Both the position numbers and the translations under genes were made by a program. Shown here piece by piece: positions 1 through 64,000 of a DNA stretch of 64,000 bases (the first letter of the stretch is position 1; the number at the start of each line of letters is the position of its first letter). Source of the DNA: Pseudomonadota bacterium (lineage in GTDB: Bacteria > Pseudomonadota > Alphaproteobacteria > Rhizobiales > Hyphomicrobiaceae); contig JAFECE010000002.1 of assembly GCA_018242295.1 (NCBI GenBank), positions 62,001 to 126,000 of the forward strand. The letters run 5' to 3'. The notes under the pieces are model-generated. The model had not been told where the DNA came from. It saw only the letters and a list, made by a program, of their open reading frames with translations, and ran no database searches.

Positions 1-1109
1 CCGGCTATGCGTCCCCTTGGGCAGCGCCCGGAATTCCATTGAAGGCCCTCAAATGGCTGTTCATGCGGCATGCACCGCTCATTATACAACCGACAGCGGC
101 TCCCCATGCGTGGCGCTGGATGGCTAGTATGTTGCGCAACTGCACGGCTGCTCGCTATGCCCTCAACAAAGGCAGAATGGTGCGTATTGCCGAATACAGT
201 CGGGATTGCCTGATCGCGCTTAGGACCGAAACAGGCATCTCCTACGATGACAGGACATTGGGCACTTTACAGCTCTTCCGCACACAAAAGCAGCTCGACG
301 GAATCGCGAAAGACGTCGATGTCTTGCGCCGCGATGGCGTGCGGTTCGAAGTACTCGATCCCGCCGGTTGCGTCGGGGCCGAGCCTGGACTTGCACCGGT
401 ACAACACACAATAACTGGTGGATTGCGCTTGCCGAACGATGAAACCGGTGACTGTTTCACGTTCACGAACGAGCTTCGGACCATCTGCGAGAAGCTTGGT
501 GTCCAATTCCGTTTCGAAACCGACATTCGAAGGTTGCGCGTGGAGCGCGATCGCGTTGTCGCCGTCGAAACGACGTCCGATATCCTCGAGGCCGACGTCT
601 TTGTCGCAGCGCTCGGAAGCTATGCGCCTGCACTTCTGCGCCCCCTCGGCCTTAAACTGCCCGTGTATCCTGTGAAAGGATACTCGCTCACTCTTCCCAT
701 CGTCGATGAAACGCGCGCCCCGGTCTCGACGGTCATGGACGAGACCTACAAAGTGGCGATCACGCGTCTGGGCGACCGCATCCGGGTCGGCGGTATGGCT
801 GAAATCTCCGGGTTCAATCTCGACTTGCCTTCGGCGCGACGTGGAACGCTCGAACACTCTGTCGAAAGCCTATTCGGCGGCGCAGGCGATCATGAGCAGA
901 GTAAGTTCTGGACCGGACTGCGTCCCATGACTCCAGACGGCACTCCAGTGATCGGCGGCACGCGTTACAAGAATCTGTTCCTGAACACCGGCCACGGCAC
1001 GCTCGGTTGGACCATGGCATGCGGCTCCGGCCGGATATTGGTCGATCTCGTGATGGGCACGAAGCCCGAGATCGAGACCGCCGACCTCGCCCTGGCCCGC
1101 TATAGTTGA
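1..1109 (+). CDS. dadA: D-amino-acid dehydrogenase small subunit, 5' end missing
   Basis: FAD-dependent oxidoreductase that deaminates D-amino acids to 2-oxo acids and passes electrons to the respiratory chain at the inner membrane. The reading frame is open from base 3: residues [10 protein letters not shown] lead straight into LKALKWLF, the typical DadA sequence after the FAD-binding N-terminus. The apparent start near base 39 is an internal TTG, so the gene is cut by the window edge. The conserved C-terminal block with [17 protein letters not shown] and [16 protein letters not shown] is the substrate/FAD region of the DAO fold. About 370 of the usual ~415 residues are present. No partner gene such as an alanine racemase is visible here. 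Confidence 0.9.
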
Positions 1110-1352
1110 TCGTATTGCGCAGTACGAGGTCGTCCCAACCATCACGGTGTTTGTTCGTGGCCTCGAGTTTGCACCACTTCGGCGTGGTCGGCCTGGGCTC
1201 CTGGCGATGCTTCGTGGCAAAGGCACGAGGCGCCTCCTCACATCAGACTTTCTTGCTGGGCTTGTAGACCGTCCTCACAGGCGGTTGCAAACCACTCGCA
1301 TGCTACCGCGCCGTGTCTCAAGCGACCTAAGCTGTAGAAGGATCCGAGACTG

Positions 1353-1369
1353 TTTAGAGCAAGTCTAGA
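1353..1369. promoter_or_regulatory. Irr-type iron control element (ICE-like box)
   Basis: The inverted repeat TTTAGA-GCAAG-TCTAGA lies about 90 bases before the sigma factor start. It resembles the Hyphomicrobiales iron control element (TTTAGAAC...GTTCTAAA) bound by Irr, with one mismatch between the arms. It precedes a heme uptake locus, which fits Irr control by heme status. The match is by eye only. The surrounding 1110-1457 stretch holds no convincing gene. Confidence 0.4.
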
Positions 1370-1457
1370 TCATTGTGATTGCGGACTTTTTTTGACTGAG
1401 CTACGGAGTCATCTGGAGTGGCGTCACCATTTTGCAGCGTACAAGGCATTCGATCCG

Positions 1458-1976
1458 ATGGCCGATCATTTGCATCGCTGGCTTGGAGATCTTTTCCATC
1501 GTTATCATAGGGAGGTCGTCCGATACGCCTCTCGGCTTGTCGGCGACAGGGACAGCGGTGAGGAGATCGTGCAGGATACATACGCGCGGCTTGCCGCGCG
1601 ATCCGCTCAGGCCGCGGCGATAGAGCATCCTAAAACGTATCTCTTTACGGCCACCCGCAACGCCGCAGTCGATTTCACGGCCAAACGAGCTGTAGAATGG
1701 TCATACCGTGTAGACGTTGATGATCTATCATCACTCGCGCTGACTGAAGACCCGACCTCCGATTTTTATCGTCGCCAGCGCATCGCCCGCTTGGCTGTTG
1801 TTCTGAACGAACTGCCATCCTCTTGTCAGGCGGCGTTCGTGATGAACAAGATCGAGGGCAGAACTCACAGCGAGATCGCGCGATCCCTCGGGATTTCCGT
1901 CAGCATGGTCGAGAAGCACGTTATGCGGGCCCTAATGCACTGCCGTGATCTGATGCGCGACGACGACGCCCGCTAG
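1458..1976 (+). CDS. ECF sigma factor, FecI family
   Basis: Extracytoplasmic-function sigma-70 factor that should direct RNA polymerase to the heme receptor downstream when the outer-membrane receptor signals through FecR. Sigma region 2 is in the first 90 residues (YHREVVRYASRLVGDRDSGEEIVQDTYARL) and region 4 near the C-terminus (LPSSCQAAFVMNKIEGRTHSEIARSLGISVSMVEKHVMRA), both of FecI type. I take the ATG at 1458 (MADHLHRW); the frame is open to a TTG at 1392, but the extra 22 residues look unlike the family. The next gene is fecR, 92 bases on, in the same direction. An ICE-like box lies upstream. Confidence 0.9.
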   Translation: MADHLHRWLGDLFHRYHREVVRYASRLVGDRDSGEEIVQDTYARLAARSAQAAAIEHPKTYLFTATRNAAVDFTAKRAVEWSYRVDVDDLSSLALTEDPTSDFYRRQRIARLAVVLNELPSSCQAAFVMNKIEGRTHSEIARSLGISVSMVEKHVMRALMHCRDLMRDDDAR

Positions 1977-2068
1977 AAATCCATTCACGCCGTTGAGGAT
2001 TTTGGACCGCAAACCCGTCTGTAGCGGACGGGAGGATTATCTATGAATAACGATCGAGCGTTCGCCCA

Positions 2069-3052
2069 GTGACACAGGACGACCCCAAAGCCAGCTACCC
2101 GCCGAGGCAATTGTCGAACGAGGCTCTGGAATGGATCGTTCGTCTTAACTCTGGGAAAGCGAGAAAACGCGACTGGGCCGAATTTCACGCCTGGCGCTCG
2201 CAAAGCGCAGAACACGAAGCTGCGGGGGTCGAGGCCGAGGCGCTTTGGGGCGACGCTTCAAATCTGCACTGGGATCCGGAAACTGGCACCGTTCGCCCTG
2301 GCAGGCCGGCGAAAATTGGCTTATCCCGCCGCGCGATCCTGGGTGGGATAGCGGGTGCCGGACTGAGTGGAGCCGGGGCACTATGGGCAAGCGGTGCCTT
2401 CCGCCCACTATTTGCGGATCACGTGACCGGTATTGGCGAGCTCAGCACCGTCGATCTCACCGATGGCACGCGTGTCTCGCTCAATGCCATGTCAGCACTT
2501 AAGATTGACTATTCGGCTTCTCTTCGGAAGGTAGTGCTGGTTGAAGGACAGGCTTACTTCGAGGTAACCCCGAACGCCGAGCGTCCTTTTGAGGTCGAAG
2601 TGCGCGGTACGAAAGTCACCGCACTCGGCACCGCCTTCGATGTCGACTGCAGTCTCGCGTGGGGACGTGTCGGCGTTTCGGCGATCGAGCATTCCATTCG
2701 TGTGCAGTCGCAAGGAAACGTTGTCGGCACGATCCTGTCGGAGAATCGCAAAGTCGTTGTCTCTGACACCGGTCTCATCGGCCCCACTACGCAACAGGAT
2801 CGGCAAACTGCGATCGCATGGAAGACGGGAACACTGATCGCCGAGGATTTGGAACTCGGAGACGTCGTTGCAGCGCTTCGTGCGTACTACAGAGGTTGGA
2901 TCGTCTTTCAGGATACGGACGCGGAACGACTGAAGGTCAACGCTGTTCTGAGCCTCCGGACGCCAGACGCTTCAATTGATGCTTTAGCGGCCGGCCTGCC
3001 GATAAATGTTCGTCGTCTCTCCTCTTTTATAACGGTAATTTCAATTGCTTAG
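2069..3052 (+). CDS. FecR-family anti-sigma / signal transducer
   Basis: Inner-membrane regulator that receives the signal from the TonB-dependent receptor's N-terminal domain and controls the FecI-like sigma factor. Residues ~15-60 match the cytoplasmic DUF4880 anti-sigma part (SNEALEWIVRLNSG, HAWRSQSAEHEAA). A single hydrophobic segment at ~88-112 starts with SRR and is Tat-like, as in many FecR proteins. The periplasmic FecR domain follows (STVDLTDGTRVSLNAMSALKI, LVEGQAYFEV, ALGTAFDV). The start is a GTG. Length 327 residues is normal. It sits between the sigma factor and the receptor, the classical order for cell-surface signalling. Confidence 0.9.
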   Translation: MTQDDPKASYPPRQLSNEALEWIVRLNSGKARKRDWAEFHAWRSQSAEHEAAGVEAEALWGDASNLHWDPETGTVRPGRPAKIGLSRRAILGGIAGAGLSGAGALWASGAFRPLFADHVTGIGELSTVDLTDGTRVSLNAMSALKIDYSASLRKVVLVEGQAYFEVTPNAERPFEVEVRGTKVTALGTAFDVDCSLAWGRVGVSAIEHSIRVQSQGNVVGTILSENRKVVVSDTGLIGPTTQQDRQTAIAWKTGTLIAEDLELGDVVAALRAYYRGWIVFQDTDAERLKVNAVLSLRTPDASIDALAAGLPINVRRLSSFITVISIA

Positions 3053-3175
3053 GGGGTTGTTTGAAGTTTTTTTACTGAATTGTTGAGGTTTTTCGTAAAG
3101 AACATGTCTAAGCCTGTGAGGGAGTTGAGCCCGCGGGCTGCGATCCCTCGTCAGGACATGGGGGATGAGGGATCT

Positions 3176-5860
3176 ATGTTGAGAGCATACGGGGCGTACA
3201 GTTTACTGCGGGGATTTTTATTCGCGTCGACGGCTGTAGCGATTTTATCCGGAGTATCCGAAGTTCACGCGCAGCAACCAAGCTCCGCGCAGGCGAGCGT
3301 GGTGAACTTCAATATACCGGCGCAGCCGTTGACATCGGCGCTGACGGCATTTGCGCGACAATCGGGCGTCCAACTCGCTTATCCAGCCGCGCTCGCGGCG
3401 GGCAAATCTGCGCCAGCGCTCAGCGGACAGCTATCACCCGAAGATGCGTTGGGCCGTCTGCTCAACGGCACAGGCCTGACTTACAGCTTCACCGGCGCCA
3501 AGACCGCGACGATCAACGATCCGACGAGCAACAATTCCAGCGCGACAGTCGACGGCGCGGTCGCACTCGATACGATCGACGTTTCCGGCGGCTCGTCCTC
3601 CGTAAGCGCGGCCGAAGCGCCCTATAGGACGCCAGGTTCGACAGCTTACGTATCGAGCTCACAAATCGCGCAATTCCCTGGAACAACACCGGGAGATATC
3701 TTCAAAAATACAACCGGAGTTCTTTCAGGCGAGAACCGAAATGGCGGCGCAATCGATGTTAATATCCGAGGCATGCAGGGTATGGGACGTGTGCCCGTCA
3801 CGATCGACGGGAGCATGAACGCCACAACCGTTTATCAGGGATATCAGGGGATCGGTAACAGGACGTACATCGACCCGGATCTGATCGGCGGGATTGTGAT
3901 TGAGAAGGGACCGAGTGCTTCTCCGGGTGGCGGCATCGGCGGCCTTGTCAGCATCGAAACGCTCGGTGCGGACGACATCGTGAGGCCAGGTCAAACCCTT
4001 GGTGTGCGGATTAAGGGAGACGTCGGCACCAACACTTCAGAGAGCATACCGGGCTATCTGACGCGTGGCGGATACAATTTCCCGTCTGGACACTATGGGC
4101 CGGGCGTGGACAACCGCCAAACGGGTATGGATCGGCCCGGACTTTTCGAACCGACAAGCAAGAATGGCAGCATCGCCATCGGCGCCAAGACCGATACGTT
4201 TGATTTTTTAGGCGCCGTGGCGAAACGGGTCTCCGACAACTACTATGCGGGTACGAATGGGCGCTCGGCTGGCACCACCGGGAATCTCGGTCCGACCGAG
4301 GTCTGCAATTCGGTGGGCTGCCAGATGCAAAACCCGTATTATACCAATTCTGGGCTGACGATCTATCGGGCCGGCGAAGAAGTCCTGAATACATCGCTCG
4401 ACTCGACCTCCTATTTGCTGAAGGGCAAGCTGCATTCGGTCGAGCAGTCGCTTGAGCTTGGCTACATCGGATATCGAAGTGAAGGTGGCGATATCCGAGC
4501 CTCGATGCTCTCGGACAGCATAACGGCGCCTTCCCAGCAATACGTTTCAATGGCAGACACAGATACGTTGACAGCGCGCTACCGGTGGAATCCGGTCGAC
4601 AACGATCTCATCAATCTCAAAGCCAACGCATGGACCAGCTGGCTCAATATGCGCCAGCAAACGCAAGCGACACGATACACTCTCGCTCAGGTCGGGAGAC
4701 CGCCACTGACGGAAGCTCCGACCTATGTGGGATCGGATTCCAGGATGTCCGGCGGCGATATCACGAATACGTCAACTTTCAATTGGGCGATTGGAAAGGT
4801 CAGCGTCAACTACGGCGGATCGTATATCTATGAGGATAGCGAGCCCACTGAGCTGACGAAGAAATTGGAGAACTTCAAGCCGCGCGACGGCTGGCGAGGG
4901 GAAGCAAGCCTGTTTTCCAAGGTCAGCTGGAATCCGGTCGATTGGTTGACTTTCGATGCCAGCGTTCGCTATCTCAATTTCCGTTCGAAAGATCGTGGAA
5001 CACAGTTGACCGGTATTCCGGAGTTGCCCGATCCAGGCGACGGGTCGAAGTCCGGAGACGGAACGGTACCGGCAGCCGGGGTGACAATTGAGCCTGTGAA
5101 GGGCTTCCAACTATACGCAACGTACACAGAAGGTTTGCGGCTTCCGAGTCTGATGGAAACGTCATCGACGTTCCTGTTGATCGTTACGCCGGATCTGGCT
5201 CCGGAGCATGCTTACAATTGGGAGTTCGGTGCGAATATCCTTCGCGATGGGGTCATTTCTTCGAACGATAAGCTGCGGGTGAAGGCGGCCTATTTCGACA
5301 ATACCATCGACGATTATATTTCACGCCAATACGTGCCGTTTGGAGCCGTCGGGTTGCTCAATATTCATAACATTGCAAGGGCGAAGTTTTCGGGATTTGA
5401 GTTCCAGAGCACATATGAAATTGGTGGTCTGTCGCTTGGCGTGTTTGGAACGTATTACACAGACGTCAAGTTCTGCCGAACGCTCGATAGCTGCAGAGGC
5501 GACACGCTGGCATCGGACTATGCCAACAATCATGTGCCGCCGGGATATTCGACCGGCGTGACCGCAAGCAAGACGTTCTTCGACGATAGTCTGACAGTTG
5601 GAGGTCGCGCGACCTTCGTCGGCGGGCGAAAAGGCGGTGCAGAGCATTCCGCCTACGGAGCACAGGCGTTGATCACACCTATTTTTTGGGATCCCTACAT
5701 CGTTCTCGATGCATTCGGGAGCTACAAATTCAACGATCACTTCACGATGACCTTCACAGCCGAGAATCTCACGGACAAGTACTATGTCGATCCGCTCAGT
5801 CTCGCGCTTATGCCGGCACCGGGACGCACCATGCGCTTAGGGCTTACGGCCCAATTTTGA
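3176..5860 (+). CDS. TonB-dependent heme-type receptor with STN signalling domain
   Basis: Outer-membrane gated channel, most likely for heme or a heme protein since a heme oxygenase follows. I choose the ATG at 3176: it has a GGGGGATGAGGG ribosome site and opens directly into a signal peptide (cleavage near VHA-QQ, residue 32). The frame is open back to 3080. An STN domain (residues ~43-105: FNIPAQPLTSALTAFARQSG) links it to FecR signalling. Then come the plug (IRGMQGMGRVPVTIDG) and the beta-barrel ending in ...LTAQF with a terminal Phe. The segment EGLRLPSLMETS...LAPEHAYNWEFG corresponds to the FRAP/NPNL region of heme receptors. 894 residues. Substrate is inferred from context. Confidence 0.85.
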   Translation: MLRAYGAYSLLRGFLFASTAVAILSGVSEVHAQQPSSAQASVVNFNIPAQPLTSALTAFARQSGVQLAYPAALAAGKSAPALSGQLSPEDALGRLLNGTGLTYSFTGAKTATINDPTSNNSSATVDGAVALDTIDVSGGSSSVSAAEAPYRTPGSTAYVSSSQIAQFPGTTPGDIFKNTTGVLSGENRNGGAIDVNIRGMQGMGRVPVTIDGSMNATTVYQGYQGIGNRTYIDPDLIGGIVIEKGPSASPGGGIGGLVSIETLGADDIVRPGQTLGVRIKGDVGTNTSESIPGYLTRGGYNFPSGHYGPGVDNRQTGMDRPGLFEPTSKNGSIAIGAKTDTFDFLGAVAKRVSDNYYAGTNGRSAGTTGNLGPTEVCNSVGCQMQNPYYTNSGLTIYRAGEEVLNTSLDSTSYLLKGKLHSVEQSLELGYIGYRSEGGDIRASMLSDSITAPSQQYVSMADTDTLTARYRWNPVDNDLINLKANAWTSWLNMRQQTQATRYTLAQVGRPPLTEAPTYVGSDSRMSGGDITNTSTFNWAIGKVSVNYGGSYIYEDSEPTELTKKLENFKPRDGWRGEASLFSKVSWNPVDWLTFDASVRYLNFRSKDRGTQLTGIPELPDPGDGSKSGDGTVPAAGVTIEPVKGFQLYATYTEGLRLPSLMETSSTFLLIVTPDLAPEHAYNWEFGANILRDGVISSNDKLRVKAAYFDNTIDDYISRQYVPFGAVGLLNIHNIARAKFSGFEFQSTYEIGGLSLGVFGTYYTDVKFCRTLDSCRGDTLASDYANNHVPPGYSTGVTASKTFFDDSLTVGGRATFVGGRKGGAEHSAYGAQALITPIFWDPYIVLDAFGSYKFNDHFTMTFTAENLTDKYYVDPLSLALMPAPGRTMRLGLTAQF

Positions 5861-5916
5861 AGCGGAGGTGGTGTCTTGTTGAAAGTTAATTCGATATCAA
5901 ATGCAAGGATGTGGGA

Positions 5917-6519
5917 ATGAATCACGAAGGACGAGCGAAAGCGCTGAAGTTGGCGACGCATTCGGCGCACGAGCGTCTTGATCACCGCATCATGGCAGGG
6001 GCGCCGTTTGCGGATCGCGAGCGGTACGTGCGTTTCGTCAAGGTGCAGCATGCGTTCCATCGCGATCTCGCGGCGCTCTATGGCAACGCGGCGCTCGCAG
6101 CGTTGCTGCCAGACCTTGCGGGCCGGCAGAGACTCTCGCAGATCGAAGACGATCTTGGCGATCTCGGCGTCGTCGTTCCGCGCTACGACATCGCTCCGCA
6201 TTTCGGCGCTCACGCCGACGTTCCGACAGCGCTCGGCTGGCTCTACGTGGCGGAGGGGTCGAATCTCGGCGCGGCCTTCCTGTTGAAGGAAGCGGAGAAG
6301 CTCGGGCTCGACGAGATGTTTGGCGCGCGCCATCTGGCGGCAGCACCCGAGGGGCGCGGCGCTCATTGGCGCAGCTTCACGGCGGCGCTCGATGCGGTGA
6401 CGCTCTCAGCGGAAGACGAGCAACGGGCGATCGCCGGCGCGACGGCGGCCTTCACGCGCGTCGCGGCGCTCGTCGATGAGCATCTTGCGGTGGCGCAAAC
6501 CGCCGCCGCAGCCGTCTAA
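5917..6519 (+). CDS. Biliverdin-producing heme oxygenase, HemO/BphO type
   Basis: Opens imported heme to biliverdin, iron and CO in the cytoplasm. The proximal heme-ligand region is near the N-terminus (LKLATHSAHERLD; likely ligand H in THSAHERLD), and the distal-helix motif is LGWLYVAEGSNLGAAFLL, typical of the short bacterial HemO/bacteriophytochrome-linked family. About 200 residues is the usual size. The frame begins with a GTG at 5911, but the ATG at 5917 (MNHEGRAK) is the likelier start. It follows the TonB-dependent receptor by 56 bases and is followed by exbB-exbD-tonB, so uptake and degradation of heme are coded together. No bacteriophytochrome is in the window. Confidence 0.88.
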   Translation: MNHEGRAKALKLATHSAHERLDHRIMAGAPFADRERYVRFVKVQHAFHRDLAALYGNAALAALLPDLAGRQRLSQIEDDLGDLGVVVPRYDIAPHFGAHADVPTALGWLYVAEGSNLGAAFLLKEAEKLGLDEMFGARHLAAAPEGRGAHWRSFTAALDAVTLSAEDEQRAIAGATAAFTRVAALVDEHLAVAQTAAAAV

Positions 6520-6603
6520 GGATTAAAGAATAACCGCCTCTTGAGGGGCGGAGAGCGCAAGCCAGCCAGGACGACCTTCCCGGCCAATAGCCAGCCAGCG
6601 CAT

Positions 6604-6630
6604 CCGGTTCCATCGGTTCGATGGAACCGG
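6604..6630. repeat. Perfect 12-bp palindrome with 3-base loop
   Basis: CCGGTTCCATCG and its exact complement CGATGGAACCGG are separated by GTT, between the heme oxygenase and exbB, 42 bases before the exbB start. There is no U-tract, so it is not a standard terminator. It may be a dispersed palindromic repeat, an mRNA processing/stability hairpin or an operator. Confidence 0.7.
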
Positions 6631-6672
6631 CGTCATTGGCGCGCTTGCGCCCTGAACGTTGCAGGTCATGAC

Positions 6673-7788
6673 ATGAACAGCAGATCCAGATTTGCCTTTT
6701 GCCTTGTCGCCCTCGTCTGCGTGTGCGCCACGACGAGCCACGCGCAAACGCAGGAAGTGACCGGCACACCTGCCTCGGAGATGCCGCAGTCATCCGCTCC
6801 GGCTGCGCCAGCAGCAACCGAGAGCGCGACGCCGTCGCAACCCGCGCCGATACCGGTTCCGGCGGCTACGTCTCATGAGGCCAGTCCGCCGTCGGCGTCG
6901 GAGATCACACCACCGTCGGAACCCGTGCCTGCTTCGACATTCTCCGAGACTGCGCCTCCGTCATCTTCCGTTGCACCAGCGCAGCCAAAATCTTCCCCGG
7001 CAGCAACTCCCGAGCCATTACCTGAGGCGCCGCCGTCCGCCGCATCGTCCGGAACCCTGCCGCGCGACCTGTCGCCGTGGGGCATGTTCCGGCAGGCAGA
7101 TGTCGTTGTGAAGTCGGTGATGATCGGGCTTGCGATCGCGTCGTTCCTGACGTGGACGGTGTGGCTCGCCAAGGTCGTCGAGCTGATGGGCGCCAAGCGA
7201 GGTCTCAGGCGGGTGATCGGAGAGATCGCGTCCGCCGAGAGCCTCAGCAGCGCCGTCGAGATGACGAAACGTACGAGAGGACCGGCGCCGGTCCTCGTTC
7301 GCGAAGCGGCGGAAGAAATCCGAAGCTCAGCCCCCTTGCTCGAACACACCTACGATGGGCGCGGACTGATGGATGGGATCAAGGAGCGGGTCACGTCGCG
7401 GCTCTCGCGCATCGAAGCCGCTGCGGGCCGCCGCATGACGCTCGGCACCGGCGTATTGGCAACAATCGGTGCGGTCGCTCCGTTCGTCGGTCTGTTCGGC
7501 ACCGTGTGGGGCATCATGAACGCCTTCATCGGCATCAGCGAGGCGCAGACGACCAATCTCGCCGTAGTGGCGCCTGGTATCGCCGAAGCCTTGCTAACGA
7601 CGGCACTCGGGTTGGTGGCCGCGATCCCGGCGGTCGTCATCTATAACGTGTTCGCCCGCTCGATCGCAGGCTACCGCATTCTCCTCGCCGACGCTTCGGC
7701 GGTTGTGGAACGAATGGTCAGTCGCGAACTCGACCTGCGTTGTCTTCCGCAGCACGGATCACGCCTGTTTGCCCGAGCGGCGGAGTAA
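6673..7788 (+). CDS. exbB: TonB-system energizing protein ExbB with long Pro/Ala/Ser periplasmic extension
   Basis: Proton-channel subunit that energizes TonB. I take the ATG at 6673 (MNSRSRFAF), which begins a signal peptide ending near SHAQ; the frame is open to 6541. Residues ~25-130 form a low-complexity Pro/Ser/Ala/Thr stretch as in alphaproteobacterial ExbB proteins. The MotA/TolQ/ExbB domain follows with three membrane segments: [47 protein letters not shown], and [21 protein letters not shown]. 371 residues. exbD starts 5 bases after its stop. The three genes form one operon, most likely powering the heme receptor upstream. Confidence 0.93.
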
Positions 7789-7793
7789 GAGCG

Positions 7794-8255
7794 ATGGCGG
7801 GCAGCCTCAGGCATCGCGACGACGACGATCTCGCTGAGACGCACGAGATCAACGTCACGCCATTCATCGACGTTATGCTTGTGCTGCTGATCGTGTTCAT
7901 GGTGGCGGCGCCGTTGTCGACGGTCGACGTTCCCGTCGATCTGCCAGCTTCCAACGCGACGCCGCAGCCGCGCCCCACCGATCCGCTCTTCCTCACCGTC
8001 AAGAACGATCTGTCGCTTGCCTTCGGCAACGATCCGATCCCGCGCGAAGGCCTGAAAGCGGCGCTCGACCAGAAGACGAGCGGCGACCCGACGCAACGGG
8101 TGTTCGTGCGCGCCGACAAGGCCGTCTCCTACGGCGAGTTGATGGAGGTGATGAACCTTCTGCGCAAGGCGGGCTATCTCAAGATCGCGCTGGTCGGTCT
8201 TGAAGGTACGGACGCTCCCGTTCCGACTCAACCCAGCATCCTGGAACCGCACTGA
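7794..8255 (+). CDS. exbD: TonB-system energizing protein ExbD
   Basis: Inner-membrane protein with one N-terminal helix that couples proton flow to TonB. The motif HEINVTPFIDVMLVLLIVFMV carries the conserved Asp needed for proton movement. 153 residues, typical. The ATG at 7794, 5 bases after the exbB stop, is preferred to the upstream ATG/GTG codons inside exbB. Its TGA overlaps the tonB ATG (TGATG), indicating translational coupling. The C-terminal periplasmic part (VFVRADKAVSYGELMEVMNLLRKAGYLKIALVG) is standard ExbD/TolR fold. Confidence 0.95.
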   Translation: MAGSLRHRDDDDLAETHEINVTPFIDVMLVLLIVFMVAAPLSTVDVPVDLPASNATPQPRPTDPLFLTVKNDLSLAFGNDPIPREGLKAALDQKTSGDPTQRVFVRADKAVSYGELMEVMNLLRKAGYLKIALVGLEGTDAPVPTQPSILEPH

Positions 8256-9133
8256 TGGAGACGGCGGCCGGTCACCAGCTTTACGAGACGCGGGTGCGGA
8301 TGGCTCTCCGCTGGAGTGGCGCAGTGCTTTGCGTTGCAGCGCTGCACGGCGGCACGGCGTGGGCGGTTCTCAATTGGCCGAAGCCGCCAGTGGCAGCCAG
8401 CCAGCTGCCGGCCGCGGTGATGATCGAGCTAGCGCCATTACCGGTGGCGCCGGAGACGCCTCCGCAGAACGTCGCCGTCGGACCAACGCAGGACCAGCAA
8501 GAGGAGAGCACGCCCGACGACGCGAAGGAGAAGCCGGTCGAGAAGACGGAGCCCACGCCCGAGCCCGTGCAGGAACCGGCGAAGTCCGAGCCGGACGCCA
8601 AACCGGTGGAAGAGGCAAAGCCCGTCGAGACACCCAAGCTCGATCCCGTTCCGAACGCCGAAGCCCTGCTGCCGCCACCGCCGAAGCCGCCCGAGCCGAC
8701 GACGGAAGAGGAAAAGCCCGAGCCGCCGAAAGAGAAGATGGTGGAGAAGACCAAGACGAAGACGCGGCCGAAGGTGACGAAGACGCAGGCGATGGCGCCG
8801 AAAGCGATGCCGTTGCCACCGGCGCAGACCAACGCGGCCCCGGTGTCCGGTACCTCATCGTCTATGTCCGTCGCCACTTGGCGCGGCATGGTGATGGCAC
8901 ACCTCGAGCGCTTCAAGCGCTATCCCGGCGGCGGGGGCGGGACGTCGTCGGTGGCCTTCACCATCGATCGCGCAGGCCGCGTGCTGTCGGCACGTCTGAT
9001 CCGCTCATCCGGTAGCAGCACGCTGGATCAGGAGGCTGCGGCTCTGCCGCGCCGCGCGAGCCCGGTGCCGCCACCACCGGCCAATATCGCTGGCGGCACC
9101 GTTGTTCTCACTGTTCCCGTTCGCTTCCATTAA
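8255..9133 (+). CDS. tonB: Energy transducer TonB
   Basis: Spans the periplasm and transmits energy from ExbBD to outer-membrane receptors. One N-terminal membrane helix at residues ~20-42 (LCVAALHGGTAWAVLNW), then a long Pro/Glu/Lys-rich rod (~50-190: PEPVQEPAKSEP, PPKPPEPTTEEE), then the C-terminal TonB domain (~205-292: MAHLERFKRYPG, VAFTIDRAGRVLSARLIRSSG, VVLTVPVRFH). 292 residues. Its start overlaps the exbD stop by one base. No other tonB is in the window, although a second TonB-dependent receptor lies at 61-64 kb. Confidence 0.93.
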   Translation: METAAGHQLYETRVRMALRWSGAVLCVAALHGGTAWAVLNWPKPPVAASQLPAAVMIELAPLPVAPETPPQNVAVGPTQDQQEESTPDDAKEKPVEKTEPTPEPVQEPAKSEPDAKPVEEAKPVETPKLDPVPNAEALLPPPPKPPEPTTEEEKPEPPKEKMVEKTKTKTRPKVTKTQAMAPKAMPLPPAQTNAAPVSGTSSSMSVATWRGMVMAHLERFKRYPGGGGGTSSVAFTIDRAGRVLSARLIRSSGSSTLDQEAAALPRRASPVPPPPANIAGGTVVLTVPVRFH

Positions 9134-9193
9134 AGGAAATCATGTGAATGTTGGACAAAGCCAAGCGGCCGACGAACTCGGCAAAAGGCGGCG

Positions 9194-9394
9194 CTAGGAG
9201 CTAAGCGGTTCTCGGTCCGTGGTTTTGGGTAGCCCGCGTCTAAGAAAAACAGCGAACATTACACCGGGTGCGGCAACCAGCACCCAAGCCAGCCATTCCC
9301 ATGGCGCATCGGCAATCAGAGCCAGTATGAGGCCAGACGCCTGCAGCAGCGCGAGCGCCCCTGGAAAAACATATGTCTTGAGGCTCATCATCAC
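9194..9394 (-). CDS. Small two-helix membrane protein
   Basis: 66 residues with two hydrophobic stretches (VFPGALALLQASGLILALI and WLAWVLVAAPGVMFAVFL), a basic loop after the second helix and a polar tail. The start is either GTG or one of two following ATG codons, behind GGGTGAG. Its GTG overlaps the stop of the preceding 44-residue frame (GTGA), which suggests coupled translation. It is convergent with tonB. I do not recognise a family; function unknown. Confidence 0.5.
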   Translation of the reverse strand: MMMSLKTYVFPGALALLQASGLILALIADAPWEWLAWVLVAAPGVMFAVFLRRGLPKTTDREPLSS

Positions 9395-9525
9395 TCACCC
9401 GCAGGAAATGGACTTGTGTCGTGTCTGTCGCCAACAGACAGACGCGCCAGCCGGCGATTGCGACGCGCGACCCACAGGTAGAGACCCGTCACCAGCACAG
9501 GAAGTTTTTGGCCGACTTGTCCCAT
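9391..9525 (-). CDS. Possible 44-residue membrane peptide, coupled to the next gene
   Basis: Short frame MGQVGQKLPVLVTGLYLWVA followed by an Arg-rich segment (RRNRRLARL). One hydrophobic segment then positive residues fits a tiny inner-membrane protein. Its stop overlaps the start of the 66-residue membrane protein, which is the main support. No clear ribosome site precedes the ATG at 9525, and the frame is open much further upstream, so the start is uncertain. Confidence 0.3.
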   Translation of the reverse strand: MGQVGQKLPVLVTGLYLWVARRNRRLARLSVGDRHDTSPFPAGE

Positions 9526-10027
9526 GGGAAAATCGGAGTGCAAGGGAGATTGGTTGGGTTTGCGCAAGTTGAAACCGTGCTCCCCGTTCTTGTCAGCTGA
9601 ATTCCGAGCGGTGGTGCTTCGAGGGGCGGTCACGGGCAAGGGTGCGGAGGAGGCACACATGCGTTCAATCCTCCTACATGCGCTTTCCCAAACCGGGCAC
9701 GGTCTCCGCCGCATCGACAGTGAGGACATTCCCGAGACTTGGACGGTGACCGTCACAGCATAGGCAGTTGCTGAGAAACGCAATGACGCATCTCTTGACG
9801 GCGGCGAGCTGGCAAGTCGACCGCACGATTTCGGAAGAATGGAACGATACGGTCGGTGCGCGCCCCGATAAAAATTTGCACGAATGAGAGCAAACGCCAG
9901 GGGCGCACAAGGTAGGCCTTCGCAACGAGCCTCAAGGGCCGGACGCTGACCTCCGAGCGACGCGCTGACATCGGACTTTAGAACTACTGCTGCTTCGTCA
10001 CGTTTTGCACTATTCGATAGATGAGCA
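9526..10027. other. Intergenic stretch without convincing gene
   Basis: About 500 bases between the small membrane-protein pair and kup. Frames here are open on both strands but show no recognisable protein, no ribosome sites and inconsistent composition. It may contain decayed coding sequence. Promoter elements of kup should lie at its right end, but none stands out. Confidence 0.4.
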
Positions 10028-10045
10028 ATGTGGGCTCGAGATCTA

Positions 10046-11953
10046 ATGTCGACGACGAGAGGAAAAAGCGGCTTGGAGGGGATCAATCAGGTGCCGGTGA
10101 GACAATCAAGTTTAGCCGCTCTTGGCTTAGCTTCCCTTGGCGTCGTTTTCGGGGATATTGGAACGAGCCCTTTATACACCTTGAAAACCGTTGTGACGCT
10201 CGCCGGCGGCAAATCCGATCCGGACGTCGTTCTCGGCTGCCTGTCACTCATCATCTGGACCCTCACAATCATTACGACCATCAAGTACGTGATGGTTGCG
10301 ATGCAAATCGATAACGACGGCGAAGGGGGGATACTGGCGCTGATGTCGCTGATCGGCATCAAACGTCATAACCGGCCGATGATCATCGCTGCAGGCCTTT
10401 TCGGCGCGGCGCTCATCTATGGTGACGGCGCAATCACCCCCGCAATCTCGGTCTTGTCGGCCGTTGAAGGTCTGGAGCGCGCGGCGCCGACTGTCGCGCC
10501 TTATATCCTGCCGCTCACGATCGGCATACTCGTCGCATTGTTTCTTATCCAGCCGCTGGGGACGGCGCGAATTGGCCGTGCCTTTGGTCCAATCATGCTT
10601 CTTTGGTTCGTTGTGATCGGATTGCTCGGCCTTATAGGGATGTTCCGCCATCCTTCCGTTATCGCCGCCATAAACCCAGTGTATGCGATCCATTTCCTGG
10701 CAATGAGCGGTGTTACCGGCTTTTTGGTGCTTGGCGGTGTGTTCCTATGCGTTACGGGCGCCGAAGCGCTCTACGCAGACATGGGCCATTTCGGTGCGGC
10801 CCCAATTCGCCTCTCGTGGTTCGCGATCGTTTTTCCGGCCCTTTTCTTTTCCTATGCCGGACAGAGCGCCTATATTCTTGATAACGGCGCGAGCGACGAC
10901 AACATCTTTTTCCGTCTCTGCCCGGATTCGCTGCTTCTTCCTCTCGTCATCTTGGCGACGTTGGCAACAATCATCGCCAGCCAATCAATCATTTCCGGCG
11001 CGTTCTCGATGACGCGACAAGCGATCCGGCTAGGCTGGATGCCGCGTATGTTCATTACGCAAACGTCGGAGGAAGGATATGGCCAGATCTATGTCGGTGT
11101 CGTCAACTGGCTGCTCATGCTGGTAACGATCGGTCTCGTGCTGGCATTTCGCAAATCGGATAACCTGGCTTCGGCGTATGGTATCGCCGTCTCTGCAACC
11201 ATGCTGATGACGAGCGTCCTCCTGTTCATCGCCATGCGCGAAATTCTACAGTGGAGCGTGATCAAAGCTGCAATTGTCGCCGGCGTCTTTCTGACTGTCG
11301 ACTCGATGTTTTTCGCCGCCAATCTGGTCAAGATTGCCGATGGCGGGTACGTTCCGCTCATTCTCGCGGCGTCCGTTTATGCCGTTATGTACATCTGGCA
11401 CATCGGGCAGACGGCCATACGCGATCGTCTCCGGGACCGGCGAAAAATCCCTCTTTCGATGTTTCTTGAGGGCCTCTCCGCCGCGGGCGTATCCCGCGCG
11501 CGAGGGTCTGCGGTATTCCTAACGCGCGTGAAAACGGAAACTCCGCCGGTCATCTCTTGGTATGTCGACCATTCCCATTCATTGCAGGAACGGGTCGTCG
11601 CGCTGACAATCGAAACTCAACCCACGCCTTGGGTAGATGATGCGAGCCGCGCCACACTCACGCTCGAAGGTCCAAACTTCTGGCGCGTGAACGCACGTTA
11701 CGGATTTCTCGAGCGACCTGACGTGACGCGACTGCTCGACGACCTCACAAAGCGCGGCTGCGGCGTGGACCTTACGGATGTGACGTATTATGTGGCGGTC
11801 GAAACCGTAGTTTCACGAGAGGATGGAGGCGGCCTGCCAAAATGGCTCGTCGCCGTCTTCGCTCTCTTCCATCGCAATTCCATGCATCTCTCAGACGCAT
11901 TCAATTTCCCGCGCGACCGCCTCATCGAGATCGGGAGGCAGGTCGCCATCTAG
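10046..11953 (+). CDS. kup: Low-affinity K+ transporter Kup
   Basis: Potassium/proton symporter of the KUP/HAK family in the inner membrane. The hallmark GLASLGVVFGDIGTSPLYTLK is near the N-terminus, followed by about twelve membrane segments (for example IYGDGAITPAISVLSAVEGL and FSYAGQSAYIL) and a hydrophilic C-terminal domain from ~residue 450 (YGFLERPDV). 635 residues from the ATG at 10046; an ATG at 10028 in the same frame adds six residues and cannot be excluded. Single gene; the next gene is convergent, 19 bases on. With the kdp operon at 39-47.6 kb the window carries both constitutive and inducible potassium uptake. Confidence 0.95.
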   Translation: MSTTRGKSGLEGINQVPVRQSSLAALGLASLGVVFGDIGTSPLYTLKTVVTLAGGKSDPDVVLGCLSLIIWTLTIITTIKYVMVAMQIDNDGEGGILALMSLIGIKRHNRPMIIAAGLFGAALIYGDGAITPAISVLSAVEGLERAAPTVAPYILPLTIGILVALFLIQPLGTARIGRAFGPIMLLWFVVIGLLGLIGMFRHPSVIAAINPVYAIHFLAMSGVTGFLVLGGVFLCVTGAEALYADMGHFGAAPIRLSWFAIVFPALFFSYAGQSAYILDNGASDDNIFFRLCPDSLLLPLVILATLATIIASQSIISGAFSMTRQAIRLGWMPRMFITQTSEEGYGQIYVGVVNWLLMLVTIGLVLAFRKSDNLASAYGIAVSATMLMTSVLLFIAMREILQWSVIKAAIVAGVFLTVDSMFFAANLVKIADGGYVPLILAASVYAVMYIWHIGQTAIRDRLRDRRKIPLSMFLEGLSAAGVSRARGSAVFLTRVKTETPPVISWYVDHSHSLQERVVALTIETQPTPWVDDASRATLTLEGPNFWRVNARYGFLERPDVTRLLDDLTKRGCGVDLTDVTYYVAVETVVSREDGGGLPKWLVAVFALFHRNSMHLSDAFNFPRDRLIEIGRQVAI

Positions 11954-11972
11954 GATGATCTTGCTCGCTGCG

Positions 11973-12476
11973 TCATAGTGCTTTTTCCATTGGTTCCGCC
12001 CTCAATAGAAGCACGAAGACAAGAACGTGGCTGACGAGCAGCATGGGCACATAAAGCGCCGGGATATAAATGCCTGCGCCGAAGAGGCCAGGATTTCCGA
12101 TTTTCGTTACCCCCATGTAATAGGCATTTAGAAGATCCAGCGTGCCCCAGATGTTGAATATCCAGACAATCGGAACGGCGCTCGGCCAACGCCAAGAGAG
12201 TGCCGCCATTGAAAGAAGCGCGAGAACAGCTGCGATGATATCACCCCATCCGACGCTATTGGCGAAATCTGGACTCAACTCCGAAGATACGAACCCGGAT
12301 ACCAAAAAGTTCATCCCCAAGAACCTGAACGCATGGAAAGCTGCGAGCAGTCTCAGAGCGTCATAGCGCGGCATAGTGCGAAGCGCGGGCCAGACATAAA
12401 TGTAGGCCACTGCCGAACTTGCCAGGAAGGTGCCGACGACACTGAGTACGAATGGAAGATTGAAGTTCGGTGCCAT
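11973..12476 (-). CDS. Conserved multi-pass membrane protein, unknown function
   Basis: 167 residues with four to five hydrophobic helices (NLPFVLSVVGTFLASSAVAYIYVWPAL, GWGDIIAAVLALLSMAALSW, VWIFNIWGTLDLLNAYY, ALYVPMLLVSHVLVFVLLL). It looks like an integral inner-membrane protein of a conserved uncharacterised family. It lies between kup (convergent) and the small ferredoxin-fold gene, 76 bases from the latter and on the same strand, so these two could be one transcript controlled by the divergent LysR regulator. No catalytic motif is visible. Confidence 0.7.
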   Translation of the reverse strand: MAPNFNLPFVLSVVGTFLASSAVAYIYVWPALRTMPRYDALRLLAAFHAFRFLGMNFLVSGFVSSELSPDFANSVGWGDIIAAVLALLSMAALSWRWPSAVPIVWIFNIWGTLDLLNAYYMGVTKIGNPGLFGAGIYIPALYVPMLLVSHVLVFVLLLRAEPMEKAL

Positions 12477-12552
12477 TTTCGGATTCCTTTGTGTTTGCGA
12501 CTACGGGCAGGTGAGGTCGAAACCAGCAGATTCGGTTCGACATCAGCGGCGC

Positions 12553-12954
12553 TCAGGAATTGGTCAGGAGCAAGCGGAGCGGTAACAGCGGACCGACTGC
12601 GATGTACTCGTGATCGATGAGATTTTGCTTGGCCAACGGTAGGCCCTCCATGATTGCGTGCGCCTCGGCAACGTCCCTGGCATTCAACAAGAAGACGGCT
12701 CCCCGCCCATCGCCGCGCGAATACCATTCACGAACCTTCCCATTGAGATAGCTCTGCACGGTCTGCCGGATTTCATCCGGCATGACGGCCATGACTTGTT
12801 CGCGTGTGACGCCCGCCTTCACGGTGAGGACGACCATTACGCCAGTGGTTGTGGGTGAGGTGGCTTGTGCTTGGGCAACGGATGGATGGGTCATGGAAGT
12901 AGCGCCTATCAGATGGGGGTGAGTGCCAAAACGTTCGTTACGGACGGCTTTCAT
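12553..12954 (-). CDS. Small dimeric alpha/beta-barrel protein, muconolactone-isomerase-like
   Basis: The C-terminal ~95 residues (VMVVLTVKAGVTREQVMAVMPDEIRQTVQSYL...WYSRGDGRGAVFLLNARDVAEAHAIMEGLPLA) have the beta-alpha-beta pattern of the ferredoxin-like family that includes muconolactone isomerase and YCII proteins. The enzyme activity, if any, is unknown. The start is uncertain: ATG at 12954 has GGAG 11 bases before; an ATG at 12894 would give a shorter N-terminus. It is divergent from a LysR regulator 138 bases away, which often means it is the regulator's target. Confidence 0.6.
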   Translation of the reverse strand: MKAVRNERFGTHPHLIGATSMTHPSVAQAQATSPTTTGVMVVLTVKAGVTREQVMAVMPDEIRQTVQSYLNGKVREWYSRGDGRGAVFLLNARDVAEAHAIMEGLPLAKQNLIDHEYIAVGPLLPLRLLLTNS

Positions 12955-13057
12955 CGGTCTCGTTTCTCCGATCACGACGGTCACCTTTAGTTCGTTGTGA
13001 TGGCCGCGATGTCGGCAGCGGTGCCGCTGATTAGGGCTTGGATATAAGACCGCTTTC

Positions 13058-13075
13058 CGCGAGCGACTATTCGCG
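13058..13075. promoter_or_regulatory. Possible LysR operator
   Basis: Inverted repeat CGCGA-N8-TCGCG in the divergent intergenic region, 16 bases before the LysR start. Its place and dyad shape suit autoregulation, but it has no exact T-N11-A core, so the assignment is weak. Confidence 0.25.
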
Positions 13076-13091
13076 ATAATGTTGATGGGCT

Positions 13092-14012
13092 ATGAAGCAA
13101 AACTTCACAGTCAGGAAGGGCGCGCTAGATGGCGTTGAGGCCTGCCTGAGTGTCGCCCAGCATCGTAGTTTTCGCCGAGCCGCTGCCGAACTTGGGGTAA
13201 CGCCATCAGCGATCAGCCAGGCGGTGCGCGCACTCGAGGTTCGCGTCGGTGCAGCACTCTTCATCCGCACGACTCGTAGCGTCGGTCTGACCGAGGCCGG
13301 CGAACGATTTCTTACACGCGCAAGGCCCGCCTTCGAAGAACTCGTTGCCGCAAGCGGGGCCGCGCGTGAACTCGGACAGCGACCGGCTGGGCTCTTGCGT
13401 CTCACTGTACCGCGTGCGGTGGTGCCGATTTTGCTGGAGCCGCTGGTCGCGTCCTTCTGCCGGGCGTATCCCGAGGTTGAGGTGGAGCTTGCCGCAAGCG
13501 AGGAACTGGTTGATCTCGCAGCTGAAGGTTTTGACGCTGGCATAAGATTAGGCCAGTTCATCGCCGCCGACATGATCGCGGTTCGGCTGACGAAACCATT
13601 CCCTTTCATGATCGTCGGCAGCCCAGCGTATCTCGCCCGCAGCGGCCAGCCCAAGCGCCCGGACGATTTGCGCCAACACGCGTGCTTGAGATTGCGACGA
13701 TCTAACGGTGCACTCGCATCATGGTCGCTCAACGACAACGGACGTTCGATCGAGATTGCCGTATCCGGCCCTTTCATCGCCAACGACTTTCCCACGATGC
13801 TTGGCGCGGCCGTCGAAGGCGTGGGTCTTGCGCAAGTGCCTGCACCGCTCGCCACCGGCGCCGTGACGACGGGAAAGCTCGTCCAAGTGTTGGAGCAATT
13901 CGCGCCGATGTTGCCGGGTGTGTTCCTGTACTATCCCGGCCACCGGCAAATCATGCCGAAGCTGCGAGCGTTCATCGATCACGTGAAGAGCCATTCGGTG
14001 GGCGCCAAATAA
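13092..14012 (+). CDS. LysR-family transcriptional regulator
   Basis: 306 residues. N-terminal winged helix-turn-helix at ~10-70 (ACLSVAQHRSFRRAAAELGVTPSAISQAVRALEVRVGAALFIRTTRSVGLTEAG) and a C-terminal substrate-binding domain (~95-300: LRLTVPRAVVPILLEPLVASF, FDAGIRLG, GVFLYYPGHRQIMPKLRAFIDHV). It is of the CrgA/DmlR-like subtype that often controls a divergent oxidoreductase or small-molecule gene. Divergent partner: the muconolactone-isomerase-like gene. Effector unknown. Confidence 0.92.
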   Translation: MKQNFTVRKGALDGVEACLSVAQHRSFRRAAAELGVTPSAISQAVRALEVRVGAALFIRTTRSVGLTEAGERFLTRARPAFEELVAASGAARELGQRPAGLLRLTVPRAVVPILLEPLVASFCRAYPEVEVELAASEELVDLAAEGFDAGIRLGQFIAADMIAVRLTKPFPFMIVGSPAYLARSGQPKRPDDLRQHACLRLRRSNGALASWSLNDNGRSIEIAVSGPFIANDFPTMLGAAVEGVGLAQVPAPLATGAVTTGKLVQVLEQFAPMLPGVFLYYPGHRQIMPKLRAFIDHVKSHSVGAK

Positions 14013-14228
14013 ATCCGGCACCGATAGCCTCTTCGATGTCCAATTGTGGGATCTTGCGACCGACAGTCTATGTCAGCGACGCGCAAATTGTATCCAAATT
14101 CTCAGCAATTGATCAGATGGCAGATTGGCCAGACGTTACACCGCGCCACTCGCGGTTATCCCAGTTCTCCAATCCAACCGAGTGTCTATAATCTCCCGTC
14201 GCCAGGAGCTTGAAGAGGAGGAGACGCT

Positions 14229-14546
14229 ATGGCGAAGTATCTCGTGCAGGGTTCTTACACCGATCAGGGTCTGAAAGGCCTGTTAAAGGAGGGCGGCTCG
14301 AAACGACGAGCTGTGGTCGAACAACTCGCCAAGAAGATCGGCGGTAAGCTCGAAGCATTCTATTTCGCATTTGGCGGCGATGACTTCGTCATTATTCTCG
14401 ATTTGCCGAGCAACACGGACATGGCAGCTGCCGCCATCGTCGCCCAGGCCAGTGGCACGGTGAAGTCTCGGGTCACGGTCCTCATGACTCCGGAGGATAT
14501 GGACCAAGCGGTGCAAAGAAAAGTCGACTTCCGCCCACCGGAGTAA
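14229..14546 (+). CDS. GYD-domain protein
   Basis: 105-residue protein fitting the GYD family (YLVQGSYTDQGLKGLLKEGGSKRRAVVEQL, AFYFAFGGDDFVIILDLPSN). These are ferredoxin-fold small proteins common in Hyphomicrobiales, of unknown function. The ATG has a strong ribosome site (GAGGAGGAG). It stands alone after the LysR gene, with about 215 bases between that hold no visible gene. Confidence 0.85.
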   Translation: MAKYLVQGSYTDQGLKGLLKEGGSKRRAVVEQLAKKIGGKLEAFYFAFGGDDFVIILDLPSNTDMAAAAIVAQASGTVKSRVTVLMTPEDMDQAVQRKVDFRPPE

Positions 14547-14659
14547 AGGGGCGGCGTTCTTCATGAAACGTCCGCCAACGACCAGAAAGTGATCGTGCAG
14601 CTAAGTTTTCGGCAGCCGCACTTGGACTGACGCTCGACCCCAAGTCGGTCTCAGTGCTT

Positions 14660-14872
14660 CTATTCGGCGATATAGTTCTCGGCTTCTTCCAGCGAGAACG
14701 AATAGGGGTGTGTGTGGCTGTGCGAACGGATAGGCCCACCAAAGTCTGGATCGACAACCAAGTATCGACCGCGATCGTGGCCGAGGCTCGCTTTACGAAT
14801 TGCGAGCCCCTTGCGCGCAGCACTGCGACGTAGGCGGCGCTCACGAGCTGAGAGCATATCCTTCTGAGCCAT
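14660..14872 (-). CDS. Small conserved basic protein of Hyphomicrobiales type
   Basis: 70 residues beginning MAQKDMLSARERRLRRSAAR and containing GRYLVVDPDFGG and a C-terminal SFSLEEAENYIAE. This layout (ARERRLRR, then a short GxYxLVDP hairpin, then a LxLDEVExYL helix) is a widespread small protein in Rhizobiales, often found as many paralogs. Function is unknown; the basic helix plus beta-hairpin could bind nucleic acid, which is only a guess. Confidence 0.65.
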   Translation of the reverse strand: MAQKDMLSARERRLRRSAARKGLAIRKASLGHDRGRYLVVDPDFGGPIRSHSHTHPYSFSLEEAENYIAE

Positions 14873-15015
14873 ACATCTTCACTTTTTGTCTGGCCCCAAC
14901 GAAGTCAATAGGCGTCTTTGGCAATTTGTTCTGCCCGACGGACAAGAAATGTGGATGTAAGCACTGTGCGCGACGAGTTAAGTTCAGCAAAGAAGGGGGA
15001 GATTGGAGATTTGCT

Positions 15016-15360
15016 ATGTCAAAGCCGATTAAAATTCAGATCCTGGAGAGGGCCCGAGCCCTGATTGATGACCAACGGCGTTGGTGTCGGGGCGACCTCG
15101 CGCGGGATGCGATGGATGATTCTGTCGGCCCAACAGACAGCACTGCTGAGAGACGTTGCGCCTTGGGCGCTCTTGTGGCAGCGGCTTGTGAATTCACCGA
15201 CGATCTTCATCTGGCGCACGAGTTTGCAATGACGGCCATGAGGCCCTTCGTTGGAGCCACCGCGCTCACGCACATCAACGACACTGAAGGTCACGCTGCC
15301 GTACTCGCTCTCTTCGACATCGCTATCGAGCGAGATCGAGAAGGTCGGTCTAATGCCTGA
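15016..15360 (+). CDS. DUF6197-like conserved protein
   Basis: 114 residues from the ATG at 15016, behind an AAGGGGGAGATTGGAG stretch. The sequence ILERARALIDDQRRWCRGDLARD and the C-terminal LTHINDTEGHAAVLALFDIAIER match a family of uncharacterised actinobacterial and alphaproteobacterial proteins (HINDxxGHAAVLxxFDxAI motif). The frame is open upstream to 14800, but that part overlaps the small basic gene and looks non-coding. Function unknown. Confidence 0.7.
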   Translation: MSKPIKIQILERARALIDDQRRWCRGDLARDAMDDSVGPTDSTAERRCALGALVAAACEFTDDLHLAHEFAMTAMRPFVGATALTHINDTEGHAAVLALFDIAIERDREGRSNA

Positions 15361-15445
15361 GCTCTTCGAGCTCACAGAACAGTTCCAGCGCCTCGGGATT
15401 GGCAAGCACCTGTTTGTTCTTCCCCCTCGCGGCCCATGACGACAT
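15350..15445 (-). CDS. Possible 31-residue peptide
   Basis: Frame MSSWAARGKNKQVLANPEAL continuing to ...FCELEELRH. Its composition (amphipathic, acidic helix with Leu/Glu repeats) is protein-like, unlike the other five frames here. There is no good ribosome site directly upstream. It could be the tail of a degraded gene. Low confidence. Confidence 0.22.
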   Translation of the reverse strand: MSSWAARGKNKQVLANPEALELFCELEELRH

Positions 15446-15492
15446 CGCGCGGCATGCTCACGCGACCTCCCGGCGCCTGACCGTGTTGAGCT

Positions 15493-15750
15493 TCAGAGAC
15501 CCATCGCCTTGTGGGCTTCTTCCATGTGCTTGACGCATCCATCCATGTCCTTGGCCTTCATGGCGTCCTTAGACATGGCGAGATGGGTTTTGGCTTCTTT
15601 TTTCTTCGCAGCATCGGACATCTTGCCGATGCTGGACTCCATCTTTTGCATGTGGGCGTTGGTGCACCACTCCTTCGCTTTATCCTGGGCAGAGGCCGGG
15701 AGACCAGCGATCATGATTGCAAAAGCCGCTAAGACAGTCACTCTGAACAT
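15493..15750 (-). CDS. Small exported Lys/Met-rich protein
   Basis: 85 residues from the ATG at 15750 (AAGGATC upstream): signal peptide MFRVTVLAAFAIMIAGLPASAQ, then a mature ~63-residue helical domain with two Cys (WCTNAHMQKMESSIGKMSDAAKKKEA and DMDGCVKHMEEAHKAMGL). Probably a small periplasmic helical hairpin, perhaps stapled by one disulfide. Several His and Met residues could bind metal, but this is speculation. The frame extends 24 codons upstream, without signal-peptide character. Confidence 0.65.
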   Translation of the reverse strand: MFRVTVLAAFAIMIAGLPASAQDKAKEWCTNAHMQKMESSIGKMSDAAKKKEAKTHLAMSKDAMKAKDMDGCVKHMEEAHKAMGL

Positions 15751-16023
15751 GGATTTTGATCCTTCTGTTCGGGATCTCCTCACAACACAGCGACCATCTC
15801 GTAAGTTGCGGGCGCGTGCCAATTTAATGCAGCGTGCAGTCGTCCCTCGTTAGCGCACGATAACAAATCTGGATCTCAATTCCCCAAGTCTGATCCCGCC
15901 ATGGCTCGACCGCACACGTACATTTTAGATTTGCCTAGATTTGCGGACATCGCAACGAAGCCGTCGCGACTTTGGGTGTCGGAATGGTGCGCAATTGGAT
16001 CGTTTGTCCGGCCGTGAGTTCGA

Positions 16024-16335
16024 TTATGGACAGAACCAGATTGGCCCTACGACAACACAACCCATGTCGCGCCAGCGGCTGGGTCGGCGGCCAAAACGAC
16101 GCCACCCGGGCGGCGGCCGTCTGTAATGGTGACCGGGTCTCCAGTGTGGCGGCGGACGCATCCCGCCCGGCCGCGTCGCCGGTGGGCGATGGGGTCTATT
16201 CGGGCGCCGTGCTTGCACCTTCTCCACATGTCCACTCGTCGCGGCAGTGCTGCTGGACGGGACGCTTGGCCCAAGTGCCCAAGCTGATGACACCGCGAAG
16301 AGAGCTGGCGCAAAAACAAGAACTAGCGCTTTCAT
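16024..16335 (-). CDS. Exported Pro/Arg/His-rich small protein
   Basis: 103 residues: signal peptide (MKALVLVFAPALFAVSSAWA), then a strongly basic low-complexity region with Arg/Pro/His/Trp/Gly (RPNRPHRPPATRPGG, PGHHYRRPPPGWRRFG) and a C-terminal DMGCVVVGPIWFC with two Cys. A very good ribosome site AAAAGGAGATAAA precedes the ATG. Similar Pro/Arg/Trp-rich exported proteins are frequent in Bradyrhizobium and Hyphomicrobium relatives; function unknown. Confidence 0.65.
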   Translation of the reverse strand: MKALVLVFAPALFAVSSAWALGPSVPSSSTAATSGHVEKVQARRPNRPHRPPATRPGGMRPPPHWRPGHHYRRPPPGWRRFGRRPSRWRDMGCVVVGPIWFCP

Positions 16336-17046
16336 TTTATCTCCTTTTCGCAGCGGTGAGTTCGATACGACAGGTACGTCGAAAAGCCATGCTAGGTGTC
16401 GTTGCGGCTTGCGCTCGTTCAGCCGACGATCAACTTTCGCCGATGGCCATTGTTCCAGTCCTAGGGTTCCATGATTAAGCGGCTTGATTGGTCATGCCGC
16501 GAGATTGCGGTTTGCGGGGGCAGATTCCGACCGGACAATCTTCGCTTTCTCGCACTGCGGCCGAACCGAACCAAGCGGGGGGATGTCTATGTTCGCGGAG
16601 GGCGAGAACGGGACGCGATGCTCCTCACACAGCGTCCGAAATTGAATCTGGCAACAGGCTTGGCGGGCAGCCGTTGATCGACAATCGTACGTGCCGCTAT
16701 TCGTCCGCTATGGGCCCGAAGCGGACAATTGCTCGCAGTCAACTCAACGTCCGCTCTTCGCTCGATGCTCGACCTGATAAGTTGGCGCGGCCGTCGGCCT
16801 TCCACCCGGAGTCAAGTGTCGCTGCTCTGGAAGCGAATCTGGGAAAGCGTGTGGTACGTCCGTAACAAGTCAACCTAAGATGCATAATTATCAGTTCTGG
16901 TGACGACCCTTGTTTCGGCAGTATTTTATTGGTCTCCGAGTTCCAGCGTCCGGATCTTTCCCGTCGATTTTTCATCCTCGCCAACAGCACTCGGTTTGCT
17001 GATAATCCCGCGCAGTTTTCTTAAGCTTCGTAGGTTGAACGTTACA
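16336..17046. other. Long intergenic region before the subtilase
   Basis: About 700 bases without a convincing gene. Short frames occur on both strands, but none has a ribosome site with recognisable protein. It contains the 16703-16726 palindrome and A/T-rich sequence near 16870-17040, which should hold the subtilase promoter. Confidence 0.45.
16703..16726. repeat. Palindromic element GTCCGCT-N10-AGCGGAC
   Basis: Perfect 7-bp arms in a non-coding stretch. Similar short imperfect repeats built on (GTCCGCT...AGCGGAC) are common in Rhizobiales intergenic DNA, and neighbouring sequence (CGTCCGCTCTTCGCTC) repeats part of an arm. I see it as a decayed dispersed repeat. Confidence 0.4.
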
Positions 17047-18852
17047 ATGCACCGCTCGGAGCAAAATGCCGACCGCCGCCGCCGCAAGCGGCGCCGCATT
17101 TTCCAATCACAAAAAGTCAGCATTATCGGGATCTCCATCTTCGCCGGCTTTTTCTTATCCATACTCAGCGGATCATTGGCGTCGCTCCGGCCGGGTTATC
17201 ATTTGCTTGTTACGCCCGCGTTTGCGGGGCACCGTCGTGACCGGGGCGATAATGGCGACTCTGGCCATCAAGGAGATCAAGGACAGGATTCTGGCCGCGA
17301 CAACTCCGACTCGCGTTCACACGGCGATGGGAACGACGGCAATTCTGGTGGAAATTCCAACGCAGACTCTCATGGAGATTCCGACGATGCCCAATCGGGC
17401 GGCTCGCAGTCATCCCCGAATGGCGCCAGCTCTGGAGATGACGATGGAAGGGCTGCGAACGGCTCCGAACGGGCAAGGGGCAATCGGAGAGGACAATCCA
17501 CCGCAGACGACGAGTCGAAGCCGCCAAGAACAGTTGAGCAGTTGCTGAAGCGGATTTTCACTCCGACGCCGGCCTCTTCGAAGCACGCCATCGAGGTCCC
17601 GCCGCCTGCAGCGCTGCCCGAAATCCGTTCCCCTGTCGTCCTCGCGTTGAATGTGAGCCCAATGGCTATTGAGAAGGCAAAGGCTAAGGGCTTTAAGGCC
17701 GCGCCGCCGACGACCCTCGCGAGCCTTGCATATTTGGTCACTCAACTTGTGCCGCCGGACGGCATGAGCATCACGGAGGCTCAGCAGCTGCTGGCGAAAG
17801 ACTTCCCGACGGAGAGCTTCGGCATCAATCAGAAATATCACATTTATCGAACGGCAACGGGAACGCCCGAGAACCCCAAGGCCTCCACAGCCGCGCAGAT
17901 TGGCGGAAATAGCGGATGCAAATCCGATCACTGCTTCGGGCGCGACCTGATCGGATGGAAGCCCGAGGTCGGCCGTTGCGCATCGGGCATCCGCATCGGC
18001 ATCATCGATACCTCGGTCGATGTCCAACATCCGACTTTCTCTCGCAAAAAATTTGAGCTTGGCCGGTTCAGCGCAAGTGCGCGCGGTCCCGACTGGCACG
18101 GGACCGGCGTGACGGCACTCCTAGCTGGAGATTCCGCAAGCGGCACACCGGGGCTTATTCCCGATGCTGATTTCGTCGTCGCCGATATTTTCCATGCGGA
18201 CACGGACGGTCAGCCTGCGAGCGACACGATAAGCATGCTGCGAGCGCTCGATTGGCTTGGGGCCAAGAACGTGAAAATCATCAATATGAGTTTGTCCGGA
18301 CCTTATGATGAGTTGGTTCGCCGGGCTATCGATAAACTTTCGGCAAATGGCGTCCTGTTTGTCGCGGCTGCCGGCAACGACGGCCCGAGCGCGGGACCAA
18401 GCTATCCCGCGGCGTATGACCATGTCATCGCTGTGACAGCAGTCGGCAAAAATCTGAAGGGCTATCGATATGCAAACCGCGGCAACTACATCGATATCGC
18501 CGCTCCTGGTGTTTCAATCTGGACTGCTCTTCCCGGGTCGATGGAAGGCTATCGTTCGGGGACATCATTTGCGGTGCCGTATGTCACCGCCGCACTCGCA
18601 GCAGTTTACAGCGGGCAGTCAAGCAGCTCAAAGTTCGAGATTTTAAAGCAGCTGGCTTTCAAGGATCTTGGTGCGCCTGGACGCGACCCTGTTTATGGGG
18701 AGGGTCTGCTGATTGCACCAAAGGCCTGTGGCCCACTGCAAATCGCCAGATCCGCGCACGGTCCGGCGGGATCGATCACGGCCGGCCTTAATCCGGTGGG
18801 GTCGCTGGGTGCCGAGCGTCTTCCCTGGCACGCACCACGGGGCGACAATTGA
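17047..18852 (+). CDS. S8 subtilisin-like serine peptidase with Asp/Gly/Asn/Ser-rich linker
   Basis: Exported subtilase of 601 residues from the ATG at 17047 (MHRSEQNADRRRRKRRR). A basic N-terminus and one hydrophobic segment (VSIIGISIFAGFFLSILSGSLA) form a signal anchor. Residues ~55-155 are a low-complexity D/G/N/S/Q linker. The catalytic domain runs from ~300: Asp321 (IGIIDTSVD), His351 (DWHGTGVTALLAG), oxyanion Asn (AAAGNDGP) and Ser507 (GTSFAVPYVTAAL). All triad residues are present. The frame is open back to 16900, but that part looks non-coding. It converges with an anti-sigma/ECF pair; a role in envelope stress signalling is possible but unproven. Confidence 0.88.
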   Translation: MHRSEQNADRRRRKRRRIFQSQKVSIIGISIFAGFFLSILSGSLASLRPGYHLLVTPAFAGHRRDRGDNGDSGHQGDQGQDSGRDNSDSRSHGDGNDGNSGGNSNADSHGDSDDAQSGGSQSSPNGASSGDDDGRAANGSERARGNRRGQSTADDESKPPRTVEQLLKRIFTPTPASSKHAIEVPPPAALPEIRSPVVLALNVSPMAIEKAKAKGFKAAPPTTLASLAYLVTQLVPPDGMSITEAQQLLAKDFPTESFGINQKYHIYRTATGTPENPKASTAAQIGGNSGCKSDHCFGRDLIGWKPEVGRCASGIRIGIIDTSVDVQHPTFSRKKFELGRFSASARGPDWHGTGVTALLAGDSASGTPGLIPDADFVVADIFHADTDGQPASDTISMLRALDWLGAKNVKIINMSLSGPYDELVRRAIDKLSANGVLFVAAAGNDGPSAGPSYPAAYDHVIAVTAVGKNLKGYRYANRGNYIDIAAPGVSIWTALPGSMEGYRSGTSFAVPYVTAALAAVYSGQSSSSKFEILKQLAFKDLGAPGRDPVYGEGLLIAPKACGPLQIARSAHGPAGSITAGLNPVGSLGAERLPWHAPRGDN

Positions 18853-19052
18853 CGATCGTATGACTGTGTGCCGAAGCCAGTCGGCCGAATTCTCCATTCG
18901 GTTGGATATATCGCATTGGGTCGAGTTGCAGGATTCTCCATCGTTCAGGACCAGCTTGCGGGAGCTGGCGATCTAAATGAAAGAGAGCCTGTACCTCGAC
19001 CTGAACCGATGGCGAGATCGTTAGAATAGAGACATTCGATTCCGTCCCTTGC

Positions 19053-19862
19053 TCACGAGGGAGCCGGGCGCCATCCGCTGCTAATCGCACGAGTCTCGTC
19101 GTCGGGCCCAAGAACATCCCCGGAAATGAGTCCGTCAACGATTGCTTCGACCGGTGCTAGATCCGTTTTTCCGGCGGGGAGTACGGTGTCACTACTGGAA
19201 CGGTGTGCGGCTGACGGCGTTTGGATCTCAATTCGCCACGAGCCGTTCGGTTGGCGGCACGCGACACCCGTCAGCCCAGTCGGCTTCTGCCGGAAAATGT
19301 CGTACTGGCGGCAATAACTCGAAGCCAGGGTGGCGAAAGAAAAGGTCGGTCGGATCAACGCTGCCTCACCCGCGATCGTCCGCTCCGCCGTCTTGCCACT
19401 CGGTACGGTTTCAAGCGCGCTCGCGAGACCATCGCCGGCAATTTTCTCCGCGTTGGCGGAGGCCAAGCCGAACGTTGATTGTGCGTCGGGTGATGCGTTC
19501 TTGAGGAGCCAGATGGAGCTACTCGCAACGAGCAGGCCAGCCAGCGAGGCCGCGAGAGCGCGAGTAGGCATGGCCATCGACGACAATCGTCGCCGGCTCT
19601 GCAAGGGAAAAACCTTCGCGTCCGATGCCCGCGTGATCTGCGAAGCACCCGCACCGATCCCCTGCAGCAGACGTGCGGGCACGGGTTCGCGCATGGGTTG
19701 ATCAAAGAGATCCGCAAGATTTCGGCCGGTTGCTGTGAAGGCGGCAAGTCGCGTTTGACTATTCGGATCGTCAGCGAGATACGCCTCGACGCGAATACGC
19801 ACATCGTCTGCAAGCTCGCCGTCGGCGTAAGCCATCAGCTCTTCATTGGAGATTTCGCTCAA
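19053..19862 (-). CDS. Anti-sigma factor (membrane-anchored)
   Basis: 269 residues. The N-terminus (SNEELMAYADGELADDVRIRVEAYLADDP) is the zinc-finger-less anti-sigma helical start seen in RskA/ChrR-like regulators. One membrane helix lies at ~100-120 (LAASLAGLLVASSSIWLL). The periplasmic part has YCRQYD...GVACRQPNGSW with two Cys. The start overlaps the sigma gene's 3' end by 20 bases, so both are cotranscribed. It should hold the sigma factor at the membrane until stress. Confidence 0.85.
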   Translation of the reverse strand: MSEISNEELMAYADGELADDVRIRVEAYLADDPNSQTRLAAFTATGRNLADLFDQPMREPVPARLLQGIGAGASQITRASDAKVFPLQSRRRLSSMAMPTRALAASLAGLLVASSSIWLLKNASPDAQSTFGLASANAEKIAGDGLASALETVPSGKTAERTIAGEAALIRPTFSFATLASSYCRQYDIFRQKPTGLTGVACRQPNGSWRIEIQTPSAAHRSSSDTVLPAGKTDLAPVEAIVDGLISGDVLGPDDETRAISSGWRPAPS

Positions 19863-20397
19863 GGTCCATCTCCTCTTCGATTGACTTGGCTTGGGCGTAG
19901 GAACCTTTGGCGCCGCTGATCATCGCGTGCAACGCCTGCCGAGCGCGGGCTAGGCGACTCATCACGGTACCGATCGGGATGCCGAGCGCCTCGGCGGTGT
20001 CCTTGTAGGAAAGCCCATCGATGCAGACGTGAAGTAACACGATCTGCTGGTCGGCAGGCAATTCCCTTATAGCTCCAGCGACAGCCTGCAGCGTCAGAAG
20101 GCTCTCTGTTACATCGCGCCCGTCTACGCCGACGATATTGTTCGCGGCGTCAACGTCAACGATCTCGCCGCGCGTCTTCGTGGCCCTCACTCTGTCAAAC
20201 CAAACATTCTGTGCGATGCGATACATCCAACTATCCAAACGCGTACCGACCTGCCATTGATCAGCGCTCGTCAAAGCACGAGCGCACGTCTCCTGCACAA
20301 GGTCGTCAGCCTTGTCCAAGCTTCCAGTTAATGCGTACGAGAACCGCCGCAGTCTGGGCAGCAGTTCTATCATCCGCTCCCGGATGTCATTCGTCAC
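19843..20397 (-). CDS. ECF sigma factor
   Basis: 184-residue sigma-70 factor with region 2 (LLPRLRRFSYALTGSLDKADDLVQETCARAL, LDSWMYRIAQNVWFDRVRA) and region 4 (ELPADQQIVLLHVCIDGLSYKDTAEALGIPIGTVMSRLARARQAL). It is cotranscribed with the anti-sigma factor. A candidate self-recognised promoter lies upstream (see 20424-20450). The neighbouring S8 peptidase converges on the pair. Confidence 0.9.
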   Translation of the reverse strand: MTNDIRERMIELLPRLRRFSYALTGSLDKADDLVQETCARALTSADQWQVGTRLDSWMYRIAQNVWFDRVRATKTRGEIVDVDAANNIVGVDGRDVTESLLTLQAVAGAIRELPADQQIVLLHVCIDGLSYKDTAEALGIPIGTVMSRLARARQALHAMISGAKGSYAQAKSIEEEMDLERNLQ

Positions 20398-20423
20398 ACG
20401 TGCGTCCCCCGACGGCCACTCAG

Positions 20424-20450
20424 ATAACGGTTGAGCACCGGTCTTATTCC
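20424..20450 (-). promoter_or_regulatory. Candidate ECF autoregulatory promoter
   Basis: On the minus strand GGAATA is followed after 15 bases by CGTTAT, 26 bases before the sigma start. This -35/-10 style fits ECF promoters and would allow autoregulation. I found no matching copy before the S8 peptidase. Confidence 0.4.
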
Positions 20451-21499
20451 CGGCCCACCATCCCCAAACATTTTCCTGGCCGACACCCTCTTAAACCTCA
20501 CCAAACCTGTGGTCCAAACTGGCTATTCCCAACATCTGACCAACCCTGGCCTTGCCAATGCATCTTTGATGAAGACTGGGACGAGATAGGGTCAACTCAT
20601 GGTTGGATACAGAAATTGCGCGGTTTGTCGCGGGCCATAGTAAGGTCGAGCAACGCTCTTTTTTGCCGCCTTTCGGCTGACCGCGACGATATCCACAGCT
20701 TGACCGGCGAGTACATGGAATGAAACGGCTGCCGCCACGTTGTTGGTTCAGATGGGTTGCTCGGCCGTCATGTATCGCGTCCGATCGAGTGACTTCAACG
20801 CCTCGAAGTTGATAGCGTATCCTTATCGTCGGGGTGTCACTCGGCGGGTCGAGACGCACAGTGCTCGGCCCGCCATTTTTATTTTCTAGGACATCATGCT
20901 GCTGGGCGTCCCCCGAACCTCAATGACCGAGCGGCAAGATGCACGCATCCGAATCACGGCAACGCCGTGCACGTTGCGATCATATTAATGATCGCAATTG
21001 CGACGACGCGTGGCAAAAGATAGAAGGACACCTCGGCCATTTGCGGGGTAAGGCCGAGGTGTCTGCCGCCGGTAATTTCCCGTCTGCTGGGAGGGTCACA
21101 GGCCAACTGACTACGTTTGAGCACTTAGAATATTCCCATCTCGATATAAAAAATTTCGCGCTCAATGTTTGCTCTGGGCCCAAAGCAGGCAATCAAGCCG
21201 ACACCGCGCCTCGTTACCGATGAGACCAAGCGGCCGCAGTCCGTTCTTCTACGTCACGCGCGCTATTGCTGCGTTGCCGAGAGCGCCGCCAGGATCCTAT
21301 GAAGAACGACTGCCGGCCACAGCGGGGCGCCGCTCAAACTGCCTGCAAATCGCAGTAAGCTTTTGATCTCGAAGAGTGCACCTACTCCTGTAGGGAGCGC
21401 CAAGACCATTCAACGGCCTAATCGCTCCTCTTTCTCTTAGATGACATGCGCGCGAGCACCGGCCGGCTGCGGCTCGGCGAGCCTGAATGTTTCTCGCAC
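20451..21499. other. Intergenic region without convincing gene
   Basis: About 1 kb with only short, unconvincing frames. It contains an orphan intrinsic terminator (20843-20880) and ends at an FNR/FixK box. A small RNA ending at the terminator is the most interesting possibility. Confidence 0.4.
20843..20880 (+). terminator. Orphan rho-independent terminator
   Basis: Stem GGCGGGTCGAG / CTCGGCCCGCC (11 bp with one mismatch), 10-base loop, then ATTTTTATTTT. It reads on the plus strand, yet no plus-strand protein gene lies within 2 kb upstream. Confidence 0.65.
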
Positions 21500-21513
21500 T
21501 TGACGTAAGTCAA
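21500..21513. promoter_or_regulatory. FNR/FixK box
   Basis: TTGAC-GTAA-GTCAA is a perfect match to the anaerobox (TTGAY-N4-RTCAA) with 5-bp arms fully palindromic. Its centre is 61 bases before the ATG of the 55-residue membrane protein; a class II promoter would start transcription near 21548, leaving a short leader with the ribosome site. Confidence 0.65.
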
Positions 21514-21567
21514 TTCATCACTTCGGCGCCGCTCTAAACTCGCTTCACTATTCTAAGGGAGGCGACA

Positions 21568-21735
21568 ATGACGACATTTGAAATGTACTACCTCGTGCTG
21601 TGCATCGCAGCGTTCGCCGGGTTCGCAATGGCCCTGGCTTACAACGCCTGGAGCTGGGGACAATCCCGCGCGAAGGTAAATAGCGCGGCCGCGCATTCGG
21701 GATACCCTGAGACCAACGTCCGATTGGCCGCGTGA
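21568..21735 (+). CDS. 55-residue membrane protein, likely oxygen-regulated
   Basis: Starts MTTFEMYYLVLCIAAFAGFA, continues through one long hydrophobic helix (to ~residue 27), then a polar tail with WSWGQSRAKV and ends NVRLAA. The ribosome site AAGGGAGG is excellent. A perfect FNR/FixK box and a downstream hairpin (21769-21786) frame it as a single-gene transcription unit. The size and topology resemble accessory peptides of terminal oxidases such as CcoQ or CydX, but no oxidase gene is near, and I do not recognise the family. Confidence 0.6.
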   Translation: MTTFEMYYLVLCIAAFAGFAMALAYNAWSWGQSRAKVNSAAAHSGYPETNVRLAA

Positions 21736-21768
21736 GACGAGGCTTCCAATCGGTCGGCATCGAACTCG

Positions 21769-21786
21769 GGGGGCTTTTCAGCCCCC
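21769..21786 (+). terminator. Hairpin after the 55-residue gene
   Basis: GGGGGCT-TTTC-AGCCCCC, a 7-bp G/C stem 33 bases after the stop. There is no U-tract behind it, so termination may be weak or the hairpin may protect the 3' end. Confidence 0.45.
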
Positions 21787-22163
21787 TGCCGGCTGGCGCT
21801 ACATCCCACCCATCGAGGTATGCTGCAGGGGGGCATTTGCTACGGCGATGTCATCGGCAGCTCGATGGAGCAGGGGGCACGCAGCGGACTTCAATAACGG
21901 TGCAACGTTCGAGAAAAGTTACGCCGCGCTGCTATGGACCTTGCACCGCCGCGAAATTGTTCCGCAAGGTCAATCCGGACGGTTGCATCGCAGCATTCCG
22001 CACAACGCCTCGCCTGAGTATCATTTCAGGATCACCCCCATAATTTTACCGGTGATCGCAAAATATATCTGCAGCGGAATCATGAAAACGCATTGAACTC
22101 AGGCGGCTGAAGGATACGCTGTCGACCATGGCGACCAGCGTCTCAAAGGCCTTCTGAATTAAC
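21787..22163. other. Intergenic region
   Basis: About 375 bases without a convincing gene. It probably holds the promoter and leader of the transferase gene at 22164. Confidence 0.4.
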
Positions 22164-23891
22164 ATGAGCGTCGAACTGGCTCATCGAACTGGGTCGCCGA
22201 TCCTTATCGGCACTCAAACGCCTGAACGCAAGCTTTCGGCTTCCACCGTTTGGTACGCAACGAGCGCAATTGCGCTTGGTCTTGCTTATTACCACTTATG
22301 TTATGAGGGTTGGCGCGACACCATCATTTTCGCAGGCGCTATCACGGCGGCTCTTATTTGTGCACTGACGTTTGTTTCCAGGCGCATCCTTTTTTCAATC
22401 ACGCTCATTGCACTCTTGGTCGCGACGATCGTTATCGCCTCGGATGTCAAGCAGCACTATGTCGAGATGGTGCTGCATGCCTACGACGTTGTGTTTTACC
22501 TGACGTCCTGGTCGACAATCGTCTTCCTCTGGGTTGACCATAGATCGATGTTGCTCGCGCTTTTGGCGATGATTACGGTCGCCATCGTCTCGGGTGTATT
22601 GCTTTGGCGCCTCGACAGCTCGCGAGTTTCACGCCGCTACAGCGGCGGCTTGTTCGTTCTCTGTGTGGTTCTGAGCGTGGGGGCGAGCTACGCGAAAGGC
22701 GAACGGGGGAATACCCAGTTTTACTGGGATCATCTCTACGTCTCGTCGTTTTATTCGTCGTGGTCGGAGACGTTGCAGACGTTGTGGAAGGGGCAACTGT
22801 TCGATGCGCTAGAATCCCAACCCATGCCGCCCTTCAAAGTCCCAGCATGCGCTCTCAACCAGAAGCCGCCGCACATCATTCTCATCCACCAGGAAAGCGT
22901 TTTTCCCCCCTCATACTTCTCCGAAATCAGCTACGACCACGGGCTCGATCCGTTCTTCAAGTCGTTCGACGGCCGCCTCCACAGGCTGCGCGTAGAGACC
23001 TACGGTGGCGCATCCTGGCTTACCGAGTTCTCGGTCCTCGCCGGCGTCTCCTCCTATTCGTTCGGCGGAATGCGCACGTTCGTTCAATCTTTGATGCAGG
23101 GGAAGGTCCACGACGCCGTTCCGCAGGTGCTGGTCCGCTGCGGATATCATAATAGCGTCTTCTACCCGGTTCCGAAGGCGTTCGTATCGAACGATCGCTT
23201 CTACAAGTCCGTCGGAATGCCGGAGATTTTCGATTATCGGGCGCAAGGGGCAAAGCGCTTCGATGAGCGCGATCGCTTCTACTACGCTAACGCGTTGAAC
23301 GATATCGAACGCCACATTGCATTGTCGAATAGCCCACTTTTCACTTTCATCATAACGTCAGCGACGCACCTCCCCTATAACAAGACGTACGAACCAGATG
23401 TGCATGTCTCGGGCGGCGGCCCCGGAACCGACCCAGAAATGAATGAATATCTGCGCCGTCTTGGGTTGGCGCACATGGACTACGACGAATTTCGGAAAGC
23501 GCTCTCAAAGCGCTTTCCGACCGAACACTTCCTTATCGTGCAATACGGTGATCACCAGCCGATCGCAACGCGCACACTTCTCGGCTTCGACGCGAGTTCG
23601 TTCGCGGAAGACATAAAACTGACACCCGAAAGTCGCGGCCTGCTGACCTACTATTCTGTTGATGGCGTAAACTACAATCCCCCGTCTTTGCCGGAGATTG
23701 ACGTTCTTGATGTGCCATATCTAGGCACAATTATGCTGCAAGCGGCGCGGTTGCCATTGCCTGACTCCTATCAAGAACGGTTGCGCCTGTTAGCTCTCTG
23801 CCAAGGACGCTACTATACATGTGGGAAGTCGCAGGAGATCCTAGCCTTTCATCGAAGGCTTATGGATTCGGGTCTAATCGAAGCCCGATGA
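22164..23891 (+). CDS. LtaS/OpgB-like sulfatase-fold transferase
   Basis: 575 residues of the alkaline-phosphatase superfamily. Five N-terminal membrane segments (to ~residue 175) are followed by a periplasmic catalytic domain. Visible motifs: HIILIHQES (metal-binding Glu), YGGASWLTEFSVLAG (nucleophile region with Ser/Thr), TSATHLPYN, and QYGDHQP (metal-binding Asp-His). Such enzymes transfer phosphoglycerol or phosphoethanolamine to glycans or lipids, or hydrolyse them. Four Cys at the C-terminal end (LALCQGRYYTCGK and others) may form disulfides. It stands alone; the exact substrate cannot be told. Phosphoglycerol transfer to a periplasmic or capsular glycan is a reasonable guess. Confidence 0.8.
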   Translation: MSVELAHRTGSPILIGTQTPERKLSASTVWYATSAIALGLAYYHLCYEGWRDTIIFAGAITAALICALTFVSRRILFSITLIALLVATIVIASDVKQHYVEMVLHAYDVVFYLTSWSTIVFLWVDHRSMLLALLAMITVAIVSGVLLWRLDSSRVSRRYSGGLFVLCVVLSVGASYAKGERGNTQFYWDHLYVSSFYSSWSETLQTLWKGQLFDALESQPMPPFKVPACALNQKPPHIILIHQESVFPPSYFSEISYDHGLDPFFKSFDGRLHRLRVETYGGASWLTEFSVLAGVSSYSFGGMRTFVQSLMQGKVHDAVPQVLVRCGYHNSVFYPVPKAFVSNDRFYKSVGMPEIFDYRAQGAKRFDERDRFYYANALNDIERHIALSNSPLFTFIITSATHLPYNKTYEPDVHVSGGGPGTDPEMNEYLRRLGLAHMDYDEFRKALSKRFPTEHFLIVQYGDHQPIATRTLLGFDASSFAEDIKLTPESRGLLTYYSVDGVNYNPPSLPEIDVLDVPYLGTIMLQAARLPLPDSYQERLRLLALCQGRYYTCGKSQEILAFHRRLMDSGLIEAR

Positions 23892-24023
23892 GATCCTGAC
23901 CGCGGCCCAACTCAAGCTTTTTGAACTAGATCGCCAGATTTGAGCGTCCTCTCGCGCGTCAGGTAGCGGGCGAAGACAATCTCGTCGTCTAAAGCGAGCC
24001 GGATGACCGCGTAGGCTCGAACA

Positions 24024-25331
24024 CTACTGTGGATTTTCGAGACTAAAAACTTGGGCCGTATCGTCGAAGGCAAAGAGCTCGCCGTATCGGCTCCAATTGA
24101 TCACGGAATTCAAAGTGCGCTCGGCTGCCTTATCGCTCATGTGATCTTCAAGTTCCTGCCTGAAGCGGTCTGCCGGAGCCTGGTGAGTTGGTCGCTCGTC
24201 GAGCACGCGCCGGATACGCGCCGCCAGCGGCAGATAAGCGAGCAAGTGATCTCCGAACAGGCGCTTGCGGGTATCAACGTCTCCTTCCGCAAACTTCCTG
24301 CCAGCGGGCGTTACACGGATGTCTCCAGCCTCTATCTCTGCAAAGCGTAGCAACTGCAGGGTCTCCGCTGCGGGGAAGAGCTCGTCGATTTCGAGCTGAA
24401 GATCTTCTGCGAGATGCGGCAGATCGGCGGCACCGTTGAAAGGCGGTCCAATCAGCGCTTCCAGCAAGCCCGCGAGCGTGTTGGTAGAAACGCGCGGCAA
24501 GATCATGCCAAGTCCAAGGCCCGGAAAGTTGCCCTCGCGGGTTTTGGAATCGGCACGCTGCGTCATGCGCGCATAGATCAAGTCAACGAGCTGGCGGAAC
24601 TCCGGATCGAGCCGATTGCGCGGGTGAAGGAGGGGAACCTTTATTTCTGCGGCAATGCGGCCAGGGTTGGAAGACAGCACGAGGATGCGATCGCACATAA
24701 GCACCGCTTCTTCGATATTATGTGTAACCATCAATATAGACTTGATCGGCATCCGCCCTTCACACCAGAGGTCCAAAAGATCCGTACGCAGCGTTTCGGC
24801 GGTGAGTACGTCGAGTGCTGAGAATGGCTCGTCCATCAACAACAGGCTCGGATTGACGACGAGAGCGCGAGCGAAGCCGACCCGTTGCCGCATGCCGCCA
24901 GAGAGTTCTTTGGGATAGGCGGTTTCAAATCCGTCGAGGCCGATGAGATCGATCGCAGAAAGCGCACGGCGATGCGCCAGGTCCTCGGGAACGGACATGG
25001 CACGCAATCCGAACTCCACATTCTCCAGCACCGACAACCAGGGGAATAGGGCAAAGCTCTGGAATACCATCGCGATGCCACCGACCGGTCCTTCCACGGG
25101 CTGGCCTTGAAAAGTAACTTCTCCCGAAGACGGGCGCATCAGACCGGAAACGATCCGGAGTAGGGATGATTTTCCGCAACCCGACCGGCCAAGCAATCCC
25201 ACAATCTCACCCTCGTACAAGGTGAGATTCATGTCATCGAGGATCGACACGCCTTCCTCGCCCGATCCTTTGCGATAGCGCTGGCTGACATGCCGGATCT
25301 GGAGAAGAGGTTCAGTCAGTGCATCAAGCAT
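24024..25331 (-). CDS. ABC transporter ATP-binding protein with C-terminal AAA-associated domain
   Basis: 435 residues. The ABC domain (1-~260) is of the nitrate/sulfonate/taurine type: Walker A GLLGRSGCGKSS, signature LSGGMRQRVGFARAL, Walker B LLLMDEPFSAL. The C-terminal ~150 residues (LAGLLEALIGPPFNGAADLPHLAEDLQLEIDELFP... RFAEIEAGDIRVTPAGRKFAEGD) are the AAA-associated winged-helix-like domain found in a special subset of these ATPases. The permease gene precedes it by 12 bases. No substrate-binding protein is encoded nearby, which is usual for this subtype. Substrate unknown. Confidence 0.88.
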   Translation of the reverse strand: MLDALTEPLLQIRHVSQRYRKGSGEEGVSILDDMNLTLYEGEIVGLLGRSGCGKSSLLRIVSGLMRPSSGEVTFQGQPVEGPVGGIAMVFQSFALFPWLSVLENVEFGLRAMSVPEDLAHRRALSAIDLIGLDGFETAYPKELSGGMRQRVGFARALVVNPSLLLMDEPFSALDVLTAETLRTDLLDLWCEGRMPIKSILMVTHNIEEAVLMCDRILVLSSNPGRIAAEIKVPLLHPRNRLDPEFRQLVDLIYARMTQRADSKTREGNFPGLGLGMILPRVSTNTLAGLLEALIGPPFNGAADLPHLAEDLQLEIDELFPAAETLQLLRFAEIEAGDIRVTPAGRKFAEGDVDTRKRLFGDHLLAYLPLAARIRRVLDERPTHQAPADRFRQELEDHMSDKAAERTLNSVINWSRYGELFAFDDTAQVFSLENPQ

Positions 25332-25343
25332 GATGTCACTCCA

Positions 25344-27080
25344 TCAGTTGAGTCGCAGACGGCGTTCGGCGAATCCGAAAAGAGGCCGCCAAAAGAGCCG
25401 ATTGAATACGATGACAAATGCCGACATGACGGCGACTCCGAGGACTATCTTGGGATAGTCTCCGGCTTCGGTGGCCTTGGCGATATAAGCGCCAATCCCA
25501 TGTGCCGCGATCTTGTCATTTCCCCATTTCACGTATTCGGCCACGATGCTGGCATTCCATGAGCCTCCGGAAGCCGTCAGCGCGCCGGTAACGTAGTATG
25601 GAAAAATGCCCGGAAGAATGACATTGCGCCACCATTGCCACCCCTTCGCTCGGAAGATCGATGCAGCTTCCTTGAGGTCGTTTGGAAATGCTGCTGCACC
25701 GGCAATAACGTTGAACACAATGTACCATTGCGTACCGAATATGATCAGCACGCTGAGCCAGATATCGGGATTTAGGTTGAACTTCAGGATTGCGATAACC
25801 GCGATCGGAAAGACGACGTTTGCGGGAAACGCCGCGAGGAACTGCGCGAGGGGCTGCATCGTCTCGGCGACCCGCGGTCGGAGACCAATCCAGACGCTGA
25901 TCGGGACCCAGAAAAGAGTGGCGAGAGCCAGCAGAACGACGACACGCACCATTGTTAAGCCGGCAAGACCGATCGTTTCGAGTAAATCGCTCCACGACAG
26001 CTCAGTAGAGACGAAGGCATAGATTTTCGCGACGGCCCACACTGCCACGAGACCAATGACGGCAAACCATATCAGATCGATGATCCGTGAGAGCGATGCG
26101 GATTGATCTGCAACAGGTAGGCGCGGAGGACGCAGCTTCGGGCGGAAATATGCCAACCGCATGAATTGATCGCCGGTCATTTCGGACAGCGACCGAAGCC
26201 AACGTGTTCGTTGGACGAACCGCAAAACCCAAGACTCTTCCTTCGTCTGAGCTGCCGAAAGCTCAACCCGGAACTTGCCGGCCCAGGCAACGATCGGCCG
26301 GAACAGAAATTGGTCGTACGCCAGAATCACAACGAGCATCGTGAGAACCGCAGCGCCGACGGCATCGATACGCTTCTGATCGATGGCAAGAGCCAGATAA
26401 GAGCCAATACCAGGCAGCTGGATGGTGGTATCACCGACTGTGATAGCTTCGGACGCGACGACGAAGAACCAGCCTCCCGACATGGACATCATCGTGTTCC
26501 AGAGAAGTCCCGGTACTGCAAACGGCGTCTCGAGAAACCAGAACCTTTGCCAAGCAGATAGTCGAAAGCCGCGTGTCACTTCCTCAAGGTCGCTCGGTAC
26601 CGTGCGGAGCGATTGATAAAATGAGAATGCCATGTTCCAGGCTTGACTTGTGAAGATCGCGAAGATCGCGGCGCATTCGGCGCCGAGCATGCTTCCCGGA
26701 AAGAGCCCGAGGAAAACGGTCACCGTAAAGGACAGAAAACCAAGTACAGGCACGGACTGCAGAACGTCGAGAATAGGAATGAGCACCATCTCGGCACGGC
26801 GGCTCTTTGCAGCAAGCGTCGCGTACGTGAACGTAAAAAGAAACGATGCCCCGAGGGCAAGAAACATGCGTGCCGTCGTGCGCAAGGCATAATAAGGCAA
26901 GTTCACGTAGTCGAGCGTCACCGCAGACGCACCGGCCGGCGGCAGCGGCATCGCCATCCCGCGCGATGCTTCCGCCACCGCCACGAAAACAGCGATTATA
27001 AGCGCAAAAGCAGCAAAATCCCAAACATTCGGCGCCACGCGCCGACTGATTGGTGGCAGTTCAGGCCACTTGAATGTCAT
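25344..27080 (-). CDS. Fused double-domain ABC permease, NitT/TauT family
   Basis: 578 residues containing two BPD_transp_1 permease domains in one chain: ~80-265 (LALGASFLFTFTYATLAAKSRRAE, ILDVLQSVPVLGFLS, with an EAA-like DLEEVTRGFRLSAWQRFWFLETPFAVPGL) and ~365-560 (PLAQFLAAFPANVVFP, DLKEAASIFRAKGWQWWRNVILPGIFPYYVTG). Two permeases in tandem would make a complete pore with one ATPase dimer. Together with the downstream ATPase it forms a two-gene operon without a binding protein. Confidence 0.88.
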   Translation of the reverse strand: MTFKWPELPPISRRVAPNVWDFAAFALIIAVFVAVAEASRGMAMPLPPAGASAVTLDYVNLPYYALRTTARMFLALGASFLFTFTYATLAAKSRRAEMVLIPILDVLQSVPVLGFLSFTVTVFLGLFPGSMLGAECAAIFAIFTSQAWNMAFSFYQSLRTVPSDLEEVTRGFRLSAWQRFWFLETPFAVPGLLWNTMMSMSGGWFFVVASEAITVGDTTIQLPGIGSYLALAIDQKRIDAVGAAVLTMLVVILAYDQFLFRPIVAWAGKFRVELSAAQTKEESWVLRFVQRTRWLRSLSEMTGDQFMRLAYFRPKLRPPRLPVADQSASLSRIIDLIWFAVIGLVAVWAVAKIYAFVSTELSWSDLLETIGLAGLTMVRVVVLLALATLFWVPISVWIGLRPRVAETMQPLAQFLAAFPANVVFPIAVIAILKFNLNPDIWLSVLIIFGTQWYIVFNVIAGAAAFPNDLKEAASIFRAKGWQWWRNVILPGIFPYYVTGALTASGGSWNASIVAEYVKWGNDKIAAHGIGAYIAKATEAGDYPKIVLGVAVMSAFVIVFNRLFWRPLFGFAERRLRLN

Positions 27081-27497
27081 AGCGAAACTGACCCTAGGAG
27101 ACTACGGGCCGAGGGGATGCCACGCCGATGAAGATTAGCGCAAGAGGCCATATAGCCTAGACGCGGCACCAGCGGCCGCCGGCGTCATGGGGAACCGCGA
27201 GCGCCGACGAATGCACGCTGGGCAGCGCCCAAGTTCGTTTGTCACAAAGACCTGGTACCAAGGCTGGTTTGGTTTCTCACCGCAGGGGCCAGGGCGCAAT
27301 CAAAGTGCACGTTGGGTCATTGACCAGGTTGGAGCCTCCTCGCGAACGCCAGCTGTCTACCTGAGAGCAGACGCTACCTGGCCTGGCGAACTCGGCGCTG
27401 GGCGTAAGCGTAAGGACGCGCTAGGCTGCGCTCACTTAAGGGCTGAGTAGCTCTGGATGAATATCCCCCGCCGGCCAAGCTCGATTGCAACATCCGG
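27081..27497. other. Intergenic region
   Basis: About 415 bases between the ABC permease and the glycosyltransferase. The only open frame (27187-27450, plus strand) resembles no protein known to me and lacks a ribosome site. Nothing else is visible. Confidence 0.4.
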
Positions 27498-30400
27498 TTA
27501 AGATGGGCGGCGGGCGCCGCTGATTTGGTGCGCCCGCACCGCTTCCCCAAGCGTGTCGGAAATCAGCTCATTCCATGCCGCAAGATACCGATCCTGATTA
27601 AATAGATCACGCGCCGTTTGCAGCGACTTTGCGCGCATGGAATTAACAGAGGTACCGCCGCGATTGAGGAAGCGAAGTTGGCTAGCGAGCTCAGCGGGGT
27701 CATCCGAGTAAAACCCATTGATGCCGTTTTCGACGAAGAGCTCAACATCGTGCCCAGCATGACTGACGGAAATCAGCCCCGCCATCATGGACTCGGCTCG
27801 TGTTCTTGGCATTGGCGAGCGTCTGGTCGGATTAAAGTACACGCCATACTTAGCAAGGGTTCTTACGTAGTTGTGATATTTCTGGGTCGCCCAATCGATG
27901 TCGCCCATTCGGACAGGACCAACAGGGTTGGGAGTCTCAAGAGTGTGCAGTTTGATCTCCCTTTTCACGTTTCTGCGGGTCGCCTCATAAATGAACCAGC
28001 CGTTGTAATGGGGCCGTGCTTTCATCGCCCCTAGCGGCGGCACCAATATGCCACTGTCGTTTGGCCCGGGGGGATAATCGCTTGGCGCGAATCCATGCCA
28101 GATGACCCTTGATTTCTTAAAGCACCATTCCTTTTGCGCCTGATAACTGTTGCAGACGACGGTAATGTCTTGCATCGCGTCGACAAGTTCGAGCCGATGC
28201 TTCTCGATCACCTTCTCCAGATCATCGCCCGTATATCGAATGTTATACTGGCCTACAAATTGCGGCGTGCCGTGACAGACGGCAACCATAGGAATGTCGG
28301 TTAGCTTCAAAAACCATTTGAAGGTTTCACCCCAGTCCAACGGGACCCAACCGTGGCAGATTTCCGGGTGGAACATATTTTCATCGAAGTGCACGATCGC
28401 CAAATCGAACTCTCTCGGGTCGATTGAAGCTGCGTCAGCGAAATGTGCATTTTCCGGAAGTGGTCGCTTTCCCCAATCCCAATCGTCACACATTCTGGTG
28501 CCTGCGCCCGTCACAAGCGTGAACTCGTGGCCGAGCCTGTAGAGTTCGTATTGGTGCGGACAGTGCCAGCGGTAGGTCAGTATCCGCAGAGGCCGATCTC
28601 CGCGTAAAAAGGTTGGAGGCGCAGGCTGACTTTCAAAATGTTGATTTAGCCACCGCGCATCTTCATTGGCCACATTTGCCACTTCATCGCGATCCCAGGC
28701 TTCAATTTTCTTGTAGGTCGCGTGCGTCCAATTTCGCGCCAGCTGATTTAAGTCAGAGTGCTTTTGGTGAAGTCGGCGAAAATTCATGAGGGATCGGGAG
28801 GCCTTATCGGTACCATGGGCGCTCGATGGATGGGAAACATGAAGCGCAAACGTATCGGACAAGAAGCGGATTCTCGCCCCCGACTTAAATGCCCGGCAGC
28901 CAAGTTCGACATCTTCCCAGCCAAAACCGCTTTCAGGTCGCGTGGAATAGGAAAAAGCCTCGTCGAACAGGACGCCGCTCAGTTTTTGCTCGATGAAGTC
29001 TCTTCTGATCGAGATGTTGCGCGGGACACAATTTACGAAACTGTCCACATTGGTTTCATCCTGCAACTGTGAAGAGGATGCCGCCTCGCGTGGGCCGGAC
29101 TCGTAAAGTTGCAAATCGGCAATCGGAGGATTGCCATTGGTTTCGATGCCACGGTGTCCGATCGCAATATCGAAGTTGGATCCGATCAACGCTTCGACAT
29201 GGCGGCGCACGAGGGAATGGCTGAATACACAATCAGCATCGGTGATGAATATTATGTCCCCTGAGGCATGTTCCATCGCAAGATTTCGGGCGCCGCAGTT
29301 ACCCAAATTCTCTTTCGCTCGAACGATCTTAACATCCAGATCAGCCGAATACTGTTTCCAATACGAACGCCATTGCAGCCACTCATCGACCCGGGCGCTG
29401 CTGTCATCGGGAGACATGTCGTCGACAAGGATAACTTCGATGGGCCCTGCATAGTCTTGCAAAGCCAAGCCATCGAGAAAGAAACGGACCTCGGCGGCTT
29501 TCTTATACAGAATGGAGATGACACTGACTTTTGGCCAATGGCTGAGCTCTTGGAGAGCGCGCGGCGTGCGAAGGACATGGTCGAGATTATTGAGCAGATT
29601 TTCCCAGATTTCTCCGCTTGTGCCGGACTTAAATCGTGGAACCAGGCGCGCTTGCGCCTCCATGCCGACACGTCGGCGAACTTGCGGGTCGCACACCAAC
29701 TGACGTAGCGCCGAGAGCCATTGCTCATTTGATGCGGCCAGATAGCCGGTACGGCCATGATCGATAGCTAGCGCATAGCTCGCAGTGGGGGAGGCGACAG
29801 TTGGTATGCCGAAGAGGGCCGCTTCGAAGATCTTGAGTTCGCTTCTACAAGAGTTGAAGTCGCTATCGATCTGCAGGGGAGCAAGATTGATATCCATACC
29901 GGAGAGAAAGCCGAGCATCGCGTCGTAGGGCATCAGATCATGTCGGAACACGCGCGAGGCGGGAAATGACTCCGGGATCGCCAGGTGTCCAACGACGTGA
30001 AGCTCGATTTCCGAATGATCGGCAAGAAGTTCAGACAAAGCCTCTGCGCAGCAGCCAAAATCGGCATTGTGCGTGGCCGTGCCGGAGAGGTAGCAAATAC
30101 GAACAACGCTTTTGGCATCCAAGCTGGGCTCTGAGAGCAAAGCTAGCGCCGCTTCGGATAAGGAATTCGGAATGACAAAAGCCGGACGGCCAAAAGCCTC
30201 TGCCTCTGCGCGCAAAGCGGGTGTTGAAACGGTGACGATGTCGGAAGCAAGCAGCGTTTGCCTAAACGCTGCGAAGCCCGCAATCATTTCAGATTGCTTA
30301 TGAGGTCGTGACCGGAATGCCCCCAGCTGTTCAATCCGCGACGTGTCAAAAACAAGATCGTCAATATCGAAAATGACAACGCCGCCTTTGGATCGAAAGG

Positions 30401-30737
30401 CTTCCACAAGAGCAAGAAGACGCTCGTTTGCCGCAATTCGATTGAGAATGACAACAGACGCATTTTCAAAATCCGGCGCGCACACGTCATAGTCACGCTT
30501 GACGGCCGATATCCATCCTGCCCTGGAAAGATGGGGCAATAGATTTTCGACGCGGTATCTCTGCGTTGCCAAATCGGAGGCGTTAACAATCCAGAGTAGG
30601 TGTTTCTTGATGGCATCGCCAGTCGCGCCGAGGAGGCCTTGTGTATTGCGTCTGCTATCAACCACGCGAGCGCGATCGTCGGATTTTATAGCTCTGATAA
30701 ACTCAAAGACCCGGCGAATGCGTAGTTTCACGCGCAT
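27498..30737 (-). CDS. Three-domain glycosyltransferase (GT4-GT2-GT4 layout)
   Basis: 1079 residues, probably cytoplasmic, polymerising or decorating a surface polysaccharide. N-terminal GT-B domain (~45-390: IFDIDDLVFDTSRIEQL, SELKIFEAALFGIPTVASPTASYALAI). Middle GT-A family 2 domain (~405-640: VSVISILYKKAAEVRFFLDGL, EVILVDDMSPDDSS, ENLGNCGARNLAM, ITDADCVF with the DxD-like motif, then GFGWEDVELGCRAF). C-terminal second GT-B-like domain (~720-1075: LTYRWHCPHQYELYRLG, MPRTRAESMMAGLISVSHAGHDVELFVENGINGFYSDDP). Several glycan-forming activities in one chain are typical of O-antigen/capsule loci, but no other such gene is adjacent. Confidence 0.85.
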   Translation of the reverse strand: MRVKLRIRRVFEFIRAIKSDDRARVVDSRRNTQGLLGATGDAIKKHLLWIVNASDLATQRYRVENLLPHLSRAGWISAVKRDYDVCAPDFENASVVILNRIAANERLLALVEAFRSKGGVVIFDIDDLVFDTSRIEQLGAFRSRPHKQSEMIAGFAAFRQTLLASDIVTVSTPALRAEAEAFGRPAFVIPNSLSEAALALLSEPSLDAKSVVRICYLSGTATHNADFGCCAEALSELLADHSEIELHVVGHLAIPESFPASRVFRHDLMPYDAMLGFLSGMDINLAPLQIDSDFNSCRSELKIFEAALFGIPTVASPTASYALAIDHGRTGYLAASNEQWLSALRQLVCDPQVRRRVGMEAQARLVPRFKSGTSGEIWENLLNNLDHVLRTPRALQELSHWPKVSVISILYKKAAEVRFFLDGLALQDYAGPIEVILVDDMSPDDSSARVDEWLQWRSYWKQYSADLDVKIVRAKENLGNCGARNLAMEHASGDIIFITDADCVFSHSLVRRHVEALIGSNFDIAIGHRGIETNGNPPIADLQLYESGPREAASSSQLQDETNVDSFVNCVPRNISIRRDFIEQKLSGVLFDEAFSYSTRPESGFGWEDVELGCRAFKSGARIRFLSDTFALHVSHPSSAHGTDKASRSLMNFRRLHQKHSDLNQLARNWTHATYKKIEAWDRDEVANVANEDARWLNQHFESQPAPPTFLRGDRPLRILTYRWHCPHQYELYRLGHEFTLVTGAGTRMCDDWDWGKRPLPENAHFADAASIDPREFDLAIVHFDENMFHPEICHGWVPLDWGETFKWFLKLTDIPMVAVCHGTPQFVGQYNIRYTGDDLEKVIEKHRLELVDAMQDITVVCNSYQAQKEWCFKKSRVIWHGFAPSDYPPGPNDSGILVPPLGAMKARPHYNGWFIYEATRRNVKREIKLHTLETPNPVGPVRMGDIDWATQKYHNYVRTLAKYGVYFNPTRRSPMPRTRAESMMAGLISVSHAGHDVELFVENGINGFYSDDPAELASQLRFLNRGGTSVNSMRAKSLQTARDLFNQDRYLAAWNELISDTLGEAVRAHQISGARRPS

Positions 30738-30843
30738 GCTCGTAATGAAGTTGGAGCGATCGAAGCGATTGCTTCACTCGTGCACTACAATCACATGACA
30801 TCCAGAGCCGCAAGATGAAGCATTGCATCGTGTTCACAACCTT

Positions 30844-31011
30844 TTATCCGCCAACCGATGTGGCGATGCTGAAGAAGCAGATCCCAGCTGAAGCAGGATT
30901 GGGAACTTGAACGAAAGACTGCCCCGGAACTTCTTGCGATGCGAAAGCAGAGCCACCAACGATCGCGACTGTTGCAATTGCGACAGCCGCCGAGTGTGCG
31001 TGGATTTTCAT
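30844..31011 (-). CDS. Small exported protein
   Basis: 55 residues from the ATG at 31011 with ribosome site GGAGGAG: signal peptide MKIHAHSAAVAIATVAIVGG...AFA, then about 30 residues (SQEVPGQSFVQVPNPASAG). The strong ribosome site supports translation. The tail ending ICFFSIATSVGG is hydrophobic, so the protein may have been shortened by a frameshift or may be membrane-bound. Unknown function. Confidence 0.5.
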   Translation of the reverse strand: MKIHAHSAAVAIATVAIVGGSAFASQEVPGQSFVQVPNPASAGICFFSIATSVGG

Positions 31012-31531
31012 TTTCCGCTCCTCCGTTGGGAATTGCAAAGTCCAGTCTCAGTGAATTGAAACGGTGTAAAATATTGTTTGGGCCGGATAGAAAAAGCGGA
31101 ATGCGAAAGTCCGCGACGCCGTAACATATGCCGGTGCCGATTTCGGGCTATTGCGTGACGAAGCTTTTTAAGGCGCGTTACTTGGTGTGATAATCAAAGG
31201 ATCGGCCGGCCAACTAAATAGATCCAGCAATCATCCCTCGCGAACGCATGTGGATTATGGAGAAGCGAGGGCATCTGCGCCTGGAGCGGGGAGGGCGATA
31301 GCTCCGGTTCCGGAGGTTCCTTACGGGCCGCACCAGGGGTGGTGGCGATATGCAACCCGACGCCGCTGCCAGGCTCATGAAGACAGCCATGAGGAGGGCG
31401 ATGCGGGTCCCGCGCCGTTATTGGCCTACCGAAACCGACTGACGCCGCTGGTCACCTGGGTTACAGATTTTCAGTCCAGCCTCGTTGACGATCGATCGAC
31501 GCGGCTGCTCTCTTGTACAGCCAACGTCCTC
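31012..31531. other. Intergenic region
   Basis: About 520 bases. An open plus-strand frame from 31187 runs into the TPR gene, but before 31532 it has no protein-like character or ribosome site. Nothing else seen. Confidence 0.4.
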
Positions 31532-32089
31532 ATGCACGGTCAGGAACAACCTGTGCGACGCCAAATCCGGTTCATCGCCGTTTGCCTGTCGCTGGTGGTC
31601 ACGGGGGTTCCGCTGCGCGCCGCTGACACGGCGGCCCTCAAGGCCAAGCTTTCGGCCCTCGCGCGCGATGCCCGTTACCCCGAGGCGATGGCCATTGCGC
31701 AGAAGCTTGCCGACGCAGCCAAGAGCACCAACCGGGAATCAAAAGACTATGCGGAAGCCCTGTCCTGGCTCGCATTTCTTCATCAGGTGCAGGGAGAGGT
31801 GACGGCTTCGGGAGCGCTGTTTCGCGAGGCGTATGAGATCGATTCAAAGATCCTGCCACCCGACGATCCGGACCTCGCGACCAGTCTCAACAATCTCGGG
31901 TTCTATTACTGCCAGATCGGCGATTTTCGTCAGTCGGAAGTCCTATATCGGCAGTCTTTGGACATTCGCGAGCGCGTGCTTCCAAAAAACGATCCGGCCA
32001 TCGCCGACTCGCTGAACAATCTGGCAGAGCTATACAAGTCCGAGGAGCAGTGGTTTTCGACGTCGTCTTTGTGCGAGAAAAAATACTAA
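31532..32089 (+). pseudogene. Truncated TPR-repeat exported protein
   Basis: 185 residues: signal peptide (IRFIAVCLSLVVTGVPLRAAD), then tetratricopeptide repeats (YAEALSWLAFLHQVQGEVTASGALFREAYEI; LATSLNNLGFYYCQIGDFRQSEVLYRQSLDIRERVL; IADSLNNLAELYKSEEQ). The last repeat is cut after SEEQ and ends in the unrelated WFSTSSLCEKKY. Relatives with this repeat type (kinesin-light-chain-like, often followed by a CHAT protease domain) are much longer, so I read it as the 5' remnant of a bigger gene, although it could still be expressed. Confidence 0.6.
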
Positions 32090-32116
32090 GACCGTCTTGA
32101 GTCCACGAAAAGCTAG

Positions 32117-32150
32117 CTCGAAACCCGGCGGGAAATTTCCGGGTTTCGAG
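32117..32150 (-). terminator. Strong hairpin terminator after the cupredoxin gene
   Basis: Perfect 12-bp stem CTCGAAACCCGG / CCGGGTTTCGAG with a 10-base loop. On the minus strand it is followed by AGCTTTTCG, giving a short U-tract; it lies between the converging TPR fragment and the cupredoxin operon. Confidence 0.6.
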
Positions 32151-32176
32151 TGTGCAGACCGCTTCGTGCTTGCGTG

Positions 32177-32509
32177 CTACCCGCTCACGACATGGATCTT
32201 GCCGGTCATGCCGGGGTGTACGCGACAGAAGTAAGTGATGGTTCCGGCCTTCGCCATCTGCTGCATGGCAGACTTTCCCGATGGAATTGCTACATCCCAT
32301 TCTCCATCGGTAGCTGTAGCCGTGTGGTCGACGAAGTCGTTATTCGTCCATTCGACCGTATCGCCCACTTTGACCGTGATTTCCGCGGGAGAAAAGACAA
32401 GGTCGGTGATGGCTATCGGCACGACCGCGCCTGCTATTGCGGCGCCAGCGAAAATTGCGAGCGCCCCAAACGCGGGACAACACCACCGCATCCGCATCGC
32501 GCGCTCCAC
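32177..32509 (-). CDS. Cupredoxin (amicyanin/pseudoazurin-like copper protein)
   Basis: 110 residues with signal peptide (FGALAIFAGAAIAGA) and a plastocyanin-like fold. Type 1 copper ligands are visible: His in NNDFVDHTATA, then Cys, His and Met in YFCRVHPGMTGKIHV. It should be a small periplasmic electron carrier or copper-binding stress protein. It overlaps the DUF4142 gene by one base (coupled) and is the last gene of an operon headed by an ECF sigma factor. Confidence 0.88.
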   Translation of the reverse strand: MERAMRMRWCCPAFGALAIFAGAAIAGAVVPIAITDLVFSPAEITVKVGDTVEWTNNDFVDHTATATDGEWDVAIPSGKSAMQQMAKAGTITYFCRVHPGMTGKIHVVSG

Positions 32510-33042
32510 TACTTGGACGTGCTCGCCAGATGCTCGGCGTGCTGCAGATGCCCTTCGAATATCTTGAGGCCCGTCTGCAGAAGCGCTTTGAGTTCGCCGT
32601 TCGACGATGACGGAATGAGCGTGGTCTCGAGCGCATTGTCGACGGTCTTGTGATAGGCGACCTCGTTGTCGACATAGGCCTTGTCGAAAGCCGCGCCTGA
32701 GAGCTTGGAGAGTTCGGCACGTTTCGCCTCGGCCTGCTTCGTCAACGCCTTGCTTGTGTCGTTGTCTTCAGGAGTGACGTTGAGCTTCTTGACCAGCGCA
32801 AGAGCCTTGTCGTTTACGGCCTGATGGTCGCGCACCATGTCGTCGGCGAAGGCACGGACATTGGCGTCCTTCGAAATCTTCAGCGCCTGCTTCGCGGCTT
32901 CGATGTCGATCGCCCCGGCCGTGTACGCGATGTGTGCGATTTGCGGATCGGTTGGATTGCCTCCGGCGTTCGCCGGACCGGCTGCACAAGCGAAAGCCAA
33001 TGCAGCTGCCAAGCCGAGTATATTTGAGTGAGTATGAAGCAT
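32509..33042 (-). CDS. DUF4142 exported protein
   Basis: 177 residues: signal peptide (ILGLAAALAFACAAGPANA) and a DUF4142 four-helix bundle (QIAHIAYTAGAIDIEAAKQALKISKDANVRAFADDMVRDHQAVN, AKRAELSKLSGAAFDKAYVDNEVAYHKTV, LLQTGLKIFEGHLQHAEHL). These ferritin-like periplasmic proteins are typical targets of ECF sigma factors in Hyphomicrobiales; the His and Glu residues on the helices could bind metal. Sandwiched between the sigma factor and the cupredoxin. Confidence 0.88.
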   Translation of the reverse strand: MLHTHSNILGLAAALAFACAAGPANAGGNPTDPQIAHIAYTAGAIDIEAAKQALKISKDANVRAFADDMVRDHQAVNDKALALVKKLNVTPEDNDTSKALTKQAEAKRAELSKLSGAAFDKAYVDNEVAYHKTVDNALETTLIPSSSNGELKALLQTGLKIFEGHLQHAEHLASTSK

Positions 33043-33130
33043 CTTGAATTTCTCCCTGATTGCGAACCGCGTCGGGCCCGTCGCGCTACCAGAGGGATTA
33101 GATGCCGGACTTTCTGGAAGGTTCCCGTCG

Positions 33131-33820
33131 TCAGGCCGGCTTTTTCAGACGCTCGAGCACGGCATCCATTACGCGATCGCAACGCGCGCCGTCGAAACGG
33201 AAAACGTCATCCAGGAAGGATCCCAAATATTCGGCGAGATCTGCTCGGAGCAACCTGCGGGCGCGATGCAGCCGCGTCTTCACCGTCTCCGGTTTGATGC
33301 CAAGCAGATCGGCCGTCTCCTCGACGCTCATGTCTTCGATCGCACGCGCGACGAGCACTGCGCGAAAATCGTCGGGCAGCTTGTCGATCGCCCGCTCGAG
33401 CAGACCGATCACCTCTTTTTGAACAGTCATGCTTTCGGGATTTGCAGTAAAATTCCCGGAGTACGGAAAAGAAATGACTTGAGACTGCATCTCCAGCTGC
33501 AAGCCTTTTGGCTCCGTCGGCAGATCGACGCGCCGCCGCCGCCGCTGTAGGGCCTCGTTGAACACGATGCGCGTCAGCCATGTCGAAAGACTCGACTCCC
33601 GGCGAAACTCACCAAGCGCCGCGAAGGCACGGAGATAGGCCTCCTGCAGCACATCTTCCGCTTCGCTGTCGTCGCGCACGATGCTGCGCGCGATACGGTA
33701 GAGACGACGATTATGGGTGCGGATGATCGCACAAACGGCCGTCTCGTCCCCGGCCGCTGCTCGGCTGACAAGATCGGCCTCCGCCGGTCTGGCTACGACA
33801 TTCAACTCTGATTGAGACAT
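33131..33820 (-). CDS. ECF sigma factor heading the DUF4142-cupredoxin operon
   Basis: 229 residues from the ATG at 33820 (MSQSELNVV). Region 2: LYRIARSIVRDDSEAEDVLQEAYLRAFAAL and SSLSTWLTRIVFNEALQRRRR. Region 4: LERAIDKLPDDFRAVLVARAIEDMSVEETADLLGIKPETVKTRLHRARRLL. It has no adjacent anti-sigma gene. The C-terminal ~40 residues (FLDDVFRFDGARCDRVMDAVLERL) resemble the ECF16/ECF33-like tail. On the same strand come DUF4142 (88 bases on) and cupredoxin, likely its targets. Upstream, on the minus strand, a GGGAACCTTTTG segment may be its -35 region. Confidence 0.9.
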   Translation of the reverse strand: MSQSELNVVARPAEADLVSRAAAGDETAVCAIIRTHNRRLYRIARSIVRDDSEAEDVLQEAYLRAFAALGEFRRESSLSTWLTRIVFNEALQRRRRRVDLPTEPKGLQLEMQSQVISFPYSGNFTANPESMTVQKEVIGLLERAIDKLPDDFRAVLVARAIEDMSVEETADLLGIKPETVKTRLHRARRLLRADLAEYLGSFLDDVFRFDGARCDRVMDAVLERLKKPA

Positions 33821-33942
33821 GCGCAAAACCCTCGCCGGCGGAACGTGCATACATTGGATGCCTGCCGCAACAAAAGGTTCCCGGCGAGGTCATTATTTTC
33901 GTGCGCACACCCCGAATTGAAGATCGTCACGGACGCCAGCGC

Positions 33943-34962
33943 TTATGACGGAGAAGGGCAGCCCACGCCGGCGCCGGACGACAACAGGCGTTCCGCGTCT
34001 TGCACCATACGATCCAGGATCCGCGCAACGGGTTCAATCTCATAGATTAAACCGGCGGCTTCACCGACGAATGTGTTGCTATTCTCAGGATCTCCCTCTG
34101 CCCAAGCGGCGCGATATTTGACGGCCTCTTCGTCTGCGACCGCGCGGAGTTCCGTTTCGTGTCCATGCCAACGTTCGATGAAGCGGTTCTTGAGGACACG
34201 AGCGCTGTACCGGTCCGGCCAATCGAGCTTCCGTGCTAGATCCATGACTTGCGAGCGGATGGTGTCGTCGCCTGTCGCGCTAAGTGCGGCCTGATGCATT
34301 CGCGTGCTGACGTTGGCTTCTTCCGAAGCCCAAAGGCGTGAACCGATAAGAACGCCGTCGGCCCCGAGCATCAATGCCGCCGCAAGCCCTCGGCCGTCGG
34401 CAACGCCTCCTCCGGCGCAGAGCAGCGTTTTGGGCGACGCCTTGGAAATCAAATCCGCAATTTCGGGAACGAGCGAGAACGTGCCCCGCTTTTCACCGTG
34501 ACCTCCCGCCTCGGAGCCCTGGGCGACAATGACGTCGGCGCCGCAATCGAGAGCGTGTTCGGCATCGCGCCGCGTTTGAATCTGGCAGATCAGCGTTATG
34601 TCGCGCTCCTTGATGCGAGCGGCGAATGGCGACGGGTCGTCGAAGGACAAAAGAACCGCCTTCGGATGATGATCGAGAACGAGATCGAGAAGCTCAGGTT
34701 TTTTGCGCAGCGCCCATGTAATGAAACCGCAGCCGACACGCCGGTTTCCGGCTGCGGCAAACTCCTGCGAAAGCCATTCGGAGTCACCATAGCCGCCCCC
34801 GATAAGGCCGAGGCCGCCAGCGTCGGTGATCGCGGCCGCAAGCCTCCCTCCCGCGGCGAACGCCATCGGCGCTCCGATGACAGGAAGGCGCAGATCGAGC
34901 TTTTCTGTAAGTCTGGTCCTCAGCAAGTTGGGCTCCCCCTTAAGGCTATCAAGTTGGCGCAT
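33943..34962 (-). CDS. Nitronate monooxygenase (2-nitropropane dioxygenase family)
   Basis: FMN enzyme that oxidises alkyl nitronates. 339 residues with a TIM-barrel: RLPVIGAPMAFAAGG (FMN site), DVIVAQGSEAGGHGE (catalytic His of the EAGGH motif), CAGGGVADGRGLAAALMLGADGVLIGSRLWA (phosphate loop). The start overlaps the NsrR-like gene by 14 bases, so both are cotranscribed. Linkage to an NO sensor and a hemoglobin suggests the substrate is a nitro compound formed during nitrosative stress; the exact substrate is unknown. Confidence 0.88.
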   Translation of the reverse strand: MRQLDSLKGEPNLLRTRLTEKLDLRLPVIGAPMAFAAGGRLAAAITDAGGLGLIGGGYGDSEWLSQEFAAAGNRRVGCGFITWALRKKPELLDLVLDHHPKAVLLSFDDPSPFAARIKERDITLICQIQTRRDAEHALDCGADVIVAQGSEAGGHGEKRGTFSLVPEIADLISKASPKTLLCAGGGVADGRGLAAALMLGADGVLIGSRLWASEEANVSTRMHQAALSATGDDTIRSQVMDLARKLDWPDRYSARVLKNRFIERWHGHETELRAVADEEAVKYRAAWAEGDPENSNTFVGEAAGLIYEIEPVARILDRMVQDAERLLSSGAGVGCPSPS

Positions 34963-35386
34963 GATCGAGAATTGAGCTCAGTGCTTTCCGATTGCGGACG
35001 ATATCGGCCAGCGTCCAGCTATCGAGCTCTGCGAAGTAGGCTTTGAGCGCACGCTGCAGTGCCAGCCTCAGCTGGCAAGGTTCGCTGATGCGGCACATGT
35101 TGTTTTCGCCGAAGCATTCCACGAGTTGGAAATCGTCTTCAGTTGCCCGCAAGACCTCGCCTAGCGTGATTGTCTGCGCCTCTCTGCCGAGGCGCAGACC
35201 GCCACCCCGTCCGCGCATCGTCTCGATGAACCCGCATTGCCCAAGCCGGTTCACCACCTTCATCAGATGATTTTCGGAAATTCCGTAGGACTGCGCGATT
35301 TGCGCGATCGTACAAAGCCGATCGTCATGAATGCCGAGATACATCAGCACCCGAAGCGAATAATCCGACAGGACGGTCAGTCGCAT
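34949..35386 (-). CDS. nsrR: Rrf2-family NO-sensing repressor, NsrR-like
   Basis: 145-residue regulator beginning MRLTVLSDYSLRVLMYLGI. The winged helix (AQIAQSYGISENHLMKVVNRLGQCGFIETMRGRGGGLRL) matches NsrR. Three cysteines, Cys91, Cys98 and Cys104 (ECFGENNMCRISEPC), are placed as in NsrR iron-sulfur ligands; nitric oxide would destroy the cluster and release DNA. It is divergent from the truncated hemoglobin across an operator that fits NsrR. The frame extends 27 codons upstream across the operator, so the start at 35386 is much more likely. Confidence 0.88.
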   Translation of the reverse strand: MRLTVLSDYSLRVLMYLGIHDDRLCTIAQIAQSYGISENHLMKVVNRLGQCGFIETMRGRGGGLRLGREAQTITLGEVLRATEDDFQLVECFGENNMCRISEPCQLRLALQRALKAYFAELDSWTLADIVRNRKALSSILDHAPT

Positions 35387-35427
35387 GCTGCCTACTCCCG
35401 CACGTGCCGCCTTGAAGCAAGGCATAT

Positions 35428-35450
35428 AAGATGTATAATTGGTACATCTT
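35428..35450. promoter_or_regulatory. NsrR operator
   Basis: AAGATGTA-N7-TACATCTT, perfect 8-bp arms, in the divergent nsrR/hemoglobin promoter region. It closely matches the known NsrR target (AAGATGCA...TGCATCTT). One site could control both directions. Position relative to starts: 42 bases before nsrR and 28 before the hemoglobin ATG. Confidence 0.8.
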
Positions 35451-35477
35451 ATTCCAGCCATCGTCAAAGGTCACGTC

Positions 35478-35918
35478 ATGCACATTGCGCCCCGACCCAA
35501 TGCCCCCGGTGTGGCCGCAGGTATCGATGAAGAACTGATCGGGACTCTGGTCGACGAGTTCTATGCGGCTGTCAGAAAGGACGAGCTTCTCGGTCCTGTC
35601 TTCGCGGCACGTGTTGCCGATTGGACCGAGCACCTTGCGAAGCTGCGCGAATTCTGGTCGTCGGTCGTCTTGATGACTGGCCGTTACAAAGGCCGTCCGA
35701 TGCCGGTGCACGCGGCAATCGCCGAAATATCGGACATGCACTTCGAGCGGTGGCTGGCAATTTTCAGAGAAACCGCCCGAAACGTCTGCCCGCCTCAGGC
35801 TGCGGCGCTATTCATTGACAGGTCAGAGCGGATCGCCGAGTCGCTTCGTCTCGGCATAGCCCTCAGTCGTGGCGACGATTCCGTCCTTCACGCGCCTCGT
35901 CGCGTGGAACGGAGTTAG
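35478..35918 (+). CDS. Group III truncated hemoglobin
   Basis: 146 residues from the ATG at 35478. Globin fold of the trHbP class: IGTLVDEFYAAVRKDELLGPVFAARVADWTEHLAKLREFWSSVVLMTGRYKGRPMPVHAAI. The heme-proximal His is likely the one in PMPVHAAI, and the aromatic Tyr in FYAAV sits near the distal side. Such proteins oxidise NO or sense it. The upstream operator and NsrR-like gene argue for NO induction. An alternative start at 35439 would cross the operator. Confidence 0.85.
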   Translation: MHIAPRPNAPGVAAGIDEELIGTLVDEFYAAVRKDELLGPVFAARVADWTEHLAKLREFWSSVVLMTGRYKGRPMPVHAAIAEISDMHFERWLAIFRETARNVCPPQAAALFIDRSERIAESLRLGIALSRGDDSVLHAPRRVERS

Positions 35919-36150
35919 TCACGCGATCCTATGTATTTGCCCGCTAGTTAGCCGGGCTGGCTAATAAATTTTATCCGCCAGTCATTGGCCATTTGCCGTG
36001 ACAGCGGTCTTGGCCTAAATTGAAGAAGGACGCGCTGGACGACCGGCGCTTATGACTCATCGGGGACGGCCCCATCTCAATGGAGGGGTATGGTGTCCCG
36101 TTTCAGAAAAATGTGCATCTCAAACGCGCCGGCAAAATGCGGAGCGAGCG

Positions 36151-36399
36151 ATGCCCTGTGATCTCAGAATTGATGACAACGCACGCCAGGAATTCTGCAT
36201 CCTGCGGAATATGCACCCCGTTGGTGCGAGGATCGGCCAATTTATGAATGGGCCCCTCTATGACTCGATCGAAGACGAATGGGGCCGCGTGTACCGCTAC
36301 GTTGGAGTCTGTCCTCGTGTCGGCCGCCATTACGCAATCGTGCTGGGCAAGCGAGAATTCATCTATCCACCGGGCATCATCTACCGCATGTTTGGATAG
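36151..36399 (+). CDS. Small conserved protein, unknown
   Basis: 82 residues from the ATG at 36151 with a GGAG site just upstream. Sequence MPCDLRIDDNARQEFCILRN ... FIYPPGIIYRMFG, with four Cys spread over the chain and a possible beta-rich domain (WGRVYRYVGVCPRVGRHYAIVLGKREF). The frame is open to 36052 but the extra part is not protein-like. No family recognised. Confidence 0.5.
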   Translation: MPCDLRIDDNARQEFCILRNMHPVGARIGQFMNGPLYDSIEDEWGRVYRYVGVCPRVGRHYAIVLGKREFIYPPGIIYRMFG

Positions 36400-36561
36400 G
36401 AATTAAGATTGAGACGCAGCAGATTTCCAAAATATCACCTTAAGCTTGGAAATTATCCTCTGATACGCTGCAACAAGTGACGCGTATCGGGAATTTATCT
36501 GTCGGTTAGCAGGCGAATTCACGCCGCACCGGCGCGATCAATCCAAGAGGAGTTTATTCGA

Positions 36562-36966
36562 ATGAAATCGAAATTACTGGGTGCAGCCGCCCTTGTCGTC
36601 ACTGGGCTCGTAAGCCTCAGCTTTACAGGCCCGCTTCTGGCGGAGTCCACGAGTCTGAGCGCGCTCGATCCCGATAAAGATGGGACGGTCGATTTGCAGG
36701 AAGCGAAAACTGCGGCTGCGGCGGTGTTCGCGAAGCTGGACCCCGACAAGGACGGCACTCTCGACGCGAAGGAGCTTTCGGGCCGCGTCGATGCAGCCGC
36801 TATCAAGGCAGCCGATCCCGACAGCGACGGAACCCTCGATCAGAAGGAATACGAGTCGCTGGTCGAAGCGCGCTTCAAGGCAGCCGATCCCGATAGTGAC
36901 GGCACGCTTGACGACAAGGAACTCGGAACTGACGCCGGAAAGTCTTTCCTGCATCTCGTCGAATAG
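36562..36966 (+). CDS. lanM: Lanmodulin (lanthanide-binding EF-hand protein)
   Basis: 134 residues: signal peptide (~1-28, ending LLAES), then four EF-hand loops, each with Pro at position 2: D36-E47 (DPDKDGTVDLQE), D60-E71 (DPDKDGTLDAKE), D85-E96 (DPDSDGTLDQKE) and D109-E120 (DPDSDGTLDDKE). Loops 1-2 and 3-4 are only 12 residues apart, not about 25. Pro at position 2 and short spacing are the lanmodulin hallmarks; the chain aligns with Methylorubrum extorquens LanM along its length. It should bind lanthanides tightly in the periplasm. The strong ribosome site CAAGAGGAG and the terminator behind it make it a single-gene unit. No xoxF or lut transport gene is nearby. Confidence 0.93.
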   Translation: MKSKLLGAAALVVTGLVSLSFTGPLLAESTSLSALDPDKDGTVDLQEAKTAAAAVFAKLDPDKDGTLDAKELSGRVDAAAIKAADPDSDGTLDQKEYESLVEARFKAADPDSDGTLDDKELGTDAGKSFLHLVE

Positions 36967-36973
36967 TCTTCTT

Positions 36974-37019
36974 GGCCGCCTGGTCTGTAAGCAAGTCGCA
37001 GTCCAGGCGGCCCCTTTTT
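36974..37019 (+). terminator. Rho-independent terminator of lanM
   Basis: Perfect 10-bp stem GGCCGCCTGG / CCAGGCGGCC, then CCTTTTTC. It starts 7 bases after the lanM stop. Confidence 0.8.
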
Positions 37020-37075
37020 CTCATTTTAGGTCGCCCTCTGGGCGCGGACCCATTTTCTTCGAACGAGAATATAGC

Positions 37076-37297
37076 ATGGCATATTTCGTCACGTTCGGAG
37101 CAACGCCGGTGCCGATAGGCAGTGAACATCCTGACCTTTCCGCAGCGCTAGAGGAAGCCTGCAGGCTGATCGCCGATGGGCAATCGAACGTCGCGATCCA
37201 GTTTGGCGATGGTAGGTCGATCTCTGGCGATGATCTTATTGCGTGCTGCTCCGGACAAAAGGCGATCGGCGAGCACTTGTTCAAAAAGGCGACCTAA
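37076..37297 (+). CDS. Small conserved protein, unknown
   Basis: 73 residues (MAYFVTFGATPVPIGSEHPD; CRLIADGQSNVAIQFGDGRSISGDDLIACCSG). Beta-alpha-beta composition, two adjacent Cys near residue 57. It starts 56 bases after the lanM terminator, so probably an independent unit. The frame extends upstream through lanM, but the ATG at 37076 is the natural start. Function unknown. Confidence 0.55.
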   Translation: MAYFVTFGATPVPIGSEHPDLSAALEEACRLIADGQSNVAIQFGDGRSISGDDLIACCSGQKAIGEHLFKKAT

Positions 37298-37507
37298 GGC
37301 TATTGCAGCCGCTGGCTGACACCGGAATGCACAGTTGCGATTGTAACGATCCACCTCGCAACACACACGCCATGCACTGAATGCTCGCGGGCCGCTGGCA
37401 TTGGCTCTTGCCTGTAACGATTTCTTCTCTAAAGCGGTGTTCCCGTATCGAATTCCGGCGCGCGCCGCTTCGGAAAGCCGGGGTAGCGAAGCAGAAGGGA
37501 ACCGGGC

Positions 37508-39046
37508 ATGAATGGTGCGCAATCACTTATTGCGGCGGCGCTGAGCGAAGGCATCGAAGTCTGCTTTGCCAATCCCGGTACGACCGAGCTGCCTTTGGTG
37601 CTCGCGCTCGATGAGGCCCCTGGAATTCGCAGCATCCTTTGTCTTCACGAGAACGTCGCAACTGGTGCCGCCGATGGCTACGGCAGAATGTTGTCGAAGC
37701 CGGCGATGTGCCTGCTCCATCTCGGACCAGGATTGGCGAACGGCCTGACCAATCTGCACAACGCGCGCAGGGCTGGGACGCCACTTCTGAACGTCATCGG
37801 CGAACATGCGACATGGCACATCCAGGCCGATCCGCTGTTGGCATCAAATATCGAAGCGCTTGCACACACGTTTAGTGCGTTTGCGAAGAGAAGCACCGAT
37901 GCTCGGAGCATTGCCGTCAACTTGGCCGATGCGGTCCACGCCACGGGCATAGGCGGCGGCATCGCCACGCTGATCGTGCCGCATGACTGTCAGTTGGCGT
38001 ATGCGGCCGATGTAATTCCTGCTCGCCGCCAGGTTCCAAAAAGCAGCTATTCGCCGGCAAATGTCGGCGATGCGGCCAAGGCGCTGCAGCGAGGCAGGTC
38101 CGCCATTTTGTTGGGCGGCAAAGGTCTGTCGGAAGCCGGTCTGAAGCTCGCAGGCAGAATCGCCGCCGCGACCGGCGCCGATCTCCTTTGCGATACGTTC
38201 TTTGCGCGCATGGAACGCGGCGGCGATTTGCCCATGGCGACAAGGCTGCCTTACTTCCCCGATCAGGCGCTGGCGCTCACGCGTCCCTACGACAGCGTCG
38301 TGCTCGCCGGTACGCGCCGCCCTGTCGCCTTTTTCGGTTATCCGGGCTTGCCAAGCTATTTGACCACTGAAGAACAGACCGTCGCCCTGGCGACCAGCGC
38401 AGAGGATGTGCTGGGCGACCTCGAGGCATTGGCCGCGGAGCTCAATGCGCCCAATGACATTCCGCAGAAACCGCGCATGCAGTTGCCCGCGATGCCGAAA
38501 GGGGAACTGAACGCGCAATCCGTCGCTCAGGTCATTGCGCGGCTTCAGCCCGAAAACGGCATCGTCATGGATGAGGCGCTGACTGTGGGAATTGCGTACT
38601 TCGACTCCTCGCAAAGCGCTCCACGCTTCAGCCATCTGATGCTGACCGGCGGCGCGATCGGCCAAGGGCCCGGAGCGGCAACGGGTGCGGCCATCGCTTG
38701 CCCCGGCCGCAAGGTCATCAATTTCGAATCCGACGGCTGCGGCGCTTATTCGGTCCAAGCATTCTGGACTCAGGCGCGCGAGAACTTGGATGTCGTCACC
38801 ATTATCGGCTCCAACCGCAGCTACAACATTTTGAATGTGGAATTTGAACGGGCGGGGGTGAAGCCGCTGGGTCCCATTGCGCGCTCGATGACCAGGCTCG
38901 ATCATCCCTATCTCGACTGGGTCAGGATTGGCGAAGGCTTCGGCGTGCCCTCCGTCGCCGTCGATAGCGCCGAAGGCCTCGCACGTGAATTGGAGAATGC
39001 TCTCGCGCGAAAAGGGCCACGGCTGATCGAAGCGATTATGTCGTAA
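37508..39046 (+). CDS. ThDP-dependent acetolactate-synthase-like enzyme
   Basis: 512 residues of the large-subunit-like family without a small subunit. Catalytic Glu for ThDP activation is present (LCLHENVATGAADGYGR). The ThDP/Mg site, normally GDG(S/A)...N, is degenerate: NFESDGCGAYSVQAFWTQARE...SNRSYN, with Ser for the first Gly. Middle domain ~190-310. Such proteins include benzoylformate-decarboxylase-like and acetolactate-synthase homologs of unknown substrate. Single gene; convergent with the Kdp-linked EIIA gene. Confidence 0.8.
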   Translation: MNGAQSLIAAALSEGIEVCFANPGTTELPLVLALDEAPGIRSILCLHENVATGAADGYGRMLSKPAMCLLHLGPGLANGLTNLHNARRAGTPLLNVIGEHATWHIQADPLLASNIEALAHTFSAFAKRSTDARSIAVNLADAVHATGIGGGIATLIVPHDCQLAYAADVIPARRQVPKSSYSPANVGDAAKALQRGRSAILLGGKGLSEAGLKLAGRIAAATGADLLCDTFFARMERGGDLPMATRLPYFPDQALALTRPYDSVVLAGTRRPVAFFGYPGLPSYLTTEEQTVALATSAEDVLGDLEALAAELNAPNDIPQKPRMQLPAMPKGELNAQSVAQVIARLQPENGIVMDEALTVGIAYFDSSQSAPRFSHLMLTGGAIGQGPGAATGAAIACPGRKVINFESDGCGAYSVQAFWTQARENLDVVTIIGSNRSYNILNVEFERAGVKPLGPIARSMTRLDHPYLDWVRIGEGFGVPSVAVDSAEGLARELENALARKGPRLIEAIMS

Positions 39047-39071
39047 CTCAATCAACCGCGGTTTTGCGCGG

Positions 39072-39536
39072 TCACCGCTTCTCTGGCTCTGCCGTGATCA
39101 GCCGGTAAAAAATGTCCGGGTCCTGAATGACGCGCAGTTTCTGCGTAACCTCGCGGCTGCGCATGCGTCGCGACACCGCGGCCAGCATATTGAGATGATC
39201 GCCTTCAGCGGCTGCCGGAACGAGCAGAACAAAAACCAGGTCGACCGGCAGATTGTCGATCGCTTCAAAATCCACCGCAGGCTTCAGACGCGCGACGAGT
39301 CCGAAGGGCTTTTTCAGCCCGAGATAGCGCGCGTGCGGAATGGCTACACCGCCGCCCATGCCCGTCGATCCGAGCTGCTCGCGCTTCATGAGTTCCGTGA
39401 CGATGACATCGCTGCTCAAGCCGGTGGATGGCGCAGCGTGTCGCGCCAGGTCACGCAGCAGAGAGAGTTTATCCGGTGCGCGGAAATCGAGGAGCACGTC
39501 GCTCGGCGAGAGGAAGTTTGAGATGCTGTTCGTCAT
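39072..39536 (-). CDS. EIIA(Ntr)-like PTS domain protein, last gene of kdp operon
   Basis: 154 residues of the PTS fructose/nitrogen EIIA family. The phosphorylatable His68 is in GGGVAIPHARYLGL. Ending ...YRLITAEPEKR. The start overlaps kdpE by 4 bases (ATGA type), so it is translated with the KdpD/KdpE system. In Enterobacteria unphosphorylated EIIA(Ntr) binds KdpD and tunes kdp expression; a kdp-linked copy is therefore likely a dedicated modulator of KdpD or Kdp. This role is inferred. Confidence 0.85.
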   Translation of the reverse strand: MTNSISNFLSPSDVLLDFRAPDKLSLLRDLARHAAPSTGLSSDVIVTELMKREQLGSTGMGGGVAIPHARYLGLKKPFGLVARLKPAVDFEAIDNLPVDLVFVLLVPAAAEGDHLNMLAAVSRRMRSREVTQKLRVIQDPDIFYRLITAEPEKR

Positions 39537-40237
39537 TTCGCCTGCTCGAGTTCGTCGGGAATGCGCAGGCGATATCCAACGCCTGTTTCGGTCAGAATGT
39601 ACTCGGGGCTATCCGGATGAATTTCGATCTTTTGCCTCAACTGCCGGACGTAGACGCGCACGTACTGTGAATCCGCCGACGGCCCCCAGAGTTCCCGTAG
39701 CAATAGATTATGGGTTAAGACTTTTCCTGCATGTTGAACGAACAAGCGGAGCAGATCGTATTCCTTCGGCGATAGCTTTACCTCGCGATCGCCGATTTTG
39801 ACGATTCGCCGGACGAGATCGACCGACAAATCTCCAGTGCGAAAAATGGGGCGCTCGCCTTGGCTTTGCAGCTGGTGACGCAGCGCCGCGCGAATGCGTG
39901 CAAGAAGCTCGTTGATACCGAACGGCTTCGTAACGTAGTCGTCCGCGCCGAGATCGAGGGCGTGGACTTTAGCACTCTCGTCGGCCCTGCTCGAAAGCAC
40001 CACGATTGGAACGGACTCGTTCTTCGTGCGCAGTTCGCGCAGCAAATCGAGACCTTGCATGTCGGGAAGTCCGAGGTCCAGGATGATGAGATCTGGCTTT
40101 GTGTCCATCAGCTCCAGCGCGGCCTTGGCGTTGGGCGCGTCCGTTACCTGATAGCCCTGCGTGGCGAGGCCCATGCGGAGGAGCTTCCGAATGGGCGGTT
40201 CATCGTCGATGACCAGAACGTTGAGAGGCGCACTCAT
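39533..40237 (-). CDS. kdpE: Response regulator KdpE
   Basis: 234 residues, OmpR/PhoB family. Receiver with phosphoacceptor Asp in LIILDLGLPDMQG and Lys in DDYVTKPFG; C-terminal winged-helix (~130-230: LSPKEYDLLRLFVQHAGKVLTHNLLLRELWG, YVRVYVRQLRQKIE). It overlaps kdpD by 4 bases and the EIIA gene by 4 bases. It should activate kdpFABC when K+ is limiting. Confidence 0.95.
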   Translation of the reverse strand: MSAPLNVLVIDDEPPIRKLLRMGLATQGYQVTDAPNAKAALELMDTKPDLIILDLGLPDMQGLDLLRELRTKNESVPIVVLSSRADESAKVHALDLGADDYVTKPFGINELLARIRAALRHQLQSQGERPIFRTGDLSVDLVRRIVKIGDREVKLSPKEYDLLRLFVQHAGKVLTHNLLLRELWGPSADSQYVRVYVRQLRQKIEIHPDSPEYILTETGVGYRLRIPDELEQAK

Positions 40238-42957
40238 GCGGCGTGATCCAACGTTTCGCTCTCGTAGCCAGCAGGTAAGGTGATCGTGAAAACGGCGCCG
40301 TGGCCGTCGGTACGGTTGGCAGCCGTGATCGTGCCGCCCATGATCTCGACAAACCCCCGCGCGATCGGAAGTCCGAGGCCGGTGCCCGCGCGAACCCGAT
40401 CGCCCTTATGCGCACGATAAAATTTATCGAAGATCCGCTCAAGATCGGCCGGCGGGATTCCGGGACCTTCATCCGAAATCTGCAAACTCAGGAGGTCGTA
40501 ATCCTGCCACGCGCGGATTTGAATGGCTGTGCCTTCAGGCGCGTATTTTGCGGCATTATCCAAAATATTGAAAAGCACCTGCTCCAAGAGAACCGGATCG
40601 GTCCGGACTTGCGGATTGCCCGCGGCGGAACTGTATTGCACGCGATGATTCGCGAGAATTTTCTTTGCTCTCTTGAGCGCCGCATCTACGATCTCGCTGA
40701 CGTCATGCACCTCCGGCTTCGGCGCCACGGCGCCGGCCTCGAGTTTCGTCATATCCAACAGATTGGCGATGAAGCGATTAAGGCGTTCGGATTCATCGAC
40801 GACCGTGGAAAGTAGCTCGCGGCGTGAGTCATCGTCGAGCTTGTCGGAAATATCGCGCATGGTGCTGGCCGCTCCGAGAATTGCCGCAAGCGGCGTCTTG
40901 AGGTCATGCGATAGCGACGTCAGCAACGCGGCACGAAGACGCTCCGTCTCCATCGTGCGCTTGGCCTGTTCGATGTCCTGCACTAACCGCACGCGTTCGA
41001 TGGCTAGCGCACCCTGGTTGATCAGCGCGTCGAATAAACGCCGCTGATCGGGCGTCAGCAATGGCCCCGGCTTGTCACCGTCGATCCCGACGACGCCGAC
41101 GACGCCGCGATCGGTATGCATCGGGAGAAAAAGCCTTTGCGAGCCGGGGAGGGTGTCTGCGCCGCGTCCGGCAGGGCGATCGTTCATCCATGCCCACGTT
41201 GCCGCTGCGAGATCGGAGGCATCGAGCGCATCTTCCGGCGGATAGCCGGCTTTCACGGCGATTCCTCCATTTTCCGGTAGCAGCAGCACGACGTGGACCT
41301 TCAGCATCGACGCGATCTGGAAGGCGGTCGCCCACAGCACATCATCGAGAGTTCCAGTCCCGGCGAGTTTGCGGCTGAAGCCGTAGAGCGATTCCGTCGT
41401 GCTGGCGCGATTGACCGCGATGACGGCTTGGCTGCGCATGCGGGCCGCGATGTTCGAAACGACGATTGCGACAATTGCGAACGTCACAAATGCTGCGACG
41501 TTCTTAGGATCCGAAATGGTGAAAGTGTAGAGCGGTGGGAGAAAAAAGAAATTATACGTCAGCGACCCGAGCACGCTCGCGACAAGCGAAGGCAGGAGCC
41601 CATAGCGAACAGCGACGGCGATGACGCTCGTCAGAAAGATGAGATCGACACTCTCGACACCAATCCATGGCTTGAGCAGCCACGCGACGCCAAGCGCCAC
41701 GGTCGTAGCCGTCAGGGCGAACGTGTAGGCCAAGAGATTGTTCGAAGGTGCCGCCGGTGCTGTTCGCACCGGTGGCCTCGGCTGGGGACCGGCGGGCAGT
41801 TGCTCGCCCGAAATGACATGAACGCTGATGTCGGCCGATTGCCGGACGAGATCGTGAACGACCGAGCCATGGAGAATCTCGAACCAGCGCGGCCGTTCGG
41901 ACTTGCCGATGATGATCTGCGTGACGTTATGGTCGCGCGCATATGCCATGATGTCGTCGGCGATCTTCCGCGAGCTTCCCGGAATCGTGAGTGTTTCTGC
42001 GCCCAACTGCTCGGCAAGGCGCAGAGCTTCCGCGATGCGGTTTCGCTCCTCGTCGGAAAGACGGAGGCCCCGCCGGGTCTCGATTGTCAATGCCGTCCAA
42101 GGCGCGTGTAGGCGATCGGCCGCGCGTTTGGCGTAACGCACGAGCCCCGCCGAGCGGGGATCTTCGCTGATGCAGACGAGCACGCGTTCGCAGGCGGCCC
42201 AGGGGCCTGACATCGCTTTAGCGCGGAGTTGCGTAACGAGCTGTTCGTCGACGCGTTCAGCCGTTCGCCGCAATGCCATTTCCCTGAGAGCCGTTAGATT
42301 GACGGGCGAGAAGAAGTTCTCGAGCGCGAGCCGCGCCTGCTCGGGAATATAAACTTTACCCTCTTTGAGCCGCTGGATCAGATCCTCAGGCGTGATGTCG
42401 ACGAGTTCGACATCGTCGGCACGAGCCAGAATTGAATCGGGCACAGTTTCCCGCACGCGGACGCCGGTTATCTGCGCTACGACTTCGTTCAGACTTTCGA
42501 CATGCTGGATATTGACCGTCGTGTAGACGTCGATGCCCTGATCCAACAGTTCCTCGACGTCGAGGTAACGCTTGGGATGCCGGCTCGAAGGGGCGTTCGT
42601 GTGCGCCAGCTCATCCACCAGCGCGATTTGCGGATGGCGTGCGATGAGTGCGTCGAGATCGAGCTCATCGAGGATCTTACCTTTATATTCGATCTTCCGC
42701 GGCGGAATGACCTCGACGTTGCGCAGAAGCGCCTTCGTCTCTTTCCGGCCATGCGTCTCGACGACCCCGGCAACGACGTCTACGCCTTCCCTGATCTTGG
42801 CGCGCGCGGTGCGCAGCATCTCATATGTCTTGCCGACGCCCGGGGCAGCGCCGAGAAAGATCTTCAATCGGCCGCTGCGGTGTGTCTCCCGGCGTGAAAT
42901 CTCGAGTAGAGCGTCCGGCGACGGCCGTTTGTGCTCCGCGTGGGTATCGTCTGCCAT
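40234..42957 (-). CDS. kdpD: Sensor histidine kinase KdpD
   Basis: 907 residues. N-terminal KdpD domain with Walker A GAAPGVGKTYEML and DELAHTNAP; UspA-like domain (~250-375: RVLVCISEDPRSAGLVRYAKRAADRL); DUF4118 with four membrane segments (~410-500: VALGVAWLLKPWIGVESVDLIFLTSV); GAF-like region (~530-640); HisKA with phosphorylatable His in SLSHDLKTPLAAI; HATPase with DNAAKYAPEG, DEGPGIPP and GTGLGLPIARG. Sensor of K+ limitation and turgor, coupled to kdpE. Confidence 0.97.
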   Translation of the reverse strand: MADDTHAEHKRPSPDALLEISRRETHRSGRLKIFLGAAPGVGKTYEMLRTARAKIREGVDVVAGVVETHGRKETKALLRNVEVIPPRKIEYKGKILDELDLDALIARHPQIALVDELAHTNAPSSRHPKRYLDVEELLDQGIDVYTTVNIQHVESLNEVVAQITGVRVRETVPDSILARADDVELVDITPEDLIQRLKEGKVYIPEQARLALENFFSPVNLTALREMALRRTAERVDEQLVTQLRAKAMSGPWAACERVLVCISEDPRSAGLVRYAKRAADRLHAPWTALTIETRRGLRLSDEERNRIAEALRLAEQLGAETLTIPGSSRKIADDIMAYARDHNVTQIIIGKSERPRWFEILHGSVVHDLVRQSADISVHVISGEQLPAGPQPRPPVRTAPAAPSNNLLAYTFALTATTVALGVAWLLKPWIGVESVDLIFLTSVIAVAVRYGLLPSLVASVLGSLTYNFFFLPPLYTFTISDPKNVAAFVTFAIVAIVVSNIAARMRSQAVIAVNRASTTESLYGFSRKLAGTGTLDDVLWATAFQIASMLKVHVVLLLPENGGIAVKAGYPPEDALDASDLAAATWAWMNDRPAGRGADTLPGSQRLFLPMHTDRGVVGVVGIDGDKPGPLLTPDQRRLFDALINQGALAIERVRLVQDIEQAKRTMETERLRAALLTSLSHDLKTPLAAILGAASTMRDISDKLDDDSRRELLSTVVDESERLNRFIANLLDMTKLEAGAVAPKPEVHDVSEIVDAALKRAKKILANHRVQYSSAAGNPQVRTDPVLLEQVLFNILDNAAKYAPEGTAIQIRAWQDYDLLSLQISDEGPGIPPADLERIFDKFYRAHKGDRVRAGTGLGLPIARGFVEIMGGTITAANRTDGHGAVFTITLPAGYESETLDHAA

Positions 42958-42995
42958 CTAGGCCATTCCCGGGGGCGCCTGCCGCCGCGTCAGAT

Positions 42996-43601
42996 TTAAC
43001 GCAGAGCGGCGCCGTCCAGATCGAGGTTCAGCGCCAGTACATTGATATGGGGTTCACCGATTAAACCAAAAAGACGCGTTTCGATATGGCTATCAACGAG
43101 TTTCTTGACGTCTTGCTCCGGCAGGTTGCGGGCCTTGGCGACGCGGGGCACCTGGAAATACGCCGCCGCCGGCGAAATATCCGGATCGAGCCCGCTGGCG
43201 GTCGTCGTCACTAGATCGAGCGGAACGGGCACCCCCGGATTTTCTCCCTTGAGCTTATCGACGTCGCCCTTCACACGATCGATCAGCGCCTTGTTCGTTG
43301 GGCCGAGGTTCGATCCCATGGAGTTTGCCGCATTGTAAGGCTGCGGCACGGTTTTGCTTGGATCGGCGGGATCGGTCCCCGTCGTCGCCGACGGCCGTCC
43401 ATGGAAATACCGGTCGCTCGTGAAATTCTGGCCGATGAGTTCTGATCCGATGACTTTGCCATCACGCACGATCAGACTTCCCTCTGCCTGCTTTGGAAAG
43501 AGCACGCCGGCAATTCCGGTCATCGCCAGAGGATAGATGAGGCCCGTCAGGACGGTCAGCGCGATCAGCAAAGCGAACGCCGGGCGAAAGAGTTTGATCA
43601 T
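42996..43601 (-). CDS. kdpC: K+-transporting ATPase subunit C
   Basis: 201 residues, single membrane helix near the N-terminus (AFALLIALTVLTGLIYPLAMTGIAGVLFP), then the soluble KdpC domain (GQNFTSDRYFHGRPSAT, SNLGPTNKALIDRV, DLVTTTASGLDPDISPAAAYFQVPRVAKAR). It stabilises nucleotide binding of KdpB. Sits 11 bases after kdpB and before kdpD. Confidence 0.96.
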   Translation of the reverse strand: MIKLFRPAFALLIALTVLTGLIYPLAMTGIAGVLFPKQAEGSLIVRDGKVIGSELIGQNFTSDRYFHGRPSATTGTDPADPSKTVPQPYNAANSMGSNLGPTNKALIDRVKGDVDKLKGENPGVPVPLDLVTTTASGLDPDISPAAAYFQVPRVAKARNLPEQDVKKLVDSHIETRLFGLIGEPHINVLALNLDLDGAALR

Positions 43602-43612
43602 CGAAGTTACCC

Positions 43613-45724
<2,112 letters not shown>

Positions 45725-45744
45725 TTCGCGTGTCTCCGAGGAAA

Positions 45745-47448
45745 TCAGAAGAGCATGTTTCTGGTCATCGAGATGTGCTCGACGATCGGACCGAGAGCCA
45801 GAGCAGGGAAGAACGTCAGTCCACCAACGATGACGATGACGCCGACGACCAATCCGACGAAGAGGGTTCCTGTCGTCGGAAAAGTGCCCACTGACGGCGG
45901 CACGATCTTCTTCTCAGCCATAGAGCCGGCAATGGCGAGCGCCGGAATGATCATGAAGAAGCGGCCGACGAACATCGCGATGGCGCCCGTGACGTTGTAG
46001 AACGGGGTATTGCCGGTGATGCCTCCAAACGCCGAACCATTGTTCGCGGTCGAGGATGTGAAGAGATAGAGCATCTCCGAGAAGCCATGTGGTCCGGGGT
46101 TCGCGATAGAGGCGACGGCGGACGGAAGAACCGACGCCACGGCGGTAAAGCCCAAGTACATCAGCGGAAGGACGAGGATCGCGAGCATCGCCATCTTCAC
46201 TTCCTTCGCTTCGATCTTCTTGCCGACATACTCCGGTGTGCGGCCGACCATGAGACCGGCGACGAAGATCGCGATCACGATGAAGATCAGCATGCCGTAG
46301 AGGCCTGCGCCGACGCCGCCGATAATGATCTCGCCGAGCTGCATGTTGATCATCGGGATCATGCCGCCGAGCGCCGTGAACGAGTCATGCATGGCGTTGA
46401 CCGCGCCGCACGAAGCAGCCGTCGTGACGACCGCGAAGAGCGAAGACGCGGCGATGCCGAAGCGAACCTCTTTGCCCTCCATGTTACCGCCGGTCAGGCC
46501 GAGCTCGTTAAGACCGGTGATGCCAGCCGATTCCGCCCAGTAGCAGACAGCGACGCCGGCGACGAAGAGCACGCCCATGACCCAGAGGATTGCCCAGCCT
46601 TGCTTCTGATTTCCCGCCATGCGGCCGAAGACATTCGTCAGCGCTGCGCCAAGAGCAAAGATCGACACCATTTGCACGAAGTTTGAGAACGCCGTCGGAT
46701 TCTCAAAGGGATGTGCGGCGTTCGCATTGAAGAAGCCACCGCCATTCGTGCCGAGCATCTTGATCGCGACCTGCGAGGCGACAGGGCCAACCGCGATCGT
46801 CTGCTTGCCGCCTTCGAGTGTCGTCGCATCGACGTAAGCGCCGAGCGTTTGCGGCGTGCCGTCCCAAACAAGGAACAGCGTGTAGACGATGCAAATGGGC
46901 AATAGAATGTAGAGCGCGCAACGGGTGATATCGACCCAGAAGTTGCCGATATTGCGTGTGGAAGCGCGCGTAAAACCGCGAATAAGCGCAATGGCGACGA
47001 CGATGCCGGTCGCTGCCGATAGGAAGTTCTGATGCGTCAGGCCAAGCATCTGGCTGAGATACGAAAGCGTCGTTTCTCCGCCGTAGTTCTGCCAGTTCGT
47101 GTTCGTTATGAAGCTGACGGCGGTATTGAATGACAGATCGGGCGCAACTGCTGTCATGCCCTGGGGATTGAACGGCAGCCAGCCTTGCGTCCGCAGCACG
47201 ATATAAAAAATGAGGAAGCCGCCGACATGAAACATCAGCATGGAGACGGTATACGTCAGCCAATCCTGCTCGGACCGCTCGTTCACGCCAGCAATTTTAT
47301 AAAGTGCGACCTCGATCGGCCTCACCGCTGGGGAAAGAAGCGTTCTCTCGCCCGCAAACACGCGGTTCATGTACCAGCCGAGAGGTTTCACGAGCGCAAC
47401 GACGACGGCGCAGAACAAGGCGATCTGCGCCCAACCGGCGAGGGTCAT
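45745..47448 (-). CDS. kdpA: K+-transporting ATPase subunit A
   Basis: 567 residues, ten-helix potassium-channel-like subunit of the KdpFABC complex (superfamily of K+ transporters). Selectivity-filter style segments include [23 protein letters not shown] and [22 protein letters not shown], and [16 protein letters not shown]. It selects K+ and passes it to KdpB. The kdpF peptide lies 12 bases upstream. Confidence 0.97.
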
Positions 47449-47460
47449 TTGAGATGCCTT

Positions 47461-47550
47461 TCAGAAGAATTCAGGGCGCACAAGCGCGTAGATGAGATAA
47501 AGCAGCAGTCCGGCCGTGACGACCCCTGCCAATGCGTAATCGAATGTCAT
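47461..47550 (-). CDS. kdpF: Kdp subunit F peptide
   Basis: 29 residues, MTFDYALAGVVTAGLLLYLI followed by YALVRPEFF. One membrane helix with the typical YALxRPE(x)F ending of KdpF. It stabilises the KdpFABC complex in the inner membrane. It lies 10 bases after the extra peptide and 12 before kdpA. Confidence 0.93.
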   Translation of the reverse strand: MTFDYALAGVVTAGLLLYLIYALVRPEFF

Positions 47551-47560
47551 GTGAGAATCC

Positions 47561-47644
47561 TCACAGCCGATCGCAGGCAAAGGCGTAGGCGATGGAAAGC
47601 GCGAAGAGTGCCAGCCCGCCTGCGAGAAGGATGATGTCGTACAT
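47561..47644 (-). CDS. 27-residue membrane peptide at the head of the kdp operon
   Basis: MYDIILLAGGLALFALSIAY followed by AFACDRL. A single hydrophobic helix ending with a short Cys-Asp-Arg-Leu tail. A GGAG ribosome site precedes the ATG, and its stop is 10 bases from kdpF. Its tight position, regular coding frame and membrane character argue that it is translated. Similar peptides sit ahead of kdpF in other Hyphomicrobiales to my recollection, but their role is unknown. Confidence 0.7.
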   Translation of the reverse strand: MYDIILLAGGLALFALSIAYAFACDRL

Positions 47645-47744
47645 CTGATGCTCCGATCCTTTGGGCTCGCGCGGGGGTGGACGGCGAGCAGCGGCGGATA
47701 CGTGCCACTCGCGGCATAGGAATTCGAGTTGATCGGATCGGGGG

Positions 47745-47766
47745 ACTTATAGGAATCTCATAAAGT
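47745..47766. promoter_or_regulatory. Possible KdpE box
   Basis: ACTTATAGGAATCTCATAAAGT, an A/T-rich imperfect dyad (ACTTAT / ATAAAGT), about 100 bases before the first kdp peptide. KdpE binds T-rich sequences upstream of kdp, and this is the only A/T-rich dyad here. Weak support. Confidence 0.3.
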
Positions 47767-48472
47767 TCGTGGGGCAACGGCTTCGCCAGTCGCATCCGTG
47801 CGCTCGAATTCCTAACGGCTGGATACGGCGAAGATTAAACTTGGCCGGAGTGAAGACACGAAAAGGCGCCGGCACGGTCCAGGCATACGCCCCGGAGCGA
47901 GTCGACGCCGTTGCTTTTGGCAATGTTGCTGCAGGCTATCGGTTTATGGTGTGGTTGTTCCGCCCGCTTGCTGAGTAGCCGCTGAATTTTCGCGAACGGT
48001 TGTTTGGCCGGGTGCCGGAGGCGAGGTTACACCTGTCACGCTCGTGCTCAACGTGCCCGTGCCGGTTCCCAATGATCCGGTGCTCGGCATTACCGCATCG
48101 AGCTGTCGCCTGACCGTTCGCCAGTGCGTTGCGAAAACTGTTCATCGTCAAAAAGAGTACACGGATTGCAAACGCCGCATCTGAACGCGCAATAAAAACG
48201 CGTGCTTGTTGGCGTTGAGCGCCACGCACTGGAAACCACATTCAATTTTGGAATGCGTTTACGATGTGCGATGCAGCGACGAATGTGCGTACCGCGAGGG
48301 AGGTTCTGCTTGCCTGAGGTTGGAGCAAATGCATAGCTATCGCCACCGGGAGCAATGATCGCTTTGTCAGCACGTCCCCCGGTGCGTTGCTGTCATCCTG
48401 GGACTGCTTCACCTGCATCGGTGCAAGCTCCAAGCGGAAAGCGCGACCGCATCGCGCCGCAAGGTACCCACT
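47767..48472. other. Intergenic region between kdp and the pseudo-receiver gene
   Basis: About 700 bases without a convincing gene. A plus-strand stretch at ~48000-48130 reads like a protein fragment (VLNVPVPVPNDPVLGITASS) but has no start or ribosome site, so it may be decayed. Confidence 0.4.
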
Positions 48473-48826
48473 ATGACGACTCTCAAAAATCTCTCTGTAC
48501 TCATTGTCGATCCGAATGGCGAAACCGCCTTTGATTTGCGCCAATCGTTCATCACCGCAGGTGCGACGACCCATGTGGTCGCCAACTTCGTCTCAGCCGA
48601 GAAACTGCTGGATTCAAAAAAGATCGACGCAGTCATCCTTCCCTATTCGCAGGATCCCGAAACCATTGCCTTCTGCCGGGCGATAGCCGAGCGAAGCATT
48701 CCACCCGTCTTTACGTCGGAACCACCCTCGCGTTATCCGGTCAAGCGCCAGATGTCGAACGCGATCATCGCCGTCAAGGGGCTGATTGCGGAACGGGATG
48801 CGCAGACATATCGCGCCATTCATTAG
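48473..48826 (+). CDS. Degenerate receiver-domain protein (pseudo-receiver)
   Basis: 117 residues with a response-regulator-like fold (LSVLIVDPNGETAFDLRQSFITAGATTHVVANFVSAEKLLDSKKIDAVILPY). At the phosphoacceptor position the usual Asp is replaced: KIDAVILPYSQDPE has Pro57 where Asp is expected, so it cannot be phosphorylated normally. The acidic pair at the N-terminus is also reduced to one Asp. It probably acts as a protein-interaction module. Single gene, with a hairpin terminator directly behind. Confidence 0.65.
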   Translation: MTTLKNLSVLIVDPNGETAFDLRQSFITAGATTHVVANFVSAEKLLDSKKIDAVILPYSQDPETIAFCRAIAERSIPPVFTSEPPSRYPVKRQMSNAIIAVKGLIAERDAQTYRAIH

Positions 48827-48836
48827 CGCCAAAGAA

Positions 48837-48861
48837 TGCCAGGCGGTTCAGCCGCCTGGCA
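48837..48861. terminator. Hairpin terminator between convergent genes
   Basis: Perfect 10-bp stem TGCCAGGCGG / CCGCCTGGCA with a 5-base loop. It lies between the pseudo-receiver and the minus-strand acidic gene. Minus-strand side is followed by TTCTTTGG; could act in both directions. Confidence 0.6.
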
Positions 48862-48862
48862 G

Positions 48863-49162
48863 CTATTCGTCGTCATCGTTGTCAATGTCATCGTTATCGA
48901 TATAGTCGGCGGCGTCGATCTCCTCTCTGAGGTGCTCGCGCGCCGTATCACGATTTTCAACTTCGTCGACCGCAATCGACCGAGGGTCGGTTCCATCCGG
49001 GACCGCTTCGTTCTCGTCTTCACGCTCATCATCGGAATCGTCTGCGTCTCCCGGATATAAGGGAGCGGCTTGCGGCATCCCCGGTAGGGGCGCCACCACA
49101 GGCGACCGTTCATCCGGATCGAAGGCCTCCGGCTCGACGATTTGCGCCTTGCGTTTACCCAT
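48863..49162 (-). CDS. Acidic low-complexity protein
   Basis: 99 residues from the ATG at 49162 with GAGGATC upstream. Starts MGKRKAQIVEPEAFDPDERS, then PLPGMPQAAPLYPG and a strongly acidic second half (DADDSDDEREDENEA, YIDNDDIDNDDDE). Probably intrinsically disordered. No family recognised. The stop meets a shared hairpin terminator. The frame continues upstream, but that part is not protein-like. Confidence 0.55.
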   Translation of the reverse strand: MGKRKAQIVEPEAFDPDERSPVVAPLPGMPQAAPLYPGDADDSDDEREDENEAVPDGTDPRSIAVDEVENRDTAREHLREEIDAADYIDNDDIDNDDDE

Positions 49163-49236
49163 TGTTGATCCTCGATCGATCTCGAGAAGCATCTTTGAAG
49201 ATATAACGCGGACAGGCGAACTAAGGTTCGCGTCTT

Positions 49237-49602
49237 CTACGCCAGACGGACAAGGATGGCGTTCGGTGCATCCAATTTCGACACGAGTGTCGTGACGAAT
49301 GTGTCGTCGCCACCTGCAACGATATGCGTAAACTTGAAAGACTTGAGGATCGCCATGTCCTTTGCGTCTTCGGGAACGAAGCGCCGAAAGGACGAAGGGC
49401 CAAAAACACCGTCGTCGAAGATCTCGCTTATGACGGGACATTCGAAGTAGCAATATTCGCGCCGGCCCTCGATGGTATCAAGGAAGATAGAGCCGAGAGC
49501 CTCCACCAGTGCTTTCCGGTTCCGGTATTCCGCGCTGCACGCAATGAAGACATGAGCATTGCTGGCGATAGGCTGGTGATGGTGGGGCCGATGATGGGTC
49601 AT
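49237..49602 (-). CDS. Small conserved protein with His-rich N-terminus, unknown
   Basis: 121 residues if started at the ATG at 49602 (MTHHRPHHHQPIASNAHVFI). An alternative start is 49671. The chain has CSAEYRNRKALVEALGSIFLDTIEGRREYCYFECPVISEIFDDGVFG and ends ILKSFKFTHIVAGGDDTFVTTLVSKLDAPNAILVRLA, with a Rossmann-like beta-alpha rhythm. Ribosome site is weak. Role unknown. Confidence 0.5.
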   Translation of the reverse strand: MTHHRPHHHQPIASNAHVFIACSAEYRNRKALVEALGSIFLDTIEGRREYCYFECPVISEIFDDGVFGPSSFRRFVPEDAKDMAILKSFKFTHIVAGGDDTFVTTLVSKLDAPNAILVRLA

Positions 49603-49822
49603 TTTAAACAAATTCCAGAGAGAGATCGGAACTCCAAACCGCCCCGAACCATTTTGTGCATGGTTATGCATGCGGCCCCGAGAGGATGGTAAATGAGGCG
49701 AAGCGAGGAGCGATAAAGCTGAACGCAATGTCACGTGGCGGAATGATGGCGGGCAGAGTTGTCGCGTGCGCTCTTGGAACGATGCATAGCAAAGTCGTAA
49801 ATGAGGATTGAGGAGCATCGCC

Positions 49823-50029
49823 GTGGAAATTCGTGTTTCGCAATTGGAAAGAGCATTCGAGCTTGCTCGATCAGGCCGATGCACGACGGTCGCCGACATC
49901 AAGCGCAGACTGCGCGAAGAGGGCTATCAGGACGATCAGGTTGAGGGACCATTGCTTTTCGGTCAGCTCAACTCGCTCATGAAAAAATCGGCATCAAATG
50001 TGGATCGCGGTTCCCCGCGGCCGGACTAG
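49823..50029 (+). CDS. Small helical protein, unknown
   Basis: 68 residues from a GTG with AGGAG 6 bases before it (VEIRVSQLERAFELARSGRC). Helix-rich: TVADIKRRLREEGYQDDQVEGPLLFGQLNSLMKK. This type of short protein is frequent in Rhizobiales. A GGAACGATGCATAGC segment upstream is close to, but not a full match with, an EcfG promoter. Confidence 0.6.
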   Translation: MEIRVSQLERAFELARSGRCTTVADIKRRLREEGYQDDQVEGPLLFGQLNSLMKKSASNVDRGSPRPD

Positions 50030-50056
50030 ATCCATTCGGTTTCACAAGACTGAGAT

Positions 50057-50144
50057 GGGGGCACCCCGATCCCCTGCCAAACCGGGGTGCTCCCTTAAGC
50101 CACGGCATTGGGGGCAGTCGCACTAGGGGTAGTGCGTGCCGTGG
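50057..50144. other. Two consecutive strong hairpins (structured RNA or terminators)
   Basis: First: GGGGGCACCCCG / CGGGGTGCTCCC (12 bp with one G-T), 50057-50094. Second: nested stem with outer CCACGGCA / TGCCGTGG (50100-50144) and inner GCACTA / TAGTGC with a GGGG loop (50120-50135). No U-tract follows either. Lies after the 68-residue gene and before an EcfG promoter. Confidence 0.55.
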
Positions 50145-50224
50145 TGAGAATTTTACCCATTATCCGTCGAACAGTTCCCACTGCATTAGAACTTCACAGC
50201 CAGTGCCAACTCTGTGAACACCTC

Positions 50225-50250
50225 GGAACCTCGGAGGGGCGCGGTCGGTT
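50225..50250 (+). promoter_or_regulatory. EcfG-type promoter
   Basis: GGAAC-N17-GGTT, 44 bases upstream of the exported Pro-rich protein start. One mismatch to the alphaproteobacterial general stress consensus GGAAC-N16/17-CGTT. Confidence 0.5.
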
Positions 50251-50293
50251 GCCCGGATATTAGGCCGAACGGCCGACACAAAAAGGAACAAAA

Positions 50294-50614
50294 ATGCGCC
50301 GTGATTCCTCGTTGTTTTGTGCTCTTTGCGCAGCAGCAGTGTTGAGCGCCTACGCGGCGCCGTCGAATGCTGAAGCGCCTGGAGACGCCTCTAAAGCAAC
50401 GCCTGCAGCGGGTGCCAACGATAAGACCGCAGAGACCAAGCTCAAAGATGAGCCTCTGAGCAAAAAGCTCGACGAAAACGACGGCGTGCTCAAACCGCCC
50501 CCGGGTGTCGATCCTGGAATTCATCAACCGCCGCCCGCGCATACCGGTGACAAGATGCCGGTGATCATACCGCCGGGCGAGCCCGGCGGAGATCAAAGCG
50601 TCCAGCCGAAATAG
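50294..50614 (+). CDS. Exported Pro/Asp-rich small protein
   Basis: 106 residues: signal peptide (MRRDSSLFCALCAAAVLSAYA), then a disordered Ala/Lys/Glu part, then KKLDENDGVLKPPPGVDPGIHQPPP and IPPGEPGGDQSVQPK. This DENDGVxxPPxGVDPxIH pattern is seen in small exported proteins across Hyphomicrobiales. Function unknown; the EcfG-like promoter upstream suggests stress control. Confidence 0.65.
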   Translation: MRRDSSLFCALCAAAVLSAYAAPSNAEAPGDASKATPAAGANDKTAETKLKDEPLSKKLDENDGVLKPPPGVDPGIHQPPPAHTGDKMPVIIPPGEPGGDQSVQPK

Positions 50615-50812
50615 TCGCGCGATGAGCGAACGAGCGGCCACGTCTTACGCGACGCTATGGAAACCGTTTTGCGCACTTCCGACTTTACTTTTCGGTAAGC
50701 TTGCGCCTTCGAATTGATGCAGCTCGAAATAATATTTGACGTATTCATTCGGTAGGCAAATCAAGTGCCAATGGCGCGGCTTATGGATTCGAGAAAGTCG
50801 ATGGAGGAAACA

Positions 50813-51055
50813 ATGAAATTCGTTCTTGCTGTTTTAATGAGCGTTTGCCTTTCCGGCGCGGCCTTCGCCGACGCGACATGCAGTGCAACCGCAAAGGATA
50901 AGAAGCTTGCCGGCGCAGCGCTGAAAAGCTTCATGACCAAATGCGAGAAAGACGCGCAGGCCAAATGTGACTTGGATGCGAAGGCAAAAAATCTGCACGG
51001 CGCCGCGCAAACGAGCTTCACCAAGAAATGCGTCAAGGACGCTTCCGGCGTTTGA
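50813..51055 (+). CDS. PsiF-family exported protein
   Basis: 80 residues from the ATG at 50813, behind GGAGGAAACA. Signal peptide (MKFVLAVLMSVCLSGAAFA) followed by the PsiF repeats: CSATAKDKKLAGAALKSFMTKCEKDA and CDLDAKAKNLHGAAQTSFTKKCVKDA. Each repeat has two Cys, likely disulfide-linked. E. coli PsiF is phosphate-starvation-inducible; function unknown. A strong hairpin follows. Confidence 0.85.
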   Translation: MKFVLAVLMSVCLSGAAFADATCSATAKDKKLAGAALKSFMTKCEKDAQAKCDLDAKAKNLHGAAQTSFTKKCVKDASGV

Positions 51056-51092
51056 GAGTGCTGGCTTGATTGAGCCACAGCATTGAGAGATT

Positions 51093-51119
51093 CCGCCGAG
51101 GGCCAACCGCCCTCGGCGG
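51093..51119. terminator. Strong hairpin after psiF-like gene
   Basis: Perfect 10-bp stem CCGCCGAGGG / CCCTCGGCGG with a 7-base loop, 38 bases after the stop. There is no U-tract. Confidence 0.55.
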
Positions 51120-51123
51120 GAAC

Positions 51124-51279
51124 AGTCAGAATATAGTCGGCAAAGCAATCCAATTGAAGCTCGATGAACGCATTCGCAGCACGCAAAGTGCGCGCGATTT
51201 TCTTATCGATCTCGAGTACGCAACCGAGGACGAAATCGAAAACCTGCAAAAGGAATTTGCGAAGCGACGACGATGCTGA
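51124..51279 (+). pseudogene. C-terminal remnant of low-affinity iron permease
   Basis: The segment NIVGKAIQLKLDERIRSTQS followed by ARDFLIDLEYATEDEIENLQKEF matches the cytoplasmic tail of the low-affinity Fe/Cu permease family, which normally follows several membrane helices (usual length ~150-200 residues). The membrane part is missing; the hairpin at 51093-51119 lies directly at the breakpoint. Most likely a decayed gene. Confidence 0.55.
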
Positions 51280-51485
51280 GCCAATCGTTCGAAGCTGCGC
51301 CAAAGCATAGCCAGCGAACCTTGGCCCAATCGGAACAATGTCGCACAGCACGCGTTGGTCTTTCAGGCCTCGCCCGATCTTGATCCGCTCTCGCTGCGAA
51401 ATCGCGATGCCGAAGGGCGTCTGCACGCGGCCTATGGAGCTCCAACATATTAGGAACTCGAGCCGCGCTGAGCGGATGGCACGCA

Positions 51486-51830
51486 ATGGAACATGCGTCG
51501 GTAAAATATGCAAAAAGGTTTCACGTCCTCGCGGGCAACGCCCGCTCGCAGGCCGCCTCGATGGTGATCGAACCCGGAGAAAGCGAAGGCGGTAAAGACA
51601 ACTTTCACAAGGGCGCCGACCAGTGGCTCTATGTCGAGAGCGGCAGCGGCGAGGCGATCGTTAACGGACACGTCCATCCGCTTCGTCAGGGATCGCTCAT
51701 TCTGATCGCCCACGGCGAAACGCACGAAGTCCGCAACACCGGCAAAGATCGCATGAAAACGCTGAATTTCTACGTACCGCCGGCCTACACGCCCGACGGG
51801 CACGAACGTCCGGCCGGGAAGGCAGAATGA
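51486..51830 (+). CDS. Cupin-domain protein
   Basis: 114 residues with a single cupin barrel (KDNFHKGADQWLYVESGSGEAIVNGHVHPLRQGSLILIAHGETHEVRNTG). The His/Glu-type metal site is partly visible: FHKGADQ, then ILIAHGETHEV. Metal-dependent small-molecule binding is expected; substrate unknown. The ATG lies within a region of weak ribosome-site signals. The next frame starts soon after the stop. Confidence 0.85.
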   Translation: MEHASVKYAKRFHVLAGNARSQAASMVIEPGESEGGKDNFHKGADQWLYVESGSGEAIVNGHVHPLRQGSLILIAHGETHEVRNTGKDRMKTLNFYVPPAYTPDGHERPAGKAE

Positions 51831-51902
51831 TTGTCGCGGATGCCGGCCGAAACCTGCCAATGGGCTGGTGCGTTTGACTCCGGGGTTCTTGGAGAACGTC
51901 AA

Positions 51903-52145
51903 ATGCATCCCGCAATGGCACTCTGGATCTGGTCTGTGTCGATGTCCCGCGTCTGGCAAAACGCTCTGTTGGGAGAGCAAACTCTGCGGGGTGGAGACGA
52001 AATCCGGATGCGCGCTAATCCGGCTTTCATCCGGGCGAGTGCTTACATGCATTCCGATCTTGCAAAAAATCCGCTCCCTGACGTTATTCTTGACCGTCTC
52101 GCTGATCTCTATTGGACGGAGCGTGACGCCAATCTCGCTATCTAG
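51903..52145 (+). CDS. Small hypothetical protein
   Basis: 80 residues from the ATG at 51903 (MHPAMALWIWSVSMSRVWQN), helical, with DLAKNPLPDVILDRLADLYW at the C-terminal end. The frame is open back to the cupin stop (51831). No ribosome site stands out and no family is known to me. Confidence 0.35.
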   Translation: MHPAMALWIWSVSMSRVWQNALLGEQTLRGGDEIRMRANPAFIRASAYMHSDLAKNPLPDVILDRLADLYWTERDANLAI

Positions 52146-52162
52146 CGGCTGAACGGGGATAT

Positions 52163-52351
52163 TTACCGTTTTCGGCGTTTCTCATCTACGTTCGGATGAT
52201 GGGCCTGTGGATCTTCCACATTCCGCAATTTCTGCAGGCGCAAGGCGAGTGGCGGCGGCAGGGTCTCGAGATTTGCTTCGAACAACGCCTTGAGCCGCGG
52301 TCCCGCCTGCCGTTCAAAATGAAACATCCAATCGTCAATATCGCGTGTCAC
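52163..52351 (-). CDS. Small protein resembling NepR anti-sigma factors
   Basis: 62 residues, GTG start with GGAAG upstream. The core GPRLKALFEANLETLPPPLALRLQKLRNVED has the spacing of the NepR helix pair (LxxLYxxVvxEPiPxrfxxLLxxL): Leu-x-x-x-aromatic, then a Pro-containing turn, then Leu-rich helix. The N-terminus is MTRDIDDWMFHFERQA. An EcfG promoter on the minus strand (52394-52418) points at it. Family assignment is tentative; if right it would be an orphan paralog, since no phyR or ecfG is here. Confidence 0.45.
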   Translation of the reverse strand: MTRDIDDWMFHFERQAGPRLKALFEANLETLPPPLALRLQKLRNVEDPQAHHPNVDEKRRKR

Positions 52352-52393
52352 TATCCAGCTTCCGTTCGCTATTTCCTCTCCTTTTCATTTCCT

Positions 52394-52418
52394 AACGTGT
52401 GCGTACGATCCTCGTTCC
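52394..52418 (-). promoter_or_regulatory. EcfG-type promoter
   Basis: On the minus strand GGAAC-N16-CGTT, a full consensus match, 43 bases before the NepR-like gene start. Confidence 0.7.
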
Positions 52419-52584
52419 TACGCGGTTTAGCCATTCGAAAAGTGATCGCGACAGCGAAGAAGCGCCCTGATTCGCTGATGCGTCAGACTGCCTTGCGACT
52501 ACGATGGCAAGTAACAGAGTATCGCCAACTCGTTGCCGCATTTGGCGCAATAAAAGTCCAGACGCACAAAACGGGGTGTGAGTC

Positions 52585-52779
52585 ATGGGCACGGAAAACG
52601 CCGCGGGCCGTATCGTCAAAGGTCTCAATCTTATTCGCGAAGAAGCGTCGCGCCTTGATGCAGCGCGCGCCGAGGGAAAATCGTTCGAAGCCAAGCTGGC
52701 GCTCAAGACAATCAAGGACGAATGCTTCCACCTGCGTCAGTTCCTGCACGAGCTGCAGGTCGCCGGCCGCCTCGATTGA
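52585..52779 (+). CDS. Small helical protein, unknown
   Basis: 64 residues (MGTENAAGRIVKGLNLIREE; AKLALKTIKDECFHLRQFLHELQVAGRLD). Probably a short alpha-hairpin. It precedes another short helical gene (52857) on the same strand. No family recognised. No EcfG promoter is visible directly upstream. Confidence 0.55.
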   Translation: MGTENAAGRIVKGLNLIREEASRLDAARAEGKSFEAKLALKTIKDECFHLRQFLHELQVAGRLD

Positions 52780-52797
52780 TTATTCCGTCGCTTCGCT

Positions 52798-52822
52798 GGA
52801 ACCCGGATTGCTAACGCCGGTT
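52798..52822 (+). promoter_or_regulatory. EcfG-type promoter
   Basis: GGAAC-N16-GGTT, 34 bases before the next small gene. One mismatch to consensus; reading N17 gives GTTA instead. Confidence 0.5.
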
Positions 52823-52856
52823 AACCACGGCACATGAGCAAACGGAGGCGACCGCG

Positions 52857-53063
52857 ATGCGCAAGAAGGCCGTCAATCAGGTCTACGAAGTTTTGAAAGC
52901 GGTTTACGAGCTTGAGAAAGAACTGAAGGCGGCACCGACCATGCTCGATATCGCCAATCCTGATGAGTGCACCAGGCACTTGAAGGAGGCGCGCCGTCAA
53001 CTTCATCAGGTTCTGGACGAGGTGTACGCCTCGGATTTTCGCAACCGCAAAGCCGCCGCTTAA
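52857..53063 (+). CDS. Small helical protein, unknown
   Basis: 68 residues (MRKKAVNQVYEVLKAVYELE; AAPTMLDIANPDECTRHLKEARRQLHQVLDEVYA). Charged amphipathic helices, single Cys. The sequence looks real by composition and by the promoter upstream. It may work with the neighbouring 64-residue gene. Function unknown. Confidence 0.6.
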   Translation: MRKKAVNQVYEVLKAVYELEKELKAAPTMLDIANPDECTRHLKEARRQLHQVLDEVYASDFRNRKAAA

Positions 53064-53203
53064 TTCCGTGGCAACCGCACGGCGACGCCCAACCTTGTGC
53101 TCGATCGGGTGAAAGCACTAGGCCAGTTGGGTATCGAACAAAATCGCCTTTCCACGCGTTGTGAAATCGCCGTAGTCTGGGTCGCGGCGAGAGGTACCGG
53201 GAA

Positions 53204-54160
53204 ATGGCAAGACAGAAATTCGCGCTAGCCTTGGGCGGTGGAGCTGCTCGAGGCTGGGCGCATATTGGGATTCTTCAGGGCTTGGCGGACGCGGGCTTGG
53301 AGCCCGAGATCGTTGTCGGCACCTCTATCGGCGCGATCGTCGGCGGACACTACGCGTCGGGTCGTCTGGACGAACTCGCAGGCTTTGCACGCGAGCTCAC
53401 GCGCCGGCGTGTCTTTAGCTTTTTGGATTTAAGCGTGTCGGGATCTGGGCTGATTGCTGGTCAGCGCCTGTTCGATCGCTTTGACGATCATTTGCGTGGA
53501 TTTTCGATTGAACAATTGCCCATTCGCTTCGCCGCGATTGCGACCGATCTCGCGACCGGGCATGAAGTCTGGCTGCGGCGTGGTTGCGTCACCGAGGCAG
53601 TCCGCGCATCATCCGCCATCCCCGGAATTGTACGACCCGTACATCTCAGAGGGCGTTGGCTCGTAGACGGCTGCCTTGTCAATCCCGTGCCCGTTTCCGT
53701 CTGCCGCGCTCTTGGAGCGCGCGTCGTGGTCGGCGTCAATCTGACGAGCGAATTCGGCCGCGGCGGGATCTGCATCGGCGACTACGACGATGAGGAAATC
53801 CCTGGTGAAATCGTCGTCGAGGAAGCGCCGATCACGCGATGGAACGGCAGTGGTGCGCTTCAACTTCTGCACCGGCAGATATTCGGCCAGCACCAGGACG
53901 GCGCCCCCGGCATCACCTCGGTGATACTCAACTCATTCAGCATCTTTCATGACCGCATCGCGAGAGCGCGTCTGATGGGCGATCCGCCGGACCTTCTCGT
54001 GTCGCCGGATCTCGCGGATATCGGCGTGCTCGATTTTCATCGAGCGGACGAAATGATCGCCAGCGGCAAGGCCGCCATCGAGCCGCATCTCGCGATAATC
54101 GAGCGATACCTGAAATCGCCGCCACAGGCGCTGGTCAATACGCGGCTTTTTGCCGGATAG
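53204..54160 (+). CDS. Patatin-like phospholipase, RssA type
   Basis: 318 residues. Oxyanion hole LGGGAARGWAHIGILQGL, nucleophile Ser in VVGTSIGAIVGG (GxSxG), catalytic Asp in LVDGCLVNPVPV (DG motif). Cytoplasmic or membrane-associated lipid esterase. Insert of ~40 residues (EEIPGEIVVEEAPITRWNGS) before the last helices. The ATG at 53204 fits the family; single gene. Confidence 0.9.
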   Translation: MARQKFALALGGGAARGWAHIGILQGLADAGLEPEIVVGTSIGAIVGGHYASGRLDELAGFARELTRRRVFSFLDLSVSGSGLIAGQRLFDRFDDHLRGFSIEQLPIRFAAIATDLATGHEVWLRRGCVTEAVRASSAIPGIVRPVHLRGRWLVDGCLVNPVPVSVCRALGARVVVGVNLTSEFGRGGICIGDYDDEEIPGEIVVEEAPITRWNGSGALQLLHRQIFGQHQDGAPGITSVILNSFSIFHDRIARARLMGDPPDLLVSPDLADIGVLDFHRADEMIASGKAAIEPHLAIIERYLKSPPQALVNTRLFAG

Positions 54161-54417
54161 CCGTGCTTGGCAATGGGCGTTTCGCCAGGCGCGTGTCTGC
54201 TCGGTCTCTCAGGCGTGATCAAACTGCTTCAAGTTGAGCACCCAAGTGCAACGAACGGGTGATCCATTCACCCTATTGTTTGCTGTGCGGACAATTTCGG
54301 CTTCATACTATGGCAGATTGCCACCATCTCGAAACCGTTCCCGCCGGGTGGGCGTCTACTGATCGGCGCATATTGAAATAATTCCTTGGTCCTCGAACGT
54401 TAGGCTAGCGGTTCCAG

Positions 54418-54948
54418 ATGCCGGTGTCTGCGACGATGATACACGATGCGAGAGACTTCGCGATGGCGAAGCACAGCGGACAGGTGCGCAAGCACGATGG
54501 GCGCCCTTATATCGTACATCTCGACGCCGTCGCCGCCGTTCTCAGTGAATATGGATATAAAAACTCCGATATCCTCGCTGCCGCCTTTCTTCACGATACA
54601 ATCGAGAAGAGCGATACGAGCATTGAAGAGATCAGGCAGAGATTTGGCGATTCGATTGCCGAGCTCGTCTATTGGCTGACGGATTCGGAAAAGGGCAGCC
54701 GAACCTCGCGCGCCGTGCAGGCGGCGTGGAGACTGTCGCGTGCGCCGTGGAACGCTAAGCTCATCAAGCTGGCGGACATCATCGATAACGGAACAGCAAT
54801 AGCGTCGCACAATCCTGCCTTCGGCCCAACGTTCCTCGACGAGAAACGTCTCTGCCTGAAGAAGATGGCGGAGGTGGAAAACGGCCGCTTGCTGCGATTG
54901 CCGCTCTTCCAGCGGGCGGCGACCGTAACGGAATCTGCATCGCTTTAG
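54418..54948 (+). CDS. HD-domain hydrolase, SpoT/MESH1-like
   Basis: 176 residues. HD motif HDTIE in AAAFLHDTIEKSDTSIEEIRQRFG, N-terminal metal His in AMAKHSGQVRKHDGRPYIVH, and KLADIIDNGT near the C-terminus, as in (p)ppGpp hydrolases (RelA/SpoT HD, MESH1). The small size without a synthetase domain suggests a stand-alone small alarmone hydrolase, which would fit a stress island. Substrate not proven. Single gene. Confidence 0.8.
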   Translation: MPVSATMIHDARDFAMAKHSGQVRKHDGRPYIVHLDAVAAVLSEYGYKNSDILAAAFLHDTIEKSDTSIEEIRQRFGDSIAELVYWLTDSEKGSRTSRAVQAAWRLSRAPWNAKLIKLADIIDNGTAIASHNPAFGPTFLDEKRLCLKKMAEVENGRLLRLPLFQRAATVTESASL

Positions 54949-55140
54949 TTGCGTTCTTTGCTCAAAGACGCGGGCGAACCTGGCTTCCTCCAACTAGGGT
55001 GCTTTCGTTTTTGTGCCGCTCGCGAAGTGAGAACGACTATGGCGCATTCGTTGGGCTCTGCTACTAAAGCGGTAGCGCAATCCTGAATCGACGTTCGCCC
55101 TTCGGGCGTTGCGCCTGACTGTCAAAAAAAGGAGTAGATT

Positions 55141-55284
55141 ATGCCAACGATGTCAGACGATCGCCGCCGGCGCATTGTTTTCCGTCAGCGAAAACAGGAG
55201 GCCATGGAAAAGCGACTCGCCAAAGCCGAAAAGCGCGAGCGAAACAGCGACGCGCCCGCGGCAAACGAAAAAAAGACGCGGTAG
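55141..55284 (+). CDS. Small basic protein of 47 residues
   Basis: MPTMSDDRRRRIVFRQRKQE, then AMEKRLAKAEKRERNSDAPA and KKTR. Highly charged, coiled-coil-like and probably RNA- or DNA-interacting or disordered. The ribosome site AAAGGAGTAGATT is excellent. Unknown function. Confidence 0.5.
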   Translation: MPTMSDDRRRRIVFRQRKQEAMEKRLAKAEKRERNSDAPAANEKKTR

Positions 55285-55303
55285 CGAACTTGCGGCAGCG
55301 AAC

Positions 55304-55732
55304 TCAAGGCTGCCAGATAAGCTGCTCGTTTCTTTCGAGAATGCCTGCCAACCGGGTCACAGCAGACGCATGCTGATTGAGCCGGTCCTCAAGTGCGATC
55401 GTCATGCTGGCCTTCACCGTATCGGGCCAGCGCATGGTCTGGACGGTCTGAAGTTCTATTGAAAGCTCAGTGATGATTTCGTTATGCCAGTAGATCGCCT
55501 CTTCGATCGTGTAGGCATCCAGAGCCTTTTCGCGGCATATCTCGAGATAGTCGCTCGCCTTGATCGCGGCCGGATTTTTTTCATCGTTTGATGCTGCGCG
55601 GCTTGGCGCCCGCCTTCCGGAAAACGTATGAACGAACAGACGAAAATTGACGCGATCGCTGAGCCAGTGAAGCAGTGAGCTCGGGCGGGATCCAACAGCC
55701 TTGGGACCTGATCGACCTCCGTCAGCCGCCAT
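55304..55732 (-). CDS. Conserved hypothetical helical protein
   Basis: 142 residues from the ATG at 55732 (MAADGGRSGPKAVGSRPSSL) with GGGGAG upstream. Basic N-terminus, helical C-terminal half: DYLEICREKALDAYTIEEAIYWHNEIITELSIELQTVQ, DRLNQHASAVTRLAGILERNEQLIWQP. A possible EcfG promoter lies 80 bases upstream. No family recognised; perhaps a stress-linked protein. Confidence 0.55.
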   Translation of the reverse strand: MAADGGRSGPKAVGSRPSSLLHWLSDRVNFRLFVHTFSGRRAPSRAASNDEKNPAAIKASDYLEICREKALDAYTIEEAIYWHNEIITELSIELQTVQTMRWPDTVKASMTIALEDRLNQHASAVTRLAGILERNEQLIWQP

Positions 55733-55810
55733 GACATCGCTCCCCAGTCTCTTAATGCTTCGGGCGCTTGCCGCTGCATGGCGGTGCGGCCCAATTGTGC
55801 ATGACCTTAT

Positions 55811-55836
55811 GACGCGCGACGATCGCCGTTGGTTCC
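55811..55836 (-). promoter_or_regulatory. Possible EcfG promoter
   Basis: Minus strand GGAAC-N17-CGTC, one mismatch, about 80 bases before the 142-residue gene. Confidence 0.35.
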
Positions 55837-56091
55837 CGGATGATCTTGAAAATTCCCGGAAAATCGTCCGTCTACGGTAAGTGCGAGAAATAGGAAACAA
55901 TCCGCCTTTGACGAAACCATCTGCTGGCTTTGAAGTAATGCAGACATCCCGCATATCTCGAACGCGGGATCAGAAGTTCTAGAGAGTACTGTCTTCACAA
56001 ACACCGCCCTTGGCGGAAGGGTACTTGCGAGAGCGATCTGGTTGCCGGCAGAGACGCTGGCGCATGGCTCCTAGACGTGGGGTCATGGAAG

Positions 56092-56130
56092 GCCTCGGGA
56101 CCCGCTTGAGAGCGGGGACCGGGGCTTTTT
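56092..56130 (+). terminator. Orphan rho-independent terminator
   Basis: Long stem GCCTCGG-ga-CCCGCT / AGCGGG-ga-CCGGGGC (one G-T pair), loop TGAG, then TTTTT on the plus strand. No plus-strand gene precedes it in 55733-56091; it points to a small RNA or a transcript of unknown kind. The rest of 55733-56134 shows no gene. Confidence 0.6.
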
Positions 56131-56134
56131 GGTC

Positions 56135-56386
56135 CTATTCCTCAGGCACGGGGGCTTCTGGAGGTGCGACGTCATAATCCTCTTCGCCGAGCCCGCTCTC
56201 TCCGGAACTCGCGCCCTCGCTGCTGACATCGACTCCGGAAACATCCGGCGCGTTCGCCATTTCGTCGACGTCGTCCGCGGGCAGGGCTTGCTCTTCATAC
56301 GAATAATACTCAGCTTCGCTTTGCGCCCACGCTGCCGGAGCGGCAAGCAAAGTCGTGACTGCCGCGGTGAGAACCAAAACTTTCAT
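56135..56386 (-). CDS. Exported acidic small protein
   Basis: 83 residues from the ATG at 56386: signal peptide (MKVLVLTAAVTTLLAAPAAWA), then an acidic Ser/Glu/Asp/Pro-rich tail (QSEAEYYSYEEQALPADDVD; GESGLGEEDYDVAPPEAPVPEE). Probably disordered in the periplasm. GAGG ribosome site. Unknown function. Confidence 0.6.
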   Translation of the reverse strand: MKVLVLTAAVTTLLAAPAAWAQSEAEYYSYEEQALPADDVDEMANAPDVSGVDVSSEGASSGESGLGEEDYDVAPPEAPVPEE

Positions 56387-56506
56387 GAGCAAACCTCGTT
56401 TGCGGGGAAATGACACCGCAGCAATACCTGCATCATCGGCGTTCGTTCCGTCTCGCTTCCCGTCAATTTGCTACGCGAAAGTTCTCGGCAACGCGCGGCC
56501 ATTTTT

Positions 56507-56532
56507 GGAACCCGAGCTTCAGCACGCACGTT
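56507..56532 (+). promoter_or_regulatory. EcfG-type promoter
   Basis: GGAAC-N17-CGTT, full consensus, 29 bases before the csbD-like start. CsbD proteins are typical general-stress genes, which supports the assignment. Confidence 0.75.
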
Positions 56533-56560
56533 GATAGCCAAGCAACAGAGGAGGATCTCC

Positions 56561-56758
56561 ATGAATTGGGACCGTGTTGAAGGCAACTGGAAGCAGTTCC
56601 AGGGTAAGGTAAAGGAGAAGTGGGGTCAGTTGACCGATGACGAGATCGCCAAGGTAAATGGCAGCCGCGAGCGGCTCGAAGGGATCCTTCAGGAGCGCTA
56701 CGGCTACGCCAAGGATCAGGCAAAGAAGGAAGTCGATACCTGGACCGGCTCCCTCTGA
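56561..56758 (+). CDS. CsbD-family stress protein
   Basis: 65 residues (MNWDRVEGNWKQFQGKVKEK; WGQLTDDEIAKVNGSRERLEGILQERYGYAKDQAKKEVDTW). Classical CsbD four-helix-like small protein; role in stress is known only by expression. Ribosome site GAGGAGGATCTCC. Placed between an EcfG promoter and a strong terminator, so it is a stand-alone stress unit. Confidence 0.92.
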   Translation: MNWDRVEGNWKQFQGKVKEKWGQLTDDEIAKVNGSRERLEGILQERYGYAKDQAKKEVDTWTGSL

Positions 56759-56784
56759 AAAAGTTATCAGCACTTCGATAAGGG

Positions 56785-56810
56785 AAGGCCCGGGCTTTGG
56801 GCCTTTCTTT
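56785..56810 (+). terminator. Rho-independent terminator of csbD-like gene
   Basis: AAGGCCC / GGGCCTT stem with a 7-base loop, followed by TCTTTTTG. Confidence 0.8.
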
Positions 56811-56871
56811 TTGCCTCAACCGGCTAGAATGCGCTACGAAGCAGTAGGCTTCTGGTGCTGGGAAAGAGGAC

Positions 56872-57237
56872 ATGTCCAAGACGTTTTTTGCGGAGATGCT
56901 GACGCGCTCCGAATTCGACCGTGCCAACAAGCGGTTGGAAATTTCAATTTGCAACGCGTCGGGCGAACGCCAGACGATCTCCATCAGCGCCGCCGTTGCC
57001 GAAACGCTGTCGTCGATCCTTGCCGATCATTTCCAGTCGCACGGCGCGTTCGGCGATCTCACGAAAATTCCCGACCATTATGCTGTGGGTCACGGCCGCC
57101 ACGAGCCGGTCGTCATGCTGCGTTTCGAGAACGAACCAGCCTATGGCCTCACGGCCGATCAAGCCCTCGATCTGGGTGAGGCGCTGATCGACGAAGTCGA
57201 AACGATGACGAAGGTGAAATATCCGGCGCGGCAGTGA
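56872..57237 (+). CDS. Conserved hypothetical protein
   Basis: 121 residues (MSKTFFAEMLTRSEFDRANK; GERQTISISAAVAETLSSILADHFQSH; GLTADQALDLGEALIDEVETMTKV). Mixed alpha/beta, likely cytoplasmic. AGAGGA upstream. No family recognised; same strand and close to the csbD-like gene, but a terminator separates them. Confidence 0.6.
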   Translation: MSKTFFAEMLTRSEFDRANKRLEISICNASGERQTISISAAVAETLSSILADHFQSHGAFGDLTKIPDHYAVGHGRHEPVVMLRFENEPAYGLTADQALDLGEALIDEVETMTKVKYPARQ

Positions 57238-57361
57238 ACGGAACGCGAGCGAAGAGAAAGCTCCGCGGCGAGCTTCCGAAAGCGGCCTACGAAAGCTGCT
57301 CATTGAAGTCGTTGCACAAGACCGCCATGGTAGCTTGGCTTGTCGTTGACGGACGCAAAAG

Positions 57362-57625
57362 TCAGTGAACCAGTTTTCGCGCGCTCTTTAAATCTCGAAC
57401 GAAGTCAGCGAATGCATGTTCGCGTTCGTCGTGGTCCGGCATACGCAGCATCGCCGAGGGGTGGACGGTGACGAAGCCTGGAATGTCCCCGAACTGATAT
57501 TTTCTGCGTGATTTTCCGATAGCGACGGGCTCGCCCGCCAGAGCCGCCGTAGTGCGATCCGAGATGGGCGCCGAAACTTGGGGTTCCGGCGCCCGCGTCT
57601 GACGCAAGTCAGGGAGCACTGCCAA
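57362..57625 (-). pseudogene. C-terminal fragment of a UdgX/uracil-DNA-glycosylase-family protein
   Basis: 87 residues whose end (TTAALAGEPVAIGKSRRKYQ, then FVTVHPSAMLRMPDHDEREHAFADFVRDLKSA) matches the C-terminus of the bacterial uracil-DNA glycosylase superfamily (family 4/UdgX), including the HPSxxLR motif. The N-terminal two thirds with the 4Fe-4S cysteines and the active site is missing. A truncated remnant, not expected to be active. Confidence 0.6.
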
Positions 57626-57654
57626 CCTCAGTCGTGCCCATTATTTGTGGCCCA

Positions 57655-59007
57655 TTAATTGTGGAAGGTCTCTCCGTGGAGAACGAGGTCGAGACCTTCG
57701 GCTTCTTCGGTTTCGTTGACCCGTAATCCGATCGTGAACTTGATGAAAAGCAGGGCCACGAGGCTGACGACAGCCGACCAGACGATGGTCAAGCCAATGC
57801 CTTCGATCTGTACCCAGACCTGATTGAGGTTGCCTTCGATCCAGCCGGATTTGCCTTGGCCGCCGACAGCCTGAATGGCGAAGACGCCGGTGAGCACAGC
57901 ACCGAGGATGCCGCCGACGCCATGGACGCCGAAGACATCGAGTGCGTCGTCATAGCCAAGCGTGTGCTTCAGGCCGGTGACGCCCCAGTAGCAAACCACG
58001 CCCGCTGCAAGACCGATGATCAAAGCGCCATCGACGCCGACGAAGCCACAAGCCGGTGTGATGGCGACGAGACCTGCAATGGCACCGGAAATGGCCCCGA
58101 GCAGGCTCGGCTTGCCCTTGAGGATCCACTCGACGAGCGACCACGAGACAACGGCGCCCGCCGTGGCCAGATGCGTGTTGATCATGAGAATGCCCGTGCT
58201 TGCACCCGCCGACAGCGCCGAGCCGACGTTGAATCCGAACCAGCCGCACCACAGCAGAGAGCCGCCGACCATGGTCAGCACCAGATTGTGAGGTGCCATC
58301 TGTTCGCTGCCGTAGCCCTTGCGCTTGCCGATGACGATGGCAGCAACGAGACCCGCGATTGCCGAGTTGATGTGAACGACCGTACCGCCCGCGAAGTCGA
58401 GAACGCCCGCGCTGCCGAGGTAGCCGCCCGGGCCCCACACCATGTGCGCGATCGGTGCGTAGGCGAAGATCCCCCACAGCGATACGAAGAGCATCGACGC
58501 CGAGAACTTCATGCGATCGGCCGGTCCGCCGAGCGCGATGATCGGCGTGATGATGAAGAACGTCATCTGGAACATGACGAACAGGAATTCAGGGATGCCG
58601 GAAGCGGCAGGCGCTGGGGTATCCACCGCAATGCCAGCCAGCATCACCTTCGAAAGGCCGCCGAAGAACGGGCTGCCTTCGGTGAAAGCGATCGAATATC
58701 CGATGACACACCAGATGACGGAGAGAATGCCGGCGCCGAACACGCACTGCATGAGAATGGCGAGAGCGTTTTTCTTCCGCACCATGCCTGCATAGAAAAG
58801 CCCCAGACCGGGGACGAGCATCATGAGCACCAGTACGGACGACGTCAGCATCCATGCGGTGTCGCCGGTGTTTAAGGTCGATGCTGCAGGCGCCGCCGGT
58901 GCGGCGGCAGGGGCGGCCTCTTGGGCCAATGCGATTGCTGATGTCGCAAGTAGCGTCGCGACGCTGAGAGCCGCGGCTGCAAGCGAGGGTCGAAGTCTTG
59001 AAGTCAT
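57655..59007 (-). CDS. amtB: Ammonium transporter
   Basis: 450 residues from the ATG at 59007 with GGGGGA upstream: signal peptide-like N-terminus (LAAAALSVATLLATSAIALA), then eleven membrane helices of the Amt/MEP/Rh family. Signatures: DTAWMLTSSVLVLMMLVPGLGLFYAGMVRKKNAL and DFAGGTVVHINSAIAGLVAA, GVHGVGGILGAVLTGVF. NH4+/NH3 channel in the inner membrane. The usual glnK partner is not next to it; the next upstream gene is idi, 239 bases away. Confidence 0.95.
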   Translation of the reverse strand: MTSRLRPSLAAAALSVATLLATSAIALAQEAAPAAAPAAPAASTLNTGDTAWMLTSSVLVLMMLVPGLGLFYAGMVRKKNALAILMQCVFGAGILSVIWCVIGYSIAFTEGSPFFGGLSKVMLAGIAVDTPAPAASGIPEFLFVMFQMTFFIITPIIALGGPADRMKFSASMLFVSLWGIFAYAPIAHMVWGPGGYLGSAGVLDFAGGTVVHINSAIAGLVAAIVIGKRKGYGSEQMAPHNLVLTMVGGSLLWCGWFGFNVGSALSAGASTGILMINTHLATAGAVVSWSLVEWILKGKPSLLGAISGAIAGLVAITPACGFVGVDGALIIGLAAGVVCYWGVTGLKHTLGYDDALDVFGVHGVGGILGAVLTGVFAIQAVGGQGKSGWIEGNLNQVWVQIEGIGLTIVWSAVVSLVALLFIKFTIGLRVNETEEAEGLDLVLHGETFHN

Positions 59008-59245
59008 TGAGTCCCCCAATGTTGGTCCCGATCGTTCCATGCCGTCAGACCACAGCTTGTGCGGGTTTTTGCTGCTTTCTCATCAGGCACAGAGAGTGAT
59101 CGCAAGGAATGTGACAAGCGACACAAAATCCCGGTTTGGGGATACGAATGTACCAATGACTTGATGGGGTTAGATCAAGGACTGGGCACTTTGACCATTC
59201 ATGAGGCAAAGTCAGTCGACAGATAATATCACCACTGACGATATC

Positions 59246-59821
59246 TCAGTCCGGAGGCGCGATCGGCCACCCGGCTTCCACGTACTTCTTGAACCAGGCG
59301 CTAAAGCACTGAGGTACTGCCGCAATCTGCTTTCGAATGACGTCCGGGCTCGTCCAGCTATAGCCGTCGCACTCGACGGGATCGGGCGCGATCACCCCAT
59401 CGTAGTGGCCTCGGAAGACATGCACGAACTCGTGCTCGGTCAATCCCGCGTCGAGCTCCGCGCGGTAGGTGAAGGTGCCGATCTCCGTCAAAGTGCAGAT
59501 GACACGCATTTCTTCGTTGAGCCGGCGCGCCGCGGCTGCAAGAGGCGTCTCTCCGGGCCGAGGATGCCCGCAGCAGGAATTCGTCCAAAGACCGCCCGAG
59601 TGATATTTGCCAACCTGCCGCCGTTGCAGAAGCAGCCGGCCCTTGCTGTCCCAAACCATCACGGAAAACGCGCGGTGAAGTACACCCTGCTGATGAGCCT
59701 CGAGCTTTTCGGCAACGCCGATCTCTTGGTCCTCATGGTCGACGAGGACGACTTCTTCCCGCAACATCTGTTTCGCGCTTTCCCGGTCTTCCGGCTGAAC
59801 GGTTTCGCCCGCGCGTAGCAT
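59246..59821 (-). CDS. idi: Isopentenyl-diphosphate delta-isomerase (type 1)
   Basis: 191 residues with a Nudix-like fold: FSVMVWDSKGRLLLQRRQVGKYHSGGLWTNSCCGHPRPGE (active-site Cys in TNSCCGHP), AARRLNEEMRV with the catalytic Glu region. It interconverts IPP and DMAPP for isoprenoids such as hopanoids and carotenoids. No other isoprenoid gene is adjacent. Confidence 0.93.
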   Translation of the reverse strand: MLRAGETVQPEDRESAKQMLREEVVLVDHEDQEIGVAEKLEAHQQGVLHRAFSVMVWDSKGRLLLQRRQVGKYHSGGLWTNSCCGHPRPGETPLAAAARRLNEEMRVICTLTEIGTFTYRAELDAGLTEHEFVHVFRGHYDGVIAPDPVECDGYSWTSPDVIRKQIAAVPQCFSAWFKKYVEAGWPIAPPD

Positions 59822-59855
59822 AGCGCCTCGGTCGCCGCCGGATAACCCCCTGTGC

Positions 59856-60356
59856 TCAACGTTTATAAAAGCTCATCATGCGTGTGAAGCTCCGCATGAT
59901 CTCGTCGGCAGGCCGGTCGAAAACGTCGAGCGGAATGCGGATGACGCTTTTGGAGAAGCTCCAGGGTAGCCGCATGAGGAACCTGTAGAACGGACGCCGG
60001 CGCCAATCGACGAGCAAAGCCCTCTCCAGCGGATCCTCGAGAGTGATGCGCAACTCGTTGCTTGTCGAGCCGCGGATATCCATGGCCTTCAGCTCGATCT
60101 CCTTGATCGACCTCCACGCGACGATCCCGAGACCCTCGGCGAAGATCCCATATTGCCCGCAACCCACCCTTGGCTTGCCGGTCTCGAGCAAAGGATAATT
60201 ATAGTAGGCAAATCCCAATGCCATCAGCGACAGCGCGATCAGAAAGATATTGTCGATCGCAATGCCGATCGTCGCAAGACTGGCTCCGATCAAGCAGACG
60301 ACATAAACGGGAAACTGAATCTCTTCCCGTTCGTAGGCCACCGTGTAGCCATGCAT
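59856..60356 (-). CDS. Membrane protein with PH-like domain
   Basis: 166 residues from the ATG at 60356 (AGGACGAC upstream). Two hydrophobic helices near the N-terminus (FPVYVVCLIGASLATIGIAI, IFLIALSLMALGFAYYNYPLL), then a soluble domain (GIFAEGLGIVAWRSIKEIELKAMDIRGSTSNELRITLEDPLERALLV) resembling the PH-like YdbS fold. Function unknown. The frame is open to a GTG at 60380. Confidence 0.6.
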   Translation of the reverse strand: MHGYTVAYEREEIQFPVYVVCLIGASLATIGIAIDNIFLIALSLMALGFAYYNYPLLETGKPRVGCGQYGIFAEGLGIVAWRSIKEIELKAMDIRGSTSNELRITLEDPLERALLVDWRRRPFYRFLMRLPWSFSKSVIRIPLDVFDRPADEIMRSFTRMMSFYKR

Positions 60357-60380
60357 GTCGTCCTGGCTCACGGCGCGCAC

Positions 60381-60870
60381 TCTGCATGTTGAGCTTGATT
60401 GTTGTTGATTGACTCAAGTTATGTGCCAGTGACCCGAAAGGCAATTAACCCTCTGACGGTCTTGAAGCAATTTCCGGGACTTGGAAGCAGCGGGCCGATG
60501 CTTGTTCGAAAATTGCCCAAGCCGTGGGCCGGTAGGCATGCAGATGCCGATATTTGAGGCATTGCGCGCGCGATACGGCGAGCGGATCGGCACAGCCCGT
60601 GGCGTTGGGTCTTTATGCTGGCGGCGCCAACCGTTTCGCATCGAGGGACCACGACGAGGATCGCGTTTGCTGCGCTTCGATAGATAGGCCCTCGGGCGCT
60701 GCCATGGCGATTGCACGGCGCCCAATACGTAATACCACGCGTGATCTTTTGGTCCCTCGTTCGCCTCCCATCGGTCTTCCGCGCCGAGAACCGTTGCGTT
60801 ATGGCGAGGAGGAATGTAAACGCGCTGATGGGTATAACCCGCAGAATGCGCCGGGCAGCAGACGATCACG
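60381..60870. other. Intergenic region
   Basis: About 490 bases; a minus-strand frame (60414-60869) has no protein-like features and no ribosome site. Probably promoter region of the DUF2946-TonB-receptor operon. Confidence 0.4.
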
Positions 60871-61245
60871 ATGCAACGCTACGTCAATTTTCTGATCGTC
60901 TTTGCGTTCGCGGTGCGCAGCCTTCTTCCTATGGGCATGATGCTGGCGGTGGCTCCGGACCAAAGCGGATCCGTCCAGATCGTCATCTGTACCGGTCACG
61001 GTCCTCAAAGCTACGCCTTGGACGATAAAGGCGTTCCAAGGCCGGCCAAGGCGCCGGCGGCAGACAAGAGCACTTGCCCTTACGCCCCTGTCGGCGCCGT
61101 TGCCGTCAACCACGAAACGCCACATCTCCTGACGCATACCGTGCGCTATGCCGCGCTGACGTATGCGATCACCGCCGAGATCTTCCGCGCCACTCCGAAG
61201 CCCGGAGCGCAATTCGCGCGCGGTCCTCCAGCCCTGCTGACCTGA
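60871..61245 (+). CDS. DUF2946-like exported protein
   Basis: 124 residues: hydrophobic N-terminus (VNFLIVFAFAVRSLLPMGMML), then IVICTGHGPQSYALDDKG and CPYAP with two Cys and a His nearby, the pattern of DUF2946 (xVCTGHGxxx...C(P)xx). These proteins frequently precede TonB-dependent receptors in metal-linked clusters in Alphaproteobacteria. It lies 90 bases before the receptor on the same strand. Confidence 0.7.
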   Translation: MQRYVNFLIVFAFAVRSLLPMGMMLAVAPDQSGSVQIVICTGHGPQSYALDDKGVPRPAKAPAADKSTCPYAPVGAVAVNHETPHLLTHTVRYAALTYAITAEIFRATPKPGAQFARGPPALLT

Positions 61246-61335
61246 GCCTTCGGCGTCTCCGCCGGGTAGCGCCGCGACGTGCCTCGAGCCGCCGCGCCCG
61301 CAAACCAGCAATTCAGATCAGTAGGAAATTTGCAA

Positions 61336-63831
61336 ATGCAACCTATCGCAGGCCGCACCCTCGCGGCGCCACGACCAAGACGCGTTATCGTCGCGTCGTC
61401 GGCTATCGCACTCCTGATGTCCGCCCATCAGAATGTTCGCGCGGACGACACCACTGCAGCGAACGACATCAAGCTGCCCGATGTCACTGTGCAACAAGCC
61501 CCAGTCAAGCGCCCGCCAGCCGTTGTGCAAAAGGCCAAGGACAAGACGGAAGCAAAGCCGGCAGCAAAAGCTGTGACGCTGCCGTCCACCGCCACGCCGG
61601 AGATCGCCGGTGCATCGCTGACATCTGACATGCGTCCGGCTTCGGCTCCAGCCACCGGCAATACCGGCACGCCGTCGGCCGGTGTCGCAAGCATCTCCGG
61701 CGCGTCGGGGGCAGGGGCGCAAGCAGCCGCCGCCGTGGATATGACGCGCTTCGAGGACGCGCCGGTTTTTTCGGCGGCCGACATCCTCCGCGAAGTTCCC
61801 GGCGTCTCCCTGAAGCAGGGCAACGGCCCGCGCGACATGGGCATCTCGATTCGCGGATCAAACGCGCGAAACGGCTTCGGCATCCGCAACATCGTCATCT
61901 TGGACGACGGTTTTCCCGTCACCCAGCCCGACGGACTATCGCGCAGTGACTTGATCGACCCCCACGCCTATGCCGGGGTTGACGTCTGGCGTGGACCATC
62001 GTCGGCGCTCTTCGGAAACTACGCGACGGGCGGTGCCATCAACTTCCGCACGTTTCCCGGTGGCACGATCGATGGCGTCGAGTATGGCATCGACGTCGGA
62101 AGCTTCAATTACCTCAACAACTACGCAATCGGCGGCAAGCGCGGCGAGAACTGGGAAGCGTCGGTCTTCACCAGCGATGTGCGCGGCGACGGCTATTTCG
62201 GCTATAGCGCCTTTAATACGCAGACCGTCAACGCACTCATGACGTGGAAGCCGTCCACGACGGACACCTTCACTTTCAAGTTCATCAACAACACCATCGA
62301 CACGGAACTGCCCTTCCGCCTGTCGCTCAATCAATTCAAGCAGAACCCGTTCCAAAAGGGCTGTGCGACGGCAGCAAATGCGGCGCCAGGTTGCGCGATA
62401 ACTATTTTCTCTGCGACCGGCAATACGGCTCTGGTCAATAATGCTCTTCAGCCTGGAGCAGTCCGGCAGACCGCCGAACAGGCTGGAGCCAACCGGGACG
62501 ACCGCCGTACCATTGGAGGCTTCCGCTGGGAGCATGCCTTCGATGCCGCGACGACCGGACAAGTTCAGGTTGTCGTCGATGATCGCAACATCAGCCAGCC
62601 GACCGGCGCGACGAGCGCGATCGGCGATTATCTGTCCTATAACGTCAGTACGGGCCTGACTAACCGATCATTCTTCGCCGGACTGCCAACTCTCTCTTAT
62701 CTCGGCGCCTATTGGAGCTATCTGCCCGTCGATGGCAAAACCTACAACGTCGCGCCCGGAGGCAACGCGCGATTGGGATTGCTGCAATCCGAAACCACGG
62801 GATCGACGACGAACTTCGGTGTGCGGGCGCGCGAGGAAGTTCGCGTCGCGACCGATGTCGCGGTCGTAGCGGGCGCCACCGTCGAGCGAACGAATCTCGA
62901 CGGTGGGCAAACGAGCTACAAGTACACCACCAGCGGTGCTCCGGCGCTCGTAATGCCCGTAACGCTCGTATCGGCCGAACGTCAGATGACAAACGTCGCG
63001 CCCGAACTCGGCGTTCTCTATACGCCGAGCCGCGAATGGCAATGGCGTGCTCGCGTCGCCAGCGGTTACGGTACGCCTCAATTCTCCAACCTGTTCGTGA
63101 ATTCCCAAGGACAGCCCGGCAACAACACGGATCTCAAATCGCAAACCAACGTCGGCTTCGACGTCGGCGGCGACTGGACGCCCGCACCCGGCCTGACCTT
63201 GAGTGTGACGGGATTCTACGAGTTCTTCAGAAACGAGATCGTATCGCAAGCGCCTGCGGTCAATAGCGGCTCTTCATTCAGTTTCAATGCTCCGGCGTCC
63301 GAACACCGCGGCGTGGAAGTGGCCGCAGATTTCGCTCTTGCCGACGGTCTGAGATTGACAGCGTCCTACATCCGCAACGATCAAATTTACACCGATTATT
63401 CCGAGCAAATCTCGGGTGCGGGCCTCGCCAGTCGCGACGGAAACAAAATTCCAGGCGTCTCGCCGAACGAGTTCACGACCCGGCTGAGTTATGATTTCAC
63501 GCATGGACCGTTCAAGGGCATCGGTGCCTTCGCCGAATACGAATGGCACGACGGTTTCTTCATGGAGAACGCCAATCTTCTGAAGGCGCCGGGATATGAG
63601 CTGGTCAATGTCAACATTCACCATAATGTTGAATTCAGCAGCGGGCCTGTACGATCGCTGATGACTTACTTCGAGATACGGAACCTTTTCGACGAAACGT
63701 ACATCGCATCGGCGAACAACATCACCGATAGAAACGGCTCGACGGCAGTCACCTTGGCTGACACGGGTACCAACTCGATCTATGCCGGTGCTCCCCGCAC
63801 GTACTTCGGCGGAATGAAAGTGAGGTTTTGA
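61336..63831 (+). CDS. TonB-dependent receptor, substrate unknown (metal-linked?)
   Basis: 831 residues from the ATG at 61336 (MQPIAGRTLAAPRPRR). Signal-like N-terminus ending near VRADD, a low-complexity Ala/Pro/Lys region (~30-130), plug with FSAADILREVPGVSLKQGNG and IRGSNARNGFGIRNIVILDDGFPVTQPDG, barrel, C-terminal ...YFGGMKVRF. No STN domain, so no surface signalling. The plug motif matches FecA/FhuA-like transporters. Between DUF2946 and an exported His/Met protein; a copper or other metal complex is a possible substrate. Confidence 0.85.
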   Translation: MQPIAGRTLAAPRPRRVIVASSAIALLMSAHQNVRADDTTAANDIKLPDVTVQQAPVKRPPAVVQKAKDKTEAKPAAKAVTLPSTATPEIAGASLTSDMRPASAPATGNTGTPSAGVASISGASGAGAQAAAAVDMTRFEDAPVFSAADILREVPGVSLKQGNGPRDMGISIRGSNARNGFGIRNIVILDDGFPVTQPDGLSRSDLIDPHAYAGVDVWRGPSSALFGNYATGGAINFRTFPGGTIDGVEYGIDVGSFNYLNNYAIGGKRGENWEASVFTSDVRGDGYFGYSAFNTQTVNALMTWKPSTTDTFTFKFINNTIDTELPFRLSLNQFKQNPFQKGCATAANAAPGCAITIFSATGNTALVNNALQPGAVRQTAEQAGANRDDRRTIGGFRWEHAFDAATTGQVQVVVDDRNISQPTGATSAIGDYLSYNVSTGLTNRSFFAGLPTLSYLGAYWSYLPVDGKTYNVAPGGNARLGLLQSETTGSTTNFGVRAREEVRVATDVAVVAGATVERTNLDGGQTSYKYTTSGAPALVMPVTLVSAERQMTNVAPELGVLYTPSREWQWRARVASGYGTPQFSNLFVNSQGQPGNNTDLKSQTNVGFDVGGDWTPAPGLTLSVTGFYEFFRNEIVSQAPAVNSGSSFSFNAPASEHRGVEVAADFALADGLRLTASYIRNDQIYTDYSEQISGAGLASRDGNKIPGVSPNEFTTRLSYDFTHGPFKGIGAFAEYEWHDGFFMENANLLKAPGYELVNVNIHHNVEFSSGPVRSLMTYFEIRNLFDETYIASANNITDRNGSTAVTLADTGTNSIYAGAPRTYFGGMKVRF

Positions 63832-63834
63832 GCC

Positions 63835-64000
63835 ATGCGGAAAAAGCTTCAAGCCGCAACACTGTTTTTTGCGTCATGCGTTCTCGGAACCGGCTCTGCG
63901 TTTCCGCACGACGACATGAAGCAGATGCACCATTCGCCGCCGGCAACCGCCTGCAATACGACAGCGCTCGCGTGCGCCAGCGTCGCGACAGGCGCCTTTG
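63835..64000 (+). CDS. Exported His/Met-containing protein, 3' part beyond window
   Basis: First 55 residues only: MRKKLQAATLFFASCVLGTG, signal peptide, then SAFPHDDMKQMHHSPPATAC and NTTALACASVATGAF. His, Met and Cys near the mature N-terminus fit a metal-binding periplasmic protein. It starts 3 bases after the receptor stop, so same operon. Identity cannot be told from this part. Confidence 0.6.
   Translation, partial: MRKKLQAATLFFASCVLGTGSAFPHDDMKQMHHSPPATACNTTALACASVATGAF

Follow-up and report, generated by a model that had tools for sequence, protein, structure and literature searches.

Lanmodulins (LanMs) bind Ln(III) with picomolar affinity and a selectivity of about 10^8 over Ca(II), passing from disorder to order. 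In sequence they are recognized by four EF hands, gaps of 12-13 residues between adjacent loops and Pro at position 2 of the loops (Pro2), while calmodulin-like Ca(II) EF-hand proteins have about 25 residues between adjacent loops (PMC10232371). In Methylorubrum extorquens AM1, lanM sits in the lut cluster (PMC7391723, PMC9260416). The gene lies away from lut genes in Methylobacterium aquaticum 22A, with neighbours functionally unrelated to Ln transport (PMC9260416), and in Methylocella silvestris, where lanM is not co-located with lut homologues (PMC9291206); for neither do the excerpts describe mxa linkage. The M. silvestris protein was up 39- and 26-fold with lanthanum (PMC9291206), as is expected of a lanthanide-handling protein. 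Loss of lanM did not impair growth on methanol in knock-outs of M. extorquens PA1 and of M. aquaticum 22A, so that a delivery role is not proven even in these strains; expression of lanM is MxcQE-dependent in M. aquaticum, and that of mxcQE becomes Ln-dependent only when LanM is missing (PMC9260416). Hans-LanM of Hansschlegelia quercus is distinguished by Asn1/Glu9 loops and a metal-dependent dimer (PMC10232371). In the excerpts of the openly licensed literature consulted, linkage of lanM with mxa genes was not found described (PMC10232371, PMC9260416, PMC11845868, PMC12482762, PMC8999231, PMC8561711, PMC9291206, PMC7391723).

The window, i.e. the whole stretch of 64,000 nucleotides analysed here, belongs to a genome (G000; 4.05 Mb, 11 contigs, 99.99% completeness) whose nearest lanM loci are in GTDB genomes labelled Hyphomicrobium. 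Its lanM stands alone, unlike the gene of strain AM1, and in relatives the neighbours are mxa genes. The initial annotation regarded a lanM outside the lut cluster as an oddity, which the published cases of M. aquaticum 22A and M. silvestris do not bear out; what is new is the evolutionary setting, namely a lanM unit left between two apparent deletions of mxa genes and the adjoining regulator. The coordinates of the annotated ORF (134 codons and a stop) proved exact, and the four EF-hand loops with Pro2, the Asp opening loop 4 (D109) and the Ser at position 4 of loops 3 and 4 were all found as described. Every loop has the form DPDxDGTxDxxE, with Pro at position 2, Asp at 9 and Glu at 12. The described paired 12-residue spacing holds for the first and third gaps, the middle one having 13 residues. 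The N-terminus looks like a signal peptide when read by eye, and the precursor is probably cleaved after A27. Features are collected in Table 1.

Table 1. Features of the lanM locus in window coordinates.
Feature	Positions	Strand	Evidence
Left flank common with G008 (89.6%): NMO-type oxidoreductase, Rrf2 regulator, globin, conserved ORF 36052-36399	33950-36402		blastn, family scans
Left scar of 22 bases (about 1.2 kb in G008, including a response-regulator gene)	36403-36424		blastn
Promoter element TGGAAATTATCC	36447-36458	+	type found in 10 of 15 aligned lanM upstream regions
Second promoter element GGGAATTTATCT (42 bases downstream of the first)	36489-36500	+	upstream alignment
lanM, 134-aa lanmodulin precursor	36562-36966	+	NF053806, 156.5 bits; phmmer, 7.3e-37 to 6mi5
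Signal peptide (putative), residues 1-27	36562-36642	+	by eye; low-confidence N-terminus in model
EF-hand loop 1 DPDKDGTVDLQE, residues 36-47	36667-36702	+	sequence, loop scan
EF-hand loop 2 DPDKDGTLDAKE, residues 60-71	36739-36774	+	sequence, loop scan
EF-hand loop 3 DPDSDGTLDQKE, residues 85-96	36814-36849	+	sequence, loop scan
EF-hand loop 4 DPDSDGTLDDKE, residues 109-120	36886-36921	+	sequence, loop scan
Rho-independent terminator, 10-bp G+C-rich outer stem and T run	36974-37020	+	folding with shuffles
Right scar of 18 bases (19.9 kb in G008, including the gene of a small secreted protein and the mxa cluster)	37022-37039		blastn
Right flank common with G008 (91-92%): TPP enzyme; PTS IIA-like and kdp genes (by eye)	37040-47773		blastn, family scans

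The assignment as a LanM homolog was borne out by a curated equivalog model, the sequence, the loop spacing and the modelled fold. The protein exceeds the cut-off (135) of the NCBIfam LanM equivalog at E = 3.5e-46 and, with 134 residues, is within the limit of fewer than 200 for a LanM with four EF-hand loops; its gaps of 12, 13 and 12 residues are of the 12-13-residue type and not of the calmodulin type of about 25, and all four loops carry the Pro2 demanded of at least one. LanM (7e-37) is far closer than calmodulin (7e-4 at best): among PDB sequences compared by phmmer, the best matches are both Mex-LanM of M. extorquens AM1 (6mi5 and 8fns, 7.3e-37 and 1.4e-36, respectively), followed by a lanthanum-bound protein of Ancylobacter (9pi2, 4e-15) and Hans-LanM (8dq2, 1.2e-13). 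Next comes a flagellar radial spoke protein (4.1e-6), and the calmodulins begin no higher than 6.7e-4. An AlphaFold model built from a 31-row alignment (mean pLDDT 85; low in the first 30 residues and 89-98 per ten-residue block from residue 31) predicts the three-helix-bundle fold of solved LanMs, with four PDB matches at E <= 0.001, all of them LanM. It agrees with 8fns at a TM score of 0.96 by target length and an rmsd of 0.7 (62% identity over the aligned core), less closely with the NMR entry 6mi5 (TM 0.70, rmsd 3.6), and with Hans-LanM (8dq2 and 8fnr) at TM 0.89 and 0.88 by target length despite only 35% and 34% identity. Mex-LanM shares the four loops, Pro2, Asp9, the gaps and the modelled fold, and differs in that its loop 4 starts with Asn; the Asp of the window protein, offered as unusual, is common at this position (21 of 31 aligned homologues, with Asn in 10) and was rejected as a special feature. 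By its sequence, therefore, the protein is a typical lanmodulin that adds one more member to an established family, and it is expected to bind Ln(III) by analogy with relatives measured by others. An ordinary calcium-binding calmodulin-like protein, a reading to which the matches of EF-hand Pfam models to the window protein lend some colour, is extremely improbable and was rejected by phmmer E-values about 33 orders of magnitude weaker for calmodulins than for LanM, the loop spacing, Pro2 and modelled fold being all of LanM type as well.

The gene has the terminator of its own that had been claimed: a strong hairpin directly 3' of the stop followed by TTTTT (-28.6 kcal/mol, z -6.25, equalled by 0 of 200 shuffles), where a simple pattern scan also has one terminator-like site, with a mean of 1.2 in shuffled sequence. 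Upstream of the start codon is a ribosome-binding-site-like AAGAGGAG, a sigma-70-type promoter was not found by simple pattern scan, and Rfam families at gathering score were not found in 36000-37500. Genome-wide searches for PQQ alcohol dehydrogenases and LutH relatives had zero matches inside the window, in agreement with the claim of no xoxF or lutH nearby, and thus no LutH-type receptor gene adjoins lanM; the closest gene of XoxF type lies some 238 kb off on this contig. In family scans covering 18 window proteins, the scanned immediate neighbours of lanM belong to families other than lut ABC transporter or periplasmic genes, and for the ABC genes at 24024-27080 the highest scores are those of the taurine/nitrate type. 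Two scanned TonB receptors were considered as lutH and rejected; that at 3080-5860 scores as heme-type and that at 61279-63831 as siderophore/PqqU-type, both below every cut-off.

The sister genome G008 (Hyphomicrobium sp. AWTP1-10, RXJH01000001.1) has a LanM 92% identical over residues 20-134, with a promoter and terminator alignable with the window at 89%, and differs in that its lanM lies between a response regulator and mxa genes. When the window was compared by blastn with 95 kb of G008 contig C5, three segments matched: 33950-36402 with 396246-393781 at 89.6%, the 0.6-kb lanM unit (36425-37021) with 392579-391980 at 88.8%, and 37040-47773 with 372118-361388 at 91-92% (two pieces, split at the stretch boundary). 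The extra 19.9 kb of G008 carries a small secreted protein gene (F4), mxa genes with mxaF, a mxaJ-like gene and mxaI, and a second sensor-kinase/regulator pair. No orthologue of the regulator missing on the left turned up in the rest of G000 (36% identity at best). Since the window sequence runs across both junctions, a contig break is not the cause. The two genomes differ further to the left of 33950, where window 32159-33949 is unmatched in the part of G008 compared and about 7.4 kb of G008 is unmatched in the window; the region has thus been rearranged more widely than the two scars. An ORF at 37076-37297 was considered as an mxa remnant and rejected because it falls in the right flank common with G008.

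In 22 genomes of the genus, a strong LanM match (over 110 bits) was present in 14, 12 of them over the model cut-off, and occurred together with mxaI in 11. The two genes are within 10 kb (8-10 kb) in eight of these 11 (G001, G004, G005, G008, G009, G013, G014 and G020) and on different contigs in the other three (G003, G010 and G016). Besides the window, 14 lanM loci from 13 genomes (one with two) were compared, and seven of them have the order response regulator, lanM, F4 and then mxa genes on the opposite strand, the mxa names being those we presume from gene order, Pfam VWA/DUF58/MoxR-type matches and recall. Outside G008, the full order is kept in G001, G005, G009, G013 and G014. A regulator of one family is found in eight of the 14 loci, that of G008 and seven at 70-87% identity to it; the G004 regulator is more distant (35%). 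Regulator and lanM are still together in G003 (H. facile DSM 1565) and G016, with mxa elsewhere, and mxaF of G020 has lanM on its other side. Another genus of the same family (G102) has a NarL-type regulator, lanM, F4 and a divergent mxaF within about 5 kb, its regulator being 63% identical to the second regulator of G008 and 34% to the first. Among other GTDB loci (L009-L032; flanks up to 6 kb, some shorter; two from MAGs labelled Hyphomicrobium), a LutH-like gene is near lanM in L009, L011, L012, L016, L018, L021, L023 and L028, a XoxF/MxaF-like gene (35-38%) in L029 and a distant regulator in L021 and L030, with no further match to the query set in these flanks. The distant regulator of L030 (5343-5939, Rhodoblastus acidophilus) is a response regulator directly upstream of lanM, 41% identical to that of G008.

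The mxa linkage is a place to seek LanM partners, in particular the NarL-type regulator and the small secreted protein beside lanM. F4 has about 127 residues and looks secreted, and its G008 copy (L085, 8440-8820, minus strand) matches neither Pfam nor NCBIfam families; it occurs also in L081, L082, L086, L089, L090, L091 and L170, directly downstream of lanM in seven congeneric loci and in another genus. It is a possible partner of LanM, absent beside the window gene.

Co-occurrence of lanM with mxaI is only weakly associated within the genus (11 genomes with both, 3 with mxaI only, 3 with lanM only and 5 with neither; Fisher p 0.08). In a sample of 249 genomes of the order, with lanM called at E <= 1e-20, 22 have both, 9 lanM only, 12 mxaI only and 206 neither (p 4e-16, with related genomes not independent). 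Only G004 and G102, both of this family, have lanM and mxaI within 10 kb among the 22 genomes with both (contig breaks can hide some), so that the linkage is a family feature in this sample and not general for lanM.

The missing segments are probably deletions in the G000 lineage rather than gains in G008, and the solitude of the window lanM looks like a derived state after two deletions in the mxa locus. In a codon-based rpoB DNA tree of 19 of the 22 genomes (G017 and G018 had no rpoB match and G021 a fragment), G000 and G008 are joined (100/99), and their sister clade, G003 and G016, keeps regulator and lanM together; the complete order recurs on deeper branches. The flanks common to the window and G008 are located elsewhere, away from lanM, in G003, G006, G016 and G020, which means that the block reached this site before the G000/G008 split and that the site is recent; on the deletion reading, both deletions would postdate the split. 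The recent site could also suit the reverse polarity, in which lanM stood alone first and G008 gained a regulator and mxa on its two sides, and so could the scatter of the label 'lanM near mxa' on the tree (6 changes against a shuffled mean of 6.3, 255 of 500 as low). This label is no more clustered than when shuffled, which calls for repeated loss or movement; a single origin does not follow from the tree alone. The reverse polarity is nevertheless very improbable, because two separate gains would have had to rebuild the order of G001, G005, G009, G013 and G014, and because the sister clade still has regulator and lanM side by side.

An additional Asp near the catalytic Asp is a mark of lanthanide-dependent PQQ alcohol dehydrogenases. 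The six TIGR03075 matches of G000 comprise four full-length PQQ alcohol dehydrogenases, of which that on C11 narrowly misses the cut-off, and two short, weak matches on C5. The full-length enzymes read DEWDYDG, DEWDYDG, DQWDYDG and DVWDLDS around the catalytic Asp, while the MxaF of G008 reads DEWDFAG, with Ala where all four have Asp; an MxaF-type sequence is absent among these four, and MxaI (PF02315), present in 14 of the 22 genus genomes, is absent from G000. Contig C2 further encodes three LutH-like receptors (40-41% identity). G000 is thus equipped for lanthanide-dependent but, by these markers, not calcium-dependent methanol oxidation.

In our preferred reading, which we consider likely, the window LanM is a periplasmic lanthanide buffer or shuttle that was kept when the mxa genes and the regulator were deleted from an ancestral block. 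The secreted protein would bind periplasmic lanthanide ions by its EF-hand loops, passing from disorder to a three-helix bundle, and would buffer or shuttle them from outer-membrane uptake receptors to XoxF/ExaF-type alcohol dehydrogenases. In the ancestor, the genes for a response regulator, LanM, a small secreted protein and the calcium-dependent methanol dehydrogenase (mxa) would have formed one block, from which the G000 lineage would have lost the mxa genes and the regulator on either side, leaving the lanM transcription unit. We infer both the buffering role and an adaptive retention.

It is rather unlikely that lanM is a passive relic which the deletions merely missed and which has had too little time to be lost. 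The frame, the terminator, the ribosome-binding site and two promoter elements are intact, and dN/dS against G008 is 0.12 (dN 0.039, dS 0.324), similar to neighbouring genes (0.03-0.25 in eleven long neighbours, with 0.245 for the Rrf2 gene; 0.09 and 0.11 in the short ORFs at 36052 and 37076, which are outside these eleven). Residues 33-134 have five differences from the G008 protein, none at a ligand position. Pairwise dN/dS includes the time before the deletion and is no proof of selection since then; moreover, S99, G122 and H131 are unique to the window LanM among 11 copies, and strong lanM and mxaI are both absent in G002, G006 and G012 (99-100% complete) and in G018 and G019 (84-85% complete), as would also suit a relic. 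In these five genomes, all PQQ dehydrogenases examined (seven loci, one or two per genome) have the extra Asp; thus lanM is dispensable for such life, as G002, G006 and G012 have lanthanide-type PQQ dehydrogenases without strong lanM, a point against our preferred reading.

LanM might instead act in the lanthanide switch, setting the free lanthanide level read by a sensor (mxa off, xox on) without any delivery. The linkage of Hyphomicrobium lanM to mxa and a NarL-type regulator and the relations between LanM and MxcQE in M. aquaticum (PMC9260416) speak for this. We hold it to be improbable to a similar degree as the relic, because lanM persists in G000 although mxa and the regulator are gone, and because nine of the 31 lanM genomes in the order sample are without mxaI. 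G000 is thus not alone in having lanM without mxaI; so do G015 and G017, with lanM matches of 119.6 and 118.4 bits, below the cut-off, in genomes 92% and 71% complete. G000 offers a natural experiment on the purpose of lanmodulin: a lanM kept after apparent loss of the calcium enzyme and the neighbouring regulator, set against congeners with neither lanM nor mxaI, helps to separate a calcium/lanthanide switch from lanthanide handling as such.

Returning to retention for lanthanide handling, we tentatively suggest, as quite possible, that Hyphomicrobiaceae lanM is part of the mxa locus and that G000 is a natural knock-out of mxa and an MxaB-like regulator, with lanM alone kept for lanthanide-only alcohol metabolism and perhaps re-wired via promoter elements related to the palindrome GGGAANNNTTCCC. 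Both TATCACCTTA and an element of GGGAAATTATCC type recur in 10 of the 15 congeneric lanM upstream regions that were aligned. The 64-kb window has only three sites that differ from GGGAAWTTWTCC by one base or none, and two of them are those in the lanM promoter, 42 bases apart. The G008 promoter has three such sites at steps of 42-43 bases, of which the farthest, a perfect GGGAATTTTTCCC, is inside the segment missing from the window, leaving the window promoter with imperfect copies only. Exact GGGAANNNTTCCC is found at four sites in G000 against three for the reversed control, so that the number alone is no evidence. One is 214 bases ahead of a LutH-like receptor gene, one (C10:5774) about 76 bases upstream of a gene pair of sensor kinase and NarL-type regulator, in this order, one (C5) before a gene without evident link, and the fourth is on C6; a near match, GGGAAAAAATCCC, is 91 bases before the XoxF-type gene on C2. 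Among 72 of the GGGAANNNTTCCC sites listed, from 16 genomes and with three listed G016 sites set aside, five are within 1 kb of lanM (0.03 expected) and 10 within 10 kb of a listed TIGR03075 match (2.6 expected), the rows listed for TIGR03075 leaving out most genomes without counted sites and a few others. The motif linking lanM, LutH-like and regulator genes is accordingly a lead and not a result. The pair on C10 may be the remaining regulator of lanM and the LutH-like genes. At this locus (L168, 3722-5786), the perfect copy upstream of the pair reads GGGAAAAATTCCC, and a MxaD-like gene (by eye) adjoins.

Several minor observations were made. A second EF-hand protein of G000 (C6:218227-218517; L061, L080) matches the LanM model weakly (about 20-37 bits) and recurs in most other genus genomes. 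Divergent LanM-like proteins with 41-43% identity and fewer canonical loops are found in L092, L093 and L094 (G015, G017 and G009, respectively), and G009 has its copy besides a canonical LanM. The receptor at 61279-63831 matches PqqU (PQQ receptor) at 149 bits against a cut-off of 1200 and sits in a genome with several PQQ enzymes. Window 1392-9133 is a likely heme-uptake cluster, with the heme-type TonB receptor, ExbB and TonB, and sigma/anti-sigma-like and heme-oxygenase-like ORFs recognized by eye.
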